Assembly (NCBI RefSeq): GCF_000185965.1 | Contig: NC_014924.1 | Coordinates: 620,001 to 684,000, forward strand | Length of the DNA: 64,000 nt | Source: Pseudoxanthomonas suwonensis 11-1 | GTDB taxonomy: Bacteria; Pseudomonadota; Gammaproteobacteria; Xanthomonadales; Xanthomonadaceae | Direction: 5' to 3' | Shown here: in pieces, positions 1 through 64,000 of the stretch | How positions within the stretch are numbered: position 1 is the first letter of the stretch | How the letters are laid out: every line of letters begins with the position of its first letter | Made by a program: the position numbers and the translations under genes | The notes under the pieces: model-generated | Seen by the model: the letters and a program-made list of their open reading frames with translations, nothing else | Database searches by the model: none | What the model was told of the DNA's origin: nothing

Positions 1-1252
1 CGGCGGTGGCGATCGCGTCGGCCACGCCGTCCAGGTCGTGTGGATTGACCAGCAGCGCCTCCTTCATTTCCTGCGCGGCGCCGGCCAGCAGCGACAGCAC
101 CAGCACGCCGGGATTCTCCGGGTCCTGCGAGGCGACGTATTCCTTGGCGACCAGGTTCATGCCGTCGCGCAATGGCGTGACCAGGCCCACGCGCGCGGTG
201 CGGTAGAAGCCGGTCAGGGTGGAATGCGGGAAGTTGCGGTTGACGTAGCGCAGCGGCGTCCAGTTGGGCGCGGCGTGGCCGCCGTTGATGTGCCCGGCGA
301 TCTGCTCCAGCTGGCTGCGCAGGATGCGGTACTCGCTGACGTCCGCGCGCGACAGCGGCGCGATCTGCAGGTAGGTCAGGGTGCCCTTCTGGTCCGGATG
401 GCGTTCGAGGTAGCGCTCGAAGCCATGGAAACGCTCGGGCAGGCCCTTGGAATAGTCCAGCCGGTCCACGCCGATGGCCAGCAGCCGGTCTTCCAGGCTG
501 GTGCGCAGGCTGCGCACCGTCGGCTTGCTAGCCGCGGCCGCAGCCTGGCGCGCGATCTCCGGGGTGTCGATGCTGATCGGGAAGGCGCCGGTGCGGAACT
601 GGCGTCCGCCGGGTGCCTCGAGGATGCCCGGAGCGACGATCCTGCCGCCGCCGTACAGGCGCACGTAGGAGTGGAAGCGGTCGTTGTCGCGCTGCGTCTG
701 GAAGCCGAGCAGGTCGTAGGCGTACAGTGGCGAGAACAGGCGCTGGTGGTCGGGCACGGCCATCATCAGGTCGGCCGAGGGCACCGGCACGTGCAGGTAG
801 AAGCCGATCCGGCAGCCGACCCCGCGCTCGCGCAGCAGCGCGCCCAGCGGGATCAGGTGGTAGTCGTGCACCCAGACCGTGTCGTCGTCGCGTAGCATCG
901 GCGCCAGGCGGTCGGCGAACATGGCGTTGACCCGGCGGTAGCCTTCGCGGGTGCCACGGTCGTAGTCGACCAGGTCCAGGCGGAAGTGCAGCAGCGGCCA
1001 CAGCGCGCGGTTGGCGAAGCCGTTGTAGTAGGCGTCCAGGTCGGCGCGGTTGAGGTCCATGGTCACGTAGCGGATGCCGTCGGCCTCCTGCTCGTGGATC
1101 TCGCCGCTGTTGCCGCGGACGGTCTTGCCGCTCCAGCCGAACCACATGCCGCCACGCTCGGACAGTGCCGCCTGCAGGGCCACCGCCAGGCCGCCGGCGC
1201 GGTTCTCGCCGGGGACGGCGACGCGGTTGGATACGACGACCAGACGACTCAT
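1..1252 (-). CDS. otsA: alpha,alpha-trehalose-phosphate synthase OtsA (partial, C-terminus outside window)
   Basis: Cytoplasmic GT20 glycosyltransferase that joins UDP-glucose to glucose-6-phosphate, giving trehalose-6-phosphate for OtsB. About 417 residues are inside the window; the family is usually 450-480, so the last few dozen residues lie beyond base 1. Seen: glycine loop GGLA at residues 20-23, HDYHL at 129-133, DRLDYSKG at 263-270 and RDGMNL at 362-366, all classical OtsA active-site segments. The ATG shares bases with the TGA of the GH15 gene upstream (ATGA at 1249-1252), so the two are translationally coupled. It is the last visible gene of otsB-GH15-otsA. Function is firm; only the missing end is unknown. 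Confidence 0.96.
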
Positions 1253-3042
1253 GAGGCCTCCTGCCAGGAACGTGACAGCCGCATCGCGGCGATGATCAGG
1301 CCCACGTGCGAGTAGGTCTGCGGGAAGTTGCCCCAGCCCTCGCCGTCCTCGAAGGCCATGTCCTCCGAGAGCAGGCCGAGGTGGTTGCGATGCGACAGCA
1401 CCCGCTCGAACAGCTCGCGTGCCTCGTCCATGCGCCCGATCGCCGCCAGCGCGTCGATGTACCAGAAGGTGCAGATGGTGAAGCTGGTCTCGGGCGCGCC
1501 GAAGTCGTCCGGGGCGACGTAGCGGAACACGCCGTCTCCATGGCGCAGCTCGCGGCCGATGGCCTCCACGGTGGCCACGTAGCGCGGGTCGTGCGCATCG
1601 ACGAAGCCGATGTCTGCCAGCAGCAGCAGCGAGGCATCGAGGTAGTCGCTCTGGAACGAGGCGCTGAAGTGGTTGGCGTCCGGGCGCCACGCGCGGTCCA
1701 GGGTGACCTTGCGGATGGTGTTGGCGCGCAGCCGCCAGTAGTCGACCCGCTCCTGCAGGCCGAGCTGCGTGGCGATCTTGGCCAGGCGGTCGCAGGCGGC
1801 CCAGCACATGGCCGCGGTGTAGGTGTGCACCTCGGCGCGGCCGCGGAACTCCCACAGCCCGGCATCGGGCACGTCGTACAGGGCGAACGCGCGCTCGCCC
1901 AGCGGCTCCAGGCGAGCGAAGGTGTCCTCGTCGCCCGGGTCGGCCAGGCGCTGGTCGAAGAACAGCTGGGTCGAGGCCAGGACCACGCTGCCATAGACGT
2001 CGTGCTGCTTCTGGATCCAGGCCAGGTTGCCGCGCCGCACCGGGCCCATGCCACGGTAGCCGGCCAGCGAAGGCACCTCGACCTCGTCCAGCCGGTCCTC
2101 GAAGCCGATGCCGTACAGCGGCTGCAGGCTGCCGTCGTGGCTGGCGAGGTTGAAGATGTAGCGCAGGAACTCCTCCATGGTGCGGGTCGCGCCCAGGCGG
2201 TTGAGCGAGCGCACCACGAAGGCCGCGTCGCGCAGCCAGCAGTAGCGGTAGTCCCAGTTGCGCGCGCTGCCTGGCGCCTCCGGGACGGAGGTGGTCATGG
2301 CCGCGATGATCGCGCCGCTGTCCTCGTACTGGCACAGCTTGAGGGTGATCGCGCTGCGGATCACCGCCTCCTGCCATTCCAGCGGGATGGACAGGTAGCG
2401 CACCCACTCGAACCAGTACTCGCGGGTGCGGGTCAGGGCCTCGTCCACGTAGCCGGTGAGCGAGCGGCCCATGGGTTCGTCCGGGCCGAGCACCAGGTGC
2501 ATGCGGTGGCTCAGCACGAACGGCAGGCCGTCGCGCACGAAGCGGATCGGCACGTCGGTGCTCAGGCGCAGGGTGAAGTGCGGCAGCAGCCAGCGCATGT
2601 GGTTGCTGCCCCAGGTCGACTCGGGCACGCGCGCGCCCCAGTCGGCAAGCGGGCGCAGCCGCACGCGGATGCGCGGGTTGCCGGTCAGTGGCGTGATCCG
2701 GCGGATGATCGACACCGGGCGGTAGAGGCGCCCGTTCTGGCGCCAGCGCGGGGCGAAGTCGACGATCTCCAGCGATCCGCCGCGGCTGTCATGGAGGGTA
2801 GTGCGCAGGATCGCGGTGTTGTTGTCGTAGCGCTGCTCGGAGCGCTCGAAGTCCTCCAGCTCGATCGAGAAATCGCCACCCTCCTGCTCGCAGGGCGAGA
2901 GCAGGGCGCAGAACGCTGGATCGCCATCGAAGGCCGGCAGGCAGCTCCATACCACCCGCGCGCGCTTGTCGACCAGCGCCCCGAAGCTGCCGTTGCCGAT
3001 CACGCCAAGCTCGAGGTTGGCCTCGTGTACGTTGATATCCAT
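1249..3042 (-). CDS. glycoside hydrolase family 15 protein (trehalase/glucoamylase-like)
   Basis: 597-residue cytoplasmic GH15 enzyme without signal peptide. GH15 members are inverting alpha-glucosidases; bacterial ones of this shape act as glucoamylases or as trehalases. Seen: N-terminal beta-rich domain (residues 1-220), then the (alpha/alpha)6 barrel with NWDYRYCWLRDAAF near 263-276, LWEFRGRAEVHTYT near 400 (candidate general acid Glu) and LLSED followed by GNFPQTYSH near 557-575 (candidate general base Glu). It lies between otsB (30 nt gap) and otsA (4-nt overlap), so it is co-expressed with trehalose synthesis. A role in trimming trehalose or a maltodextrin is inferred; the substrate cannot be read from sequence. 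Confidence 0.93.
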   Translation of the reverse strand: MDINVHEANLELGVIGNGSFGALVDKRARVVWSCLPAFDGDPAFCALLSPCEQEGGDFSIELEDFERSEQRYDNNTAILRTTLHDSRGGSLEIVDFAPRWRQNGRLYRPVSIIRRITPLTGNPRIRVRLRPLADWGARVPESTWGSNHMRWLLPHFTLRLSTDVPIRFVRDGLPFVLSHRMHLVLGPDEPMGRSLTGYVDEALTRTREYWFEWVRYLSIPLEWQEAVIRSAITLKLCQYEDSGAIIAAMTTSVPEAPGSARNWDYRYCWLRDAAFVVRSLNRLGATRTMEEFLRYIFNLASHDGSLQPLYGIGFEDRLDEVEVPSLAGYRGMGPVRRGNLAWIQKQHDVYGSVVLASTQLFFDQRLADPGDEDTFARLEPLGERAFALYDVPDAGLWEFRGRAEVHTYTAAMCWAACDRLAKIATQLGLQERVDYWRLRANTIRKVTLDRAWRPDANHFSASFQSDYLDASLLLLADIGFVDAHDPRYVATVEAIGRELRHGDGVFRYVAPDDFGAPETSFTICTFWYIDALAAIGRMDEARELFERVLSHRNHLGLLSEDMAFEDGEGWGNFPQTYSHVGLIIAAMRLSRSWQEAS

Positions 3043-3072
3043 TCCAGGTCCCGTGGTTCTGCGGCGGCTGGG

Positions 3073-3846
3073 CTACCGCGGGTTGACCTCCCTTTGTGCC
3101 GCATTGGCGATGAGCCAGGCGTGCACGTCGCGGGTGCCGGGCAGGGCGTAGTTGGCCACGCTCGGTTCCCGCTCCCCGACCAGCACGCTCCAGCCGCCCG
3201 CGCGGTTGGCCGCGGCGAAGCCGTATTCGTCGGTCAGGTCGTCGCCGATGAACACCGGTACCCGCCCGCGGAACGCGGGCTGGGCCATCATCCGTTCCAC
3301 CGCCTGGCCCTTGTCGCTGCTGGCCGGCACGAACTCGACGACATGGTCGCCCGGCTGCAGGCGGTAGCCGGGCAGGCGTTCGATGTAGCCACGCGCGAAG
3401 CTCGCCACCTCCGCGCCAAATTCCGGCGCGGCGCGCCAGTGCAGGGCCAGGCTGACGCCCTTGTCCTCCACCAGTACGCCCGGCCGCGCCGCGGCCAGCT
3501 GCACCGCCTCGCGGTGCAGGTCATGCAGCAGGGCGGAAGTGTCCTTCGGGATATCGGCCGCGGCTTCGGCGCCGTGGCGGAATTCGTGTCCATGCAGGCC
3601 GGCCGCGGGCAGGCGCAGCGGCGCGAACAGCGCATCGAGCTGGACCAGCGGGCGCCCGCTCACCAGCGCGACCGCGCCATGCAGGCGCCGACCGAGCTGG
3701 CCGATCGCCTCGCGCACGTCGGGCAGCAGGTGGACCGCGGCGGGGTCCTCCTGGAACTCCACCAGCGTACCGTCGACGTCGAGGAAGAGGGCACAGTCGT
3801 CGCCGAGCGGCGGCGGTGATGGACGGGATTTCGTCTCGTCGACCAT
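3073..3846 (-). CDS. otsB: trehalose-6-phosphate phosphatase OtsB
   Basis: HAD-superfamily phosphatase that removes the phosphate from trehalose-6-phosphate. The HAD nucleophile motif DVDGTL lies about 24 residues from the chosen start, followed by SGRP (motif II region) and IGDDLTDEYGF near the C-terminus (acidic motif). Length is 257 residues, close to the 266 of E. coli OtsB. An in-frame ATG five codons upstream (3861) is equally possible; 3846 was chosen because it gives the usual short lead before the HAD motif. First gene of the otsB-GH15-otsA operon. Upstream, 3876-3905 has a 7-bp stem that may end the neighbouring receptor transcript. Confidence 0.95.
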   Translation of the reverse strand: MVDETKSRPSPPPLGDDCALFLDVDGTLVEFQEDPAAVHLLPDVREAIGQLGRRLHGAVALVSGRPLVQLDALFAPLRLPAAGLHGHEFRHGAEAAADIPKDTSALLHDLHREAVQLAAARPGVLVEDKGVSLALHWRAAPEFGAEVASFARGYIERLPGYRLQPGDHVVEFVPASSDKGQAVERMMAQPAFRGRVPVFIGDDLTDEYGFAAANRAGGWSVLVGEREPSVANYALPGTRDVHAWLIANAAQREVNPR

Positions 3847-3924
3847 GCCCCCATTGTGCACGATGGGGCCGTGAGGGACAGGTCGGCACCATGCGCGGCC
3901 TGTCCTTCCATGGTCGCGGGCCCG

Positions 3925-6354
3925 TCAGAACGCGTAGCGCACGCGCCCGTACAGGTAGCGGCCGTTGCTGCCCAGCGGCGACAGCACGTCGTAGGGCAGG
4001 TTGCCGAAATAGTGGATGTCCTCGTTCGAGCGGTCCGGGTACTCGTCGGTGAGGTTGGTCCCGCCCACGGCCACGCTCCAGCGCGGGTTGAGCGCGTAGC
4101 CGACCTCGGCATCGAGCTGCCATTCGGCACCGTAGCGCTGCTCCGGTTCGAAGCCGCCGCCGAAGTTGAACACGCGCTTGGCGCTGCCATGGCGCTGCAG
4201 CCGGGCAAGCAGGTCCCAGCGGCTGCCGGACCAGCCGGCGCTGAGCAGGGCACGGGTGCGTGGCGCGGCATCGGTGAGCGTATTGCTCTCCTCGACCCCG
4301 AACAGCACGTAGCCCGGATCCAGCGCCGCCAGCTGCGGCGGCGTGGCGACGATGTCCTCCAGCTCGGTCTTCGCATGGCTCCAGGCGGCGGTCAGCAGCA
4401 GGCGGCCGCCGGCCAGCTCGTCGCGCCAGTTGCCGACCAGCTCGGCGCCGCGGGTGCGGGTGTCGGCGGCGTTGACGAAGAACTGCGCGCTCTCCAGCGG
4501 GGCCACGTCGAAGTTCGCGTCGACGAACGCGTGCAGCGCATCGCCGGTGATGGACTCGGACAGGGCGATGCGGTCGTCGATGCTGATCTGGAACAGGTCC
4601 AGCGAGAGATCAAAGCGCTCGCCAATGCGCGCGGTCAGGCCCAGGCCGAGGTTGAGCGACTCCTCCGGATCCAGGTCGCGTGCACCAAGCGCGCGGGCGA
4701 TCGGGTTGTTCACCGACAGCAGGCGGCCCTGCACGATCTGGCCGGCGGCGTTGTAACCGGTGCTGGTGGACTCGAACCCCACCTGTGCCAGCGAGGGCGC
4801 GCGGAAGTTGCTGGAGACCGCGCCGCGCACGGCCAGGTCCGGGGTGAAGGCCCAGCGCGCGGCGAGCTTGCCGGTGAACTGGCCGCCGAAGTCCTGGTAG
4901 TGCTCGTAGCGCGCGCTGAGGTCGGTGCTGAAGGCCTCGCCGAAGCTGGAGGACAGGGCGGCGTAGGCGCTGGCCACGTCGCGGGACAGGTCGGCCTCGT
5001 CCTGCGGAGTCAGGCCGCCGCCGGCCTGGGCGCCAGCCGGCCGGCCGGCATACGGGCCGACCGCGTGGCTGGCCGGGTCGCCGGCGCCGGTCTGGTAGCG
5101 CTCGGCCCGGAATTCGGCGCCCAGCGCCAGCACGTGGTCCGAACCGGCGCTGGCGAAGCCGCGGCTGAAGTCGAGGTTGGCCAGGGTCTGGGCGAAACGG
5201 TAGTCGCCGGTGCGGAAGTCCGTGGGGCTGGCCGGGCCCAGCGAGGCATTGAGTGAGTCGCGCAGGCGGAAGGTGAAGTCGTTGGCGCCGTGGTCGATGC
5301 TGGCGTCGTAGTCCCAGCCGCCGACCTGGCCGCGCACGCCCGCGACCAGGGCCACGTCCAGGTTCTCGCCCACCGACACCGGGCGGTAGCCGTCCGGATA
5401 GACCTCGGGCCAGTTGGCCTCGCCTTCCGGGTAGCGGTAGTAGTTGGCGCCCTCGGTATCGCGCTGGTGCCAGGTGCCGAAGCCGTACAGGGTGGCGCCG
5501 CCGGCCAGCGGCAGCTCGGCGTTGAACCAGCCGTCCAGCTGCTTCGACTCGCCATCGCCGAGGTGGTAGTTGCGGCGGCCCTGCACCGCGAGGTTGGCCG
5601 GGGTCTGGTCCCAGGGCGGGACCTGGTCGAAGCCGGCGCGGTTGGTCGCGTTGCGTTCCTGGTAGCCGGCGCCGACGCGCAGGAAGCCGCCGTCGCCCAG
5701 CGCGGTGCCGACATGGCCGTTGGCATGCGCGGTCTGGCCGTCGGTGAGGGTGCGCCCGATCGGCTCCAGCTCGGTGTGGTGCAGCCCGTAGCCGGCCTCC
5801 AGCGCGCCGCCCTCGGCGCCGCCGGCGAGGATGATGTTGACCACGCCGGCCACCGCATCCGATCCGTACTGCGCGCCAGCGCCGTCGCGCAGCACCTCGA
5901 TCCGTGCCACCGCGCCGACCGGGATCGCGTTGAAGTCCACCGGCGTGGTACCGCGACCGATCTTGGAGCCGGTGGTCACCAGCGCACTGGTGTGGCGGCG
6001 GCGGCCATTGACCAGCACCAGCACCTGGTCGGGCGAGAGCCCGCGTAGCTGGGCGGCGCGCACATGATCCGCGCCGCCGGAGTTGGACTGGCGCGGAAAG
6101 TTGAACGAGGGCAGCAGCGCCTGCAGGGCGCTGCCCAGCTCGCCAGCCGGGCCGGCGGCACGGCGCAGGTCCTCGGCGGTGAGCACATCCACCGGCGAGG
6201 TCGACTCCAGCGCGGTGCGGTCGCTGGCGCGGGTGCCGGTGACGATCACCTGGTCCAGGGTGGTGGTGGCCGGTTCGAAGGCCTGGGCGGCGGCGACCGC
6301 GGGCAGGGCGGCGGCCAGGGCGAGGGCAAGGCGGGAGCGGGCAGGGGCGGTCAT
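3925..6354 (-). CDS. TonB-dependent outer-membrane receptor
   Basis: Outer-membrane active transporter: N-terminal plug inside a 22-strand barrel, energised by TonB. From ATG 6354 it has 809 residues and a clean signal peptide (basic start, Ala/Leu core, cleavage near AAAQA). An ATG at 6387 would add 11 residues in front of the signal; 6354 has a GAGG sequence 8 nt upstream and is preferred. The TonB box region is DQVIVTGTR, the plug has LRGLSPDQVLVLVNGRRRH and DGAGAQYGSDAVAGVVN, and the protein ends in an aromatic residue (VRYAF) as barrel proteins do. It closely resembles the receptor at 19119-21521. Substrate unknown; no dedicated transporter is adjacent on the same strand. Confidence 0.92.
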   Translation of the reverse strand: MTAPARSRLALALAAALPAVAAAQAFEPATTTLDQVIVTGTRASDRTALESTSPVDVLTAEDLRRAAGPAGELGSALQALLPSFNFPRQSNSGGADHVRAAQLRGLSPDQVLVLVNGRRRHTSALVTTGSKIGRGTTPVDFNAIPVGAVARIEVLRDGAGAQYGSDAVAGVVNIILAGGAEGGALEAGYGLHHTELEPIGRTLTDGQTAHANGHVGTALGDGGFLRVGAGYQERNATNRAGFDQVPPWDQTPANLAVQGRRNYHLGDGESKQLDGWFNAELPLAGGATLYGFGTWHQRDTEGANYYRYPEGEANWPEVYPDGYRPVSVGENLDVALVAGVRGQVGGWDYDASIDHGANDFTFRLRDSLNASLGPASPTDFRTGDYRFAQTLANLDFSRGFASAGSDHVLALGAEFRAERYQTGAGDPASHAVGPYAGRPAGAQAGGGLTPQDEADLSRDVASAYAALSSSFGEAFSTDLSARYEHYQDFGGQFTGKLAARWAFTPDLAVRGAVSSNFRAPSLAQVGFESTSTGYNAAGQIVQGRLLSVNNPIARALGARDLDPEESLNLGLGLTARIGERFDLSLDLFQISIDDRIALSESITGDALHAFVDANFDVAPLESAQFFVNAADTRTRGAELVGNWRDELAGGRLLLTAAWSHAKTELEDIVATPPQLAALDPGYVLFGVEESNTLTDAAPRTRALLSAGWSGSRWDLLARLQRHGSAKRVFNFGGGFEPEQRYGAEWQLDAEVGYALNPRWSVAVGGTNLTDEYPDRSNEDIHYFGNLPYDVLSPLGSNGRYLYGRVRYAF

Positions 6355-6523
6355 CTGGCTGGCCTCGAAGTAAGTCTTTATATCCATCTCGATAGAGCGA
6401 TAGGATAGGGCCCCGTTTTCACGCTGGCGCAGGCGCCGTCGGAATCAGCACATGACGCCCGGTTATTTCCGTCGCAGCATGGGCCCCGACCACGCTTCGC
6501 CGCGCCCTGGTCCGGAGCCCGCC

Positions 6524-6997
6524 ATGCATCGCCGCCTTTCCTGCCTCGCGCTGCTGCTCGCCATGGCCCTGTCGGCCTGCGCCAGCGGCCCGCATCCGGC
6601 GGCCGCCACCACCGCCAGCCTGCAGGGCGACGAACTGCGCCCGGCGGCGGCCAGCGGCTGGCTCCGCAGCGAGCTGTATTTCGGCGTCGGCCGCGAGGAC
6701 GCGCCTTCCGACCGGCCCCAGGCCGACGCCATCGACGAGGCCGCCTGGCGCCGCTTCCTCGACCGCGAGGTCACCCCGCGCTTCCCCGACGGCCTGACCG
6801 TGCTCGACGGCTACGGCCAGTGGCTGTTCCGCGGCGAGCCCGGGCCGCACCGCCTGCGCAGCAAGGTGCTGGTGATCCTGCACGAGGACACGCCGCAGCG
6901 CCGCGCCGACATCGAGGCCATCCGCCTGGCCTGGAAGCAGGCCACCGGCCACCAGTCCGTCCTGTGGGCGCGCCAGCCCGCCGAGGTTTCCTTCTGA
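6524..6997 (+). CDS. DUF3574 lipoprotein
   Basis: 157-residue predicted lipoprotein of unknown function. The start is ATG 6524 (MHRRLSCLALLL), which gives a normal signal peptide ending in a lipobox-like LSAC; an upstream in-frame ATG at 6452 would bury this signal and is rejected. The mature part has the DUF3574-type core: SELYFGVGR, a central FLDREVTPRFPDGLTV segment and a final VLVILHEDTP followed by an amphipathic helix. It lies 64 nt before the receptor at 7062 and may be transcribed with it. DUF3574 proteins are often found near transport genes, but no activity is known. Confidence 0.8.
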   Translation: MHRRLSCLALLLAMALSACASGPHPAAATTASLQGDELRPAAASGWLRSELYFGVGREDAPSDRPQADAIDEAAWRRFLDREVTPRFPDGLTVLDGYGQWLFRGEPGPHRLRSKVLVILHEDTPQRRADIEAIRLAWKQATGHQSVLWARQPAEVSF

Positions 6998-7061
6998 GCC
7001 GGCGCCCGCCGGCCAGCCCGATGCACGACCGTCCCGCCTCCACCCCACGAGGAGCAACCCG

Positions 7062-9305
7062 ATGAACCCGTCGTACGTCCCGCAGGCCCGGCGCTCGCGC
7101 CTTGCCGTCGCCGTCGCCCTGCTGCTCGCCGTGCCGGCGCTGCAGGCCCAGGAAGCCGCCACCCTCGACGCGGTCGAGGTCACCGCCCAGCGCAAGGTCG
7201 AGAACATCCAGGACGTGCCGGTGTCGATCACCAGCGTCGATGCGGAGAAGCTCGAACTGTACGGCTCCGGCGGCGCCGACATCCGCTTCCTCTCCGCGCG
7301 CGTGCCCAGCCTCAACATCGAGTCCTCCTACGGCCGCGCCTTCCCGCGCTTCTACATCCGCGGCCTGGGCAATACCGACTTCGACCTCAACGCCTCGCAG
7401 CCGGTCTCGCTGGTGTACGACGAGGTGGTGCAGGAAAGCCCGCTGCTGAAGGGCTTCCCGCTGTTCGACCTGGAGCGGGTGGAAGTGCTGCGCGGCCCGC
7501 AGGGCACCCTGTTCGGGCGCAATACCCCGGCCGGCGTGGTCAAGTTCGAGTCGGCCAAGCCGTCGCAGGAATTCGGCGGCTACGCGAAGCTGGGCTACGG
7601 CAGCGACGACATGGTCAACTTCGAGGGCGCGGTCGGCGGTGCGCTCGGTCCGCGCTGGTCGGCGCGGCTTTCGGCCCTGTACCAGCGCCGCGACGATTCG
7701 GTGGACAACACCCTCGCCGGCGCGCCCAACGAAAGCTTCGAGGGCTACGACGAATCCGCGGTGCGGTTGCAGTTCCTGTACGAGGGCGATGCCTTCGAGG
7801 CGCTGCTCAACCTGCACCGGCGCGACCTCAACGGCACCGCGCGCCTGTTCCGCGGCAACATCATCCAGCCGGGCAGCAACAACCTGGTGCCGGGCTTCGA
7901 CCGCGACGAGGTCTCGCTGGACGGCGTGAACTTCTCCGACCTGGAGACCTGGGGCGCCAGCGCGCGCCTGCGCTGGGACTTCGACGGACTGGTGCTGCAT
8001 TCGATCACCGGCTACGAGACCGCCGAATCACTCAACCGCGGCGACATCGACGGCGGCTACGGCGCGGTGTTCCTGCCGGATTCCGGCCCGGGCGTGATCC
8101 CGTTCGCCTCCGAGTCGGCCGACGGCCTGCCGGACCACGAGCAGGTCACCCAGGAGTTCCGCCTGGAGTCGGACAACGACGGCCCGTTCAACTGGCAGGC
8201 CGGCCTGTTCTGGTACCGCGAGGACATCACCATCCACGGCTTCAACTACGACTCGCTGGCGCCGGGCAACCCGCAGGCCGGCTTCGCCGTGCAGCAGCAG
8301 GAGAACAAGGCCTGGGCAGTGTTCGCCTCGGGCGAATACCAGGCCACCGAGCGGCTGAAGCTGCGCGCCGGCCTGCGTTACACCCAGGACGAGAAGAAGT
8401 TCTCGGCCAGCGTCATCGAGGCGGCGCCGTTCGGTGCGCCGGTGGGCGGCCCGTACCGGGTGGACACCGATGCCAACGACGTCAGCTGGGACGCCAGCGC
8501 GGTGTACGCGCTCAACGACGACGTGAACCTGTACGCGCGCGTGGCCAAGGGCTTCCGCGCACCGTCCATCCAGGGCCGGCTGCTGTTCGCCGATCCGGGC
8601 GCGCCCAACGGCGGCGTGACCACTGCCGATTCGGAGGAGGTGATCTCGTGGGAGGCCGGCATCAAGGCCGACCTGTGGGACCGCCGCGCGCGCCTGGGCT
8701 TCAACCTGTTCCGCTACACCGTCGACGACCAGCAGATCATCGCCGTGGGCGGCGGCAGCAACATCGCCACCCTGCTCAACGCCGACCGCACCGTGGGCCA
8801 GGGTTTCGAGCTGGACCTGGAGGCCTACCTGGCCGACCAGCTGCTGGTCACCCTCGGTTCCAGCTACAACGACACCGAGATCCAGGACAGCAGCCTGGCG
8901 GTGGCGCCCTGCGCCGCGTGCACCGTGACCGATCCGCTGGATGGTTCCGGTCGCGCGCTGATCGACGGCAACCCGCTGCCGCAGGCGCCGGAGTGGGTGC
9001 ACAACCTGACCGCGCGCTACGGCGTGCCGCTGTCCAGCGGCGAGCTGTACTTCTACACCGACTGGGCCTACCGCAGCGAAGTGAACTTCTTCCTGTACGA
9101 GTCGCTGGAGTTCCGCGGCAAGTCCTCGCTGGAAGGCGGATTGCGCGTGGGCTACGCCTGGCAGCAGGGCGACCGCGAGGTGGCGCTGTTCGGCCGCAAC
9201 ATCACCGACCAGGTGCGCGTGGTCGGCGCGATCGACTTCAACAACCTCACCGGCTTCCTCAACGAGCCGCGGACCTGGGGCGTGGAGTTCCGCACCCGGT
9301 TCTGA
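7062..9305 (+). CDS. TonB-dependent receptor
   Basis: 747-residue outer-membrane receptor. ATG 7062 is preceded by CGAGGAGC, a good ribosome site. Seen: signal peptide ending in LQAQ, TonB-box-like LDAVEVTAQR, plug segments VPVSITSV, FYIRGLGNTD and RVEVLRGPQGTLFGRN with PAGVV, and a C-terminal barrel ending GVEFRTRF (terminal Phe). This plug type is found in many Xanthomonad and sphingomonad receptors, often for siderophores or small aromatic or sugar compounds. It is a different subfamily from the receptors at 3925 and 19119. A perfect 24-bp palindrome follows the stop, then an NCS2-like permease, which suggests outer- and inner-membrane uptake of the same compound. Substrate not assignable. 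Confidence 0.93.
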   Translation: MNPSYVPQARRSRLAVAVALLLAVPALQAQEAATLDAVEVTAQRKVENIQDVPVSITSVDAEKLELYGSGGADIRFLSARVPSLNIESSYGRAFPRFYIRGLGNTDFDLNASQPVSLVYDEVVQESPLLKGFPLFDLERVEVLRGPQGTLFGRNTPAGVVKFESAKPSQEFGGYAKLGYGSDDMVNFEGAVGGALGPRWSARLSALYQRRDDSVDNTLAGAPNESFEGYDESAVRLQFLYEGDAFEALLNLHRRDLNGTARLFRGNIIQPGSNNLVPGFDRDEVSLDGVNFSDLETWGASARLRWDFDGLVLHSITGYETAESLNRGDIDGGYGAVFLPDSGPGVIPFASESADGLPDHEQVTQEFRLESDNDGPFNWQAGLFWYREDITIHGFNYDSLAPGNPQAGFAVQQQENKAWAVFASGEYQATERLKLRAGLRYTQDEKKFSASVIEAAPFGAPVGGPYRVDTDANDVSWDASAVYALNDDVNLYARVAKGFRAPSIQGRLLFADPGAPNGGVTTADSEEVISWEAGIKADLWDRRARLGFNLFRYTVDDQQIIAVGGGSNIATLLNADRTVGQGFELDLEAYLADQLLVTLGSSYNDTEIQDSSLAVAPCAACTVTDPLDGSGRALIDGNPLPQAPEWVHNLTARYGVPLSSGELYFYTDWAYRSEVNFFLYESLEFRGKSSLEGGLRVGYAWQQGDREVALFGRNITDQVRVVGAIDFNNLTGFLNEPRTWGVEFRTRF

Positions 9306-9310
9306 TCCAG

Positions 9311-9334
9311 GGGACGGCGGCGCGCCGCCGTCCC
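9311..9334 (+). terminator. perfect 24-bp GC palindrome after the receptor gene
   Basis: Starting 5 nt after the stop codon, GGGACGGCGGCG is followed directly by its exact reverse complement. There is no T tract, so it may be a weak terminator or an mRNA 3' stabiliser. A second hairpin (GGGCCGG / CCGGCCC, 9351-9372) followed by GTTTCC lies before the permease gene. Confidence 0.55.
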
Positions 9335-9402
9335 GGCTTCGCCAACCCGCGGGCCGGACCCGGTGCCGGCCCGTTTCCTGTCACCCGGACCCAAGGCCAC
9401 CG

Positions 9403-11019
9403 ATGTCGACCGCTCCCGCCATTCCACGCCGCCTGCCCTGGATCGTCGCCGGCGACCTCAACGGCTTCTTCGGCCTGGTGGTGGACAACCTCTCCATCCT
9501 CGGCTTCATCGCCGCTGCGCTGGTGGGGATCTTCCAGTTCCCGGCGGATATCGTGTTCGGACGCATGTTCCCCGGCACCGCCCTGGGCGTGCTGGTCGGC
9601 AATCTCGTCTACACCGTGATGGCGCGGCGCCTGGCCCTGCGCAGCGGGCGCGACGACGTCACCGCGATGCCGCTGGGCCTGGATGCGCCGACCAGCATCG
9701 GCATGGCCCTGCTGGTGCTGGGTCCCGCGTATGCCGGGTTCACGGCGCAGGGCATGGCGCCGGACGCGGCGGCGCTGGCGACCTGGCAGCTGGGCATGGC
9801 CTCGCTGGTAGTGATGGGCCTGCTCAAGCTGGTGCTGTCCTTCGCCGGCGACTGGGTCACGCGGGTGCTGCCGCGCGCGGCGCTGCTCGGCTCCATTGGA
9901 GGTGCCGCGCTGGCGCTGCTGGGTTTCCTGCCGCTGATCGAGACCCTGCGCAATCCGGTGGTCGGCATCGCCACCCTGGGCCTGCTGCTGTACGTGCTGG
10001 TCGGCAAGGGCCGGCTGCCATGGCGGGTTCCCGGCGTGTTCGCCGCGTTCGTGGTCGGTACCGCGCTGTACTACGGGCTCGGCCTGGCTGGCCTCGGCCT
10101 GCCGGGATTCCAGCTGCCGGAGCTGCAGCCGCTGGCCTTCGTGCTGCCGCTGCCCAGCGCGGGCTTCATCACCGGCCTGCAGTACACCGTGCCCTACCTG
10201 CCGCTGCTGCTGCCGTTCGGCCTGCTGATGGTCGTCGGCGGGATCAACGTGGCCGAGAGCGCACGCGCCGCCGGAGACGACTACCGTACCCGCGACGTGC
10301 TGCTGGCCGAGGCCATCTCCACCCTGGTCGCCGGGTTCTGCGGCGGCGTGGCCCAGACCACGCCCTATATCGGCCAGCCCGCCTACAAGCACATGGGCGC
10401 GCGCCACGGTTACACCCTGCTGGCGGGGCTGTTCATCGGCCTCGGCGGCATCCTCGGCTTCGTGTCGATGCTGGTGCAGTGGCTGCCGGTGGCGGTGCTG
10501 GCACCGATCATCGTATACGTCGGCCTGGACATCACCGTGCAGGCCTTCCACGAAAGCCCGCGCCGGCACGCGCCGGCGGTGGCGCTGGCGTTCCTGCCGG
10601 CGATCGCCTACCTGCTGGTGATCAAGCTGGGCAATCCGGCGTGGATCCCGGCCGATACCTTCGCCGCACTGTACGAGGCTGGCGGTGGCCACGGCCTGGC
10701 CGACCTCGCCACCATCGTGACCCTGGGCAACGGCTTCATCATCACCGCGATGCTGTGGAGCGCGGCACTGGTGGCGCTGGTGGATCAGCGTCCACACCAC
10801 GCCTCGGCGGTGCTGCTGCTGGCGGCGCTGCTGACCCTGGTGGGCGTGATCCATTCGGTGGATCCGCGTGGCGGCATCTACCTGCCGTGGTCGCTGGAAG
10901 GCGTGCGCGCCACCATCGCCTGGCAGTTCGCCGCCGCCTACGCGGTGCTCGCGCTGCTGCTGGGACTGCTGTCGCTGCAGCGCGCGCACGACAAGCCGGG
11001 AAGCGCAACGCCTGACTGA
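9403..11019 (+). CDS. NCS2-like (xanthine/uracil-type) inner-membrane permease
   Basis: 538-residue polytopic membrane protein with about 12-14 hydrophobic segments. The start region GDLNGFFGLVVDNLSILG, the later DDVTAMPLGLDAPTS and the segment GFCGGVAQTTPYIGQPAYK resemble AzgA/NCS2 purine permeases, including the small-residue-rich substrate loop before the tenth helix. The protein is longer than typical AzgA (about 430-450). These transporters are proton or sodium symporters for nucleobases or related rings. It follows the receptor at 7062 in the same direction, so a joint uptake route is plausible. Nucleobase specificity is inferred from the family only. Confidence 0.75.
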   Translation: MSTAPAIPRRLPWIVAGDLNGFFGLVVDNLSILGFIAAALVGIFQFPADIVFGRMFPGTALGVLVGNLVYTVMARRLALRSGRDDVTAMPLGLDAPTSIGMALLVLGPAYAGFTAQGMAPDAAALATWQLGMASLVVMGLLKLVLSFAGDWVTRVLPRAALLGSIGGAALALLGFLPLIETLRNPVVGIATLGLLLYVLVGKGRLPWRVPGVFAAFVVGTALYYGLGLAGLGLPGFQLPELQPLAFVLPLPSAGFITGLQYTVPYLPLLLPFGLLMVVGGINVAESARAAGDDYRTRDVLLAEAISTLVAGFCGGVAQTTPYIGQPAYKHMGARHGYTLLAGLFIGLGGILGFVSMLVQWLPVAVLAPIIVYVGLDITVQAFHESPRRHAPAVALAFLPAIAYLLVIKLGNPAWIPADTFAALYEAGGGHGLADLATIVTLGNGFIITAMLWSAALVALVDQRPHHASAVLLLAALLTLVGVIHSVDPRGGIYLPWSLEGVRATIAWQFAAAYAVLALLLGLLSLQRAHDKPGSATPD

Positions 11020-11024
11020 ACCCT

Positions 11025-11041
11025 CGCGGGGAACCCCCGCG
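11025..11041 (+). terminator. short GC hairpin after permease
   Basis: Seven-base stem CGCGGGG / CCCCGCG with a 3-nt loop, 5 nt after the permease stop. No T tract; weak candidate. Confidence 0.35.
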
Positions 11042-11086
11042 CCCCGCCGGGGTCACAGCTGCATGCCAGAAGCAGAAGGAGACGAC

Positions 11087-11914
11087 ATGCAGCATCCAGA
11101 TACGCGCCCCGCCCGCTGGCCCTGGCTGCTGGTCGCCGTGGCGGTGGCCGCGGTCGGCTGGTGGCTGTTGCGACCGGCGCCGGAGCCGGCGGCGGACATG
11201 GCGCAGATGCCATCGGCCATGGACGATGACGCGATCCCGCCGCCGCCGATGCTGCCGGGCGAGGCCGAAGCGCCTGGCATCCAGCATCCGGTGGAGCCGC
11301 CGGCGGAAGCCGCCGACGCGGCGATCCCGGCGCTGGCCGACAGCGATGCCGGGGTGCTGCAGGAACTGGAGGCGCTGGCCGGCGATCCCTCGCTGCTGGG
11401 CGTGCTGGTCCGCGAACACGTGGTCCAGCGCCTGGTGGTGATGGTCGACAACCTCACCGAGCCGCGGGTCACCGCCCAGGTGCTGGCGCTGCGCCAGCTA
11501 CCGGGCAATTACGCGGTGGTGGAGGGCGAGGGCGCCACGGTCGCCGACACCGCGGCCAGCAGCGCGCGCTACGCACCGTACGTGGCCGCGTTCACCGGCG
11601 CCGATGCCGGGCGCGTGGCCAGCGTCTACCGGCGCTTCTATCCGCTGTTCCAGGAGGCCTATGTCGAGCTGGGCTATCCGGATGGCTACTTCAACGATCG
11701 CCTGGTGCAGGTGATCGACCACCTGCTGCAGGCCCCGGCGCCCCGCGAGGGCGCAGAGCTGGTGCGCGACGAGCGCGGACGCTGGCGTTACACCGATCCG
11801 TCGCTGGAATCGGCCTCGGTCGGGCACAAGGCGCTGATGCGCCTGTCCGGCGAGCAGCAGGCCGCGGTCAAGGAGCAGCTGCGCGAGCTGCGCCGGGCAT
11901 TGGCCCGGCCCTGA
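11087..11914 (+). CDS. DUF3014 membrane-anchored protein
   Basis: 275-residue protein with one N-terminal membrane helix (WPWLLVAVAVAAVGWWLL, residues about 10-27), a Pro/Ala/acidic linker, and a folded periplasmic domain matching DUF3014 in pattern: LVREHVVQRLVVMVDNL, then YAPYVAAFTGADA and YRRFYPLFQEAYVELGYPDG. Function unknown. ATG 11087 was chosen because AGAAGGAG lies 6 nt upstream; upstream in-frame starts lack this. A long imperfect hairpin (11923-11956) follows. Confidence 0.82.
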   Translation: MQHPDTRPARWPWLLVAVAVAAVGWWLLRPAPEPAADMAQMPSAMDDDAIPPPPMLPGEAEAPGIQHPVEPPAEAADAAIPALADSDAGVLQELEALAGDPSLLGVLVREHVVQRLVVMVDNLTEPRVTAQVLALRQLPGNYAVVEGEGATVADTAASSARYAPYVAAFTGADAGRVASVYRRFYPLFQEAYVELGYPDGYFNDRLVQVIDHLLQAPAPREGAELVRDERGRWRYTDPSLESASVGHKALMRLSGEQQAAVKEQLRELRRALARP

Positions 11915-11922
11915 GGTCCACG

Positions 11923-11956
11923 TGCGGGCGCCGCAGGGGTATCCTGCGCGCCCGCA
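11923..11956 (+). terminator. bulged hairpin after the DUF3014 gene
   Basis: TGCGGGCGC pairs with GCGCCCGCA, and inside it GCAGG pairs with CCTGC around a short loop; one base is bulged. It starts 8 nt past the stop. No T tract follows. Confidence 0.45.
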
Positions 11957-11974
11957 TGTGCCCGTAGTCCACCG

Positions 11975-12559
11975 ATGACCGGCTCCCCGAGCCCGCTCCA
12001 CCTGTCCACGGCCGCCGAGCCCACCCTGTTCCAGCAGCTGCTGGGCGCGCCGTTCTTCAACCTGCCGCCCAGCCTGCGTGGCCTGCACTCGATCCGCGGC
12101 CTGGACACCTGGGCCGGCGAGGTCGCGATCGAGCGTGGTGCAGGCCTGCTGGCACGGATCTGCGCGCGCCTGGTGGGGATGCCGCCGGCGATGTCGCAGG
12201 CGCCGCTGCGGATCCAGTTCAGCGCCGATACGAAGTCCGAGACCTGGAGCCGCCAGTTCGGCAGCCACCGCATGGCCACCCGCCTGCGCTGCCGCAAGGG
12301 CCTGCTGGTGGAGCGGCTGGGTCCGCTGCAGTTCCGCTTCGCGGTGCACGCCGCCAACGGCTCGATCTACTGGAACGTGGCCAGGGTCCGCCTGCTGGGC
12401 CTGCTGCCGCTGCCGGCGACACTGTTCGGCGGGGTGCACTGCCGCGAATGGGAACAGGACGGGCGCTACCACTTCGACGTCCAGGCCGCGCTGCCGCTGG
12501 CCGGGCCGGTGATCGGCTACCACGGCTGGCTGGAGCCGGCCGGCCCAAACGCCGGCTGA
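11975..12559 (+). CDS. DUF4166 domain protein
   Basis: 194-residue soluble protein of unknown function. The sequence fits DUF4166: TLFQQLLGAPFFNLPPSLRGLH near the N-terminus (hydrophobic, Pro-rich), a central GMPPAMSQAPLRIQF, the strongly conserved-looking ETWSRQFGSHRM, and a C-terminal LPLAGPVIGYHGWL. In other bacteria this domain is sometimes fused behind saccharopine-dehydrogenase-like domains; here it stands alone. No signal peptide. It is convergent with the GIY-YIG gene, whose stop lies 6 nt away. Confidence 0.8.
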   Translation: MTGSPSPLHLSTAAEPTLFQQLLGAPFFNLPPSLRGLHSIRGLDTWAGEVAIERGAGLLARICARLVGMPPAMSQAPLRIQFSADTKSETWSRQFGSHRMATRLRCRKGLLVERLGPLQFRFAVHAANGSIYWNVARVRLLGLLPLPATLFGGVHCREWEQDGRYHFDVQAALPLAGPVIGYHGWLEPAGPNAG

Positions 12560-12565
12560 GCGGCC

Positions 12566-12856
12566 TCAGGCGCCGGCGTCCATCGCGGCGGCGTCCAGCA
12601 GGAAGGCCAGCTTGCGTTCGCGCGGCAGGCGCTTGATCTTCCACTCGGCACGCGAGGCGCTGGCCCGGTCGGGGAAGGGCCGGCTGCCGAGCAGGCGCAG
12701 GGGCGGATTGGCCCGGGTATAGCGCGCGCCCTTGCCGGCCAGGTGGGCCTGGTAGCGCGCCTCCACGTCGGGGCTGATGCCGGCGTACCAGGCGCCGTTG
12801 CGGCATTCGATCAGGTACAGGAACCAGGGGCGGGCCGGGGCGGGCATGGCCGGCAT
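12566..12856 (-). CDS. GIY-YIG nuclease domain protein (YhbQ/UPF0213-like)
   Basis: 96-residue single-domain GIY-YIG protein. The motif reads FLYLIEC...WYAGIS, so the GIY half is replaced by LYL, as is common in the UPF0213/YhbQ group; a conserved Arg ([18 protein letters not shown]) and a late Glu/Lys region ([15 protein letters not shown]) complete the fold. YhbQ-type proteins bind and may nick DNA; physiological role is poorly known. ATG at 12856 or 12847 are both possible. Divergent from clpB; the clpB promoter lies in the 110-bp gap. Confidence 0.88.
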
Positions 12857-12892
12857 TATCCCAACGCAGGGCTGCCATGCGTATCGCCCGGC

Positions 12893-12920
12893 CTTGAAAC
12901 CGCGCCGGCGGACCGCATCT
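12893..12920 (+). promoter_or_regulatory. sigma-32 (RpoH) heat-shock promoter of clpB
   Basis: CTTGAAA at 12893-12899 is an exact sigma-32 -35 element. After a 13-nt spacer, CCGCATCT (12913-12920) matches the CCCCATNT -10 consensus at all but one position. Transcription would begin near 12927, about 40 nt before the clpB ATG, which also argues against the longer frame opening at 12922. Confidence 0.78.
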
Positions 12921-12966
12921 GGTGGACATCGCCGGCACGGCCGGCCCCCTCTTCGAGGACTACCCC

Positions 12967-15552
<2,586 letters not shown>

Positions 15553-15556
15553 ACTG

Positions 15557-15640
15557 GTGATTCTTGATTTGTGATTCGCGATTCGCGATTCGTGATTGGT
15601 GATTCGTGATTGGTGATTCGTGATTGGTGATTCGTGATTG
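15557..15640. repeat. 12-unit heptad array (GTGATTS)
   Basis: Twelve consecutive 7-bp units, mostly alternating GTGATTC and GTGATTG with a few variants (TTGATTT, GCGATTC), begin 5 nt after the clpB stop. Related arrays occur at 27988, 28397, 37462 and 37568 in this window. It is too short-period and spacer-free for a CRISPR. Confidence 0.9.
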
Positions 15641-15786
15641 GGTGGCGGCGGCCTGGGGTCGCCGCCTGTCTTTCGCGGAATGAGCACATTCCGCGTGGCG
15701 ATGGTTGGCGCTGAAACCGTGCGCTCCGTCGCGCCTTTGCTCGGCTATCTTCGGTGCTTCCGTCCAACGCAACGCGAGCGCCATCG

Positions 15787-17073
15787 ATGAGTGCACCGAA
15801 CTGGAAGCCCGAGACCCTTGCCGTCCATGCCGGCTACAGCCCGGACCCGACCACCCGCGCGGTGGCCGTGCCGATCTACCAGACGGTGGCCTACGCCTTC
15901 GACAACACCCAGCACGGCGCGGACCTGTTCGACCTCAAGGTCCCGGGCAATATCTACACCCGGATCATGAATCCGACCCAGGACGTGCTCGAGCAGCGCC
16001 TGGCCGCGCTCGAGGGCGGCATCGCCGCGCTTGCCCTGGCCTCGGGCCAGGCCGCGATCACCTACGCGATCCAGACCATCGCCGAGGCCGGCGACAACAT
16101 CGTCTCCTCCAGCGCGCTGTACGGCGGCACCTACAACCTGTTCGCCCACACCCTGCCGCAGTTCGGCATCGAGGCGCGGCTGGCCGACTACCGCGACCCG
16201 GACGCGTTCGCCAGGCTGATCGACGAACGCACCAAGGCGGTGTTCGTCGAGTCGATCGGCAACCCGCGCGGCAACATCACCGACATCGAAGCGGTGGCCA
16301 AGGTCGCCCACGAGCACGGCGTGCCGCTGATCGTCGACAACACCGTGGCCACGCCCTACCTGCTGCGGCCGTTCGACCACGGTGCCGACATCGTGGTGCA
16401 TTCGCTGACCAAGTACCTGGGCGGCCACGGCAACAGCGTCGGTGGCGCGATCGTCGATTCCGGCCGCTTCCCCTGGGCCGAGCACAAGGCGCGCTTCCGC
16501 CGCCTCAACGAGCCGGACGTCAGCTACCACGGCGTGGTCTATACCGAGGCCCTGGGCCCGGCGGCCTACATCGGCCGCGCGCGGGTGGTGCCGCTGCGCA
16601 ATACCGGCGCGGCGATCTCGCCGTTCAACTCCTTCCTGATCCTGCAGGGCATCGAGACCCTGGCCCTGCGCATGGAGCGGATCAACCAGAACACCCTGGC
16701 CGTGGCCCGCTACCTGCAGCAGCACCCGAAGGTGGCCTGGGTGAACTACGCCGGCCTGGACGACCATCCTGAGCATGCGCTGGTGCGCAGGTACCTGCCG
16801 AAGGGCGCTTCCGGCCTGCTGACCTTCGGCCTGCCCGGCGGGCGCGAGGCCGGCGCGCGCTTCCTCGATGCGCTGCAGCTGTTCACCCGCCTGGTGAACA
16901 TCGGCGACGCCAAGTCGCTGGCCACCCATCCGGCATCGACCACCCACCGCCAGCTGTCGCCGGAGGAGCTGGAGAAGGCAGGGGTCAGCGAGGACACCGT
17001 GCGCCTGTGCGTGGGCATCGAGCATATCGACGACCTGGTCGCCGACCTCGGGCAGGCGCTGGCCGCGGCCTGA
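15787..17073 (+). CDS. metY: O-acetylhomoserine sulfhydrylase (Cys/Met metabolism PLP enzyme)
   Basis: 428-residue PLP enzyme of the Cys/Met metabolism fold type I family. It most likely makes homocysteine from O-acetylhomoserine and sulfide. Seen: ETLAVHAGY start, [22 protein letters not shown], the cofactor-stacking [13 protein letters not shown] region, DNTVATPYL, and the PLP lysine in [11 protein letters not shown]; a C-terminal [13 protein letters not shown] ends the fold. The length and the insert around NEPDVSYHG fit MetY rather than the shorter MetB/MetC/MetZ. ATG 15787 was chosen over an in-frame start 33 nt upstream because it opens right before the conserved N-terminus. It stands alone; no methionine regulator or SAM riboswitch was recognised upstream. 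Confidence 0.9.
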
Positions 17074-17151
17074 TGCGAAACGGCCACCGGGCGGATGCCG
17101 CGGTGGCCGTGGATCAGCAGCAGGAACCAGGACTGGATGCGTGCCGCCGGC

Positions 17152-18858
17152 TCAGACCGGCGGCACCGTCATTTCCGGGCGGCCGGCATAGCGGTAGGCC
17201 GGGGTGGACATGACCATCTCGGCCAGCGAGTAGGCCAGTTCGCGCTCGGCCATGACCGCGCCGTCGGCGCCGTGCTGCAGCAGGTGCTTGACCTCGGCGT
17301 CGCTGTGCGCGCGTGCCAGCACCGGCAGGGCAGGGTTGAGGGCGCGCAGCTTGGCGATCGCCTCGCCGGCCTCCAGCGGCTGCGGGATGGCGAGGATGGC
17401 GATGCTCGCCGACTCCGGATGCGCCTCGGCCAGGACCTTGTCCGAGGCCGCATGGCCGCGGATGCCGGGGATGCCCAGGGCATGGGCACGGTCCACGTGC
17501 AGGCTGTTGTCGTCGATGATGACCACCGGCACGCCGCGGTCGCGCAGCACGTTGGCCAGCTCGCTGCCGACCCGGCCGTAGCCGATCACGATGGCGTGGT
17601 TGCCGGCCTGCAGCGGCGGGCCCGGCTGCACTTCCGGTTCCGGCTGCACCTGGACCTCCTCGCGATGGCGCGCTTCCCAGCGGTCCAGCAGCATGAAGAT
17701 CATCGGGTTGAGCATGATCGAGATCAGCGCGCCGGCCAGCACCAGCGCCTGGCCGGTGGGCGGCAGGATCTGCAGGGCGACGCCGAGACCGGCGATGATG
17801 AAGGCGAACTCGCCGATCTGCGCCAGCGAGGCGGAGATGGTCAGCGCGGTGGCCTTGGGATGGCCGAAGGCGCGGACGATGAAGAACGCCGCCGCCGACT
17901 TGCCGAACATGATGATCGCGGCGGTGGCCAGCACCTGCCACGGGTGCTCGAGCAGGATCGCCGGGTTGAACAGCATGCCCACCGAGACGAAGAACAGCAC
18001 CGCGAACGCGTCGCGCAGCGGCAGCGAGTCGTTGGCCGCCTTGTGGCTGAGCTCGGACTCGTTGAGCATCATGCCGGCGAAGAACGCACCCAGGGCGAAG
18101 GACACGCCGAACAGGGCCGCGGCGCCGAACGCCACGCCCAGGGCGATGGCCAGCACCGACAGGGTGAACAGCTCGCGCGAACCGGTACCGGCGATGCGCT
18201 CCAGCACCCACGGGATCACCCGGCGCCCGACCAGCAGCATCACCGCCACGAACAGGCCCAGCTGGACGAAGGTCCAGCCGATCGAGGCCATCACGCTGCC
18301 GAAGCTGTGGCTCTCGCCGCCGGCCTGCGGGCCGAACAGGCCGGCGATCACCGGCATCATGACCAGGGCCAGGACGCAGGCCATGTCCTCGACGATCAGC
18401 CACCCCACCGCGATCTTGCCGCGCACGGTCTCCAGCAGGCGCCGTTCCTCCATGGCCCGCAGCAGGACCACGGTGGAGGCGGTGGCCAGGGAGAAGCCGA
18501 ACACGATGCCATGCAGGTGCGACCAGCCCATCAGCCAGGCCACGCCCCAGCCGAGCAGGGTCGCCACCGCGATCTGCGCCACCGCGCCGGGAATGGCGAT
18601 CCACTTCACCTCCAGCAGGTCCTGCATGGAGAAGTGCAGGCCGACGCCGAACATCAGCAGCATCACGCCGATCTCGGCCAGCTGGTTGGCGATCTCCTGG
18701 TCGGCGACGAAGCCCGGCGTGAACGGGCCGACGCAGATACCGGCGATCAGGTAGCCGACAAGCGGGGAGAGGCGCAGGCGGTTGGCCAAGGCGCCGAGGA
18801 CGAAAGCCAAGGCCAGGCCAACCGCGACGATGTCGATCAGGCTGGTGTCGTGATGCAT
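17152..18858 (-). CDS. ybaL: YbaL/KefB-type cation:proton antiporter (CPA2)
   Basis: 568-residue inner-membrane antiporter. N-terminal Na_H_exchanger domain with about 12-13 hydrophobic helices (residues 5-390) is followed by a cytoplasmic TrkA_N/RCK domain with the Rossmann motif IGYGRVGSELA and acidic IIDDN. The start MHHDTSLIDIV and RLSPLVGYLIAGICVGPFTPGF strongly resemble E. coli YbaL, which supports ATG 18858 over the longer frame from 18939. Likely exports K+ or Na+ in exchange for protons; RCK domains respond to nucleotides. No KefF/KefG-like ancillary gene is adjacent. Monocistronic in appearance. Confidence 0.92.
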   Translation of the reverse strand: MHHDTSLIDIVAVGLALAFVLGALANRLRLSPLVGYLIAGICVGPFTPGFVADQEIANQLAEIGVMLLMFGVGLHFSMQDLLEVKWIAIPGAVAQIAVATLLGWGVAWLMGWSHLHGIVFGFSLATASTVVLLRAMEERRLLETVRGKIAVGWLIVEDMACVLALVMMPVIAGLFGPQAGGESHSFGSVMASIGWTFVQLGLFVAVMLLVGRRVIPWVLERIAGTGSRELFTLSVLAIALGVAFGAAALFGVSFALGAFFAGMMLNESELSHKAANDSLPLRDAFAVLFFVSVGMLFNPAILLEHPWQVLATAAIIMFGKSAAAFFIVRAFGHPKATALTISASLAQIGEFAFIIAGLGVALQILPPTGQALVLAGALISIMLNPMIFMLLDRWEARHREEVQVQPEPEVQPGPPLQAGNHAIVIGYGRVGSELANVLRDRGVPVVIIDDNSLHVDRAHALGIPGIRGHAASDKVLAEAHPESASIAILAIPQPLEAGEAIAKLRALNPALPVLARAHSDAEVKHLLQHGADGAVMAERELAYSLAEMVMSTPAYRYAGRPEMTVPPV

Positions 18859-19063
18859 CAGGGGAGGTCGTGTGCGGGAATCCGCCCGGCCCCCGAGTTT
18901 CGCTGATGCCGGTGTCCCGCGTAAATAAAACGTTGGCACGAATCGTGCCGCGTGCTCGTCCGGTCCTGGCCGCCGAAGTGGACCAGGCTTCGTGGGACAG
19001 GGAAAGCCGGGCTGGAATCACCCGGGTGCCGCGGCGGCGCGGCCCCCGCGGCCAGTCGGGCCC

Positions 19064-19093
19064 AAAAGGAAAGGCCCCGGCAATGCCGGGGCC
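19064..19093 (-). terminator. intrinsic terminator of the receptor at 19119-21521
   Basis: Nine-base perfect stem GGCCCCGGC / GCCGGGGCC with a 3-nt loop; read on the minus strand it is followed by TTTCCTTTT. It lies 26 nt past the receptor stop. Confidence 0.78.
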
Positions 19094-19118
19094 TCCATGG
19101 GGAGCGGACCGCGCCCGC

Positions 19119-21521
19119 TTACCAGGCGTAGCCCACCCGGCCGTACACGTAGCGGCCGTTGAAGCCGAACGGCGAGTACAGGCTGTACGGGATCATGCCG
19201 GAGGTGGAGTTCACGAAGATCGTCTCCTCTGGGTACTCGTCCAGCACGTTGTCCGCGCCCAGGGTGAGGGTCCAGCCGGTGGCCGGGCGGAAGCTCACCG
19301 CGGTGTCCAGGGTCCACCTGGCGCTGTAGGTCTGGTCCTGCGCCGCGATGCTGGCGTGCCGGCTGGTGAACTCGCCGTAGCGGGTGGCGTTGGCGCTGAA
19401 GTCCCACTGCGCCAGCTTCCACAGCGCGCCCAGGGCGAACTTGTCGCGCGGGGTGCCTTCCTCGATGCGGCCGCGCTCGTCGCGGCCGATGCGCTCCAGG
19501 TTGGCGCCCAGGCTGGCCAGGGCCGGCGGGTTGGGCGCGATCCGGGTGACCTCGGTCTTGTTGTGGTTGTAGCTGGCGGTCAGGTCCAGGCTGGAGGCGG
19601 CCAGCGGCACCGACCAGGTGCCGACCACGTCCACGCCGCGGGTGCGGGTGTCGATGGCGTTGTTGAAGTAGCGCGCCGCGGTCACCCCGTTGATGCCCAG
19701 GCTGGCCAGCAGGTCCTGCGCGGCCTGGTTGCCGACCAGGTTGAGGTTGGAGGACAGGACGATGCGGTCGTCGATGTCGATCTGGTAGGCGTCGACGGTG
19801 ACGTACACGCGCTCGGCAGGCTGCAACACCAGGCCGACGCTGTAGGACAGCGAGGTCTCGGCCGTCAGCGGCTCGGCGCCCAGGGCCTGGGCCACTGCTC
19901 CGCTGGCCGGGAAGGTGCCGGTCTCGGTGACGACGCTGTTGTTGATGTTGGTGGTGACCGCCTGGTAGTTCTGCTGGGCCAGGGCCGGGGCGCGGAAGCC
20001 GCTGGCCACGGTGGCGCGCAGGGCGACCGCGTCGCTGAAGGCGTATCGCGCCGACAGCTTGCCCGAGGTCTCGCTGCCGAAGTCCGAATAGTCCTCGTAG
20101 CGGCCGGCGATGCCCGCGGAGAAACGGTCGGTCAGGTCCGCCTCCAGGCCGGCATACACCGCATGGCTGTCGCGCTGGTAGCTGCCGGCGTTGCGCGGGG
20201 TGAAGCCGCCGAAGCCCTGTGCGCCGCTGCCGAAGTACGAGTCCGGCTCGCCGGCGCTCTGGCGCCACTCCTCCTCGCGGTACTCGGCGCCCAGCGACAG
20301 GGTCGCCGGGTAGGCCAGGCCCAGGTCCAGCGCCTTGGAGAAATCGGCGTTGAACACGTCCTGCGAGTACTCGAGGCGGCCGGCATGGAAGCTGCGCGGG
20401 CTGTCCACGCCCAGGGCGTAGTTGATGGTGTTGCGGGTGTGGAAGTCGAGGTCGTTGTTGCCGTAGCTGTAGCTCAGGTCCCAGGTCCAGCCATTGTCGC
20501 TGCTGCCCTTGTAACCCAGCACCGCGCTCCGGTCTTTCGCGTCCTGGTTGATCTCCGGCACATATCCTTCCGGGTAGACCTGGGCCAGCAGGTTGCCCTG
20601 GCCGCTGTGGTTGCGCGAGCGGTAGAAGGCGAACGAGGTGATGTCGCGGTCGCTGGCGATGGCGGTCAGGTAGACCTGCGAGCGCTCGCCGACGTTGAAC
20701 GCGGCATTGGCCGAGACCGCGAACTGGTCGACCTCGGCTTCGCCGAAGCGGAACCCGCGCTCGCCCACGCCGGGGAAGTTGCCGGTGTGCGGCGCGGTGC
20801 CCTGGTAGGGGCCGGAGCGGTTGGTCGGGTCCTGGTGCCCGACCTGGGCGGCCAGGTGTACGGTGCCGCCGTCGCGGCGCAGGCCCAGGCCGGCATCGCC
20901 GGACAGCTGCCACTGGGTGCCGTCGCCCTCGGAGTACTCGCCGCCGGCGGCGACCAGGCTGCCGCCTTCGCCGGCGCCCTTGAGCACGATGTTGACTACG
21001 CCGGCGATCGCGTCCGAGCCGTACTGGGCCGAGGCCCCGTCACGCAGCACCTCCACCCGCTCGATCGCCGCCACCGGGATGGCGTTGAGGTCCACCGCCG
21101 AGGAGCCACGGCCGATGGTGCCGTTGACGTTGACCAGGGCCGAGACGTGGCGGCGCTTGCCGTTGACCAGCACCAGCACCTGGTCCGGCGACAGGCCGCG
21201 CAGCTGCGCCGGGCGCACGCCGCTGGTGCCGTCGGCCATGGCCGGGCGCGGGAAGTTCAGCGAGGGCAGGGCACGGGCCAGGGCGGTGGCCAGCTCGGTG
21301 GTGCCGGTGGCCGACAGCGCCTCGGGGGTGATGATGTCGATCGGCGACTGCGACTCGGCCACGGTGCGGTCGGCGATGCGGGTGCCGGTGACGATCAGGG
21401 TGTCCAGCACGGTGGGGCTGCGGCTGGCGGCTTCGCCGGCCTCCTGGGCTTGGGCCGCGGGAGCGGCGGCAAGCAGGGCGGTGGTCACGGCGGCGGCGAG
21501 AAGGTGGGGCTTCAGGGCCAT
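19119..21521 (-). CDS. TonB-dependent outer-membrane receptor
   Basis: 800-residue receptor with a classic signal peptide (MALKPHLLAAAVTTALL, cleavage near AQAQ). TonB-box region LDTLIVTGTRIADRTVAES, plug motifs LRGLSPDQVLVLVNGKRRH, NGTIGRGSSAVDLNAIP and DGASAQYGSDAIAGVVN, and a C-terminal barrel ending GRVGYAW. The plug is nearly the same word-for-word pattern as the receptor at 3925-6354, so the two are paralogues about 13 kb apart. No linked hydrolase, regulator or inner-membrane transporter gives the substrate. The terminator directly downstream and the divergent ABC-F gene suggest a single-gene transcript. Confidence 0.93.
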   Translation of the reverse strand: MALKPHLLAAAVTTALLAAAPAAQAQEAGEAASRSPTVLDTLIVTGTRIADRTVAESQSPIDIITPEALSATGTTELATALARALPSLNFPRPAMADGTSGVRPAQLRGLSPDQVLVLVNGKRRHVSALVNVNGTIGRGSSAVDLNAIPVAAIERVEVLRDGASAQYGSDAIAGVVNIVLKGAGEGGSLVAAGGEYSEGDGTQWQLSGDAGLGLRRDGGTVHLAAQVGHQDPTNRSGPYQGTAPHTGNFPGVGERGFRFGEAEVDQFAVSANAAFNVGERSQVYLTAIASDRDITSFAFYRSRNHSGQGNLLAQVYPEGYVPEINQDAKDRSAVLGYKGSSDNGWTWDLSYSYGNNDLDFHTRNTINYALGVDSPRSFHAGRLEYSQDVFNADFSKALDLGLAYPATLSLGAEYREEEWRQSAGEPDSYFGSGAQGFGGFTPRNAGSYQRDSHAVYAGLEADLTDRFSAGIAGRYEDYSDFGSETSGKLSARYAFSDAVALRATVASGFRAPALAQQNYQAVTTNINNSVVTETGTFPASGAVAQALGAEPLTAETSLSYSVGLVLQPAERVYVTVDAYQIDIDDRIVLSSNLNLVGNQAAQDLLASLGINGVTAARYFNNAIDTRTRGVDVVGTWSVPLAASSLDLTASYNHNKTEVTRIAPNPPALASLGANLERIGRDERGRIEEGTPRDKFALGALWKLAQWDFSANATRYGEFTSRHASIAAQDQTYSARWTLDTAVSFRPATGWTLTLGADNVLDEYPEETIFVNSTSGMIPYSLYSPFGFNGRYVYGRVGYAW

Positions 21522-21686
21522 GGGGGGCTTACTCCTTGCTGCTTGGTACGGAAGACCTGGTGGGCTGCTGGGGGTCCGTCGCTCATGCTGGACCGGTGTG
21601 TTGTCAAGTATTCGTTAACGTAGAATGGGCTGTCGCAGGATGCCTCCGCATCTGCTGATTCCCTTTGGTTCTAAGCCCCCTTCCTT

Positions 21687-23573
<1,887 letters not shown>

Positions 23574-23612
23574 GGGGCGGGATGCGCCGGTGCGCGCCTC
23601 CTGTTTCCCGCG

Positions 23613-24488
23613 CTACACCCCGGTCCGTCCCTGCTCCGCCAGCCACAGCCGGAATCGCCGTGCCGGTTCGCGCTCGGTGCGCGAGCGCAGGCGGGTGAGC
23701 CAGTAGCGTCCCAGCTCCACGGTCGTGGCGAACGGCTGCAGCAGCCGGTCATCGGCGAGCTCGCGCTCGAACATGCGCAGCGGCAGCAGGGCCACGCCGG
23801 CACCGGCCGATGCGGCGGCCGCCAGCGCCAGCGAGGAATCGAACACCGGCCCGCGTGCTTCCACGCCACTGGCCCCGGCCGCGGCCAGCCAGCGCGGCCA
23901 CTCGTCGGCGCGGTAGGAGCGCAGCAGGGGGACCGTGGCCAGGTTGGCCGGTTCGCGCAGGCGCGCGGCCACTTCCGGCGCGCACAGCGGTGCGAACCGG
24001 GTATCCAGCACCGCGGTGGATTCGTGGCCCTGCCAGTCGCCGTCGCCGAAGCGGATCGCCAGGTCCAGGCCCTCGCTGGCCAGGTCGATGCGGTTGTTGT
24101 GGGTCTGCACCCGCACTTCGATATCCGGGTGCGCCTGCTCGAACGCCGGCAGTCGTGGCAGCAGCCAGCCGGCGGCGAAGGTCGCCACCGCGGCCACGGT
24201 CAGCACCTGGCGGTCCTCGGCGCCGAGGAAGCGCTGCATGCCTTCGGCGATGCGGTCGAACGCGTCCTGCAGCACCGGATAGAGCGCCGCGCCCTCCTCG
24301 GTCAACGCCACGCCGCGCGGCAGGCGGTGGAACAGGGCAACGCCCAGGCGCTGCTCCAGCGTGCGGATCTGGTGGCTCAGCGCAGCCTGGCTCACGCACA
24401 GCTCCAGCGCGGCGCGGGTGAGGTTCTGGTGGCGGGCGGCGGCCTCGAACGCGCGCAGCGCGTTGAGCGGAAGCGGTGGACGGGGCAT
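23613..24488 (-). CDS. ampR: LysR-family regulator AmpR
   Basis: 291-residue LysR regulator. The start PRPPLPLNALRAFEAAARH and HTH (TRAALELCVSQAALSHQIRTLE, shown here only as a region at residues 24-45) and HRLPRGVALTEEGAALYPVLQDAFDRIA (region 54-81) match AmpR/GcvA. The divergent class A beta-lactamase at 24894 supports AmpR rather than GcvA. AmpR senses muropeptides from cell-wall recycling: UDP-MurNAc-pentapeptide holds it as repressor and anhydro-muropeptides turn it into an activator. The intergenic space of 405 bp is far longer than the compact divergent promoter usual for ampR/bla pairs and holds two REP hairpins. Confidence 0.9.
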   Translation of the reverse strand: MPRPPLPLNALRAFEAAARHQNLTRAALELCVSQAALSHQIRTLEQRLGVALFHRLPRGVALTEEGAALYPVLQDAFDRIAEGMQRFLGAEDRQVLTVAAVATFAAGWLLPRLPAFEQAHPDIEVRVQTHNNRIDLASEGLDLAIRFGDGDWQGHESTAVLDTRFAPLCAPEVAARLREPANLATVPLLRSYRADEWPRWLAAAGASGVEARGPVFDSSLALAAAASAGAGVALLPLRMFERELADDRLLQPFATTVELGRYWLTRLRSRTEREPARRFRLWLAEQGRTGV

Positions 24489-24579
24489 CGCGTGCGGGCA
24501 GGCGGCGGAGTGCCGAGGCTACCGCAGGGCGGGTAGGGCGATGTTCGTGGGCCCGGGCCGCCGCTTTCGCGGCGCATTT

Positions 24580-24652
24580 CCCGGATGCGCTGCGCTTATC
24601 CGGGCTACAGGCGCAACGCGTAGCCCGGATAAGGCCGAAGGCCGCATCCGGG
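24580..24652. repeat. inverted pair of GTAG-type REP hairpins
   Basis: Two hairpins face each other. The first (24580-24608) is CCCGGAT...ATCCGGG ending in GGGCTAC; the second (24620-24652) begins GTAGCCCGGAT and ends ATCCGGG. The GTAG tetranucleotide next to a CCCGGAT stem is the hallmark of Stenotrophomonas/Xanthomonad REP (SMAG) elements moved by RAYT transposases. No RAYT gene is in the window. The rest of 24489-24893 holds only the bla ribosome site and a possible -10 (GATAAT at 24859-24864); no clear AmpR T-N11-A box could be placed. Confidence 0.88.
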
Positions 24653-24893
24653 GTCCCGCCATGCCCCCCAAGGCCCTGTCCTGCAACCCAGCGGAAACCG
24701 TGCGGCGCGTGGCGACTTGCCAGACGTCCGTCCATGGCAAGTCGCATTGCGTCGGCGCGGTGCGGTTCGCTTGCCCGGCTACAGGGCTACGGATGCCACA
24801 AACACAGCTAATGGCTGCTCCCGAAATCCTGCGATGGTGGCGCGTCGGAAGCGCTGCGGATAATCGGCTGCCATACCCGAGGAGGATCGATCC

Positions 24894-25814
24894 ATGCCTG
24901 ACCGCCGCCGTTTCCTGCAGTCCGCCGGCCTGGCCGCCGCGTCCATGCTCGTGGTGCCGGCCATCACGCGCGCTGCAGTTCCTGCGGCCGGCGGCGACGC
25001 TGTGCGCGCGCGCATCGCCGCGGCGGCGGACTTCGCCACCCTGGAGGCGGCCGCGCAGGGGCGGCTGGGCGTGGCCGTGCTCGATGCGGGCAGCGGCCGC
25101 CATCTCGGCGGCCATCGTCCGGAAGAGCGCTTCCCGATGTGCAGCACCTTCAAGGCGATGCTGTCGGCGGCGGTGCTGGCCCAGGCCGACCGCGGCGCGC
25201 TGTCGCTGGACGAGCGGCTGCCGGTGGGCGAGGCCGACATCGTTTCGCATTCGCCGGTCACGCGCCGCCACGTCGGCAAGGACGTGACCGTGCGCGACCT
25301 GTGCCGCGCGACCATGACCACCAGCGACAACGGCGCCGCGAACCTGCTGCTGGGCCGGATCGGTGGAACCGCCGGGCTCACTGCGTTCCTGCGCGGGATC
25401 GGCGACAGGGTCACCCGCAGTGACCGCATGGAGCCGGAGATGAACGCGTTCGCGCCCGGCGACCCGCGCGACACCACCAGCCCGCGGGCGATGGCCGGAA
25501 GCCTGGCCCGCTGCGTGCTGGGCGACGTGTTGTCCCCGGCCTCGCGCATGCAGCTCGCCGACTGGCTGGTCGACAACGGCACCGGCGACGACTGCCTGCG
25601 CGCCGGCATCGGCCCGGGCTGGCGGGTTGGCGACAAGACCGGCGGCGATGGCGCCGGCACCCGCAACGACATCGCCGTCGCCTGGCCGCTGGGCCAGGGC
25701 TCGCCCTGGGTGGTGACCGCCTACCTGCAGGGCGCGAAGGTCGATAGCCCGTCCCGCGACGCGGTGCTGGCGCGGGCCGGCGCGCTGGCGGCGCAGCTGG
25801 TGGCCGGTCGCTGA
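24894..25814 (+). CDS. bla: class A beta-lactamase (L2-like, Tat-exported)
   Basis: 306-residue serine beta-lactamase. All class A motifs are present: STFK (Ser70-Lys73), SDN (Ser130 loop), EPEMN (Glu166-Asn170) and DKTGGDG (Lys234 region). The N-terminus has twin arginines RRRFLQSAG, so export is by the Tat pathway, as known for the L2 enzyme of Stenotrophomonas. An ideal AGGAGGA (24880-24886) precedes the ATG. Divergent ampR points to induction by cell-wall damage. Spectrum (penicillin, cephalosporin or extended) cannot be read reliably. An inverted repeat 29 nt after the stop likely ends the transcript. Confidence 0.95.
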   Translation: MPDRRRFLQSAGLAAASMLVVPAITRAAVPAAGGDAVRARIAAAADFATLEAAAQGRLGVAVLDAGSGRHLGGHRPEERFPMCSTFKAMLSAAVLAQADRGALSLDERLPVGEADIVSHSPVTRRHVGKDVTVRDLCRATMTTSDNGAANLLLGRIGGTAGLTAFLRGIGDRVTRSDRMEPEMNAFAPGDPRDTTSPRAMAGSLARCVLGDVLSPASRMQLADWLVDNGTGDDCLRAGIGPGWRVGDKTGGDGAGTRNDIAVAWPLGQGSPWVVTAYLQGAKVDSPSRDAVLARAGALAAQLVAGR

Positions 25815-25843
25815 AGTACCGCGCACGGACGCGCCTGCCTGCG

Positions 25844-25870
25844 GCAACGACGGTTTGCGCCCGTCGTTGC
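25844..25870 (+). terminator. hairpin after bla
   Basis: Ten-base perfect stem GCAACGACGG / CCGTCGTTGC with a 7-nt loop, beginning 29 nt after the bla stop. No T tract. The rest of 25871-26246 shows nothing I recognise: open frames there are unsupported upstream extensions of the fmdB gene. Confidence 0.5.
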
Positions 25871-26246
25871 GACCGTCGAGCCCGCGGATGGGGTCGCCGT
25901 ACCGTCGCGCCGGCATCCGGAGAGCTCGCGAGGGCTCCAGCACTCCATTGATGGGGTTCCGGGACGGGTCGGTGGGGGACCGGCCCCCAACAATGGCTTG
26001 CGACCCATCCACGGCATGTGCGGCTGCATGGTCGGTTGCCCTGTCCAGACGCGGTGGGGACGCCAGCCGGGCAGGCGCGGGAGAGGCATCGCACGCGTGG
26101 CGGCCACGGCTTGCCACCTCGACCGCTGCACGCCGGAACCTGCCTGGCCAGCCTCCGGACCCGGCATCGCGAGCCGCACGCCGGGCTTGAATCCTGGATA
26201 CGTGCCACCATATCGCCTGCGGTTTTTCCCACTTCTCGTGTGCGCC

Positions 26247-26528
26247 ATGCCCATCTACGCCTTCCAGTGCGACGCCTGCGGCCATGCCTTCGACCGCCTG
26301 CAGAAGCTGTCCGATGCCGATCCGGATACCTGCCCCTCGTGCAATGCTCCCGGCAGGATCCGTCGCCAGGTGACCGCGCCCTCGTTCCGGCTGGCCGGTG
26401 GCGGCTGGTACGAGACCGACTTCAAGAAGGACGGCGACAAGAAGCGCAACCTCGCCGATGGCGGTGGTTCCAAGTCGTCCGATTCCTCGTCCGCCAGCTC
26501 CAGCCCGGCCACGGCGGCCACCAGCTGA
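26247..26528 (+). CDS. FmdB-family zinc-ribbon protein
   Basis: 93-residue protein. It opens with MPIYAFQCDACGHAFD and has a second CPSCN, giving the CxxC...CxxC zinc ribbon of the FmdB/CxxC_CxxC_SSSS family; the C-terminus is a Ser-rich low-complexity tail, which is the other hallmark of the family. Function is not established. In many gammaproteobacteria this gene lies directly before aspS; here aspS is 5.3 kb downstream, with a lipoprotein, a repeat zone, DUF3011 and opgB between. Its TGA overlaps the ATG of the next gene (TGATG). Starts upstream of 26247 are rejected because the domain begins at this ATG. Confidence 0.92.
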   Translation: MPIYAFQCDACGHAFDRLQKLSDADPDTCPSCNAPGRIRRQVTAPSFRLAGGGWYETDFKKDGDKKRNLADGGGSKSSDSSSASSSPATAATS

Positions 26529-27214
26529 TGGCCCGCCGCGCGGTGTTCCCGGCCCTGTTGCCACTGTTCCTGCTGGCGGCCTGCGGGCCCGGCACGCCGT
26601 CCTCCGACCCGGCCGCGGGCATGCACGAGGTGCCGCGCAGCGATGCCGCTGCACCGGCTCCGGCCGAAGCCGCCCCGGCCGACGCCTTCCTCGCCGCGCT
26701 GGCCAGCCACTGCGGCCAGGCCTTCGCCGGCAGGGTCGTGGTCGACCAGCCCGCGGCGCCGGCCGGGCAGCCGGACGCGTTCGCCGGCAAGGCGCTGGTG
26801 ATGCACGTGCGCGGCTGCGAACAGCCCGATCGCGAGTTGCGGGTGCCGTTCCATGTCGGCGACGACCATTCGCGTACCTGGGTGCTGACCCGCACCGCCG
26901 AAGGGCTGCGCCTGAAGCACGACCACCGCCACGAGGACGGCAGCCCGGACGCGGTGACCATGTACGGCGGCGACACCCGCGAGGCCGGCACCGCTATCCG
27001 CCAGGAGTTCCCGGTCGACGCTGGGTCCGTGGCCATGTTCGAGGGCGCCGGCCTGCAGGCCTCGGTGCGCAACACCTGGGCGATGGAGATCGAGCCTGGC
27101 CAGCGTTTCCGCTACGAACTCTCGCGTCCCGACGGTCGCCTGTTCCAGGTCGACTTCGACCTCACCACGCCGGTGGAGCTGCCGCCGGCCCCGTGGGGCG
27201 CAGAGGTGCCCTGA
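26528..27214 (+). CDS. putative lipoprotein of unknown function
   Basis: 228-residue predicted lipoprotein: signal MARRAVFPALLPLFLLAAC with a clear LAAC lipobox at residues 16-19. A disordered Pro/Ala segment follows, then a single globular domain with HVRGCEQPDRELRVPFHVGD, LKHDHRHEDGSPDAVTMYGG and a C-terminal RPDGRLFQVDFDLTTPVELP. I do not recognise the family; similar sequences are, to my memory, seen as hypothetical proteins in Xanthomonadaceae. The ATG overlaps the fmdB stop, so expression is coupled to it. Confidence 0.82.
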   Translation: MARRAVFPALLPLFLLAACGPGTPSSDPAAGMHEVPRSDAAAPAPAEAAPADAFLAALASHCGQAFAGRVVVDQPAAPAGQPDAFAGKALVMHVRGCEQPDRELRVPFHVGDDHSRTWVLTRTAEGLRLKHDHRHEDGSPDAVTMYGGDTREAGTAIRQEFPVDAGSVAMFEGAGLQASVRNTWAMEIEPGQRFRYELSRPDGRLFQVDFDLTTPVELPPAPWGAEVP

Positions 27215-27275
27215 CGCAGCCCGCGGGGGCGCAAGCCCTATGCGCGCTGGGCCGTGCCTGTTTCCCCTCCTCGTG

Positions 27276-27318
27276 GGACGAGGGCGAGCGTTTGCGGACC
27301 ACTGGTCCGCGCTCGTCC
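27276..27318 (+). terminator. nested palindrome after the lipoprotein gene
   Basis: An outer stem GGACGAG / CTCGTCC encloses a perfect 17-base palindrome (GCGGACCA C TGGTCCGC, 27294-27310). It lies 60 nt past the lipoprotein stop. The remaining gene-free bases to 27709 hold a purine-rich GGGAGAGG tract (27366-27390) of a kind common between Xanthomonad genes and a diverged REP pair. Confidence 0.4.
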
Positions 27319-27482
27319 TATGCGCGGCGCCATCCGCGATACCCGGTTCTGCTCCCTCTCCGCACGGGAGAGGGGAGAGGGGAGGGGGAGAGGGTCGGGA
27401 CCCGGCCAAGGGTTGCAGGCGCTTGCCGCAGCCGGGTCGCATCTGGTCCTTCCCCTCGGAATCTTGACCCCGGAATCGCCTG

Positions 27483-27612
27483 GCCCGGACAGGGCCGCAG
27501 GCCGCATCCGGGACATCCACCATCCAGGTGCCAGGCCCGTATCCGGAACACCCCGCAGGCGCAATCAGCGTCACCGTGCTTCCCGACCCCGGCTGTGCTT
27601 CGCCTGGCCGGC
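27483..27612. repeat. degenerate REP pair
   Basis: GCCCGGACAGGGCC...GCATCCGGG (27483-27512) resembles the left GTAG hairpin of the other pairs, without the intact GTAG. A diverged partner with GGCTGTGCTTCGCC and ending GGCCGGCTAC lies at 27585-27612 in inverted orientation. Confidence 0.6.
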
Positions 27613-27709
27613 TACGGATCCGCTTCTCCCCACCATGCGCCCTTGGTCTGGCTCGCGCCGGCCGCGCCCGCCGGGCATGATCGGGGACAGACAACGGGGA
27701 GAGGGAAGC

Positions 27710-27982
27710 ATGCAGATCACGCCGACGCCGGTGACCGCAGCCGTGGCCGGGATTGTCTCGGCCCTGGTGATGACCGCCGTATGGCCACGCCTGGGCGACG
27801 ACAGCCTGTACTGGGTGCTGGCCTTCGTGCTGGTGATCGCGCTGCCGCTGCACGTATTCGTGGTCGGCTTCGGCAATGCCCGGCCTGCAGGCAATGCCGA
27901 CCCGGCCCTGATCCGTCGCGTCGCGATCTGGCTGGTGGCCGCGGTGGCCACGCTGGGGATCGGGCAGCTTTTTCCGGGTTGA
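27710..27982 (+). CDS. small membrane protein, three helices
   Basis: 90-residue hydrophobic protein of unknown function. Three membrane segments are visible: residues about 8-25, 33-53 and 68-88. GGGGAGAGGGA lies just upstream of the ATG as ribosome site. The stop codon TGA (27980-27982) lies within TTGAAAGCCGGGATT, which is the edge of the repeat block that follows, so the repeat appears to supply the end of the protein. Confidence 0.72.
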   Translation: MQITPTPVTAAVAGIVSALVMTAVWPRLGDDSLYWVLAFVLVIALPLHVFVVGFGNARPAGNADPALIRRVAIWLVAAVATLGIGQLFPG

Positions 27983-27987
27983 AAGCC

Positions 27988-28130
27988 GGGATTGGTTGAT
28001 TGGTGATTGGTGATTGGTGATTCGGGATTCGGGATTCGGGATTACCGGACATTCGTCCGTTGAAAGCCGGGATTACCGGACATCCGTTCGTTGAAAGCCG
28101 GGATTGGCGGACATTCGTCCGCTGAAAGCC
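27988..28130. repeat. heptad array joined to three tandem 31-bp repeats
   Basis: 27988-28044 is a run of GTGATTG/GGGATTC heptads (one unit has an extra T). It runs into a 31-bp tandem repeat starting at 28041, 28072 and 28103 with consensus ATTACCGGACATTCGTCCG followed by TTGAAAGCCGGG; the last copy is 28 bp. Each unit contains a small hairpin CGGAC-ATTC-GTCCG. One diverged copy lies between ruvC and ruvA (37479-37507). Confidence 0.9.
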
Positions 28131-28164
28131 TTTCCTGCACACCGCGAGGCGCAACACGGCCCGC

Positions 28165-28267
28165 GTAGCCCGGACAAGGCGGCAGGCCGCATCCGGGGAT
28201 CACGTCGAGGTAGGCGTCGCGCCTGGCTTGTGGATCATCCCGGATGCGCTTCGCTTATCCGGGCTAC
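28165..28267. repeat. inverted pair of GTAG-type REP hairpins
   Basis: GTAGCCCGGACAAGG...GCATCCGGGG (28165-28198) faces CCCGGATGCGCTTCGC...ATCCGGGCTAC (28239-28267). Same family as the pairs at 24580 and 41289, spaced by 40 nt here. Confidence 0.88.
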
Positions 28268-28302
28268 GGGATCGATGCACTGGACCAGTGATCGCATGCG
28301 CC

Positions 28303-28335
28303 CGCCTTCGCCCCATGGGGAGAGGGGCGAAGGCG
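28303..28335. other. strong intergenic hairpin
   Basis: Twelve-base perfect stem CGCCTTCGCCCC / GGGGCGAAGGCG with a 9-nt loop, in the repeat-rich gap 27983-28434. No gene is supported in this gap. It may act as a bidirectional transcription barrier. Confidence 0.6.
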
Positions 28336-28396
28336 CACGCCGCTCGGGACGACGGACTGACGGCACGGCAGTCGCCATCCCGAACCAGCCCCTTAC

Positions 28397-28424
28397 GAAT
28401 CACCAATCACCAATCCCCAATCAC
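28397..28424. repeat. four-unit heptad array, inverted orientation
   Basis: Four 7-bp units (GAATCAC, CAATCAC, CAATCCC, CAATCAC), reverse complement of the array at 27988. The two arrays bracket the 31-bp repeats, the REP pair and the hairpin. Confidence 0.85.
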
Positions 28425-28434
28425 GGGCGCGCGC

Positions 28435-29343
28435 TTAGCGCGCGCCGAACCGCGCCCTGCATCCGCCATCGACCCAGATGCTGTTGCCGTTCCAGCCCCA
28501 GTTGCGGTTCTCGTCGCAGCGGGTGCTGGAGATCTGCTGGATCACGACCGGGCGGCCCTGGCGGCGGTCCCAGTCGCAGGTGCGGCGGCGCTTGTCGTCG
28601 CTGGCGCAGGTGATGCTGTAGTTGCTGTTCTGGCCCCACTGGCCCGGGCGGCCGGGTGCCGGGCCGCTGGCCTGGGCGAACTCGCCGCGGCAGCCGTCGT
28701 CCACCCACAGGGTGTTGCCACGCTGGCCCCAGGTGCGGCCCTCGATGCAGGCGGCCTTGGACAGCTGCTTCACCAGCACGGCGCGGCCGCTGAAGGCGCA
28801 GGCCTTCTCGCGGTTGTCGTTGCTCTCGCAGCGCACGACCTGGCCGGTGTTGCCGGTGACCGGGCCACGACCCTCGGCGAAGCGGCCGCGGCAGCCGTCG
28901 TCGACCCACATGGTGCCGTTGCCGCCGCCGAAGTTGCGGCCCTCGACGCAGCGGGTGCCGGAGATGTTCTCGACCAGCACCGGGCGGCCGCGGAACGGGG
29001 TGCGGCACTCGCGCCGGCGGCGGTCGTTGCTGGAGCAGACCAGCGTCGCGCCGCTCCAGCTGGAGCCGTTCCAGCGGCGGTTGCCCTGGCCCCGCAGCGA
29101 GCCGGAGATGTCCTTGCGCACCTGGTCCATGCCCCAGCCGCGCTGGACCTGGGCCAGGTAGTAGTCGAGCTGGTCGTCGGGGATGACCCGGCCACGCGAT
29201 TGCGCGGCGTATTCGCGGTCGATCCGGTCGACCTGCTGGGCGGTGGGCAGGCGGCGCAGGTCGTCGCCGGGGGCGGCAACCGCGGGCGCGGTGGCGGCCA
29301 GCGCCAGGCACAGCACGAGGACGGCGGTAAGGATCCGGGTCAT
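28435..29343 (-). CDS. secreted DUF3011 protein with three Cys-rich repeats
   Basis: 302 residues with a signal peptide (MTRILTAVLVLCLALAATAP, cleavage near AVAA). After an N-terminal region with DQLDYYLAQVQRGWGMDQV come three tandem units of about 65 residues. Each starts with a Cys plus SSNDRRRREC-like stretch, continues GRPVLVENISGTRC and ends MWVDDGCRGRF, so each unit has four Cys. DUF3011 units are small beta-rich modules of unknown function; periplasmic or extracellular disulfide-bonded modules and ligand binding are inferred. The stop lies 10 nt from the heptad array. Confidence 0.88.
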   Translation of the reverse strand: MTRILTAVLVLCLALAATAPAVAAPGDDLRRLPTAQQVDRIDREYAAQSRGRVIPDDQLDYYLAQVQRGWGMDQVRKDISGSLRGQGNRRWNGSSWSGATLVCSSNDRRRRECRTPFRGRPVLVENISGTRCVEGRNFGGGNGTMWVDDGCRGRFAEGRGPVTGNTGQVVRCESNDNREKACAFSGRAVLVKQLSKAACIEGRTWGQRGNTLWVDDGCRGEFAQASGPAPGRPGQWGQNSNYSITCASDDKRRRTCDWDRRQGRPVVIQQISSTRCDENRNWGWNGNSIWVDGGCRARFGAR

Positions 29344-29428
29344 TGCCAACTCTCCATGTAGCCGCCGATGGGGAAGGCGGACGGGCGGAATATATCCGTT
29401 CGCCTGCTTAACCATTCCCGACCTGCGC

Positions 29429-31552
29429 TCAGCCGCGGGGTGCGGCGGCCACGTTGCGCGCGCGCACCACCGCCACGCGATCGACCTCCAGCTCCTCGGT
29501 GTAGTCCAGCCAGGCGCGGATCACCAGCTGGTCCACCGACGAATCCAGCCACACCGGCAGCCTGATCTGCTGGCCCGGGCTGTCCGGATCGACCTGGACC
29601 CATTCCCTGGCGCGGACCACGGTGCCGTCGTCGGATACCGCCTCCAGCCAGAACGAATGCGAGGGCAGGTTCCGCGCCTGCATGCGCAGCTGGTACTGGC
29701 CCGGCTGCATCTTGCGGTTCTCGCGCGCCACGGTGAACGCACGGCGCGGACGCGGGCGGGCATCGGCGGCCTCCTGCAGCGGCGCATCGACCTGGATGCC
29801 GCGCAGCAGGTCTTCCTCCGCGTACAGGGTGCGGGCGTTGTTGCGGTCCACCACCAGCGCGCACCACTCGCCCCCGGAAGGCTCGTCGAGGAAGGCGGTG
29901 CAGCGGTCGACGTAGGCGAGGATGTTGTCGGGATCGCGCTGGGCGAACTGGCGCGGCGCATCCTCCAGCACGATCGAGGCGATGTCCCAGCCCTGGTCGT
30001 ACTCCAGCATCACTGGCGGGCGGATGCGCTGCACCCCGGCGACCACGCGGTCGTCCTCGATGCGCAGGGTGCGGGTCTCGCGCCCGGTCCACAGCTGGCG
30101 GGCGAAGCCCAGGTAGAGCGGGTAGCGGTCCGGCGCCTCGCGCGCGGCGAGGCTGGCGGCCGGGCGCGCGTCCCCGGCCAGCAGCGAGCGGCCGAAGCCG
30201 AGCTCGTGCAGCTCCGGGTCCAGCAGCTGCAGGAGGGTGGCGCCGGTGTCCAGGGTGCTGCCGCGGGTGGCGACCTGGCGCGGCTCCTGGCCGCTGCCCA
30301 GGAACAGCAGCAGGTTCTCGCGGGTCATGCCGGCCAGCACGTCGCCGAGGTCGTTGGGCATGGCCAGATGGTCGGAGGCGATCACCACCAGGGTGTCCTC
30401 GCCATGGGGGCTCTGGCGGATGCGCTCGACCAGCTGGCCGATCAGGCGGTCGCTGCAGGCAATCGCGCGCAGCAGGCCGACGTCGCCATGCGGGCTGTCG
30501 TAACGCACGTCGCGGCAGGCCTGCGGCAGGTGGCCGGCCGGATGGTGGGTGTCCATGGTCAGCGCGGTGAGCATGAACGGCGTGCCGGCCCGCGACAGGC
30601 GCAGGAAGTCCTCGTACACGCTGTCCAGCAGCACGTCGTCGTGCACGCCCCAGGCGGAGAAGTGCTTCTTCGCGGTGCCGCGCTCGCGGAACCAGGCCTG
30701 GTCCTTGACCGTCCCGAAGCCATGGCTGGCCAGGAACCGGTCCTTGGCGGCGAAGGCCGAATCGGCGCCGCCGCTGAAGTGCAGGCCGTAACCCTGCTGG
30801 GCCAGGTAGTCGGTGAGGCAGTGCGCGCCGGGCAGGAACTGCTCCATCCGGCCCATGCTGTTCTCGTCGCCGCGGGCGGCGGTCAGGGGCACCCCGCACA
30901 GCGAGGCGACCAGGCCGGCGATGGTCCAGCCGGTGCCGGGCGGCGACGCGACCTGGCGGAAGTCCAGGGCCTCGCCCGCCAGGCGGGTGAGGTTGGGCAT
31001 CAGCCCGGGGAACACCGATTCGTCGAAGTAGGTGCGCTCCAGGCTCTCGGCATAGATCCAGACGATGTTGCGGCGCTCGCGCAGCGGCCGGTCCGGGACC
31101 ACGTACTCGGCGGCGACCCGGCTCGCGTCGACCGGGCGGGTGTGCTGGTACAGGCGCCAGCCGTCATGGGCCAGCGGGCTGGCCACCACCGCCACCACGA
31201 TCGCGGCGAGGAAGCCGGGGAACACCGCCGGCCGCGGGCGCAGCGGTGGCGGTTGGCGGCGCAGGCGCCGGGCCAGGAACAGCGGAACCAGCAGCGAAAG
31301 CGCCAGCAGCACGAGCGTGGCCGCCAGCAGGCCGCTGAAGTCGGCCACGCCGGCGCCCTCGATGCCGCTGTAAAGGTGGTAGAGCGTGGCCGCGTCCAGG
31401 CCGTCGCCGCTGAGGCGGTCGACCATCCACCACAGGCTCAGCAGAGCCAGGACGCAACCCAGCAGGGCGGCCTTGGTGCGCGCCCGGTGCGGGGAGGCCA
31501 GCAGCAGCGCGAGGGCGGCCGCCAGCGCCAGGACCAGGACGGCCCCCGTCAT
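29429..31552 (-). CDS. opgB: phosphoglycerol transferase I (OpgB/MdoB)
   Basis: 707-residue inner-membrane enzyme with four N-terminal helices and a periplasmic sulfatase-fold domain. It transfers phosphoglycerol from phosphatidylglycerol to periplasmic glucans. Seen: [16 protein letters not shown] (metal-binding Glu), [14 protein letters not shown] with the candidate Thr nucleophile, [15 protein letters not shown], and [10 protein letters not shown], all parallel to E. coli MdoB. The tail beyond about residue 470 is a separate beta-rich domain. No opgG/opgH is nearby. LTA-synthase-like activity is the alternative, but the MdoB-like motifs favour OpgB. Divergent from aspS. Confidence 0.88.
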
Positions 31553-31747
31553 CCGCCCTGGCCCTTCGGGGCGGGCGTGGCCGTAACCGGCGTGTCATGC
31601 GGGGATGGCAGGCTCATGCGGGCACCTCTGGCTCGTGGCTCGACCCGGACCCTGCCCGCACATTCCTGAACAGGATGTTTCCCGGGCAACTTGTGGCCCC
31701 CGGGAAGAGCCCCGGCGGAGGCGTCCCGCGGGGAGGGGGCGAGAGGG

Positions 31748-31753
31748 TAAAAT
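31748..31753 (+). promoter_or_regulatory. possible -10 element for aspS
   Basis: TAAAAT 51 nt before the aspS ATG is the only AT-rich hexamer in an otherwise GC-rich gap (31553-31803). No good -35 lies 16-18 nt upstream, so this is weak. Confidence 0.3.
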
Positions 31754-31803
31754 TGCTCCTTTCCGCCCGGTTGCCGGGCGGTTGCCCCACTTGCGGAGCC
31801 TGC

Positions 31804-33564
31804 ATGCGTACCCATTTCTGCGGCCTGGTCGACGAATCGCTGATCGGCCAGACCATCACCCTCGCCGGCTGGACCGACGTCGCCCGCAACCTCGGCGGCG
31901 TCTGCTTCATCGACCTGCGCGACCACGAAGGCATCGTCCAGGTCACGGTCGAGCCCGACAACGCCGAGGTCTTCCCGGTCGCCGCCTCGCTCGGCTACGA
32001 GGACGTGATCCAGGTCGAGGGCGTGGTCCGCGCCCGCCACGCGGTCAACGACAAGATCCGCTCCGGAAAGGTCGAGGTGATCGCCACCCGCATCACCATC
32101 CTCAACAAGGCCGCGCCGCTGCCGTTCCACGCGCACGAGAACCCGACCGAGGAAACCCGCCTGCGCTACCGCTACCTGGACTTGCGCCGTCCGGAGATGC
32201 AGCGCATGCAGCGCACCCGGATCAAGCTGGTGCAGGCCCTGCGCCGGCACCTGGACGCGGCCGGCTTCCAGGACATCGAGACCCCGATCCTGACCAAGGC
32301 CACCCCGGAAGGCGCGCGCGACTTCCTGGTCCCGGCGCGCATGCACCCGGGCGAGTTCTACGCCCTGCCGCAGAGCCCGCAGCTGTTCAAGCAGATCCTG
32401 ATGGTGGCCGGCTTCGACCGCTACTACCAGATCGCGCGCTGCTTCCGCGACGAGGCCCTGCGCGCCGACCGCCAGCTGGAATTCACCCAGCTGGACATGG
32501 AGTTCGCCTTCGTCCGCGAGCGCGACGTACAGGACTTCGTCGAGGACATGATCCGCGCCATCTTCAAGGAGGTCGTGGGCGTGGAGCTGGAGGCGCAGTT
32601 CCCGCGCATGACCTGGGCCGAGGCCATGCGCCGCTATGGATCGGATAAGCCGGACCTGCGCATCGACCTGGAGCTGGTGGACGTGGCCGAGCTGGTCAAG
32701 GACAGCCAGTTCGCGGTGTTTACCGGCCCGGCCAATGACCCGGACGGCCGCGTGGCCGCGCTGCGCATCCCCGGTGGCGCCAGCCTGTCGCGCAAGCAGA
32801 TCGACGAATACGCCGCCCACGCCGCCAAGTTCGGCGCCAAGGGCCTGGCCTACATCAAGATCGACGAGGCCGGCGCGATCTCCTCGCCGATCCAGAAGTT
32901 CTTCAGCGAGGACGCCTTCGCCGCGCTGCTGAAGCACGTGGGCGCCGGCAACGGCGACATCGTGTTCTTCGGCGCCGGTGGCTACAACAAGGTCTCCGAC
33001 TTCATGGGCGCGCTGCGCCTGAAGGCCGGCAAGGACTTCGGCCTGGTCGCCGAAGGCTGGCGTCCGCTGTGGGTCACCGACTTCCCGATGTTCGAGTGGG
33101 ACGAGGAGGAGCAGCGCTACGTGGCCCTGCACCACCCGTTCACCGCCCCGGCGGTGGACGACATCGCCGAGCTGCGCGCGCACGCCAAGACCGCGGTGTC
33201 GCGCGGCTACGACATGGTGCTCAACGGCAACGAGATCGGCGGCGGTTCGATCCGTATCCACCGCCCCGACATGCAGAGCGCGGTGTTCGAGCTGCTGGGC
33301 ATCGGCGCCGAGGAGGCCGAGGCGAAGTTCGGCTTCCTGCTTGACGCGCTCAAGTACGGCGCCCCGCCGCACGGCGGCATCGCCTTCGGCATCGACCGCA
33401 TCGCCGCGCTGATGGCCGGCACCGAGTCGATCCGCGACGTGATCCCGTTCCCGAAGACCACCTCGGCGCAATGCCTGATGACCGGCGCGCCCTCGCCGAT
33501 CCCGGCCGCACAGCTGGCCGAAGTGCACGTAACCGTCCGCGAAGCCTCGCTGCACAAGCAGTGA
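31804..33564 (+). CDS. aspS: aspartyl-tRNA synthetase
   Basis: 586-residue class II synthetase that charges tRNA-Asp (590 in E. coli). Start [16 protein letters not shown] matches the family N-terminus, so the longer frame from 31597 is rejected. Domains: OB-fold anticodon binding (1-105; [18 protein letters not shown]), class II motif 1 around residues 130-150, motif 2 [11 protein letters not shown] with EFTQLD, the bacterial insertion (GAD) domain at about 290-420, and motif 3 [11 protein letters not shown] near 535. Whether it is discriminating or also charges tRNA-Asn depends on the presence of asnS elsewhere. A hairpin follows the stop. Confidence 0.98.
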
Positions 33565-33570
33565 GGCCTT

Positions 33571-33598
33571 GCCGGCATTCCGTTGACGGAGTGCCGGC
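33571..33598 (+). terminator. hairpin after aspS
   Basis: GCCGGCATTCCG pairs with CGGAGTGCCGGC (one G-T pair) around a 4-nt loop, 7 nt after the stop. No T tract. Confidence 0.45.
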
Positions 33599-33681
33599 CC
33601 CCGCGACCTCACCCACAACCACTGCGGCTGTCGCCGCGCCCCCCTGACCCAAGGGGGACTCGTCTACCGGAGAGTTGGTCG

Positions 33682-33987
33682 ATGACCGAGTTTGCTTTTT
33701 CGCTTGAGTGGGAACGCCTGGGCAACGAGGGCTCCGATCCGGCGCTGGTGACCGAGCGCGCCCGCGTGTTCGGAGGCTGGCTGGTCCGCGTCGGCACCTC
33801 GCCGGCGTCCATGGCCGTGACCTTCGTGCCCGACGGCGAAGGCCGCTGGGATGGAGAGGACTTCGGCGAGGACGACTACGAGTACGACGAGGACGAAGAA
33901 GAGGAAGAGGACGACGAGGACCTCGACGACGAAGAGGACGAAGAGGACGAGGAAGGCGCCGACGACGGGGAAGGCGAGGACGAGTGA
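33682..33987 (+). CDS. small protein with extreme Asp/Glu tail
   Basis: 101 residues. The first half (MTEFAFSLEWERLGNEG to FVPDGEGRW) looks folded; the last 45 or so residues are almost only Asp and Glu with a few Gly and Tyr. No known domain recognised. GGAGAG lies 7 nt before ATG 33682. Its TGA overlaps the GTG start of the GNAT gene (GTGA), so translation is coupled. Poly-acidic tails act as DNA or RNA mimics, histone-like chaperones or cation buffers in other proteins; any of these is only a guess here. The alternating GAC/GAG/GAA codons make the tail prone to length change. Confidence 0.85.
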   Translation: MTEFAFSLEWERLGNEGSDPALVTERARVFGGWLVRVGTSPASMAVTFVPDGEGRWDGEDFGEDDYEYDEDEEEEEDDEDLDDEEDEEDEEGADDGEGEDE

Positions 33988-34502
33988 GCCTGGCCATCCG
34001 GCGCGCGACGGTGGATGACGCGGCGACCCTGTCGTCGCTGTGCGCGCGCACCTTCACCGAGACCTTCGGCCACCTCTATCCGCCGGAGGACCTCGAGGCC
34101 TTCCTGGGCGAGGCCTACACGCCGGAACGCCAGGCCACGATCCTCGGCCATCCCGACTACGCGGTGTGGCTGCTGGAGGAGGACGGCGTCGCGGTCGGCC
34201 ATGCCGCGGCCGGTCCCTGCGGACTGCCGCATCCGGAAGTGAAGCCCGGCGACGGCGAGCTGAAGCGGCTGTACGTGCTGGCCTCGCACCAGGGCTGCGG
34301 CTGGGGCTCGCGGGTCTTCGCCGAGGCCGAACGCTGGCTGCTGCGCGACGGCCCGCGCACCCTGTGGATCGGGGTCTGGTCGGGCAACCATGGCGCCCAG
34401 CGCTTCTACGCCCGCCACGGCTACGAACAGGTCGGCACCTACGAGTTCCCGGTAGGCCGGGTCCGCGACCTGGAATACATCCTGCGCCGCGAAGCGGCCT
34501 GA
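33984..34502 (+). CDS. GNAT family N-acetyltransferase
   Basis: 172-residue acetyltransferase opening at GTG 33984 inside the stop of the acidic gene; no ATG fits the conserved N-terminus (LAIRRATVDDAATLSSL). Seen: motif C/D strand TFTETFGHLY, motif A LKRLYVLASHQGCGWGSRVF (acetyl-CoA pyrophosphate loop, Q-G-x-G-x-G like), and motif B NHGAQRFYARHGYEQVG. Substrate unknown. The coupling to the acidic-tail protein suggests that one acts with or on the other, but this is inference from gene order alone. Confidence 0.92.
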   Translation: MSLAIRRATVDDAATLSSLCARTFTETFGHLYPPEDLEAFLGEAYTPERQATILGHPDYAVWLLEEDGVAVGHAAAGPCGLPHPEVKPGDGELKRLYVLASHQGCGWGSRVFAEAERWLLRDGPRTLWIGVWSGNHGAQRFYARHGYEQVGTYEFPVGRVRDLEYILRREAA

Positions 34503-34580
34503 GCCGGTCCGGCGCCCGCCCGTCCAGCTGGCGTTGCGGCGGCCGCGCTACGCTGGCCGCCAGGTGCAAGGGAGGCGGCG

Positions 34581-35411
34581 ATGGTCGATCGGCTGGCGGT
34601 ACTGCTCGAACGTTTCCCGGTCAGCGCGCGCGTGTTCAACGCCGGCGCGCTGTGCGGCACCAACCTGGTCGGGGACCGCGACACCGGCCAGCTGCACCTG
34701 GTACGGCGCGGTCCGCTGGAGGTTTCCCACGGCGGGCCGCCGTTGCGGATCGAGCAGCCAAGCCTGCTGCTGTTTCCGCGGCCCACGCCGCACCGCTTCG
34801 ACAGCGACCCGCTGCGTGGCGCCGACATGGCCTGCGCCGACCTGCATTTCGAGGGTGGGGCGCAGAACCCGCTGGCCGCGGCGCTGCCGGTCTTCGCCTG
34901 CGTGCCGCTGGCCGAACTGGGGGCATCGGCCACGGTGCTGGAGCTGCTGTTCGAGGAGGCCTTCGAACGGCGCTGCGGCCGCCAGGCCATGGTCGACCGC
35001 CTGTTCGAGGTGGTGATGATCCAGCTGCTGCGCCACCTGATGGAGCAGGGCGAGGTCCGCAGCGGCCTGCTGGCCGGGCTGTCACACCAGCGCCTGCGCC
35101 ATGCGCTGGTGGCGATGCACGAATCCCCCGCGCGGGAATGGACCCTGGAGGAGCTGGCGGACGTGGCCGGCATGTCGCGCAGCGTGTTCGCCGGCACCTT
35201 CCGCGAGGTGGTCGGGTTGACCCCGGGCCAGTACCTGCAGGGCTGGCGCGTGCGCCTGGCGCAGCAGGCCTTGCGCCGCGGGCGACCGCTGAAGGTGGTC
35301 GCGTCCGAGGTCGGCTACGGCAGCGAGGCGGCGCTGTCGCGTGCGTTCAAGGCGCATGCGGGCGTGTCGCCGCGCGCCTGGAAGCGGCAGCACCAGGAGG
35401 CCCCGGCCTGA
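34581..35411 (+). CDS. AraC-family regulator with cupin sensor
   Basis: 276 residues. The N-terminal half is an AraC_binding/cupin_6-type sensor (HLVRRGPLEV, LLLFPRPTPHRF, ADLHFEGG); the C-terminal third has two HTH motifs, WTLEELADVAGMSRSVFAGTF and LKVVASEVGYGSEAALSRAF (residues about 188-208 and 235-254). Such regulators often switch small catabolic or detoxification genes. Its stop overlaps the ATG of the hydrolase gene (TGATG at 35408-35412), making that gene the likely partner. Effector unknown. Confidence 0.92.
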   Translation: MVDRLAVLLERFPVSARVFNAGALCGTNLVGDRDTGQLHLVRRGPLEVSHGGPPLRIEQPSLLLFPRPTPHRFDSDPLRGADMACADLHFEGGAQNPLAAALPVFACVPLAELGASATVLELLFEEAFERRCGRQAMVDRLFEVVMIQLLRHLMEQGEVRSGLLAGLSHQRLRHALVAMHESPAREWTLEELADVAGMSRSVFAGTFREVVGLTPGQYLQGWRVRLAQQALRRGRPLKVVASEVGYGSEAALSRAFKAHAGVSPRAWKRQHQEAPA

Positions 35412-36091
35412 TGGCGGACACGGAAGCCGTGCCCTGCACGCGCGTGCTGCTGGTGCACGGGCTGTGGAACCAGCCATGGTGGCTGCTGCCCCTGGCGTGG
35501 CGCCTGCGCCGATTGGGCTTCCAGGTGGAGCGCTTCGGCTATCCCAGCATCGTCGGCGGTCCGGAGCCGGCGATCGAGGCGCTGGTCGCGCGCCTGCGTG
35601 GTGGTCTCCCGTGCCACCTGGTCGGGCACAGCCTTGGCGGCCTGGTCGCGGTCGAGGCCCTGCGCCGTTCGCCGGACCTGCCAGTGCGGCGGGTTGTCTG
35701 CCTGGGATCGCCGCTGTGTGGCAGTGCGACCGCGCAATACCTCGCCGCCCAGCGCCCCCTCGCCTGGGTACTCGGCAGGAGCGCGCCGCTGCTGCTGTGC
35801 GGCTGCCGGCCGTGGGAGGGCAGGGCCGAGCTGGGGGTGATCGCCGGGGACCTGCCGCGTGGTATCAGCCGGCTGCTGGCGGCGGTGGGCCTGGAGTCCG
35901 ACGGCACCGTGGCCCTGTCCGAGACCCACCTGCCCGGCGCCAGGGACTACTGCCGGGTGCGCGCCAGCCATACCGGCCTGGTCCTGTCGGCGGAAGCGGC
36001 GCGCCAGGTGGCCGCGTTCCTGCGCCACGGCGCGTTCGCGCGGGAGGGCCAGGGCGAAGACGGCGCGGGCGGGGGCGGTGCGCGGCTATAA
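35411..36091 (+). CDS. alpha/beta hydrolase (lipase/PGAP1-like)
   Basis: 226-residue cytoplasmic hydrolase. Oxyanion segment LLVHGLWNQPWW (residues 13-24) and nucleophile elbow GHSLGG with Ser74 are clear; candidate Asp lies in the ESDGTVALSETHLPGARDY region (about 160-178) and His in SHTGLVLS (about 190). Resembles triacylglycerol-lipase or PGAP1-like esterases without signal peptide. The start overlaps the AraC stop. The tail beyond residue 210 is Gly-rich and likely disordered. Substrate unknown. Confidence 0.9.
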   Translation: MADTEAVPCTRVLLVHGLWNQPWWLLPLAWRLRRLGFQVERFGYPSIVGGPEPAIEALVARLRGGLPCHLVGHSLGGLVAVEALRRSPDLPVRRVVCLGSPLCGSATAQYLAAQRPLAWVLGRSAPLLLCGCRPWEGRAELGVIAGDLPRGISRLLAAVGLESDGTVALSETHLPGARDYCRVRASHTGLVLSAEAARQVAAFLRHGAFAREGQGEDGAGGGGARL

Positions 36092-36127
36092 TCCGTCGCT
36101 TCGCAACGCAGTACGAACGGTACGCCC

Positions 36128-36853
36128 ATGGGTCGCGGTCCCTCGATCGAAGCGCGCAAGAACGCCACCGATGCCAAGCGTGGCAAGATTTTCACCAAGC
36201 TGATCCGCGAGATCGGCGTGGCCGCCCGCGCCGGCGGCGGTGATCCGGCCAACAACCCGCGCCTGCGCGCGGCGGTGGACAAGTCGCTGGCCTCGAACAT
36301 GTCCAAGGACGTGATCGAGCGCGCGATCAAGAAGGCCACCGGCGAGCTGGAAGGCGTCGAGTACGAGGAAGTGCGTTACGAGGGTTACGCCCCCGGCGGC
36401 GTCGCAGTGATCGTCGACTGCCTGACCGACAACCGCGTGCGTACCGTGGCCGACGTGCGCCACGCCTTCTCCAAGTGCGGCGGCAACATGGGCACCGAGG
36501 GCTCGGTGTCCTTCATGTTCAAGCGCCTGGGCGTGCTCAGCTACGAGGCTGGGGCCGACGAGGAGAAGATCACCGAGGCGGCGATCGAGGGCGGTGCCGA
36601 CGATGTCGTCGTGTACCCGGAGGACGGCGCGATCGACGTGGTCACCGCTCCGGAGAACTTCGACGCGGTGAAGCAGGCGCTGGAGGCGGCCGGCCTGGCC
36701 CCGGGCTATGCCGAGATCACCTTCCGCGCCGACAACGACATCGCCGTGTCCGGCGAGACCGCGCAGCAGGTGCAGAAGCTGCTGCACATGCTCGAGGACC
36801 TGGACGACGTGCAGAACGTCTATTCGAACGCCGACCTGGGCGACGCCGGCTGA
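36128..36853 (+). CDS. yebC: YebC/PmpR family protein
   Basis: 241-residue YebC/TACO1 protein, known as a DNA-binding regulator in some species and as a translation factor that relieves ribosome stalling at proline runs in others. Three domains are visible; signature [21 protein letters not shown] at the start (family usually reads GRGSKWxxIxxxK) and [17 protein letters not shown]. The GRGPSIE start is the long YebC variant typical of Xanthomonadaceae. It precedes ruvC as in many proteobacteria. Two hairpins separate it from ruvC. Confidence 0.95.
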
Positions 36854-36860
36854 ACATGCG

Positions 36861-36909
36861 TCCGGCCCGGGGCGAACAGGCGGCGGGCCGGAACGCACGC
36901 GGGGCGTGC
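36861..36909 (+). terminator. two consecutive hairpins between yebC and ruvC
   Basis: First, TCCGGCCCG (36861-36869) pairs with CGGGCCGGA (36884-36892). Second, GCACGC-GGG-GCGTGC (36895-36909) ends 2 nt before the ruvC ATG and would cover the place of a ribosome site. Either attenuation of ruvC or translation control is possible; no T tract. Confidence 0.45.
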
Positions 36910-36911
36910 GC

Positions 36912-37457
36912 ATGAACGCCGCGCGCGTGCCGCTGCCCGCCGTGCGCATCCTCGGGATCGACCCGGGTTCGCAGCGTACCGGCGTGGGCATCATCGACGT
37001 GGAGGCCGGCGGCCGCGTGCGCCACGTGCACCACCAGCCGCTGGTGCTGCTGGGCGAAGGCGACTTCGCCGCGCGCCTGAAGCGGCTGCTGCACGGGTTG
37101 ACCGGGCTGATCGAGGAGTACCAGCCGCAGGAAGTGGCGATCGAGCAGGTGTTCGTGGGCCGCAGCGCGGATTCGGCGCTCAAGCTGGGCCAGGCCCGCG
37201 GCGCGGCGATCAGCGCGGTGGTGCTGCGCGACCTGCCGGTGTCCGAGTACGCCGCGCGCGAGGTGAAGCTGGCCGTGGTCGGCACCGGCGCCGCGGACAA
37301 GGCCCAGGTCCAGCACATGGTCGCGGCCATGCTCGGCCTGCCCGGCAAGCTCCAGGCCGACGCCGCCGACGCGCTGGCCATCGCCCTGACCCATGCGCAC
37401 GTGCGGGCCACCGCCCAAAGGCTCGGCGTCAGCACCAGGCTGGCCTGGAGGAAATAG
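36912..37457 (+). CDS. ruvC: Holliday junction endonuclease RuvC
   Basis: 181-residue resolvase that cuts Holliday junctions moved by RuvAB. Catalytic acids are in place: Asp of [12 protein letters not shown], Glu of [10 protein letters not shown], and the Asp pair of [12 protein letters not shown] 36912 is the first start compatible with the fold. No Shine-Dalgarno sequence is obvious; instead a GCACGC/GCGTGC hairpin abuts the ATG. A 156-nt repeat-filled gap separates it from ruvA. Confidence 0.97.
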
Positions 37458-37461
37458 AGCC

Positions 37462-37507
37462 GTGATTGGTGATTCGTCATTACCGGACGTGCGTCCGTTG
37501 AAAGCCG
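37462..37507. repeat. heptad units plus one 31-bp-type repeat in the ruvC-ruvA gap
   Basis: GTGATTG, GTGATTC and a variant at 37462-37482 run into ATTACCGGACGTGCGTCCG and TTGAAAGCCG (37479-37507), the same composite seen at 27988-28130. It begins 5 nt after the ruvC stop. Confidence 0.85.
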
Positions 37508-37567
37508 TGATTCGTGGAAAGCGCGGGCACCTTCCGGCCGTGCCGGCGCTTTCGCCTTTGCTTTCTC

Positions 37568-37595
37568 GAATCACCAATCACCAATCCCGAATCAC
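37568..37595. repeat. four-unit heptad array, inverted, before ruvA
   Basis: GAATCAC, CAATCAC, CAATCCC, GAATCAC; identical in kind and orientation to 28397-28424. With 37462-37482 it forms a long-range inverted repeat in the ruvCA transcript. AGGAG (37603-37607) behind it is the ruvA ribosome site. Confidence 0.85.
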
Positions 37596-37613
37596 GCTCC
37601 GTAGGAGCCCCCA

Positions 37614-38204
37614 ATGATTGGAAGACTGCGCGGAACCCTGGTGCTGAAGCAGCCGCCGTGGCTGGTGGTCGACGTCAACGGCGTCGGTTACGAGCTGGAG
37701 GCGCCGATGAGCACCTTCTATGACCTGCCGGAGCTGGGACGCGAGGTCTCGCTGTTCACCCATTACGCGCAGAAGGAGGACAGCGTCTCGCTGTACGGCT
37801 TCCTGCGCGAGAGCGAGCGGCGGCTGTTCCGCGACGTGCAGAAGGTCAGCGGCATCGGCGCGAAGATCGCGCTGGCGGTGCTGTCCGGGGTGAGCGTGGA
37901 CGAGTTCGCGCGCCTGGTGCAGGCCGGCGACGTCACCGCGCTGACCCGGATCCCGGGCATCGGCAAGAAGACCGCCGAGCGCATGGTGGTGGAGCTGCGC
38001 GACCGCGCCGCCGACCTCGCCGGCGGCGGCGCAGTGGCCGGGATGACCGCGGCGCCGGGCGATCCCATGGCCGACGCCGCCACCGCCCTGCAGCAGCTCG
38101 GCTACAAGCCGGCCGATGCGCAGCGCATGGCCCGCGACGCCGCCGCCCCCGGCGACGAGGCCGCGGCCATCATCCGCAAGGCCCTGCAGTCCGCCCTGCG
38201 CTGA
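37614..38204 (+). CDS. ruvA: Holliday junction branch migration subunit RuvA
   Basis: 196-residue tetrameric DNA-binding protein that targets RuvB to four-way junctions. Start [23 protein letters not shown] (shown as a region) opens the OB fold; two helix-hairpin-helix motifs [11 protein letters not shown] and [13 protein letters not shown] follow at about 79-90 and 112-126; a flexible linker leads to the C-terminal RuvB-binding domain ([16 protein letters not shown]). Length is normal. kup separates it from ruvB. Confidence 0.97.
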
Positions 38205-38254
38205 GCGCGCGCTCGCGCCCCGCTCACGCCCCCACGCGCTAAGGTTCGCCCGCC

Positions 38255-40177
38255 ATGTCCGCAGCGTCATCGCCGAACCCTCCCGCCGGCCACGGGCATG
38301 CCGCCCATGGTCCCGGAGGCTCGCACCTGGCCCTGGTGCTGGGCGCCATCGGCGTCGTGTTCGGCGACATCGGCACCAGCCCGCTGTACACGCTCAAGGA
38401 AGCGTTCTCGCCGCACTACGGCCTGACCAGCGACCACGACACCGTGCTGGGCGTGCTGTCGCTGGCCTTCTGGTCGCTGATGGTGGTGGTCACCCTGAAG
38501 TACGTGACCATCATCATGCGCGCCGACAACGACGGCGAGGGCGGCATCATGGCGCTGATGGCCCTGGCCCAGCGCACCCTGCGCAACGGTTCCCGCTCGG
38601 CGTACGTGGTCGGCATCCTCGGCATCTTCGGCGCCTCGCTGTTCTTCGGCGACGGCGTGATCACCCCGGCCATCTCCGTGCTCGGCGCGATGGAGGGCCT
38701 GGAGGTGGCCGCACCGGGGCTGCACAACTTCATCGTGCCGCTGACCATCGTGGTACTGGTGGTGCTGTTCGCCGGCCAGCGTTTCGGCACCGCCAAGGTC
38801 GGCAAGGTGTTCGGCCCGGTGACCATGCTGTGGTTCGTGGCCATCGCCGCGATCGGCGCCTGGAACATCATCAAGGCGCCGGAGGTACTCAAGGCCTTCA
38901 ACCCGTGGTGGGCGGCGGCGTTCTTCGCCGACCATGGCTGGCACGGGGTGTTCATCCTCGGCGCCGTGGTGCTGGCGGTGACCGGCGGCGAGGCGCTTTA
39001 CGCGGACATGGGCCACTTCGGCGCGCGCCCGATCCGCCACGGCTGGTACTTCTTCGTGCTGCCCTGCCTGGTGCTCAACTACCTGGGCCAGGGCGCGCTG
39101 GTGCTGGAGCATCCGGAGCTGGTGCGCAACCCGTTCTACGAATCGGTGCCGGCCTGGGCGCTGTACCCGATGATCGTGCTGGCGACCATGGCCGCGGTGA
39201 TCGCCTCGCAGGCGGTGATCACCGGCGCGTTCTCGATCGGCCGCCAGGCCATGCAGCTGGGCTACATCCCGCGCATGCGCATCAAGCACACCTCCAGCGA
39301 GGCCATCGGCCAGATCTACGTGCCGGGCATCAACTGGATGCTGATGGTGATGGTGATCGGCCTGGTGCTGGTGTTCCGCAGCTCCTCCAACCTGGCCGTG
39401 GCCTACGGCATCTCGGTCTCGGCCACGATGCTGATCGACACCCTGCTGCTGGCGCTGGTGGCGCGCGCGCTGTGGCCGAACGGCCGGCGCTGGATCCTGG
39501 CGCTGTGCATCCCGTTCTTCTTCATCGACGTGGCCTTCGTGGTCGCCAACGGCGCCAAGCTGCTGCAGGGCGCGTGGTTCCCGGTGGTGCTGGGCATCGT
39601 CCTGTTCACCCTGATGCGCACCTGGAGCCGCGGCCGCGCGCTGCTGCGCGAGGAGATCCGCAAGGACGGCATCCGCGTGGACACCTTCCTGCCGGGCCTG
39701 ATGCTGGCGCCGCCGGTGCGGGTGCCGGGCACGGCGATCTTCCTCACCGCCGATCCCGGCCTGGTGCCGCATGCGCTGCTGCACAACCTCAAGCACAACA
39801 AGGTGCTGCACGAGCGCAACGTGTTCCTGACCGTGGAAACCCTGCCGGTGCCGTACGCGCCGGTGGAGCGGCGGATCCGGGTCGATGCGATCGGCGACGA
39901 CTTCCACCGCGTGGTGGTGCGCTTCGGCTTCATGGAAACCCCGGACGTGCCGCTGGCGCTGATGCGCGCCTGCGACCGCGAGGGCCTGTCCATGGACCCG
40001 ATGGACACCACCTACTTCGCCAGCCGCGAGAACGTGGTCGCCGGCGCCCGCCGCGGCATGCCGACCTGGCGCGACAAGCTGTTCGCGGTCATGCACCGCA
40101 ACGCCGCGCCGGCGTCCGGCTTCTTCCGCATCCCGGGCAACCGCCTGGTCGAGCTGGGCGCGCAGGTCGAGATCTGA
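38255..40177 (+). CDS. kup: Kup/Trk-D low-affinity potassium transporter
   Basis: 640-residue inner-membrane K+:H+ symporter with 12 predicted helices (residues 25-445) and a C-terminal cytoplasmic domain. Signature [20 protein letters not shown] at residues 31-50, [15 protein letters not shown], and the helix-4 to helix-6 block [12 protein letters not shown] match Kup. The Gly/His/Pro-rich first 25 residues are atypical but harmless. It is placed between ruvA and ruvB. A GCCCGGG/CCCGGGC hairpin (40178-40197) follows its stop. Confidence 0.96.
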
Positions 40178-40244
40178 GCCCGGGCGCCGCCCCGGGCCGC
40201 CAGGAGTCTCGGCACGCGCGACCGGCAACGGCCATAATCGCCGC

Positions 40245-41270
<1,026 letters not shown>

Positions 41271-41288
41271 CGCCGCGGCCCAATCCCT

Positions 41289-41396
41289 GTAGCCCGGACA
41301 AGGACGTAGATCGCATCCGGGGACATGCACCGGCCATCACGGCATTCCGGTAACGCGCTGCATCCTCGTTCCCGGGTGCGCTTCGCCTACCCGGGC
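41289..41396. repeat. inverted pair of GTAG-type REP hairpins
   Basis: GTAGCCCGGACAAGG...GCATCCGGGG (41289-41322) faces CCCGGGTGCGCTTCGCCTACCCGGGC (41371-41396) in the gap between convergent ruvB and pdxA. Same family as at 24580 and 28165; at this place it can serve as a two-way terminator. Confidence 0.85.
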
Positions 41397-41462
41397 GACG
41401 ACTGGATCCAACCCTCGCCCCGTGCTCCGCTCCGTGTCTCACCCCGAAGGTGGGCGGGGTAG

Positions 41463-42443
41463 TTAGCGCTGCATCCTCTGCGCCGCCATCCGCGCGCAGG
41501 TGGTGACCGCGGCTTCCAGGCTGGAGGGATCGGCCAGGCCCTTGCCGGCCAGGTCCAGGGCGGTGCCGTGGTCGACCGCCACGCGCGGGTAGGGCAGGCC
41601 CAGGGTCAGGTTCACCGCGCGCTCGAAGCCGCTGTACTTGAGCACCGGCAGGCCCTGGTCGTGGTACATGGCCAGCACCGCGTCGAAGCCGCGCAGCCTG
41701 CCGGGCAGGAAGGCGGTATCGGCCGGCAGCGGGCCGACCAGGTGCATGCCTTCGGCGCGCAGCGCCTCCAGCACCGGGATCACCACGTCCAGTTCCTCGC
41801 GGCCGAGGTGGCCGTCCTCGCCGGCGTGCGGGTTGAGGCCCAGCACCGCGACCACCGGATCGGCGATGCCGAAGTCCTCGCGCATCGCGCTGTGCAGGAT
41901 GCCCAGCACCTGGCGCAGCAGCGGCGCGTCGATCGCGTCGGCGACCTTGCGCAGCGGCAGGTGGGTGGTCGCCAGCGCCACCCGGACGATGTCGTTGGCC
42001 AGCATCATCACCACCTCGCGCCCGGCATGGCCGGCGAGCAGTTCGGTGGTGCCGGTGTAGGCGATGCCGCCCTCGTTGATGGTCGACTTCTGCACCGGGC
42101 CGGTGACCATGCCCTGGTACACGCCGCGCACGCAGCCTTCGGCGGCGCCGAGCAGGGCGTCGACCACGGCGCGGGCGTTGCGCGGGTCCGGCCGGCCAAA
42201 CTGCACGGCGACGGCATTGCGGACCGGATGCAGCGGCAGGTCGCCCGGCTGGCGGGCGACGGCATCGGCGGGCAGGAGGTTCAGCGGCAGGCCCAGCGCC
42301 GCGGCGGCGGCGGCCAGGACCTCAGGGTCGGCGAGGGCGACCAGGCTGCAGTCGGTGCGCGGGGCCTGGGCCACGCGCACGCAGAGTTCGGGACCGATCC
42401 CGGCCGGTTCGCCGGGAACCAGCGCCAGCCGCGGGAGCGCCAT
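41463..42443 (-). CDS. pdxA: 4-hydroxythreonine-4-phosphate dehydrogenase PdxA
   Basis: 326-residue dimeric enzyme of the DXP-dependent vitamin B6 route; oxidises 4-phosphohydroxy-L-threonine, whose product goes to PdxJ. Seen: LALVPGEPAGIGPEL at the start, metal-ligand histidines in TTELLAGHAGRE, LGLNPHAGEDGHLG and AMYHDQGLPVLKY. It starts 3 nt after the surA stop and is the last gene of lptD-surA-pdxA. In E. coli and most Xanthomonads rsmA and apaG follow; here convergent ruvB does. Confidence 0.97.
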   Translation of the reverse strand: MALPRLALVPGEPAGIGPELCVRVAQAPRTDCSLVALADPEVLAAAAAALGLPLNLLPADAVARQPGDLPLHPVRNAVAVQFGRPDPRNARAVVDALLGAAEGCVRGVYQGMVTGPVQKSTINEGGIAYTGTTELLAGHAGREVVMMLANDIVRVALATTHLPLRKVADAIDAPLLRQVLGILHSAMREDFGIADPVVAVLGLNPHAGEDGHLGREELDVVIPVLEALRAEGMHLVGPLPADTAFLPGRLRGFDAVLAMYHDQGLPVLKYSGFERAVNLTLGLPYPRVAVDHGTALDLAGKGLADPSSLEAAVTTCARMAAQRMQR

Positions 42444-42446
42444 GGC

Positions 42447-43775
42447 TCAGTTGGCGACGGGCTCGGCGCGGTCGCCGACGCGGAACACCACGTAGGCCTC
42501 GCCCCGCATTTCCTGCAGGTAGCGCTCGTATTCCTCTTCGAGCTTGCGGCGGCCGATGGTGTCGCGGATCTGGGCGCGGCGGTTGTCGTCGGTGACATCG
42601 GTCTCGCGACGGGCGACGCGCTCGATGATGTGCCAGCCGGCGTCGGTGCGGAACGGCTGCGAGACCTGGCCGTCCTCCAGCGCGGTCACCTGGCCGCCGA
42701 ATTCCGGGCCGTAGGCATCGGCCGGGAACCAGCCCAGGTCGCCGCCCTGGCCGCGGGTGCTGTTGTCCTCGGAGGCCTCGCGCGCGACTTCCTGGAAGTC
42801 GGCGCCGCCGGCGATGCGCGCGCGCAGGGTGTCGATCTTGGCGCGGGCGGTCGCGGCGTCCTGGCGGTCGTTGACGCGGACCAGGATGTGGCGGACGTGG
42901 TACTCGGTGACGGTCTGTGCCGGGGCCTGGGCGCTGTCGCGCACCTCGGTCAGGCGCAGCAGCTGGAAGCCGCTGGGGCCGCGCACCGGGCCGAAGATCT
43001 CGCCCGGCTGCAGCTGCAGGATCTGCTGGGCGAACGCCGACGGGATCTCGTCCAGCGAACGCCAGCCCAGGTCGCCGCCTTCCAGCGCGTTGGGGCTGTC
43101 GGAGTAGCGCACCGCGGCGGCGGCGAAGTCCATCTCGCCCTTGTTGATGACGTTGAGGATGCCCTCGACCTTGCGCTGGCCGGTGGTGATCTGCTCGGCG
43201 GTGGCGCCGTCGGGCAGCGCGACCAGGATGTGCGCCAGGCGGTACTGGCGGCTGCCGGTGGCCTCGCGGGCGAGGGCGGCGTCGATCTCGCCCTCGCTGA
43301 CGTTGATGCGCTGGATGAAGCCCTGGCGCAGGCGCTGGACGGTGATCTCCTCGTTCAGCGAACGCCTGAACTCCTCGAACGACAGGCCGTCGGAAGCCAG
43401 GCGCTGGCGCAGCCCGTCCAGGGTCAGGCCGTTCTGCTGGGCGATCATGGCGACGGCCTGGTTGACCTCCTGCTCGCTGACGCGGATGCCCTGCTGGCGC
43501 GCACGCGCGACCTGCAGGCGGGTCAGGACCAGGCGCTCGAGCACCTGGCGCTCGAGCACCGGGCGCGGCGGCAGCTGGCTCTCGCGGCCGGCGTACTGGG
43601 CCATGACGTTGCGCAGGGCCAGGTCCAGCTCGCTCTGCAGGATCACGTCCTCTTCCACGATCGCGGCGATGCGTTCGACCGGCTGCAGCTGCTGCTGGGC
43701 CTGGGCCACGCCGGCGACGGGAAGGGACAGCAGGGCGGAGGCCGCCAGGAAAATCGCGGAAAGGCGTCGGCTCAT
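42447..43775 (-). CDS. surA: periplasmic chaperone and peptidyl-prolyl isomerase SurA
   Basis: 442-residue periplasmic chaperone for outer-membrane barrels. ATG 43775 gives signal MSRRLSAIFLAASALLSLPV with cleavage near AQAQ; a longer frame to 43877 overlaps lptD and is rejected. Order: SurA_N helical domain (about 30-165), first parvulin domain with YRLAHILVALPDGA and GDLGWRSLDEIP, second parvulin with EYHVRHILVRVNDRQ and GGDLGWFPAD. It starts 4 nt after the lptD stop, which fits its job of folding LptD. Confidence 0.97.
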   Translation of the reverse strand: MSRRLSAIFLAASALLSLPVAGVAQAQQQLQPVERIAAIVEEDVILQSELDLALRNVMAQYAGRESQLPPRPVLERQVLERLVLTRLQVARARQQGIRVSEQEVNQAVAMIAQQNGLTLDGLRQRLASDGLSFEEFRRSLNEEITVQRLRQGFIQRINVSEGEIDAALAREATGSRQYRLAHILVALPDGATAEQITTGQRKVEGILNVINKGEMDFAAAAVRYSDSPNALEGGDLGWRSLDEIPSAFAQQILQLQPGEIFGPVRGPSGFQLLRLTEVRDSAQAPAQTVTEYHVRHILVRVNDRQDAATARAKIDTLRARIAGGADFQEVAREASEDNSTRGQGGDLGWFPADAYGPEFGGQVTALEDGQVSQPFRTDAGWHIIERVARRETDVTDDNRRAQIRDTIGRRKLEEEYERYLQEMRGEAYVVFRVGDRAEPVAN

Positions 43776-43779
43776 GGAC

Positions 43780-46086
43780 TCACGGGATGAGGTTCGGATC
43801 GTAGTCGTCCGGATCGGGCGTGGTGTTGCTCGGCGGGACCAGGTACAGGTCGTCGCGGTGATACCCGAGAATAGCACGGCGCAGGCTTCGCTCCGTGTCC
43901 TGGCCGGCCGAACCCAGGCCCTTGAGCACGAACTCCACCTGCAGCGCGTTGTCGAGGTCGCCCTCGCGGTTGCGCACGTAGCGGCGGGCCATGGCGCGCA
44001 CGGCCAGGCAGCAGCTGTCCCACTGCACGCCGGCGATCGCCTCCAGCAGCTTGTCGTCGCTGATCGAGTGGTAGTAGCGGCCGACCAGGCTCCAGGTCGG
44101 GTTGATCGGGTACAGGAACGAGAAGTCGGCCTGCTCCAGCAGGTCGCGGCGGTAGCGGTAGGTCAGGTTGACCACGCCGTCGTCCGGCCACAGGTAGCGG
44201 GCGCGGATGCTGGCCAGGTCCTCGCGGCGGAACTTGGGGTCCCACTGGTACGAGGCGCCGAGGTTCCAGCGGTCGTTGATCATGTAGTTGGCGTCGGCCA
44301 CCCAGGCCGACTTGCCCTGCGCCACCGGGGTCTCGCCCGGGGCCAGCACGCGCGAGTCCTCGAAGTAGCGGATCTGGCCGAGGCTGGCCGAGAGCTTCTC
44401 GCGGCCGTCTTCCTGGCGGATCAGGCGGGTGCTGAGGGCGATGGTCAGCTGGTTGGCGTCGGTCTGGCGGTCGGCGCCGGAATAGCGGTTGTCGCGGAAC
44501 AGCTGGCCCCAGCTGAAGGTGAACGGCCGGGTGTCGAACAGCGGCAGGCCGTCCTGGTCGCGGTAGGGCGCGTACAGGTAGAACAGGCGCGGCTCGAGGG
44601 TGTGCAGGAAGCGCTCGCCGTCCCAGCTGGTCTCGCGGTCGAAGTACATGCCGGCGTCGACGCTGGCCACCGGCAGGCTGCGGGTGGGGTTGCGCTCGCC
44701 GTCCTGCTGGTCGGCCAGGTCCTGGTCCAGCTGGTAGCCGGTGAAGCGCCAGGCCAGGGTCGGGGTGGCGTACCAGGCCGGCCCGCCCAGGCGCGCGGAG
44801 ATGTACGGCTTCAGGTCCAGGCGGCTGCCGCCGGGACGCTCGGCATGCTCGAAGCGCACCGCCTCCGCATAGATGCCGGCGTCCAGCCAGCGGCCCAGCG
44901 GTTGCTGCCAGTTGGCATACAGCCGCGGCAGGCGGCCGTACGGCAGGTGCCCGTCGTTGAGGGTGTAGTCGGTCAGCTGGTAGTACTCGGCCATCGCGCC
45001 GGCGCTCCAGTGCTGGCCGCTGCCGTACACGCCGGCGGTGCTCTGCAGGTAGGACGCGGACACCCCGGCCAGGCGGTTGGAGAAGTCCTCGACGAAGCGG
45101 TCGTCGCTGACCCAGCCCAGGCTGGCGCGTGCCTGCCAGTGGCGGTCGATGTTGTGGTAGCCGCGGAACTCGAAGCGCCCGCGGTCGCGGTCGCGCAGGT
45201 CGTCGTTGGGCATGTAGCCGCCCTCGAGGATGCCGCGGCCGCCCTCGTAGAGGTAGCGGAACTCGGTGTCCAGCATCAGCCCGCGCTTGGTCATGATGCG
45301 CGGGGTCAGGGTGGCGTCGTAGTTCGGTGCCAGGTTGAGGTAGATCGGCTGGCGGTAGTCGAAGCCGTTGCGCCCGGAGGTACTCACCGAGGGGTAGAGC
45401 AGGCCGGTGCGGCGGCGGTCGTCCACCGGGAACTTGATCCACGGCACGTACAGCACCGGGAAGCGGCCCATGCGCAGCACCGCGTTGCGGGCCACGCCGA
45501 AGCCCTCGTCGTTGTCCACGTCGATCCGCTGCGCGCGCAGCTCCCACGCCCGCTGGTCGGGGTCGCAGGTGCTGTAGGTCGAGTGGTACATCTGCCCGAC
45601 CGGGCCGCGCATGGAGATCGAGTCGGCGCCGCCGTTGCCGCGGCGGTCGACCAGCTGGTAGCGGATGTTGGTGATGACGTGGCTGTCGTCGTCCTGGCTG
45701 CCCTCGGCGCGGTCGGCGACGATGCGGATGCCGGAGTCCTGGTAGCGCACGTTGCCCTCGGCCACGTAGCGCCCGCTCTCGGTGTCGAAGCGCAGCTGGT
45801 CGGTGCCGAGGAACTGGTCGCCGCGGACCAGGGCGACGTTGCCCTGGTACTGCGGGGTGGTCTCGGTGCCGCTGAGCTCGTCGCCCTCGATGTCGGTGGG
45901 CTGCTCGTTGCGCGACTGGGCCAGTTCGGGATCGGCCGGCGGCGCCTCGCGGAACGCGGGCAGGACCTCCTGCGCAGGGCACAGGTCCCAGTTCAGCGGC
46001 TTCTCGTCGGCCAGGGCGGGCAGGGCGAAGGCAATGCCCACGGACAGCGGCAGCAGGCGCAGGGGAGTTCGCAGGCGGTGATGCAC
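43780..46086 (-). CDS. lptD: LPS-assembly protein LptD
   Basis: 768-residue outer-membrane protein that, with LptE, inserts LPS into the outer leaflet. Signal peptide MHHRLRTPLRLLPLSVGIAF; OstA/LptA-like jellyroll (about 60-200: DQLRFDTESGRYVAEGNVRYQD); then the 26-strand barrel with VPWIKFPVDDRRRTGLLYPS. The four disulfide cysteines are conserved in position: DLCPAQ, STCDPDQ and the adjacent pair in WDSCCLAV. First gene of lptD-surA-pdxA. Length is normal. Confidence 0.97.
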   Translation of the reverse strand: MHHRLRTPLRLLPLSVGIAFALPALADEKPLNWDLCPAQEVLPAFREAPPADPELAQSRNEQPTDIEGDELSGTETTPQYQGNVALVRGDQFLGTDQLRFDTESGRYVAEGNVRYQDSGIRIVADRAEGSQDDDSHVITNIRYQLVDRRGNGGADSISMRGPVGQMYHSTYSTCDPDQRAWELRAQRIDVDNDEGFGVARNAVLRMGRFPVLYVPWIKFPVDDRRRTGLLYPSVSTSGRNGFDYRQPIYLNLAPNYDATLTPRIMTKRGLMLDTEFRYLYEGGRGILEGGYMPNDDLRDRDRGRFEFRGYHNIDRHWQARASLGWVSDDRFVEDFSNRLAGVSASYLQSTAGVYGSGQHWSAGAMAEYYQLTDYTLNDGHLPYGRLPRLYANWQQPLGRWLDAGIYAEAVRFEHAERPGGSRLDLKPYISARLGGPAWYATPTLAWRFTGYQLDQDLADQQDGERNPTRSLPVASVDAGMYFDRETSWDGERFLHTLEPRLFYLYAPYRDQDGLPLFDTRPFTFSWGQLFRDNRYSGADRQTDANQLTIALSTRLIRQEDGREKLSASLGQIRYFEDSRVLAPGETPVAQGKSAWVADANYMINDRWNLGASYQWDPKFRREDLASIRARYLWPDDGVVNLTYRYRRDLLEQADFSFLYPINPTWSLVGRYYHSISDDKLLEAIAGVQWDSCCLAVRAMARRYVRNREGDLDNALQVEFVLKGLGSAGQDTERSLRRAILGYHRDDLYLVPPSNTTPDPDDYDPNLIP

Positions 46087-46179
46087 GGGGGAGGGGGCGT
46101 CCGGGCCGGAAATCGGCGGTAGCTTGCCGGATGGGGGTGCATGGGGGCAATGAAAGGCCGCACGGCGGCCGGCCCGGGT

Positions 46180-47091
46180 TCAGCCGCCGAGTGCCTTCAC
46201 GTGGGCCACGCAGCACTCGGCGAGGGCATCCAGGTTGTAGCCACCCTCCAGCATCGACACCACCCGGCCCTGGCCGTGGCGCAGGGCGATCGCCAGCAGT
46301 TCGCTGGTCAGCCAGGCGAAATCCCCGGCCTCCAGCATCAGGTCGGCCAGCGGATCGGACAGGTGGGCGTCGAAGCCGGCCGAGATCATCAGCAGCTGCG
46401 GGCGGAAGTCGTCCAGCATCGGCAACAGCTGGTCGGCCCAGGTGTTGCGGAAGCGGAAACCGCCGCTGCCGGGCGGCAGCAGCACGTTGTGCAGGTTGCC
46501 GACCCCGCGCTCGCGGTTGTGGCCGGTGTGCGGGTACAGCCCGGACTGGTGGGTGCTGAAGTACGCCACCGCCGGATCCTCGCGGAAGATCGCCTGGGTG
46601 CCGTTGCCGTGGTGGACGTCGAAATCGACGATGGCGATGCGCTCGATGCCGTGCTGGTCGCGCGCGTAGGCGGCGGCCACGGCGATGTTGTTGACCAGGC
46701 AGAAGCCCATCGCCGTGTCGGCGGTGGCGTGGTGGCCGGGCGGGCGCACCGCGCAGAACGCGATCCGGTCGGGGCCGGCCACCACCGCGTCGACCGCGGC
46801 CAGGCCGGCACCGGCGGCATGCACCGCCGCGCGCGCCGAGCCGGGCGAGATCACGGTTTCCGCGTCGATATGCTGGATCCCGCAGGTCACCGGCGCCAGC
46901 ACCTGGTCGACCATTTCCGCGGTATGCACCCGGCACAGGTCGCCGCGCCGCGCCGGCGGCGCCTCGCGCCAGTCCAGGGCGGGACAATGGTGCTGCAGGG
47001 CGTCGATCACCACCTGCAGGCGCGCCGGTTGCTCCGGATGGTCCGGACCGGTGTCATGGGCCAGGCAGGCGGGATGGGTCCAGGCGAGCAT
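46180..47091 (-). CDS. histone deacetylase-family amidohydrolase
   Basis: 303-residue zinc amidohydrolase of the HDAC/acetylpolyamine deacetylase fold. Active-site motifs: RPPGHHA (paired His), IVDFDVHHGNGTQ (zinc Asp and His) and ISAGFDAH (zinc Asp). The N-terminal HPACLAHDTGPDHPEQPARL is typical of the bacterial class II-like group. Acts on acetylated amines or lysines; physiological substrate unknown. It lies 53 nt downstream of the cobalamin adenosyltransferase gene on the same strand, possibly one transcript. Confidence 0.93.
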   Translation of the reverse strand: MLAWTHPACLAHDTGPDHPEQPARLQVVIDALQHHCPALDWREAPPARRGDLCRVHTAEMVDQVLAPVTCGIQHIDAETVISPGSARAAVHAAGAGLAAVDAVVAGPDRIAFCAVRPPGHHATADTAMGFCLVNNIAVAAAYARDQHGIERIAIVDFDVHHGNGTQAIFREDPAVAYFSTHQSGLYPHTGHNRERGVGNLHNVLLPPGSGGFRFRNTWADQLLPMLDDFRPQLLMISAGFDAHLSDPLADLMLEAGDFAWLTSELLAIALRHGQGRVVSMLEGGYNLDALAECCVAHVKALGG

Positions 47092-47144
47092 GGGCCCACG
47101 CTACCGTGGCCGCAGCGAAGGCGCCATAGAACCTCGGGAGGGGG

Positions 47145-47708
47145 TCAGGCGGCGGGGTGGCGCCGGTCGTTGCGCCACAGCACCTCGCCCTCGCCGGCGG
47201 CGCGGGCCAGCACCCGGGCCAGCACGAACAGCAGGTCGGACAGGCGGTTGAGGTAATGCACCGCCTCGCCGCGGACGGTTTCGGCGCGCGACAGGGCCAC
47301 GGCCTCGCGCTCGGCGCGGCGGACGATGGTGCGGGCCAGGTGGCAGCGCGCCGCGGCCTCGCCACCGGCCGGGAGGATGAAGTCCTTCAGCGGCGGCAGG
47401 GCTTCGTTGTAGCGGTCCAGCGCCTGCTCCAGCGCGGCCACGTCGGCTGCGGTGATGGCCGCATGGCCAGGGATGCACAGCTCGCCGCCAAGGTCGAACA
47501 TCTGGTGCTGGACCATGGTCAGCAGCTGGCGGATGTCATCGGGCACGCCCGGCGCGGCCAGGACCACGCCGATGGCGGAGTTGGCCTCGTCCACGGTGCC
47601 GTAGGCGGTCACCCGCAGCGAGTCCTTGCCGGTGCGGCTGCCGTCGCCCAGGCCGGTCGAACCGTCGTCGCCGGTGCGGGTGTAGATCTTCGACAGCCGG
47701 TTGCCCAT
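47145..47708 (-). CDS. pduO: cob(I)alamin adenosyltransferase, PduO type
   Basis: 187-residue trimeric enzyme that transfers adenosyl from ATP to cob(I)alamin to give coenzyme B12. Signatures: IYTRTGDDGSTGLGDGSR near the N-terminus (ATP binding), TAYGTVDEANSAIG, and RTIVRRAEREAVAL with NRLSDLLFVLAR near the C-terminus. It starts 3 nt after the stop of the putative BtuM gene, so uptake and activation of B12 would be co-expressed. No de novo cobalamin synthesis genes are in the window. Confidence 0.95.
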   Translation of the reverse strand: MGNRLSKIYTRTGDDGSTGLGDGSRTGKDSLRVTAYGTVDEANSAIGVVLAAPGVPDDIRQLLTMVQHQMFDLGGELCIPGHAAITAADVAALEQALDRYNEALPPLKDFILPAGGEAAARCHLARTIVRRAEREAVALSRAETVRGEAVHYLNRLSDLLFVLARVLARAAGEGEVLWRNDRRHPAA

Positions 47709-47711
47709 GGC

Positions 47712-48305
47712 TCAGCGGGCGGCCTGGGTACGGTCCAGGCGCAGCGCCGGGGCGACGCGCTCGGCCGTTACCTGCAGGGTGGTGGCGATGGCGGTGTAGG
47801 CGGCGGCGGTGCCCATGTAGCCCGGCAGCCAGTCGAGGAAGTTCTTCCACCAGCCGGCGACGGTCGGCTCGGCGACCACGCCGCTGTACCAGTAGAAGGT
47901 GCCCTGGGCGATGAACTGGCAGGCGACCACGGCGACCAGGAAGGCGCCGAGCAGGCGGCCGGCCTGGGCGGCACTGGCGCCGGTGTAGCGGCCGCGCAGC
48001 CAGCTGCCGCCGGCCCACAGCAGGCCGTAGGCGGGGACCAGGCCCCAGTAGGCGGCCGAGACGCAGTAGTGGTCCCAGAACGAGGCGGCCTGGCGCGAGA
48101 TCACCATCCAGTCGATGCCCATGGCCAGCGCCATCAGCAGCGGGAACACCCAGCGGCCCCAGCCGCGCAGGGCGAAGCCGGCGACGAAGAACACGGCCCA
48201 GCTGGCGTCCGGCGGCGAGAAGTGGTCGAACACGTGGGCGCGCGAGGCGGCCATCAGCAGGGCCAGGACGGACAGGACGAAGAGGCGTTGGCTGGTGGCG
48301 GTCAT
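47712..48305 (-). CDS. btuM: six-helix membrane protein, BtuM-like cobalamin transporter candidate
   Basis: 197-residue polytopic protein with about six hydrophobic segments and no ATPase partner. Three things point to BtuM, the solitary ECF S-component for vitamin B12: size and topology; immediate coupling (3 nt) to the cobalamin adenosyltransferase gene; and a lone Cys at residue 81 in FWDHYCVSAAYWG, next to the position (Cys80) that ligates cobalt in the BtuM protein of Thiobacillus denitrificans as I recall it. The first cobalamin-independent explanation would be an unrelated small membrane protein. No cobalamin riboswitch was recognised upstream (48306-48437). Confidence 0.68.
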   Translation of the reverse strand: MTATSQRLFVLSVLALLMAASRAHVFDHFSPPDASWAVFFVAGFALRGWGRWVFPLLMALAMGIDWMVISRQAASFWDHYCVSAAYWGLVPAYGLLWAGGSWLRGRYTGASAAQAGRLLGAFLVAVVACQFIAQGTFYWYSGVVAEPTVAGWWKNFLDWLPGYMGTAAAYTAIATTLQVTAERVAPALRLDRTQAAR

Positions 48306-48437
48306 TGCGCGGGGCCTGGTGGATAACGTGGCCGGCATTCTAGCGGAGCGGGCGGGCCCGCGTTGGCGGCACGTCGGAACGAGGCGCCGCGCCGTGCGGC
48401 GGCACGGCGCGCACGCGCCGCCGCGTATCATGTGCCG

Positions 48438-49640
48438 ATGATCCGAACGCATGATGTCGTGATCGTCGGCGGCGGCCTGGTGGGCGCCAGCCTGGCGATC
48501 GCCCTGGACGGGCTGGCGCTGGACGTGGCCCTGGTCGAGGCCACGCCTGCCGGCGAGCTGCCGGCCGTGTTCGACCAGCGCAACCTGAGCCTGGCCCAGG
48601 CTTCGGTCAACGCGCTGCAGGCGCTGGGCGTGCTGTCCAGCCTGCAGGCGCCGACCGGCCCGATCCGCCGCATCCACGTCAGCCGCGCCGGCGATTTCGG
48701 CCGGGTGCAGCTGGAGGCGGCCGACTACGGGCGGGAAGCATTCGGGCAGGTGGTGGTGGCGCGCGACTTCGGCCAGGCACTGGAAACGCGGCTTTCGCGC
48801 GTGCAGGGCCTGGTGCGATACCGGCCGGCGCGTTTCGCCGGACTGGAGGAGGGCGACGAGGGCCATCGCGGCCTGCGCCTGGAAACCGCGGACGGCCCGC
48901 TGTCCCTGCGTACCCGCCTGCTGGTCGCCGCCGACGGCACCGGCAGCGCCGTGCGCAATGCGCTGGGCATTGGCGTGCGCCGCCATGACTACGGCCAGAC
49001 CCTGTTCGTGGCGCGCGTGCGCGGCGAGCGCCCGGCCGATGGCACCGCCTGGGAACGCTTCACCGACAGCGGCCCGACCGCGCTGCTGCCGCGCGGCGAC
49101 CGTGCCTTCGGCGTGGTCCATGGCGTGCCCAGCCACGAGGCCGCGGCGGTGGCCGCGCTGGACGAGGCCGGCTGGCTGGCGCGGATCCAGTCCGCGTTCG
49201 GCTGGCGCGCCGGGCGCTTCCTCGCCTCGGGCGAGCGCAGCGCCTACCCGATGGCCCAGGTCGTGGCCGAGGGTCTGGTCGCGCCGCGCGCGGTGCTGCT
49301 GGGCAACGCCGCCCAGACCATCCATCCGGTCGGCGCCCAGGGTTTCAACCTCGGCCTGCGCGACGCCCTGACCCTGGCCGAGCTGCTGCGTGCCGCGCCT
49401 GGCGGCGATCCCGGCGCCGAGACGCTGCTGGCCCGCCACGTCGAACGTCGCCGCGAGGACCGCGAGCGCACCCTGGCCTTCTCCGATGGCCTGGCCAGGA
49501 TCACCGGCAATCCCTCGCCGCTGCTGCGGCCGCTGCGCAGCCTTGGCCTGGTCGCCGCCGACCGCGCCGCCTGGCTGCAGGCCTGGCTGGTGGGCGGGGC
49601 CATGGGCTTCCGCGGCGACGTGCCGGAGCTGTGCCGATGA
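48438..49640 (+). CDS. ubiH: 2-octaprenyl-6-methoxyphenol hydroxylase UbiH
   Basis: 400-residue FAD monooxygenase of ubiquinone synthesis, acting at the membrane with other Ubi proteins. Dinucleotide motif VVIVGGGLVGASLAIAL at residues 7-23, the DG motif VAADGTGSAVRNALGI, and GNAAQTIHPVGAQGFNLGLRD (GD-like motif, FAD ribose binding) mark the UbiH/UbiF/VisC family; FNLGLRDALTLAELL suggests UbiH. Its stop overlaps the start of a second hydroxylase gene. No Shine-Dalgarno sequence is evident. Confidence 0.9.
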   Translation: MIRTHDVVIVGGGLVGASLAIALDGLALDVALVEATPAGELPAVFDQRNLSLAQASVNALQALGVLSSLQAPTGPIRRIHVSRAGDFGRVQLEAADYGREAFGQVVVARDFGQALETRLSRVQGLVRYRPARFAGLEEGDEGHRGLRLETADGPLSLRTRLLVAADGTGSAVRNALGIGVRRHDYGQTLFVARVRGERPADGTAWERFTDSGPTALLPRGDRAFGVVHGVPSHEAAAVAALDEAGWLARIQSAFGWRAGRFLASGERSAYPMAQVVAEGLVAPRAVLLGNAAQTIHPVGAQGFNLGLRDALTLAELLRAAPGGDPGAETLLARHVERRREDRERTLAFSDGLARITGNPSPLLRPLRSLGLVAADRAAWLQAWLVGGAMGFRGDVPELCR

Positions 49641-50827
49641 CGGGCTACGTGAAAAGCCGCGTGCGCATGGATGTCGTCATCGCCGGTGGCGGCGTGGTCG
49701 GCGCGGCTTGCGCGCTGGCGCTGTCGCGCGCAGGCCTGGAAGTCGCGCTGGTCGAACCGCGGCCGGCGCCGCGCTGGTCCCGGGAACAGCCGGACCTGCG
49801 CGTCTACGCGCTGGCGCCGGACAATGCCACGCTGCTGCAGCACCTGGGCGTATGGCCGCAGGTACTGGCCGCGCGCGCCCAGCCTTACCGGTGCATGCGC
49901 GTATGGGACGCGGCCGGTGGCGACGAACTCATGTTCGATACCGCCTCGATGGGCCGCCCGGAACTGGGCTGGATCGTCGAGAACGACCTGCTCGCCGACC
50001 GCCTGTGGGCGGCGCTCGCGACCGCCGGCGTGCGCTGCCTCACCCCGGCGCGGGTCGAGGCGATGGAACAGGACGAAGCCGGCGTACGCCTGCGCCTGGA
50101 CGACGGCAGCCGGCTGGAATCGCGCCTGGCGGTGGCGGCCGACGGCGCCGGTTCGGCATTGCGCCGGCTCGCCGGCCTGGAGGTCGATGCCCGCGACTAC
50201 GGCCAGCGCGGCGTGGTCGCCTATATAAGGACGGAACAGCCGCACCGGGCCACGGCCTGGCAGCGCTTCCTGCCCACGGGGCCGCTGGCGCTGCTGCCGT
50301 TCACCGATGGCCTGGTGTCGATCGTGTGGAGCCTGCCGGATGCCGAGGCCGTGCGCGTGCTGGAGCTGGACGAAGGACGGTTCGCGATCGAGCTGCGCGA
50401 TGCCTCGGCAGGTCGCCTGGGCAGGGTGCAGCTGGCCTCGAAGCGTGCCGCCTTCCCGCTGCGCCGCCAGCTGGTGCGCAGGCAGGTGGCCGGGCGCGTG
50501 CTGGTGCTGGGCGATGCGGCACACGTGGTGCATCCGCTCGCCGGCCAGGGCGTGAACCTGGGGCTGCGCGACGTGGCCGCGCTGCAGGAGGAGGTCGTCG
50601 GCGCGTTGCGCCGCGGCGCCGACTGGGCCGCGCCGCACCGCCTGCAGCGCTGGGAACGGCGTCGGCTCAGCGACAACACCGTTTCCGCGCGCGCGTTCGA
50701 AACCATCAACACCGTGTTCTCGAACGCGCACCCGGTACCCACGCTGCTGCGCGGCCATCTGCTTGGACTGGCCGGCCGCCTGCCGCCGCTCAAGCGCGCG
50801 CTGTGGCGGCACGCGGCCGGGATCTGA
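49637..50827 (+). CDS. UbiH/UbiF/VisC-family ubiquinone hydroxylase
   Basis: 396 residues from ATG 49637, which overlaps the ubiH stop (ATGA). An in-frame ATG at 49667 would open right at the FAD fold (MDVVIAGGGVVG) and is also possible. Motifs: AGGGVVGAACALAL, VAADGAGSALRRLAGL and LGDAAHVVHPLAGQGVNLGL (GD motif). A second ring hydroxylase of the same pathway is the likely role; UbiF-, UbiI- or UbiM-like reaction cannot be told apart here. The C-terminus runs through NTVFSNAHPVPTLLRG as in VisC/UbiF relatives. Confidence 0.9.
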   Translation: MTGYVKSRVRMDVVIAGGGVVGAACALALSRAGLEVALVEPRPAPRWSREQPDLRVYALAPDNATLLQHLGVWPQVLAARAQPYRCMRVWDAAGGDELMFDTASMGRPELGWIVENDLLADRLWAALATAGVRCLTPARVEAMEQDEAGVRLRLDDGSRLESRLAVAADGAGSALRRLAGLEVDARDYGQRGVVAYIRTEQPHRATAWQRFLPTGPLALLPFTDGLVSIVWSLPDAEAVRVLELDEGRFAIELRDASAGRLGRVQLASKRAAFPLRRQLVRRQVAGRVLVLGDAAHVVHPLAGQGVNLGLRDVAALQEEVVGALRRGADWAAPHRLQRWERRRLSDNTVSARAFETINTVFSNAHPVPTLLRGHLLGLAGRLPPLKRALWRHAAGI

Positions 50828-51199
50828 TCAGCGGATCCAGCCGGACAGTTCCTCGCGGTCCAGGCGGCCATCGCTGTTGCCGTCGACCGCGCGGAACTCG
50901 CCCTCCAGGGTCGGGTTGGCCGCGGCCTCGCGACGGTCGATGAAGCCATCGCCGTTGGCGTCCATGGCCTCGAAATCGATGCGGTACTCGCCGACCACGC
51001 TGTCCGGCTCGAACGAGCGGACCACGATGCGTTCGTCGTGGCCGCCCTGCAGGACGGCCATGCCGCTCTGGCGCTGCATGGGCGCGGCAACCGGTTCCGG
51101 CGCCGGCGGCGGCAGGGGCAGGGTCGAGGCTTGGGCGAGCGCGCTGCCGCTGGCGACGGCCAGCAGCAGCGCGGTGGTGAGTGCGTGGATGCGGCTCAT
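50828..51199 (-). CDS. secreted EF-hand protein
   Basis: 123 residues: signal peptide MSRIHALTTALLLAVASGSALA, a Pro-rich linker, and two canonical EF-hand loops, DANGDGFIDRRE (80-91) and DGNSDGRLDREE (106-117), each with acidic residues at loop positions 1, 3, 5, 9 and 12. It should bind calcium in the periplasm or outside. Role unknown; small EF-hand proteins like this are common in Xanthomonadaceae. Its stop abuts the hydroxylase stop (convergent). Confidence 0.9.
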   Translation of the reverse strand: MSRIHALTTALLLAVASGSALAQASTLPLPPPAPEPVAAPMQRQSGMAVLQGGHDERIVVRSFEPDSVVGEYRIDFEAMDANGDGFIDRREAAANPTLEGEFRAVDGNSDGRLDREELSGWIR

Positions 51200-51277
51200 G
51201 CGTGGCTCCTGTTCCGGGTTGCGGGCGCCAGAAACTAGGAGCCCCGGGGTGAAGCGAGGGTTAACCGCGGGCCGGGC

Positions 51278-52432
51278 TCACAGCACGATGCGGCGCCCGC
51301 CCTCGCGCGCCGAGGCGTACACCGCATCGACCACGCGCATGTCGCGCAGGCCTTCCTCGCCGGGCACGCGCGGCGGCCGCTTCTCGAGGATGGCCAGGGC
51401 GTCGTTGTCCATCTGCAGCGCCTGCTGGTGCGGGAGGACGCCTTCGTCCTCGATGAGCTTGCCGTCGCTGGTGCGGCCCTTGATGTTGTCGTAGGTCTGG
51501 AACGGCGACAGCTCGTACCAGCCACGCTCGCAATCGGCGCGCAGGGTGTTCATGTCCCTGCCGAAGCTGGTCGAACACTCGGCGACCAGGCCATCGGCGA
51601 ACTCGAGGGTGAAGTGCGTGGTCTCGTCCACGCCCTCGAACAGCTGCGGACGGTGGACCTCGCTGCGCGCGGTCACCGCCACCGGTTCCTGCCCGGTGAT
51701 GTAGCGAGCGCCCTGCAGCGCATACACGCCCATGTCGTACATCGCGCCGCCGCCGTTCTGCGGCAACAGGCGCCACGGCTTGTTGGCCGGGTCGACGTCA
51801 TCGTAGGCATGGAAGCCGGCGTCGGCGCTGACCTTGAGCATGCGCCCGTAGGGTTTGTCCTTCGCCATCGCGCGCAGCTGCATGGTGCTGGGCTGGTGCT
51901 GCATGCGGTAGCCGATCGCCAGCTGCACGTTGGCGGCTCGGCAGGCATCGATCATCTCCTGCGCCTCGGCCGCGTTCATCGCCATCGGCTTCTCGCACCA
52001 CACGTGCTTGCCGGCGGCAGCCGCGCGCAGGGCCAGCGGCTTGTGCAGGTCGTTCGGGGTGACGATGTAGACCGCCTGGATCTCCGGGTTGTCGGCGATG
52101 CGGTCGAAGTCGTCGTAGCTGTAGACGTTGCGGTCGGCGATGCCGTACTTGGCCTGCCACTCCGGGATCTTCGCGGGCGTGCCGGTGACGATGCCGGCGA
52201 GGTGGCAGTTGCGGGTCAGCTGCAGGCCGGGGGCGAGCAGGTGGCCGGCGTAGTAGCCCAGGCCGACCAGGGCCACGCCGATCGAATCCGGACGTCGTGC
52301 GCTGGCTGCGTCGCCGCGCTTGCTGGCGGTGGCGCCGGCACGTCCCCCGGCAGCGGCGGGCAGGGCGGCACCGATGCCGGCGCCGGCCATGGCGGCCAGC
52401 AGGTGGCGGCGGGTCAGTCCGGTGTCGAGCAT
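51278..52432 (-). CDS. Tat-exported Gfo/Idh/MocA oxidoreductase (glucose-fructose oxidoreductase-like)
   Basis: 384-residue NAD(P)-dependent oxidoreductase. The start MLDTGLTRRHLLAAMAGAGIG carries twin arginines, so it is folded and exported by Tat with its cofactor, as known for Zymomonas glucose-fructose oxidoreductase. Rossmann motif VALVGLGYYAGHLLAPGL, the EKPMA motif with catalytic Lys (VWCEKPMAM), and DMGVYALQGARYITG are seen. AGGAGG lies 3-8 nt before the ATG. Substrate probably a sugar or inositol-type compound; not readable. Confidence 0.92.
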   Translation of the reverse strand: MLDTGLTRRHLLAAMAGAGIGAALPAAAGGRAGATASKRGDAASARRPDSIGVALVGLGYYAGHLLAPGLQLTRNCHLAGIVTGTPAKIPEWQAKYGIADRNVYSYDDFDRIADNPEIQAVYIVTPNDLHKPLALRAAAAGKHVWCEKPMAMNAAEAQEMIDACRAANVQLAIGYRMQHQPSTMQLRAMAKDKPYGRMLKVSADAGFHAYDDVDPANKPWRLLPQNGGGAMYDMGVYALQGARYITGQEPVAVTARSEVHRPQLFEGVDETTHFTLEFADGLVAECSTSFGRDMNTLRADCERGWYELSPFQTYDNIKGRTSDGKLIEDEGVLPHQQALQMDNDALAILEKRPPRVPGEEGLRDMRVVDAVYASAREGGRRIVL

Positions 52433-52663
52433 GGAGCCTCCTATATATGTGTGTGCGGCGCGCGGAGCCGCGTCGGCGGCGGACGGCACACGATGCCACA
52501 GCATGCCCGCCAGCTGTAACGCCGCCGTACGCCGGCGTGCCTGGATGGTGCGCCGGCCATGCCATCCTTCGCGCGCGATCCGAAACGGGACCGCCGTTGC
52601 ATTCCCATCCCAGCCGGTGCGACCGGCCGTGGCCATACTGCAACACCGGAGGAGGACGCCCCC

Positions 52664-53383
52664 ATGCAGCAGCTCGAACTCAAAGACCCGGCGGCCTTCG
52701 CCTCCGAATTCCTGCGCCAGACGCAGCTGCAGGGCTTCGGCGCGCTCAGCAAGCGCGACCTGGAATTGCTGGTGTTCGTGCTGCTGGAACGCGACGGCGC
52801 GATCGACCGCAATGCCAGCAACCACGCCGCCGCCGCGCAGTTGCGGGTGACCCCGGCAAAGCTGCGCGCGCTGCGCCGCGACGGCTACGCGCGCTGGCGG
52901 CAGCTGGTGGCCGAACCTGCGGACGAGGCGCTGCGCCGCATCCTGGGCTACGTCCTGACCGAGGCCAACCTGCGTTCGGGCAGCCGCCATGTCAGCGAGC
53001 GGAGCCGCAACGATGGCTTCCTCGCGGTGCGCATCGAACATCCCGATGACCGCCAGCAGTTCGAACAGGCGATCCTCGATGCCGGTGGACTGCCGGTATA
53101 CGAGCGCAACCGCGAGGTGGTGGCGGTGCGTTTCGACACCCTGGTCGCGCTGGCCGAGCGCAGCGGCTTCCTGCAGCCGGATACCGCTGCGGTGGTCGAT
53201 GCCCTGCGTGCGCTCGCCCCCGCCTCCCAGGAGCTGGCCGAGCTGCTGCGCAAGGACGTGGCCAGCCTGCGCTGGAGCGACGTGCGCAACGCGGTCAACA
53301 GCCTCGGCGCGAAGGCGGTGGCGGGTAGCGCGGAGAACGCGTTGCGCGGCCTGTTGAAGCTGGTGTTTCCCTTCCTGCCCTGA
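52664..53383 (+). CDS. orphan helical protein of unknown function
   Basis: 239 residues, no signal peptide or membrane helix. GGAGGA lies just upstream of ATG 52664. The first 90 residues are helical, with LSKRDLELLVFVLLERDGAID and LRVTPAKLRALRRDGYARW, a pattern that looks like a helix-turn-helix plus basic helix. The middle has a mixed alpha/beta stretch (FLAVRIEHPDDRQQFEQAIL) and the end a hydrophobic helix (ENALRGLLKLVFPFLP). Not recognised. Divergent from the Gfo/Idh gene. A short hairpin (53384-53404) follows. Confidence 0.8.
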   Translation: MQQLELKDPAAFASEFLRQTQLQGFGALSKRDLELLVFVLLERDGAIDRNASNHAAAAQLRVTPAKLRALRRDGYARWRQLVAEPADEALRRILGYVLTEANLRSGSRHVSERSRNDGFLAVRIEHPDDRQQFEQAILDAGGLPVYERNREVVAVRFDTLVALAERSGFLQPDTAAVVDALRALAPASQELAELLRKDVASLRWSDVRNAVNSLGAKAVAGSAENALRGLLKLVFPFLP

Positions 53384-53404
53384 TGCCCGGCCATTGCCGG
53401 GGCA
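53384..53404 (+). terminator. hairpin after the orphan gene
   Basis: TGCCCGGC pairs with GCCGGGGCA (one extra G) around CATT, starting at the stop. No T tract. The rest of 53405-54086 is the receptor leader region, with no other gene seen. Confidence 0.35.
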
Positions 53405-53454
53405 AGCAGCGTTGAACGTGCAAGCAACGCTTGCGGAGAAACGTGCTGCGCCGC

Positions 53455-53466
53455 GACAAAAATGTC
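53455..53466 (+). promoter_or_regulatory. distal element shared by both receptor copies
   Basis: GACAAAAATGTC sits in a stretch matched at 61730-61741 (CACAAAAATGTC), with similar flanks (GAAACG...GC before, GCCGCTG after). It lies 631 nt before the receptor ATG here and 652 nt in the other copy. Function unknown; a regulator site or remnant of the duplicated upstream gene end are both possible. Confidence 0.35.
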
Positions 53467-53732
53467 TGCCGCTGACGTCCTCCCCGGGGTGGGACGGACG
53501 TCGCGGATCACATCCAGCGAAAACACGCCATACGCGGATGCATGGATTCGTACCGTCGCCCTGCGTCCTTCGCAATGTCTTGATTGTCCTGCGCTTTCGA
53601 AATCCGGCCGCGCATTAAGGTTTCGTCGCCCCACGGATGGCGCAAAAACATGACTCGCGGTGTCATCCCGCGATTGTTTTTATCGCGTGAATGTTTTGAT
53701 CGAAACCGTAAAAAAAGTGTTGCGCTGCACTG

Positions 53733-53761
53733 TGGACACCCCAGAAAACAGCTGTTATCCA
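53733..53761 (+). promoter_or_regulatory. candidate promoter of receptor copy 1
   Basis: TGGACA, 17-nt spacer, TATCCA. The -10 side (CAGCTGTTATCCATTCGCC) is conserved in receptor copy 2. Next to it, 53778-53791 (TGGTACCGCTAACT) matches most of the TGGTANCGNTACCA operator of Xanthomonas LacI-type sugar regulators, but this site is not kept in copy 2. Confidence 0.35.
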
Positions 53762-53968
53762 TTCGCCCCGCGTTAACTGGTACCGCTAACTGTTGTACCC
53801 GAGTGCAGTTCCGGCCAGCGCGTGGGGCGACTGCCACCATCCATTGCCGGGGAGGCTTTCGAACCGGCGGACCCTGGATAGAGCTCCGGGATTGGCATCC
53901 ACAAGCCGATGCCACAAAGGAAGGAACCAACATGCGATCCAGAAGAGAGAGAGGGGAGGTTTAACAGG

Positions 53969-54076
53969 ATGTACACGTGTCTCCGATGTCCAGCGCTGTC
54001 TATCGGCGTGACCACGACCGGCTTCCGGTCGGGCAAGCGCCAGCCCACGCCGACAGCTGACAACTTCCAGTGCTGA
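53969..54076 (+). CDS. 36-codon leader reading frame (uORF) of receptor copy 1
   Basis: ATG preceded by GGGGAGG at 8-9 nt, 35 codons, TGA ending 10 nt before the receptor ATG. Receptor copy 2 has a leader frame of exactly the same length and position, also ending Gln-Cys-stop, although indels put the middle in different frames. Peptide sequence is thus not conserved; start, length and stop are. A role in translational coupling or attenuation is inferred. Confidence 0.35.
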   Translation: MYTCLRCPALSIGVTTTGFRSGKRQPTPTADNFQC

Positions 54077-54086
54077 GGACTTACCT

Positions 54087-57000
54087 ATGAACCACAAGAT
54101 GAAGAAGAAGTTCCGCTCGCGGGCGATGTTCACCATCGTCGGCGGCATGATCGTCATCAATCCCGCGTTCGCCCAGGACTCCCAGGAAGCGACCCAGCTG
54201 GACACGGTGCAGGTCACCGGTCTGCGCAGCTCGCTCGACCAGGCCATGAACATCAAGCGCGACACGCCCGGCGTGGTCGACGCGATCAGCGCCGAGGACA
54301 TCGGCAAGTTCCCGGACACCAACCTGGCCGAGTCCCTGCAGCGCATCACCGGTATCTCGATCGAGCGCCGTGACGGCGAAGGCGCGCAGGTCACCGCGCG
54401 TGGCTTCGGCCCGGGCTACAACCTGGTCACCCTCAACGGTCGCCAGATCCCCGGCGCCGACGGCTTCGGCGGCGGCGGCCTGGAGGTCGGCGGCGTCGGC
54501 TCCGGTACCCGCGGCTTCAACTTCGCCCAGCTCGCCTCCGAGGCGGTCAACGGCGTGACCGTGTACAAGACCGGCCGTGCCTCGCAGCCGTCCGGCGGCA
54601 TCGGCGCCACGGTCGACATCCTGACCGCGCGTCCGTTCAACAACCGCGGCGGCGAAGTGGTCGCCAGCGCCGGCGTCAAGGCCGTCTCCGACGACTCGCA
54701 GACCATCGGCAGCGACATCACTCCCGAGATCTCGGGCATCTTCAGCTACGCCAACCCGGACAAGACCTGGGGCTTCAGCGTCAACGCCAGCTACCAGGAG
54801 CGCCACGGTGGTTCGGCCCAGGCCACCCAGAACGGCTGGAACGTGGCCCGCTGGACCGGTACGGACAGCAAGTTCCGTTCGGATGCGGTGATCGAGAACG
54901 CGCCCGAGATCGGCCAGCTGTATTCCATGCCGAACGACGTGCGCTACGCGTACCAGAACTTCGAGCGCGAGCGCACCAACGCCCAGGCGGTGCTGCAGTT
55001 CGCCCCGAGCGACGCCCTGACCTTCACCCTCGACTACACCTATTCGGTCAACGAGATCGCGCAGGACCGTGGCGAGCAGACCATGTGGCTGCAGAACAAC
55101 CTGACCCACGTCACCTTCGATGGTGACAAGAAGGTTGCGACCCCGGTCTACATCCGCGACCTGGCCGGCGGCGGCAAGGACTTCGGCTTCGAGCAGCAGC
55201 GCGACGAGCAGAAGTTCAACCTCGACTCGCTCGGCCTGAACGTGAAGTGGGACGTCAACGACCGGCTGACCCTGAACTTCGACGTCCACAACACCAAGGT
55301 CAACAGCCGTCCGAACGACCCGGTCACCGGCGGCAGCTCGACCGCGTTCAGCTTCGGTGCCTTCGCGCCGAACCCGGCAGTCAACAACTGGACCCAGGAG
55401 TACGAGTTCAACAACGGTCTGCCGCTGATGTGGCGCACCCTGTACCCGACCACCGCCGACGCCCTCGCCGGCACCAACGGCGTGGTCAACTCGGACTTCT
55501 CGCCGGAGACCTTCGGCAGCCAGATCATGCGCATCTGGTCGACCCGCCAGGACAGCGAGGTCAAGGCCGGCCGCATCGACGGTGAGTTCGCCTTCGACAA
55601 CGGCCGCTTCCTGTTCGGCGTCGATTCCAGCGACAGCAAGATGCGCCGCCTGAACGTCGACGGCCATGCCCACCTGATGACCCTGGGCGACTGGAACTCG
55701 ACCGACCGCGGCCAGATCGCCGACATCGCCAACCACCTGCGCCAGTTCAGCATCACCAAGCTGTTCGAGGACTTCAACACCCGCGGCGCCGACTCCAACG
55801 TGTGGATCGGCAACGCCACCGAGCTGGCGCAGTGGGCCGAGGGCCTGTGTGCCTCGGGCAACGCCCCGGCCGCGTGGGACGCGCAGAACCGCTGCGACGA
55901 GATCTCGTCGCGCGTGTACGGCGCGCTGGATGCCGACAACCTGGTCCAGGAAAAGACCAAGTCGGTCTACATCCAGTGGGAGCAGGACGGCATGCTCGGC
56001 GACTTCCCGACCTACATGGTCGCGGGCGTCCGCTACGAGAAGACCGACGTGAAGTCGACCTCGGTTATCCAGGTCCCGGGTGCCATGGCGTGGCTGTCGA
56101 ACAACGACTTCCAGATCCGCAACTCGGATGAGGCGATGCCGTTCAGCGAGACGGCCAGCTACAGCTACGTGCTGCCGAACCTCGACTTCAGCATCGACTT
56201 CACCTCCGACCTGAAGGGCCGCGCCTCGTTCAGCAAGACCATCGCCCGCGCCCCGTACGGCAACCTGTACGCCGGTCCGGGCGCTGGCATCCCCAGCGGT
56301 TCGACCCTGTACGGCGAGCAGTTCCGCGCCACCGGCAACGCCCAGACCCCGAGCCTGCTGCCGCTCGAGTCGGACAACATCGACATCGGCCTGGAGTGGT
56401 ACTTCGCTCCGTCCAGCTTCGTCGGCGTGACCTACTGGAACAAGCGCGTCAAGAACTTCATCGGCAACACCGTGGTGCGCGAGAACCTGTACGGCCTGGC
56501 CGACCCGACCACTGGCCCGGATGCGCAGGCCGCCAATGCGTTCCTGGCCAGCGCCCAGTGCACCGCCCAGGTCACCGCCGCGGGCAACGATCCGTCCGAG
56601 GGCTGCAAGCAGGACTACACCACCCTGTTCGCCGCCACCGCGCTGATCCGCTACGCCGCCCAGACCGGCGGCCTGGCCGCGTACGACGGCTCCAACCAGC
56701 AGTCGCTGGACCTGGAGGCGCTGTACGACATCATCGGCGACACCAGCCGCGGTGACCCGCTGTACCAGTTCGACGTCAACCGCCCGGTCAACCAGCGTGC
56801 CGCCACGCTGCACGGCTGGGAGCTCGGTGGCCAGTACTTCTTCGGTGACACCGGCTTCGGCGTCCTGGCGAACTACACCATCGTGAAGGGCGACGTGGGC
56901 GTGGACCGCGCCGCCGATCCGGACACCGACGTGTTCGCCCTGACCGGCCTGTCCGACACCGCCAACCTGGTGCTGATGTACGAGAAGTTCGGGTGGTCGG

Positions 57001-57263
57001 CGCGCCTGGCCTGGAACTGGCGCGACGAGTACCTGCTGGCCGCCAACCAGAACGGCAACAACCGCAACCCGTACTTCGTCGAGGAGTACGACCAGATCGA
57101 CCTGAGCGTGAGCTACAAGCTGACCGACAACCTGTCGCTGTCGGCCGAGGCGATCAACCTCACCGGAGAGGATGTCCGCTGGCACGCGCGTTCCAGCCGC
57201 CAGTTCGTCCGCGTCGTCGACCAGTCCCCGCGCTACATGGTGGGCCTGCGTTACACGTTCTGA
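54087..57263 (+). CDS. large TonB-dependent receptor (TonB-Xanth-Caul type), copy 1
   Basis: 1058-residue outer-membrane receptor of the TIGR01782-like class typical of Xanthomonas and Caulobacter carbohydrate loci. Unusual basic start MNHKMKKKFRSRAMFTIVGG before the signal core, cleavage near AFAQD; TonB-box-like LDTVQVTGLR; plug with DIGKFPDTNLAESLQRI, SIERRDGEGAQVTARGFGP and GGIGATVDILTARPF; the barrel ends VGLRYTF. The 5' leader is about 325 nt. A very strong terminator follows directly, then sapC. Substrate unknown; sugars or modified peptides are typical for the class. Confidence 0.95.
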   Translation: MNHKMKKKFRSRAMFTIVGGMIVINPAFAQDSQEATQLDTVQVTGLRSSLDQAMNIKRDTPGVVDAISAEDIGKFPDTNLAESLQRITGISIERRDGEGAQVTARGFGPGYNLVTLNGRQIPGADGFGGGGLEVGGVGSGTRGFNFAQLASEAVNGVTVYKTGRASQPSGGIGATVDILTARPFNNRGGEVVASAGVKAVSDDSQTIGSDITPEISGIFSYANPDKTWGFSVNASYQERHGGSAQATQNGWNVARWTGTDSKFRSDAVIENAPEIGQLYSMPNDVRYAYQNFERERTNAQAVLQFAPSDALTFTLDYTYSVNEIAQDRGEQTMWLQNNLTHVTFDGDKKVATPVYIRDLAGGGKDFGFEQQRDEQKFNLDSLGLNVKWDVNDRLTLNFDVHNTKVNSRPNDPVTGGSSTAFSFGAFAPNPAVNNWTQEYEFNNGLPLMWRTLYPTTADALAGTNGVVNSDFSPETFGSQIMRIWSTRQDSEVKAGRIDGEFAFDNGRFLFGVDSSDSKMRRLNVDGHAHLMTLGDWNSTDRGQIADIANHLRQFSITKLFEDFNTRGADSNVWIGNATELAQWAEGLCASGNAPAAWDAQNRCDEISSRVYGALDADNLVQEKTKSVYIQWEQDGMLGDFPTYMVAGVRYEKTDVKSTSVIQVPGAMAWLSNNDFQIRNSDEAMPFSETASYSYVLPNLDFSIDFTSDLKGRASFSKTIARAPYGNLYAGPGAGIPSGSTLYGEQFRATGNAQTPSLLPLESDNIDIGLEWYFAPSSFVGVTYWNKRVKNFIGNTVVRENLYGLADPTTGPDAQAANAFLASAQCTAQVTAAGNDPSEGCKQDYTTLFAATALIRYAAQTGGLAAYDGSNQQSLDLEALYDIIGDTSRGDPLYQFDVNRPVNQRAATLHGWELGGQYFFGDTGFGVLANYTIVKGDVGVDRAADPDTDVFALTGLSDTANLVLMYEKFGWSARLAWNWRDEYLLAANQNGNNRNPYFVEEYDQIDLSVSYKLTDNLSLSAEAINLTGEDVRWHARSSRQFVRVVDQSPRYMVGLRYTF

Positions 57264-57298
57264 TCCATGCGGATGTAGTCGTTTCACGTGCAAGAACG

Positions 57299-57331
57299 GG
57301 GACCGTCGCTTCGGCGACGGTCCCTTTTTTT
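57299..57331 (+). terminator. strong intrinsic terminator with TTCG loop
   Basis: Eleven-base perfect stem GGGACCGTCGC / GCGACGGTCCC, TTCG tetraloop, then seven T. It lies 36 nt after the receptor stop and before sapC, so the accessory genes get either readthrough or their own promoter. Confidence 0.95.
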
Positions 57332-57457
57332 GGGGGCCATCGGGGCACGCCTGATTCCGCTTGCGGGCGGTGCGCGGTTGCCGATATGGTCCATCGGGGA
57401 AGCGTCGCTTCCGGGGAAAGGGACCCCCTGCGGTCCGACGAAACAACTGGAGCCGAG

Positions 57458-58204
57458 ATGGCCCGTTACGAACTGCTGAACAACCTCTCGCACGGACACC
57501 TGCGCGTGTCCTCGCGTTTCGGCGACGACTACGGCGACGGCGTCGGCATGGTCGAGGCGTTCCCGACCGAGTTCGCCGAGATGCAGCGCGAGTACCCGAT
57601 CTTCCTGCGCAAGGACCCGGACGGGTCCTGGCACGCGGTGGCGCTGCTGGGCTTCGGCCCGAGCGAGAACCTGTACGTGCGCGATGGCGCCTGGCATGCC
57701 AACTACCTGCCGGCGGTGATCGCGCGCGGCCCCTTCCTGATCGGCTTCCAGGAGCAGATGGTCGATGGCCAGCTGCGCAACGAGCCGGTCATCCACGTGG
57801 ACCTGGACCACCCGCGCCTGCGCGATGGCCATGGCCACCCGGTGTTCGCCCCGCAGGGCGGCAACAGCCCGTACCTGGAGAAGGTGCTGCGCGTGCTGCG
57901 CGGCATCCATGCCGGCGTCGAGGGCGCGCGCCGCATGTATCCCGACCTGGACCGCCTCGGGCTGATCCAGCCGGTGGCGCTGGACGTCAAGTTCGACGAC
58001 GCGCACCAGGTCAACCTCACCGGCCTCTACAGCATCGACCGCGACCGCCTGGCGGCGCTGGATTCCGACCAGGTGTACTCGCTGCACACGGCAGGCTGGC
58101 TGGAGGGCATCTACCTGCTGCTGTCCTCGCTGCACAACGTGCCGCGGCTGATCGCCGAGAAGCAGCGGCGCCTGCACGAAGAGGCCGAGGGGAAGGCGGC
58201 CTGA
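57458..58204 (+). CDS. SapC family protein
   Basis: 248-residue SapC-domain protein without signal peptide. The pattern fits: YELLNNLSHGHLRVS at the start, VEAFPTEFAEMQREYPIFLRK (region 32-52), VALLGFGPSENLYV, and the conserved YLPAVIARGPFLIG. The family name comes from S-layer work in Campylobacter, but no activity is known; it recurs in TonB receptor/halogenase loci of Xanthomonas and Caulobacter. First of four genes spaced 2-85 nt apart (sapC, JmjC, halogenase, DUF6445). Confidence 0.92.
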   Translation: MARYELLNNLSHGHLRVSSRFGDDYGDGVGMVEAFPTEFAEMQREYPIFLRKDPDGSWHAVALLGFGPSENLYVRDGAWHANYLPAVIARGPFLIGFQEQMVDGQLRNEPVIHVDLDHPRLRDGHGHPVFAPQGGNSPYLEKVLRVLRGIHAGVEGARRMYPDLDRLGLIQPVALDVKFDDAHQVNLTGLYSIDRDRLAALDSDQVYSLHTAGWLEGIYLLLSSLHNVPRLIAEKQRRLHEEAEGKAA

Positions 58205-58206
58205 GC

Positions 58207-59229
58207 ATGTTCGACCGGCTTGCAAAGGTGCGCGTGTTCGAGGGCTGCACGCCCGACACGCTGCCGCTGGAACAGCTGCTCGCCGAAGCCACGCCCACGG
58301 TGCTGCCCGGCCTTGCCCGCGACTGGAGCCTGGTCCAGGCCGGCCTGGAGTCGCCGCAGTCGGCGCGCGACCTGTTGCGCAGCCACTACAACGGCCGTCC
58401 GCTGCAGTACAACTGGGGCGAACCGTCCACCGCCGGGCGGCCGTTCTACAACGCCGACTTCACCGCGCTCAACTGCGAGGTGCGGCGCGGCAACCTGGAC
58501 CAGGTGCTGGACGAGCTGGCCGCGTGCGAGCACGATCCGGCGCCGCCGACCTACTACGTGGCGTCGCTGCTGGTCGACTACTGCCTGCCGGGCCTGCGCG
58601 GGCAGAACGACCTGGGCCTGGAGCGCCATGGCGTGTCCGCGCCGCCGAGCATCTGGATCGGCAACCGGGTGACCGCGTCCTGCCATTACGACGCGCCCAA
58701 CAACATCGCCTGCTGCGCGGTGGGCCGTCGCCGCTTCACCCTGTTCCCGCCGGAGCAGGTGCACAACCTCTATCCCGGCCCGCTGCAGCCCACGCCCGGC
58801 GGGCAGGCGGTCAGCGTGGTCGATTTCAACGCCCCGGACCTGGAGCGCTACCCGCGCTTCGCCGAGGCGCTGGAAGTGGGCCAGACCGTGGTCCTGGAGC
58901 CGGGCGACGCGATCTTCATCCCCAGCATGTGGTGGCACCACGTGCAGGGCCTGGATCCGTTCACCGTGCTGGTCAACTACTGGTGGAGCAGCATGCCGGC
59001 CTGGGTCCCCACGCCGATGCACGCGCTCAGCCTCGCGATGTGGTCGATCCGCGACCGCCCGGAGCAGGAGAAGCGCGCCTGGCGCGAGCTGTTCGAGTAC
59101 TACGTGTTCGGCCCGGCCGCACGCGCCGGCGAGCACCTGCCCGAACAGGCGCGCGGCGAGCTGGCACCATTCGATGAAGCCGCCGCGCGCCGGATGCGCG
59201 CGGCCCTGATAGCCAAACTCAACCGCTGA
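58207..59229 (+). CDS. JmjC/cupin_8 oxygenase-like protein
   Basis: 340-residue JmjC-type cupin starting 2 nt after sapC. Candidate Fe(II) ligands: His160 and Asp162 in ASCHYDAPNN and His244/245 in SMWWHHVQGL; IFIPSMWWH is the usual strand before the distal His. The preceding NIACCAVGRRRFTLFPPEQ is the classical cupin_8 core. Family members hydroxylate protein side chains or small molecules using 2-oxoglutarate. No signal peptide, so it acts in the cytoplasm. Substrate unknown, likely linked to that of the halogenase or receptor. Confidence 0.92.
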   Translation: MFDRLAKVRVFEGCTPDTLPLEQLLAEATPTVLPGLARDWSLVQAGLESPQSARDLLRSHYNGRPLQYNWGEPSTAGRPFYNADFTALNCEVRRGNLDQVLDELAACEHDPAPPTYYVASLLVDYCLPGLRGQNDLGLERHGVSAPPSIWIGNRVTASCHYDAPNNIACCAVGRRRFTLFPPEQVHNLYPGPLQPTPGGQAVSVVDFNAPDLERYPRFAEALEVGQTVVLEPGDAIFIPSMWWHHVQGLDPFTVLVNYWWSSMPAWVPTPMHALSLAMWSIRDRPEQEKRAWRELFEYYVFGPAARAGEHLPEQARGELAPFDEAAARRMRAALIAKLNR

Positions 59230-59314
59230 CCGCGCCGGCCCGCGGATCCGGCGCCCCGGGCGCGCGCATCCGCAGGCAACCGGCGCGGCGGCCTTCGCAA
59301 CGGAGGGGAGTGTT

Positions 59315-60898
59315 TTGGACAAGAACCGGATCCGCAAGGTGGTGATCGCTGGTGGTGGCACCGCCGGCTGGGTGACCGCGTGCGCGCTGACCCACCAGTT
59401 CCGCGACCTGCTGGACATCACCCTGGTCGAGTCCGAGGAGATCGGAACCGTGGGCGTGGGCGAGTCCACGATCCCGACCATCCGCACCTTCCATCGCCTG
59501 CTGCAGATCGACGAGCGCGAGTTCATGAAGGCGGTGGCCGGCAGCTTCAAGCTCGCCATCTCCTTCGAGAACTGGAAACGGCCGGGCGAGCGCTACTTCC
59601 ACCCGTTCGGCACCACCGGCGTCAACACCTGGTCCTGCGACTTCCACCAGTTCTGGCTGGAGAGCCGCGCCCGCGGCGTGCAGTCGGAACTGGGCGACTA
59701 CTGCCTGGAGACCGCGGCGGCACGCCTGGACCGTTTCGCCCTGTTTGATGCCAGCGAAGCCACCCAGCAGTGGTCGATGCGCTGGACCAAGCAGGCGACC
59801 AAGCTCGAGCGCTCGGACGTCAGCTACGCCTACCACTTCGATGCCGCGCTGTACGCCGTGTTCATGCGCAACAAGTGCGAGGGCCGCGGCCTCAAGCGCA
59901 TCGAGGGCAAGATCGCCCAGGTGCGCCAGGATCCGGACAGCGGCTTCGTGCAGTCGCTGGTGCTGGAGGACGGGCAGGTGGTCGAGGGCGACCTGTTCAT
60001 CGACTGCACCGGGTTCCGCGGCCTGCTGATCGAGCAGACCCTGAAGACCGGCTACGAGGACTGGAACAACTGGCTGCCCTGCAACCGCGCCGTGGCCATG
60101 CAGGTGGAGACCAGCACCCCGCCGGTGCCGTACACCCGCGCGATCGCGCACGAGGCCGGCTGGCGCTGGCACATCGCCCTGCAGCACCGCGTCGGCTGCG
60201 GCTGGGTGTTCTCCAGCGACCACATGTCCGACGACGAGGCCGCCGCCAAGCTGCGCGCCTGCTATCCGGACGACAACCTGGTGCGCGAACCGTGGATCGT
60301 CCCGTTCCGCACCGGCCGCCGCAAGCAGGCCTGGAACAAGAACGTGGTCGCGCTCGGCCTCGCCAGCAGCTTCATCGAGCCGCTGGAATCGACCTCCATC
60401 CACCTGACCCTCAGCGCGGTGACGCGCCTGGTGCAGATGTTCCCGTTCGAGGGCATCAGCCAGGCCGTGGCCGACCGCTACAACAAGGTCAGCCGCGACG
60501 AGCTGGAGCACATCCGCAACTTCATCATCCTGCACTACCACCTCAACCAGCGCGACGAGCCGATGTGGAAGCAGTGCCGCGAGATGGAGCTGCCGCCGGA
60601 GCTGGCCCAGCGCATCCAGGTGTTCCGCGACACCGCCTACGCCTGGCAGGGCGAGGACGAGCTGTTCCGCCTGGATTCCTGGACCCACTGCATGCTGGGG
60701 CAGGGCGTGGTGCCGGCCAACCACCATCCGCTCACCCGCGGCCTCAGCGATGCCGACATGCGCACCCTGCTGGAAGGCGTGCGCCGGCCGATCGACCGGG
60801 TGGTGGCGCAGATGCCGCAGCACCAGGAGTTCCTCAACCGCTACTGCCCGGCCGATCCGTCGGTGTGGCAGATGCGGCGCCGCTCGACGGTGGGCTGA
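59315..60898 (+). CDS. flavin-dependent (tryptophan-type) halogenase
   Basis: 527 residues from a TTG start at 59315 behind a strong GGAGGGGAG; no ATG is nearby. FAD motif GGGTAG (13-18). Lys79 in AGSFKLAISF is at the very number of the catalytic lysine of PrnA/RebH. SSFIEPLEST (351-360) holds the candidate catalytic Glu. The WxWxIP family motif reads WRWHIA at 283-288, so the final Pro is Ala. Chlorinates or brominates an electron-rich ring with reduced FAD from a separate reductase, which is not in the window. Relatives in TonB loci of Xanthomonas and Brevundimonas are reported to brominate indoles. Confidence 0.94.
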   Translation: MDKNRIRKVVIAGGGTAGWVTACALTHQFRDLLDITLVESEEIGTVGVGESTIPTIRTFHRLLQIDEREFMKAVAGSFKLAISFENWKRPGERYFHPFGTTGVNTWSCDFHQFWLESRARGVQSELGDYCLETAAARLDRFALFDASEATQQWSMRWTKQATKLERSDVSYAYHFDAALYAVFMRNKCEGRGLKRIEGKIAQVRQDPDSGFVQSLVLEDGQVVEGDLFIDCTGFRGLLIEQTLKTGYEDWNNWLPCNRAVAMQVETSTPPVPYTRAIAHEAGWRWHIALQHRVGCGWVFSSDHMSDDEAAAKLRACYPDDNLVREPWIVPFRTGRRKQAWNKNVVALGLASSFIEPLESTSIHLTLSAVTRLVQMFPFEGISQAVADRYNKVSRDELEHIRNFIILHYHLNQRDEPMWKQCREMELPPELAQRIQVFRDTAYAWQGEDELFRLDSWTHCMLGQGVVPANHHPLTRGLSDADMRTLLEGVRRPIDRVVAQMPQHQEFLNRYCPADPSVWQMRRRSTVG

Positions 60899-60906
60899 GC
60901 CACGGC

Positions 60907-61599
60907 ATGATCATCGACCTGCACCCGCAGCTGCGCGTCCAGCGCCTTTCCATCGGGCAGGAAGGCGCGCCGCTGCTGGTGGTCGACCAGCTGGTGGCCG
61001 ATCCGGAGCGGCTGGTGCGCAAGGCCGCGCGCATGGATTTCCAGCCGCACGGCGCGTTCTTCCCCGGCATCCGCGCGCCCGGGCCGGTCTCCTACCAGGT
61101 GTTCCTGGAACAGCTGGCGACGCCGCTGATGGAGTTCTTCGGGATCGGACCGGGGCGGTTGCGCGCGACCTCGTACTACTCGCTGATCACCCGTCCGCCG
61201 GAACAGCTGATGTTCCTGCAGCGCATCCCGCACATCGACGCCGCCTCGCACCAGGGCCTGGCCGCGGTCCATTACCTGTTCCGCGGCAGCTGGGGCGGAA
61301 CCGCGTTCTACCGCCACCGCGCCACCGGCTACGAGTACGTGGACGAGGGACGCAACCTGGCCTACTACCAGCAGCTCGAGCGCGAGGCGCAGGGGCCCGA
61401 CGCGCCCGGCCCGGGTTACATCGGCGAGGACACGCCGATGTTCGAGCGCATCAGCCAGGTCGAGGGCGTGTTCAACCGCCTGGTGATGTACCGGCGCAAC
61501 TCGCTGCACTCGGCCACCATCAGCAACCATGACGTGCCGCCGCCGGATCCGCTCACCGGCCGCCTCTCGCTCAACACCTTCATCGACGTCCTGCCGTAA
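60907..61599 (+). CDS. DUF6445 protein, probable Fe(II)/2-oxoglutarate oxygenase fold
   Basis: 230 residues, 8 nt after the halogenase. It fits the DUF6445 family seen at the end of receptor-SapC-halogenase loci. In it I see His109-Ile-Asp111 (RIPHIDAAS), then GGTAFYRHRATGYE, a distal His201 (NSLHSATI) and Arg219 (GRLSLNTFIDV), which is the HxD...H...R order of prolyl-4-hydroxylase-like oxygenases. This reading is mine and not an established assignment. No signal peptide. A perfect palindrome 28 nt after the stop ends the operon. Confidence 0.9.
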   Translation: MIIDLHPQLRVQRLSIGQEGAPLLVVDQLVADPERLVRKAARMDFQPHGAFFPGIRAPGPVSYQVFLEQLATPLMEFFGIGPGRLRATSYYSLITRPPEQLMFLQRIPHIDAASHQGLAAVHYLFRGSWGGTAFYRHRATGYEYVDEGRNLAYYQQLEREAQGPDAPGPGYIGEDTPMFERISQVEGVFNRLVMYRRNSLHSATISNHDVPPPDPLTGRLSLNTFIDVLP

Positions 61600-61627
61600 C
61601 GGGCAGGAAAGACATGGGTTCCTGCCG

Positions 61628-61653
61628 CGGCCGCGATGCATGCATCGCGGCCG
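61628..61653 (+). terminator. 26-bp perfect palindrome ending the halogenase operon
   Basis: CGGCCGCGATGCA followed by its exact reverse complement, then TTTCC. It lies 28 nt after the DUF6445 stop. The region 61654-62382 otherwise holds the leader of receptor copy 2 and no other gene I can support. Confidence 0.6.
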
Positions 61654-61729
61654 TTTCCATCTGGTGCACCGGCCCCCGTTCCGGGGCATCGGCGTGACCG
61701 GTGTCCCGCGGGAAACGCGTGGTGCAGCG

Positions 61730-61741
61730 CACAAAAATGTC
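61730..61741 (+). promoter_or_regulatory. distal element, receptor copy 2
   Basis: CACAAAAATGTC, counterpart of 53455-53466 upstream of receptor copy 1. Eleven of twelve bases are the same. Confidence 0.35.
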
Positions 61742-62002
61742 CGGCGCTGTCGCAGGACGACTCCAGGCACGCCTGTCTGGCATACGCCGGCGTCCTGAAA
61801 ATCCGTATTGCACGGCATTGGTTGCTGCGTACACATGCGTATTCTGCAATCCACTGATTGCCATAACGTTTGGGCAAGGCCGCTCCCGGCGTGCAACTGA
61901 TACTGACGATCGCTCCCGGGCGCGGACTAGCTGCTTCCTCGCCCGAATTTCCAAGCGACTCGATCGTCTCGATAGAAACATTCAAAAAGCGCTGTTTTTT
62001 GC

Positions 62003-62032
62003 TTGAAGAAGCGAAAAGGCAGCTGCTATCCA
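62003..62032 (+). promoter_or_regulatory. candidate promoter of receptor copy 2
   Basis: TTGAAG, 18-nt spacer, TATCCA, within the CAGCTGCTATCCATTCGCC block conserved with copy 1. Transcription from here would give a leader of about 345 nt. Confidence 0.38.
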
Positions 62033-62264
62033 TTCGCCCCGCGTTGGCCGGGGCCATCGGTGTTCCGAACTGGTTCGAGGGTCCCTGACAGCGCAGGCGG
62101 CGCACGAGAAAAACGCGTGCGCTGTTCCTGTCTGCCCCAGGGATCGTCCGTGCCCGGCATGGGCTGCTGCATGGAGCGAAGGCCTCCAAAGGCGCCGTCC
62201 GGAAAGCCCTGGGCGTAGGGAAACACCCATTCGAAAGTCCGGAGAGAGATGGAGGTTTTACAGG

Positions 62265-62372
62265 ATGTACATGCTTTCCATGTCCAGCGCTGTCTTTGGG
62301 CGTGACCGCGGCCGCAGGCGGCCCGCACGCGCCAGCGATGCCCGCCGGTACCCGACAACCCCCCAGTGCTGA
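62265..62372 (+). CDS. 36-codon leader reading frame (uORF) of receptor copy 2
   Basis: ATG with GGAGG 9 nt upstream; 35 codons, ends Gln-Cys-stop 10 nt before the receptor ATG. Arg-rich in the middle. Same length and place as the copy 1 frame at 53969, with a different peptide. Confidence 0.35.
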   Translation: MYMLSMSSAVFGRDRGRRRPARASDARRYPTTPQC

Positions 62373-62382
62373 GGACCCCCTG

Positions 62383-64000
62383 ATGAGCCACAAGCTGAAG
62401 AAGAAGTTCCGCTCGCGGGCGATGTTCACCATCGTCGGCGGCATGATCGTCATCAATCCCGCGTTCGCGCAGGATTCGCAGCAAGCCACCCAGCTGGACA
62501 CCGTGCAGGTCACCGGCCTGCGCAGTTCGCTGGACCAGGCGATGAACATCAAGCGCGATTCGGCGGGCATCGTCGACGCGGTCAGCGCCGAGGACATCGG
62601 CAAGTTCCCGGATACCAACCTCGCCGAGTCCCTGCAACGCATCACCGGCATCTCGATCGAGCGCCGCGACGGCGAGGGCGCCCAGGTCACCGCCCGCGGC
62701 TTCGGACCGCAGTTCAACCTGGTCACCCTCAACGGCCGCCAGGTGCCGGGTGCCGACGCCTTCGGCGCGCCGGGCCAGGTCGCGGTGGGCGGCGTGAACG
62801 GCGGCACCCGCGCGTTCAACTTCGCCCAGCTGGCCTCCGAGGCGGTGGGCGGCCTGGAGGTCTACAAGACCGGCCAGGCGCATGTCCCGTCAGGCGGCAT
62901 CGGCGCGACCATCAACATCCTCACCGCGCGCCCGTTCAACAACCGCGGCGGCGACGTGGTGGCCAGCGCTGGCGTGAAGGGCGTCTACGACAAGTCGCAG
63001 CCGTTCGACACCGACATCCAGCCGGAAGTCTCCGGCATCTTCAGCTACGCCAACACCGACAAGACCTGGGGCGTCAGCATCAGCGCCAGCCAGCAGAAGC
63101 GCCGTGGCGGCTCGGTCCAGGCCACCGAGAACGCCTGGAACGTGCAGGAGTGGACCGGCTCGCTGCCGGGCAACCCGGCCGTGGTCAACGCGCCGGACGC
63201 GGGCGAGCTGTACGCGTGGCCGAACGACATCCGCTACGCCTTCTCCGACTTCGAGCGCGAGCGCGTCAATGCCCAGGCCGTGCTGCAGTTCGCCCCCAGC
63301 GACGCCCTGACCTTCACCCTCGACTACACCCACTCGACCAACGAGATCACCGAGAAGCGCGGCGAGATGGGCATGTGGCTGCAGAACGACGCCTATACCA
63401 ACGTCGAGTTCGACCGCAGCGGCGCCGTCGCGACCCCGATCTACATCCGCGAGATCTCCACCGCAGGCTCCTCGCCGTTCAAGGACTTCGGCATGGAGCA
63501 GCAGCGCAACGCGCAGAAGTACAAGTTCGACCAGATCGGCCTGAACGTCGACTGGCAGGTCAACGACAGCTTCCGCCTGTCGTTCGACGCCCACAACTCC
63601 AAGACCGAGAGCAACCCGAACGACCCGCTGACCGGCGGCGGCGCGCTCTACGTCAGCATCGCCGGCACCAACAACTGCGTCGGCACCGGTGCGCCGAACT
63701 GCGGCGGCCACTACGTGCAGGAACTGCGCTTCAACAACGGCCTGCCGGTCGGCGCGCGCACCTGGTACCCGACCCTGGCCGACGCCCAGGCCGGCACCAA
63801 CGGCGTGGTCAACCCGCCGTGGGAGGAAGGCCAGGTCGGTTCGCAGGTCCTGCGCATCAATGCCCAGCGCCAGGAATCGGAGATCAAGCAGGGCCGCATC
63901 GACGGCGAGTGGGTGTTCGACGACGGCCGCTTCAGCTTCGGCGTGGACACCAACACCGTCACCCTGCGCCAGCAGAACAACTCCGAGAGCTACAACGCGC
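62383..64000 (+). CDS. large TonB-dependent receptor, copy 2 (partial, C-terminus outside window)
   Basis: At least 539 residues, running off the right edge. The first 60 residues are nearly the same as copy 1 (MSHKLKKKFRSRAMFTIVGG, AFAQDSQQATQLDTVQVTGL), and the plug keeps DIGKFPDTNLAESLQRI and SIERRDGEGAQVTARGFGP. Divergence rises in the extracellular-loop parts of the barrel (NAWNVQEWTGS, GGGALYVSIAGTNNC), as expected if the two copies take different ligands. It may head a second set of accessory genes beyond the window. Confidence 0.95.
   Translation, partial: MSHKLKKKFRSRAMFTIVGGMIVINPAFAQDSQQATQLDTVQVTGLRSSLDQAMNIKRDSAGIVDAVSAEDIGKFPDTNLAESLQRITGISIERRDGEGAQVTARGFGPQFNLVTLNGRQVPGADAFGAPGQVAVGGVNGGTRAFNFAQLASEAVGGLEVYKTGQAHVPSGGIGATINILTARPFNNRGGDVVASAGVKGVYDKSQPFDTDIQPEVSGIFSYANTDKTWGVSISASQQKRRGGSVQATENAWNVQEWTGSLPGNPAVVNAPDAGELYAWPNDIRYAFSDFERERVNAQAVLQFAPSDALTFTLDYTHSTNEITEKRGEMGMWLQNDAYTNVEFDRSGAVATPIYIREISTAGSSPFKDFGMEQQRNAQKYKFDQIGLNVDWQVNDSFRLSFDAHNSKTESNPNDPLTGGGALYVSIAGTNNCVGTGAPNCGGHYVQELRFNNGLPVGARTWYPTLADAQAGTNGVVNPPWEEGQVGSQVLRINAQRQESEIKQGRIDGEWVFDDGRFSFGVDTNTVTLRQQNNSESYNA

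Follow-up and report, generated by a model that had tools for sequence, protein, structure and literature searches.

A predicted BtuM-type solitary cobalamin transporter paired with a PduO-type adenosyltransferase in Pseudoxanthomonas suwonensis 11-1, and DUF6580 as its candidate replacement in related genomes

The btuM locus and the identity of the 197-residue protein

The window, meaning the whole 64,000-nucleotide stretch that was analysed, covers positions 620001-684000 of the single-contig genome of Pseudoxanthomonas suwonensis 11-1 (3,419,049 bases), which contains one BtuM. The gene (47712..48305, minus strand) encodes 197 amino acids and is predicted, from a PDB sequence match, an AlphaFold model and Foldseek, to specify a solitary cobalamin transporter of the subfamily termed type A below. 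A spacer of 3 nt (47709..47711, minus strand) separates it from the gene of a 187-residue PduO-type ATP:cob(I)alamin adenosyltransferase (47145..47708, minus strand). The minus strand continues with a gene for a histone-deacetylase-domain protein (46180..47091; PF00850), kept downstream of the adenosyltransferase gene, and with the kept neighbours lptD (43780..46086) and surA (42447..43877), both recognised by profile matches. On the other side lies the divergent ubiH (48438..49640, plus strand; TIGR01984 over cut-off), which in relatives bounds the slot that holds btuM or DUF6580. The open frame extends upstream of the btuM start, to 575 amino acids in all, and the N-terminus beginning at the ATG at 48305 is conserved among close relatives.

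The adjoining enzyme matches PF01923 (E 6.9e-60, 202.4 bits, cut-off 24) and TIGR00636 (E 2e-58, 196.9 bits, cut-off 108.45). By family it is a PduO-type adenosyltransferase with the corresponding predicted activity, as a sequence-only reading of the locus had stated, including its distance of 3 nt. No cobalamin riboswitch was matched by Rfam at btuM within window positions 40000-56000, on which ground riboswitch control of btuM itself was rejected, and no consensus promoter was found near btuM within window positions 46000-49000.

Pfam and NCBIfam scans gave the 197-residue protein no family label, the sole Pfam match (E 0.38) being far under the cut-off. A search of all PDB sequences, with E values up to 10, returned one distinct match, 8c7p/8ovv (E 2.5e-26), in an alignment that spans residues 6-181 of the window protein. 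The titles given by Foldseek for these entries are BtuM with cyano- and hydroxycobalamin. Residue numbers counted from the alignment place Cys 80, Asp 67 and Tyr 85 in the PDB protein, and the excerpted text of PMC6072759 uses the numbering Cys80, Asp67 and Tyr85 for Thiobacillus denitrificans BtuM. The cysteine that had been picked out at residue 81 of the window protein, in FWDHYCVSA, is seen in the translation (codon 48063..48065, minus strand). It aligns with Cys80 of T. denitrificans BtuM and a Cys is present at this position in 135 of 135 aligned BtuM rows, a set that includes near-copies and from which the over-long L135 was dropped; alignment and row conservation make it the predicted cobalt ligand.

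The AlphaFold model, built with 47 sequences, comprises six helices at a mean pLDDT of 90.3, as expected of the unlabelled six-helix protein described earlier. Its best Foldseek match is 8c7p (E 8.8e-8, TM 0.78/0.85), and 8ovv is matched too. The next S-component, the biotin protein BioY (4dve), follows at TM 0.58/0.60 with E 2.4, which is not significant alone; ECF S-components such as BioY thus resemble the window BtuM in overall fold, whereas BioY has another substrate and no sequence match to the window protein. The nearest named relatives, the BtuM proteins of Pseudoxanthomonas sp. J31 and P. suwonensis DSM 17175, are 91 and 93 % identical. Sequence match, model and aligned cysteine together identify the protein as a BtuM by prediction, in agreement with the sequence-only reading; neither outcome that this reading had named as contrary to it, a missing structural match to S-components or a Cys that fails to align or is not conserved, was seen. 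The window gene is accordingly a known kind of protein, with subfamily features of its own.

BtuM subfamilies, partner enzymes and binding pocket

BtuM was found in 91 of 250 genomes sampled from the order. Type A was defined as the 76 genomes whose best BtuM match ranks from 100 % down to that of G005 (43 % identity). A PduO-type gene lies directly downstream of type A btuM, on the same strand, in all 76 (44 established by coordinates, 16 by loci and 16 by further fetched loci), so the proposed pair of BtuM and adenosyltransferase extends well beyond the window. The loci of the best 80 named relatives also have PduO downstream of BtuM in 80/80 cases, at 658 nt in L153, with the limit that they were picked by likeness to a type A-led query and are not independent of the 76 genomes. 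The BtuM-PduO pairing is more than chance. PduO-type genes occur in 231/250 genomes of the order, and therefore the enzyme was probably present before type A BtuM. One record titled Bacillus subtilis strain SK7B5 (L133) carries a type A BtuM-PduO pair; a mistaken title or a contaminated assembly is the probable cause.

BtuM proteins of types B and C, encoded in other Lysobacterales operons, belong to the same family as the window BtuM and keep the Cys, but differ in their partner. In 16 of 19 fetched non-A loci CobA/BtuR lies near BtuM; a btuB-like gene often precedes it, and some loci have a tandem BtuM pair. Neither enzyme is near in L041, L043 and L044, and PduO is near in none. These 19 come from a set of 20, the twentieth of which, L045, is type A with PduO. 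The operon of L039 contains btuB over cut-off, CobA, CobB/CobQ-like proteins and CbiB, and CobA is present somewhere in the genome for 28 of the 30 genomes with a non-A copy. Ten loci outside the order (L070, L072-L079 and L082; the weak match L080 left out) have CobA in five, neither enzyme within 1.5 kb in five, and PduO in none. The phylum sample yielded BtuM in at least 20 of 398 genomes, with 8 candidates scored per genome, a figure that is no count of absence. The PduO and BtuR adenosyltransferase families are not homologous.

The tandem paralogues beside CobA/BtuR (L031:4181-5397, also L032-L036) are diverged, with DFC and DWC motifs that both contain the Cys. At L043:6022-6591 and L044:5914-6483 a BtuM-like gene with Cys stands among neighbours in which no B12 gene was recognised by eye; both genomes also have a riboswitch-led DUF6580 (L246, L247).

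The T. denitrificans protein (Rempel et al. 2018, PMC6072759; 8c7p, 8ovv), as described in the excerpted text, shares with the window BtuM its sequence, the Cys and the six-helix fold, and both adjoin an adenosyltransferase gene in a genome with no EcfT. Its neighbour is btuR, a partner that BtuM genes frequently but not always have, whereas the window BtuM stands beside the PduO type in a genome with no match to CobA/BtuR (PF02572). The two also differ in the pocket, where the window BtuM has Asn for Arg153, together with an insertion and a His before the Cys. Both features are general in type A. Among the 135 rows (110 type A and 25 others, with the near-copies included), the Cys and the Asp are invariant; the Arg153 equivalent is Asn in 110/110 type A rows and Arg in 21/25 others, and the residue two before the Cys is His in 109/110 type A rows vs Asp in 21/25 others. 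A short insertion precedes that His in the type A Cys loop. The conserved BtuM pocket residues are His28, Asp67, Tyr85 and Arg153; in the window BtuM the His28, Asp65 and Tyr86 equivalents are kept, the His equivalence being alignment-dependent, while Arg153 is replaced by Asn. Mutant R153A of T. denitrificans BtuM showed that this residue is not essential for binding or decyanation, according to the excerpts of PMC6072759, and no functional conclusion is therefore drawn from the Asn.

The changed pocket and loop could be read as a shifted specificity, with a cobinamide-like precursor or another cobamide as the main substrate of this BtuM. The Asn and His substitutions and the loop insertion are what such a shift might leave behind, and cobinamide is a further ligand of T. 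denitrificans BtuM (PMC6072759, excerpted text). However, the pocket Cys and Asp are kept throughout and the His and Tyr in most rows, the genome contains no CobA/BtuR, and the window neighbourhood as read has no cob-operon genes near btuM, all of which makes a precursor or other cobamide an improbable main substrate.

Cobalamin use in the host and the proposed uptake route

Three cobalamin riboswitches were found in the genome, before nrdAB, metE and btuB. The btuB product is a TonB receptor that scores above the cut-off for BtuB, the outer-membrane counterpart that had been suggested as a check on the assignment. MetH (in two open frames), IcmF and NrdJ (over cut-off) are also present. Therefore, the organism uses, senses and imports B12. 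The first of these riboswitches (G000:C1:62379-62594, L056) precedes the class I ribonucleotide reductase genes in a genome that also has the B12-dependent NrdJ, which suggests that B12 switches between nrdAB and NrdJ.

No FecCD permease was found in the genome, so that an additional importer of BtuCDF type, the other check suggested earlier, was rejected. The genome likewise gave no match to CbiQ/EcfT (PF02361) in a search that was positive in 10 of 14 control genomes. With neither FecCD nor EcfT, BtuM is the only inner-membrane importer candidate among the families searched, and the claim that it works without an ECF module stands, transport itself being predicted. Use of a borrowed ECF module would fit the S-component-like fold, but the genome holds no EcfT matching PF02361 that could supply one; ECF coupling was rejected and is extremely unlikely. 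That an unrelated six-helix membrane protein merely resembles BtuM, for which the missing Pfam and NCBIfam label might speak, was rejected as hardly conceivable in view of the full-length PDB sequence match, the best structure match to 8c7p, the conserved Cys and the kept PduO pairing.

Very probably, then, btuM encodes a solitary cobalamin importer with Cys81 as cobalt ligand that feeds the adjoining PduO-type adenosyltransferase. The basis is the family, the fold, the position of the Cys, the gene order, the B12-dependent enzymes, the riboswitches and the absence of FecCD and EcfT from the genome. In the proposed route, BtuB would carry cobalamin across the outer membrane, and BtuM would bind it base-off at the periplasmic face, where Cys81 would ligate the cobalt from below and so allow decyanation. 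Alone, with neither ECF module nor ATPase, BtuM would then move cobalamin into the cytoplasm, where the PduO-type enzyme would adenosylate and so trap it. The adenosylated product would supply NrdJ and IcmF, and cobalamin would be used by MetH in methionine synthesis. Binding mode, decyanation and transport are taken over by analogy from the published T. denitrificans protein, and we infer both the trapping step and co-transcription of btuM with the PduO gene. The counterpoints to this BtuM explanation are the published partner btuR vs PduO here, the Asn at the Arg153 position, and the lack of a riboswitch or promoter at btuM in the stretches scanned.

Solitary transport, the invariant Cys and Cys-dependent decyanation are already known for T. 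denitrificans BtuM, and its co-localisation with btuR and metabolic trapping by the neighbouring adenosyltransferase have been published as well (PMC6072759, excerpted text). No BtuM-PduO link appears in the excerpts of PMC8123684 and PMC12713380, both of which name BtuM and PduO. Literature searches on 8C7P, BtuN and new cobalamin transporters found nothing relevant, and none of the papers among the matches listed for Lysobacterales genera contained the word BtuM. What is added here is the pairing of type A BtuM with PduO, the occurrence of DUF6580 in the same slot, the mutual exclusion of the two and the prediction for DUF6580.

DUF6580 in the slot upstream of the PduO gene

Genomes throughout the order repeat the arrangement surA-lptD-HDAC-ATR-[slot]-ubiH; loci that are more distant lack some of these neighbours. 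Twenty loci were fetched around the PduO gene from genomes without type A BtuM. The slot holds a protein of 177-198 residues in 14, is empty in two (L194, L195) and shows neither state in four (L198-L201). Seven of the 14 proteins were scanned and all seven are DUF6580 (PF20221), a family for which no function is known. Loci with DUF6580 in the slot include L183-L193, L196, L197, L202 and L258.

DUF6580 is present in 49/250 genomes of the order and together with type A BtuM in 0/250, where 14.9 would be expected (Fisher p = 1.9e-9, a value that is too small as the genomes are related). It lies upstream of the PduO gene, on the same strand, in 36/49 genomes (28 by coordinates, six by loci and two by further loci) and elsewhere in ten, three being unassignable (no PduO match in G154, contig ends in G052 and G045). 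On its other side ubiH is found in 20 of 22 slot loci read with flanks (not L197 or L254). In G228 the slot is occupied by DUF6580 and none of the flanking genes is missing, while the 16 other sampled congeners have type A BtuM. Mapped on an adenosyltransferase tree with 89 members, the slot label switches between BtuM and DUF6580 at least six times; the tree was made by a quick method with many weak branches, and its strongly supported branches alone force two to three switches. The exclusion is limited to type A and the slot because five genomes (G016, G034, G136, G235, G247) hold DUF6580 together with a non-A BtuM-like gene. DUF6580 is rare outside the order, with matches in 5/398 genomes of the phylum sample, which includes order members, three of them over cut-off. 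None was found in viral contigs, and a plasmid search gave nothing useful.

A further 20 DUF6580 loci were fetched, favouring those not known to occupy the slot. A cobalamin-type riboswitch lies upstream on the same strand in nine. A TonB receptor stands between riboswitch and DUF6580 in L238, L239, L240 (AdoCbl-II), L242, L244 and L245, and the riboswitch is directly before DUF6580 in L246-L248. For each of the five receptors scanned, out of six, the best NCBIfam match is TIGR01779, the B12 receptor model, below cut-off. No riboswitch was found at the six slot loci among the 20 (L252-L257) or at eleven further slot loci scanned. Five of the 20 (L241, L243, L249-L251) have neither a riboswitch nor the PduO-slot link, and a B12 role for every DUF6580 member is therefore doubtful. 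G119 has one such unlinked copy and one riboswitch-btuB-linked copy (L242). A PF01902 gene is present in L244 and L245; PF01902/DUF71 has been tied to B12 salvage (PMC3541065, excerpted text). PF01497 binding-protein genes lie near DUF6580 at L242:7101-8042 and L244:5819-6736, with no BtuC or BtuD recognised beside them, and their products might pass cobalamin on to a transporter of the solitary kind.

Profile comparison by hhalign of 135 BtuM rows (77 after filtering) with 46 DUF6580 rows gave a probability of 93.9 %, a score of 52.5 and E 1.5e-7 over 155 columns. The controls scored 13.5 (reversed DUF6580), 14.4 (reversed BtuM) and at most 26.8 (60 block shuffles); smaller alignments of the two profiles were weak (38.7 % and 20.7 %). 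DUF6580 gave no match to PDB sequences. In the large profile alignment the Cys loop is deleted in DUF6580, some members of which have Cys at two other columns (24/46 and 38/46 rows), and DUF6580 was not filed as BtuM because the loop-3 Cys is missing. By its profile, DUF6580 is a distant BtuM homologue that shares the place upstream of the PduO gene but is without the Cys loop. Position, exclusion, riboswitches and profile similarity together lead to the prediction that DUF6580 replaces BtuM: it is likely a Cys-less solitary cobalamin transporter that has been swapped with BtuM several times in the PduO slot of Lysobacterales. None of the papers searched mentions DUF6580 or PF20221, and the family may have been predicted before under a different name.

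The results extend the range of BtuM to a clade in which it is paired with PduO instead of BtuR, and this pairing agrees with the published view that solitary uptake of B12 is pulled by adenosylation. The slot comparison gives DUF6580 a testable function. If the prediction is true, DUF6580 would explain B12 import in some bacteria that have BtuB but lack any known importer in the inner membrane. It would also tell whether transport requires the Cys-cobalt chemistry or whether that chemistry is an extra function serving decyanation. The order would then present a set of naturally occurring swaps in which a Cys-decyanating transporter and one unable to decyanate take each other's place.
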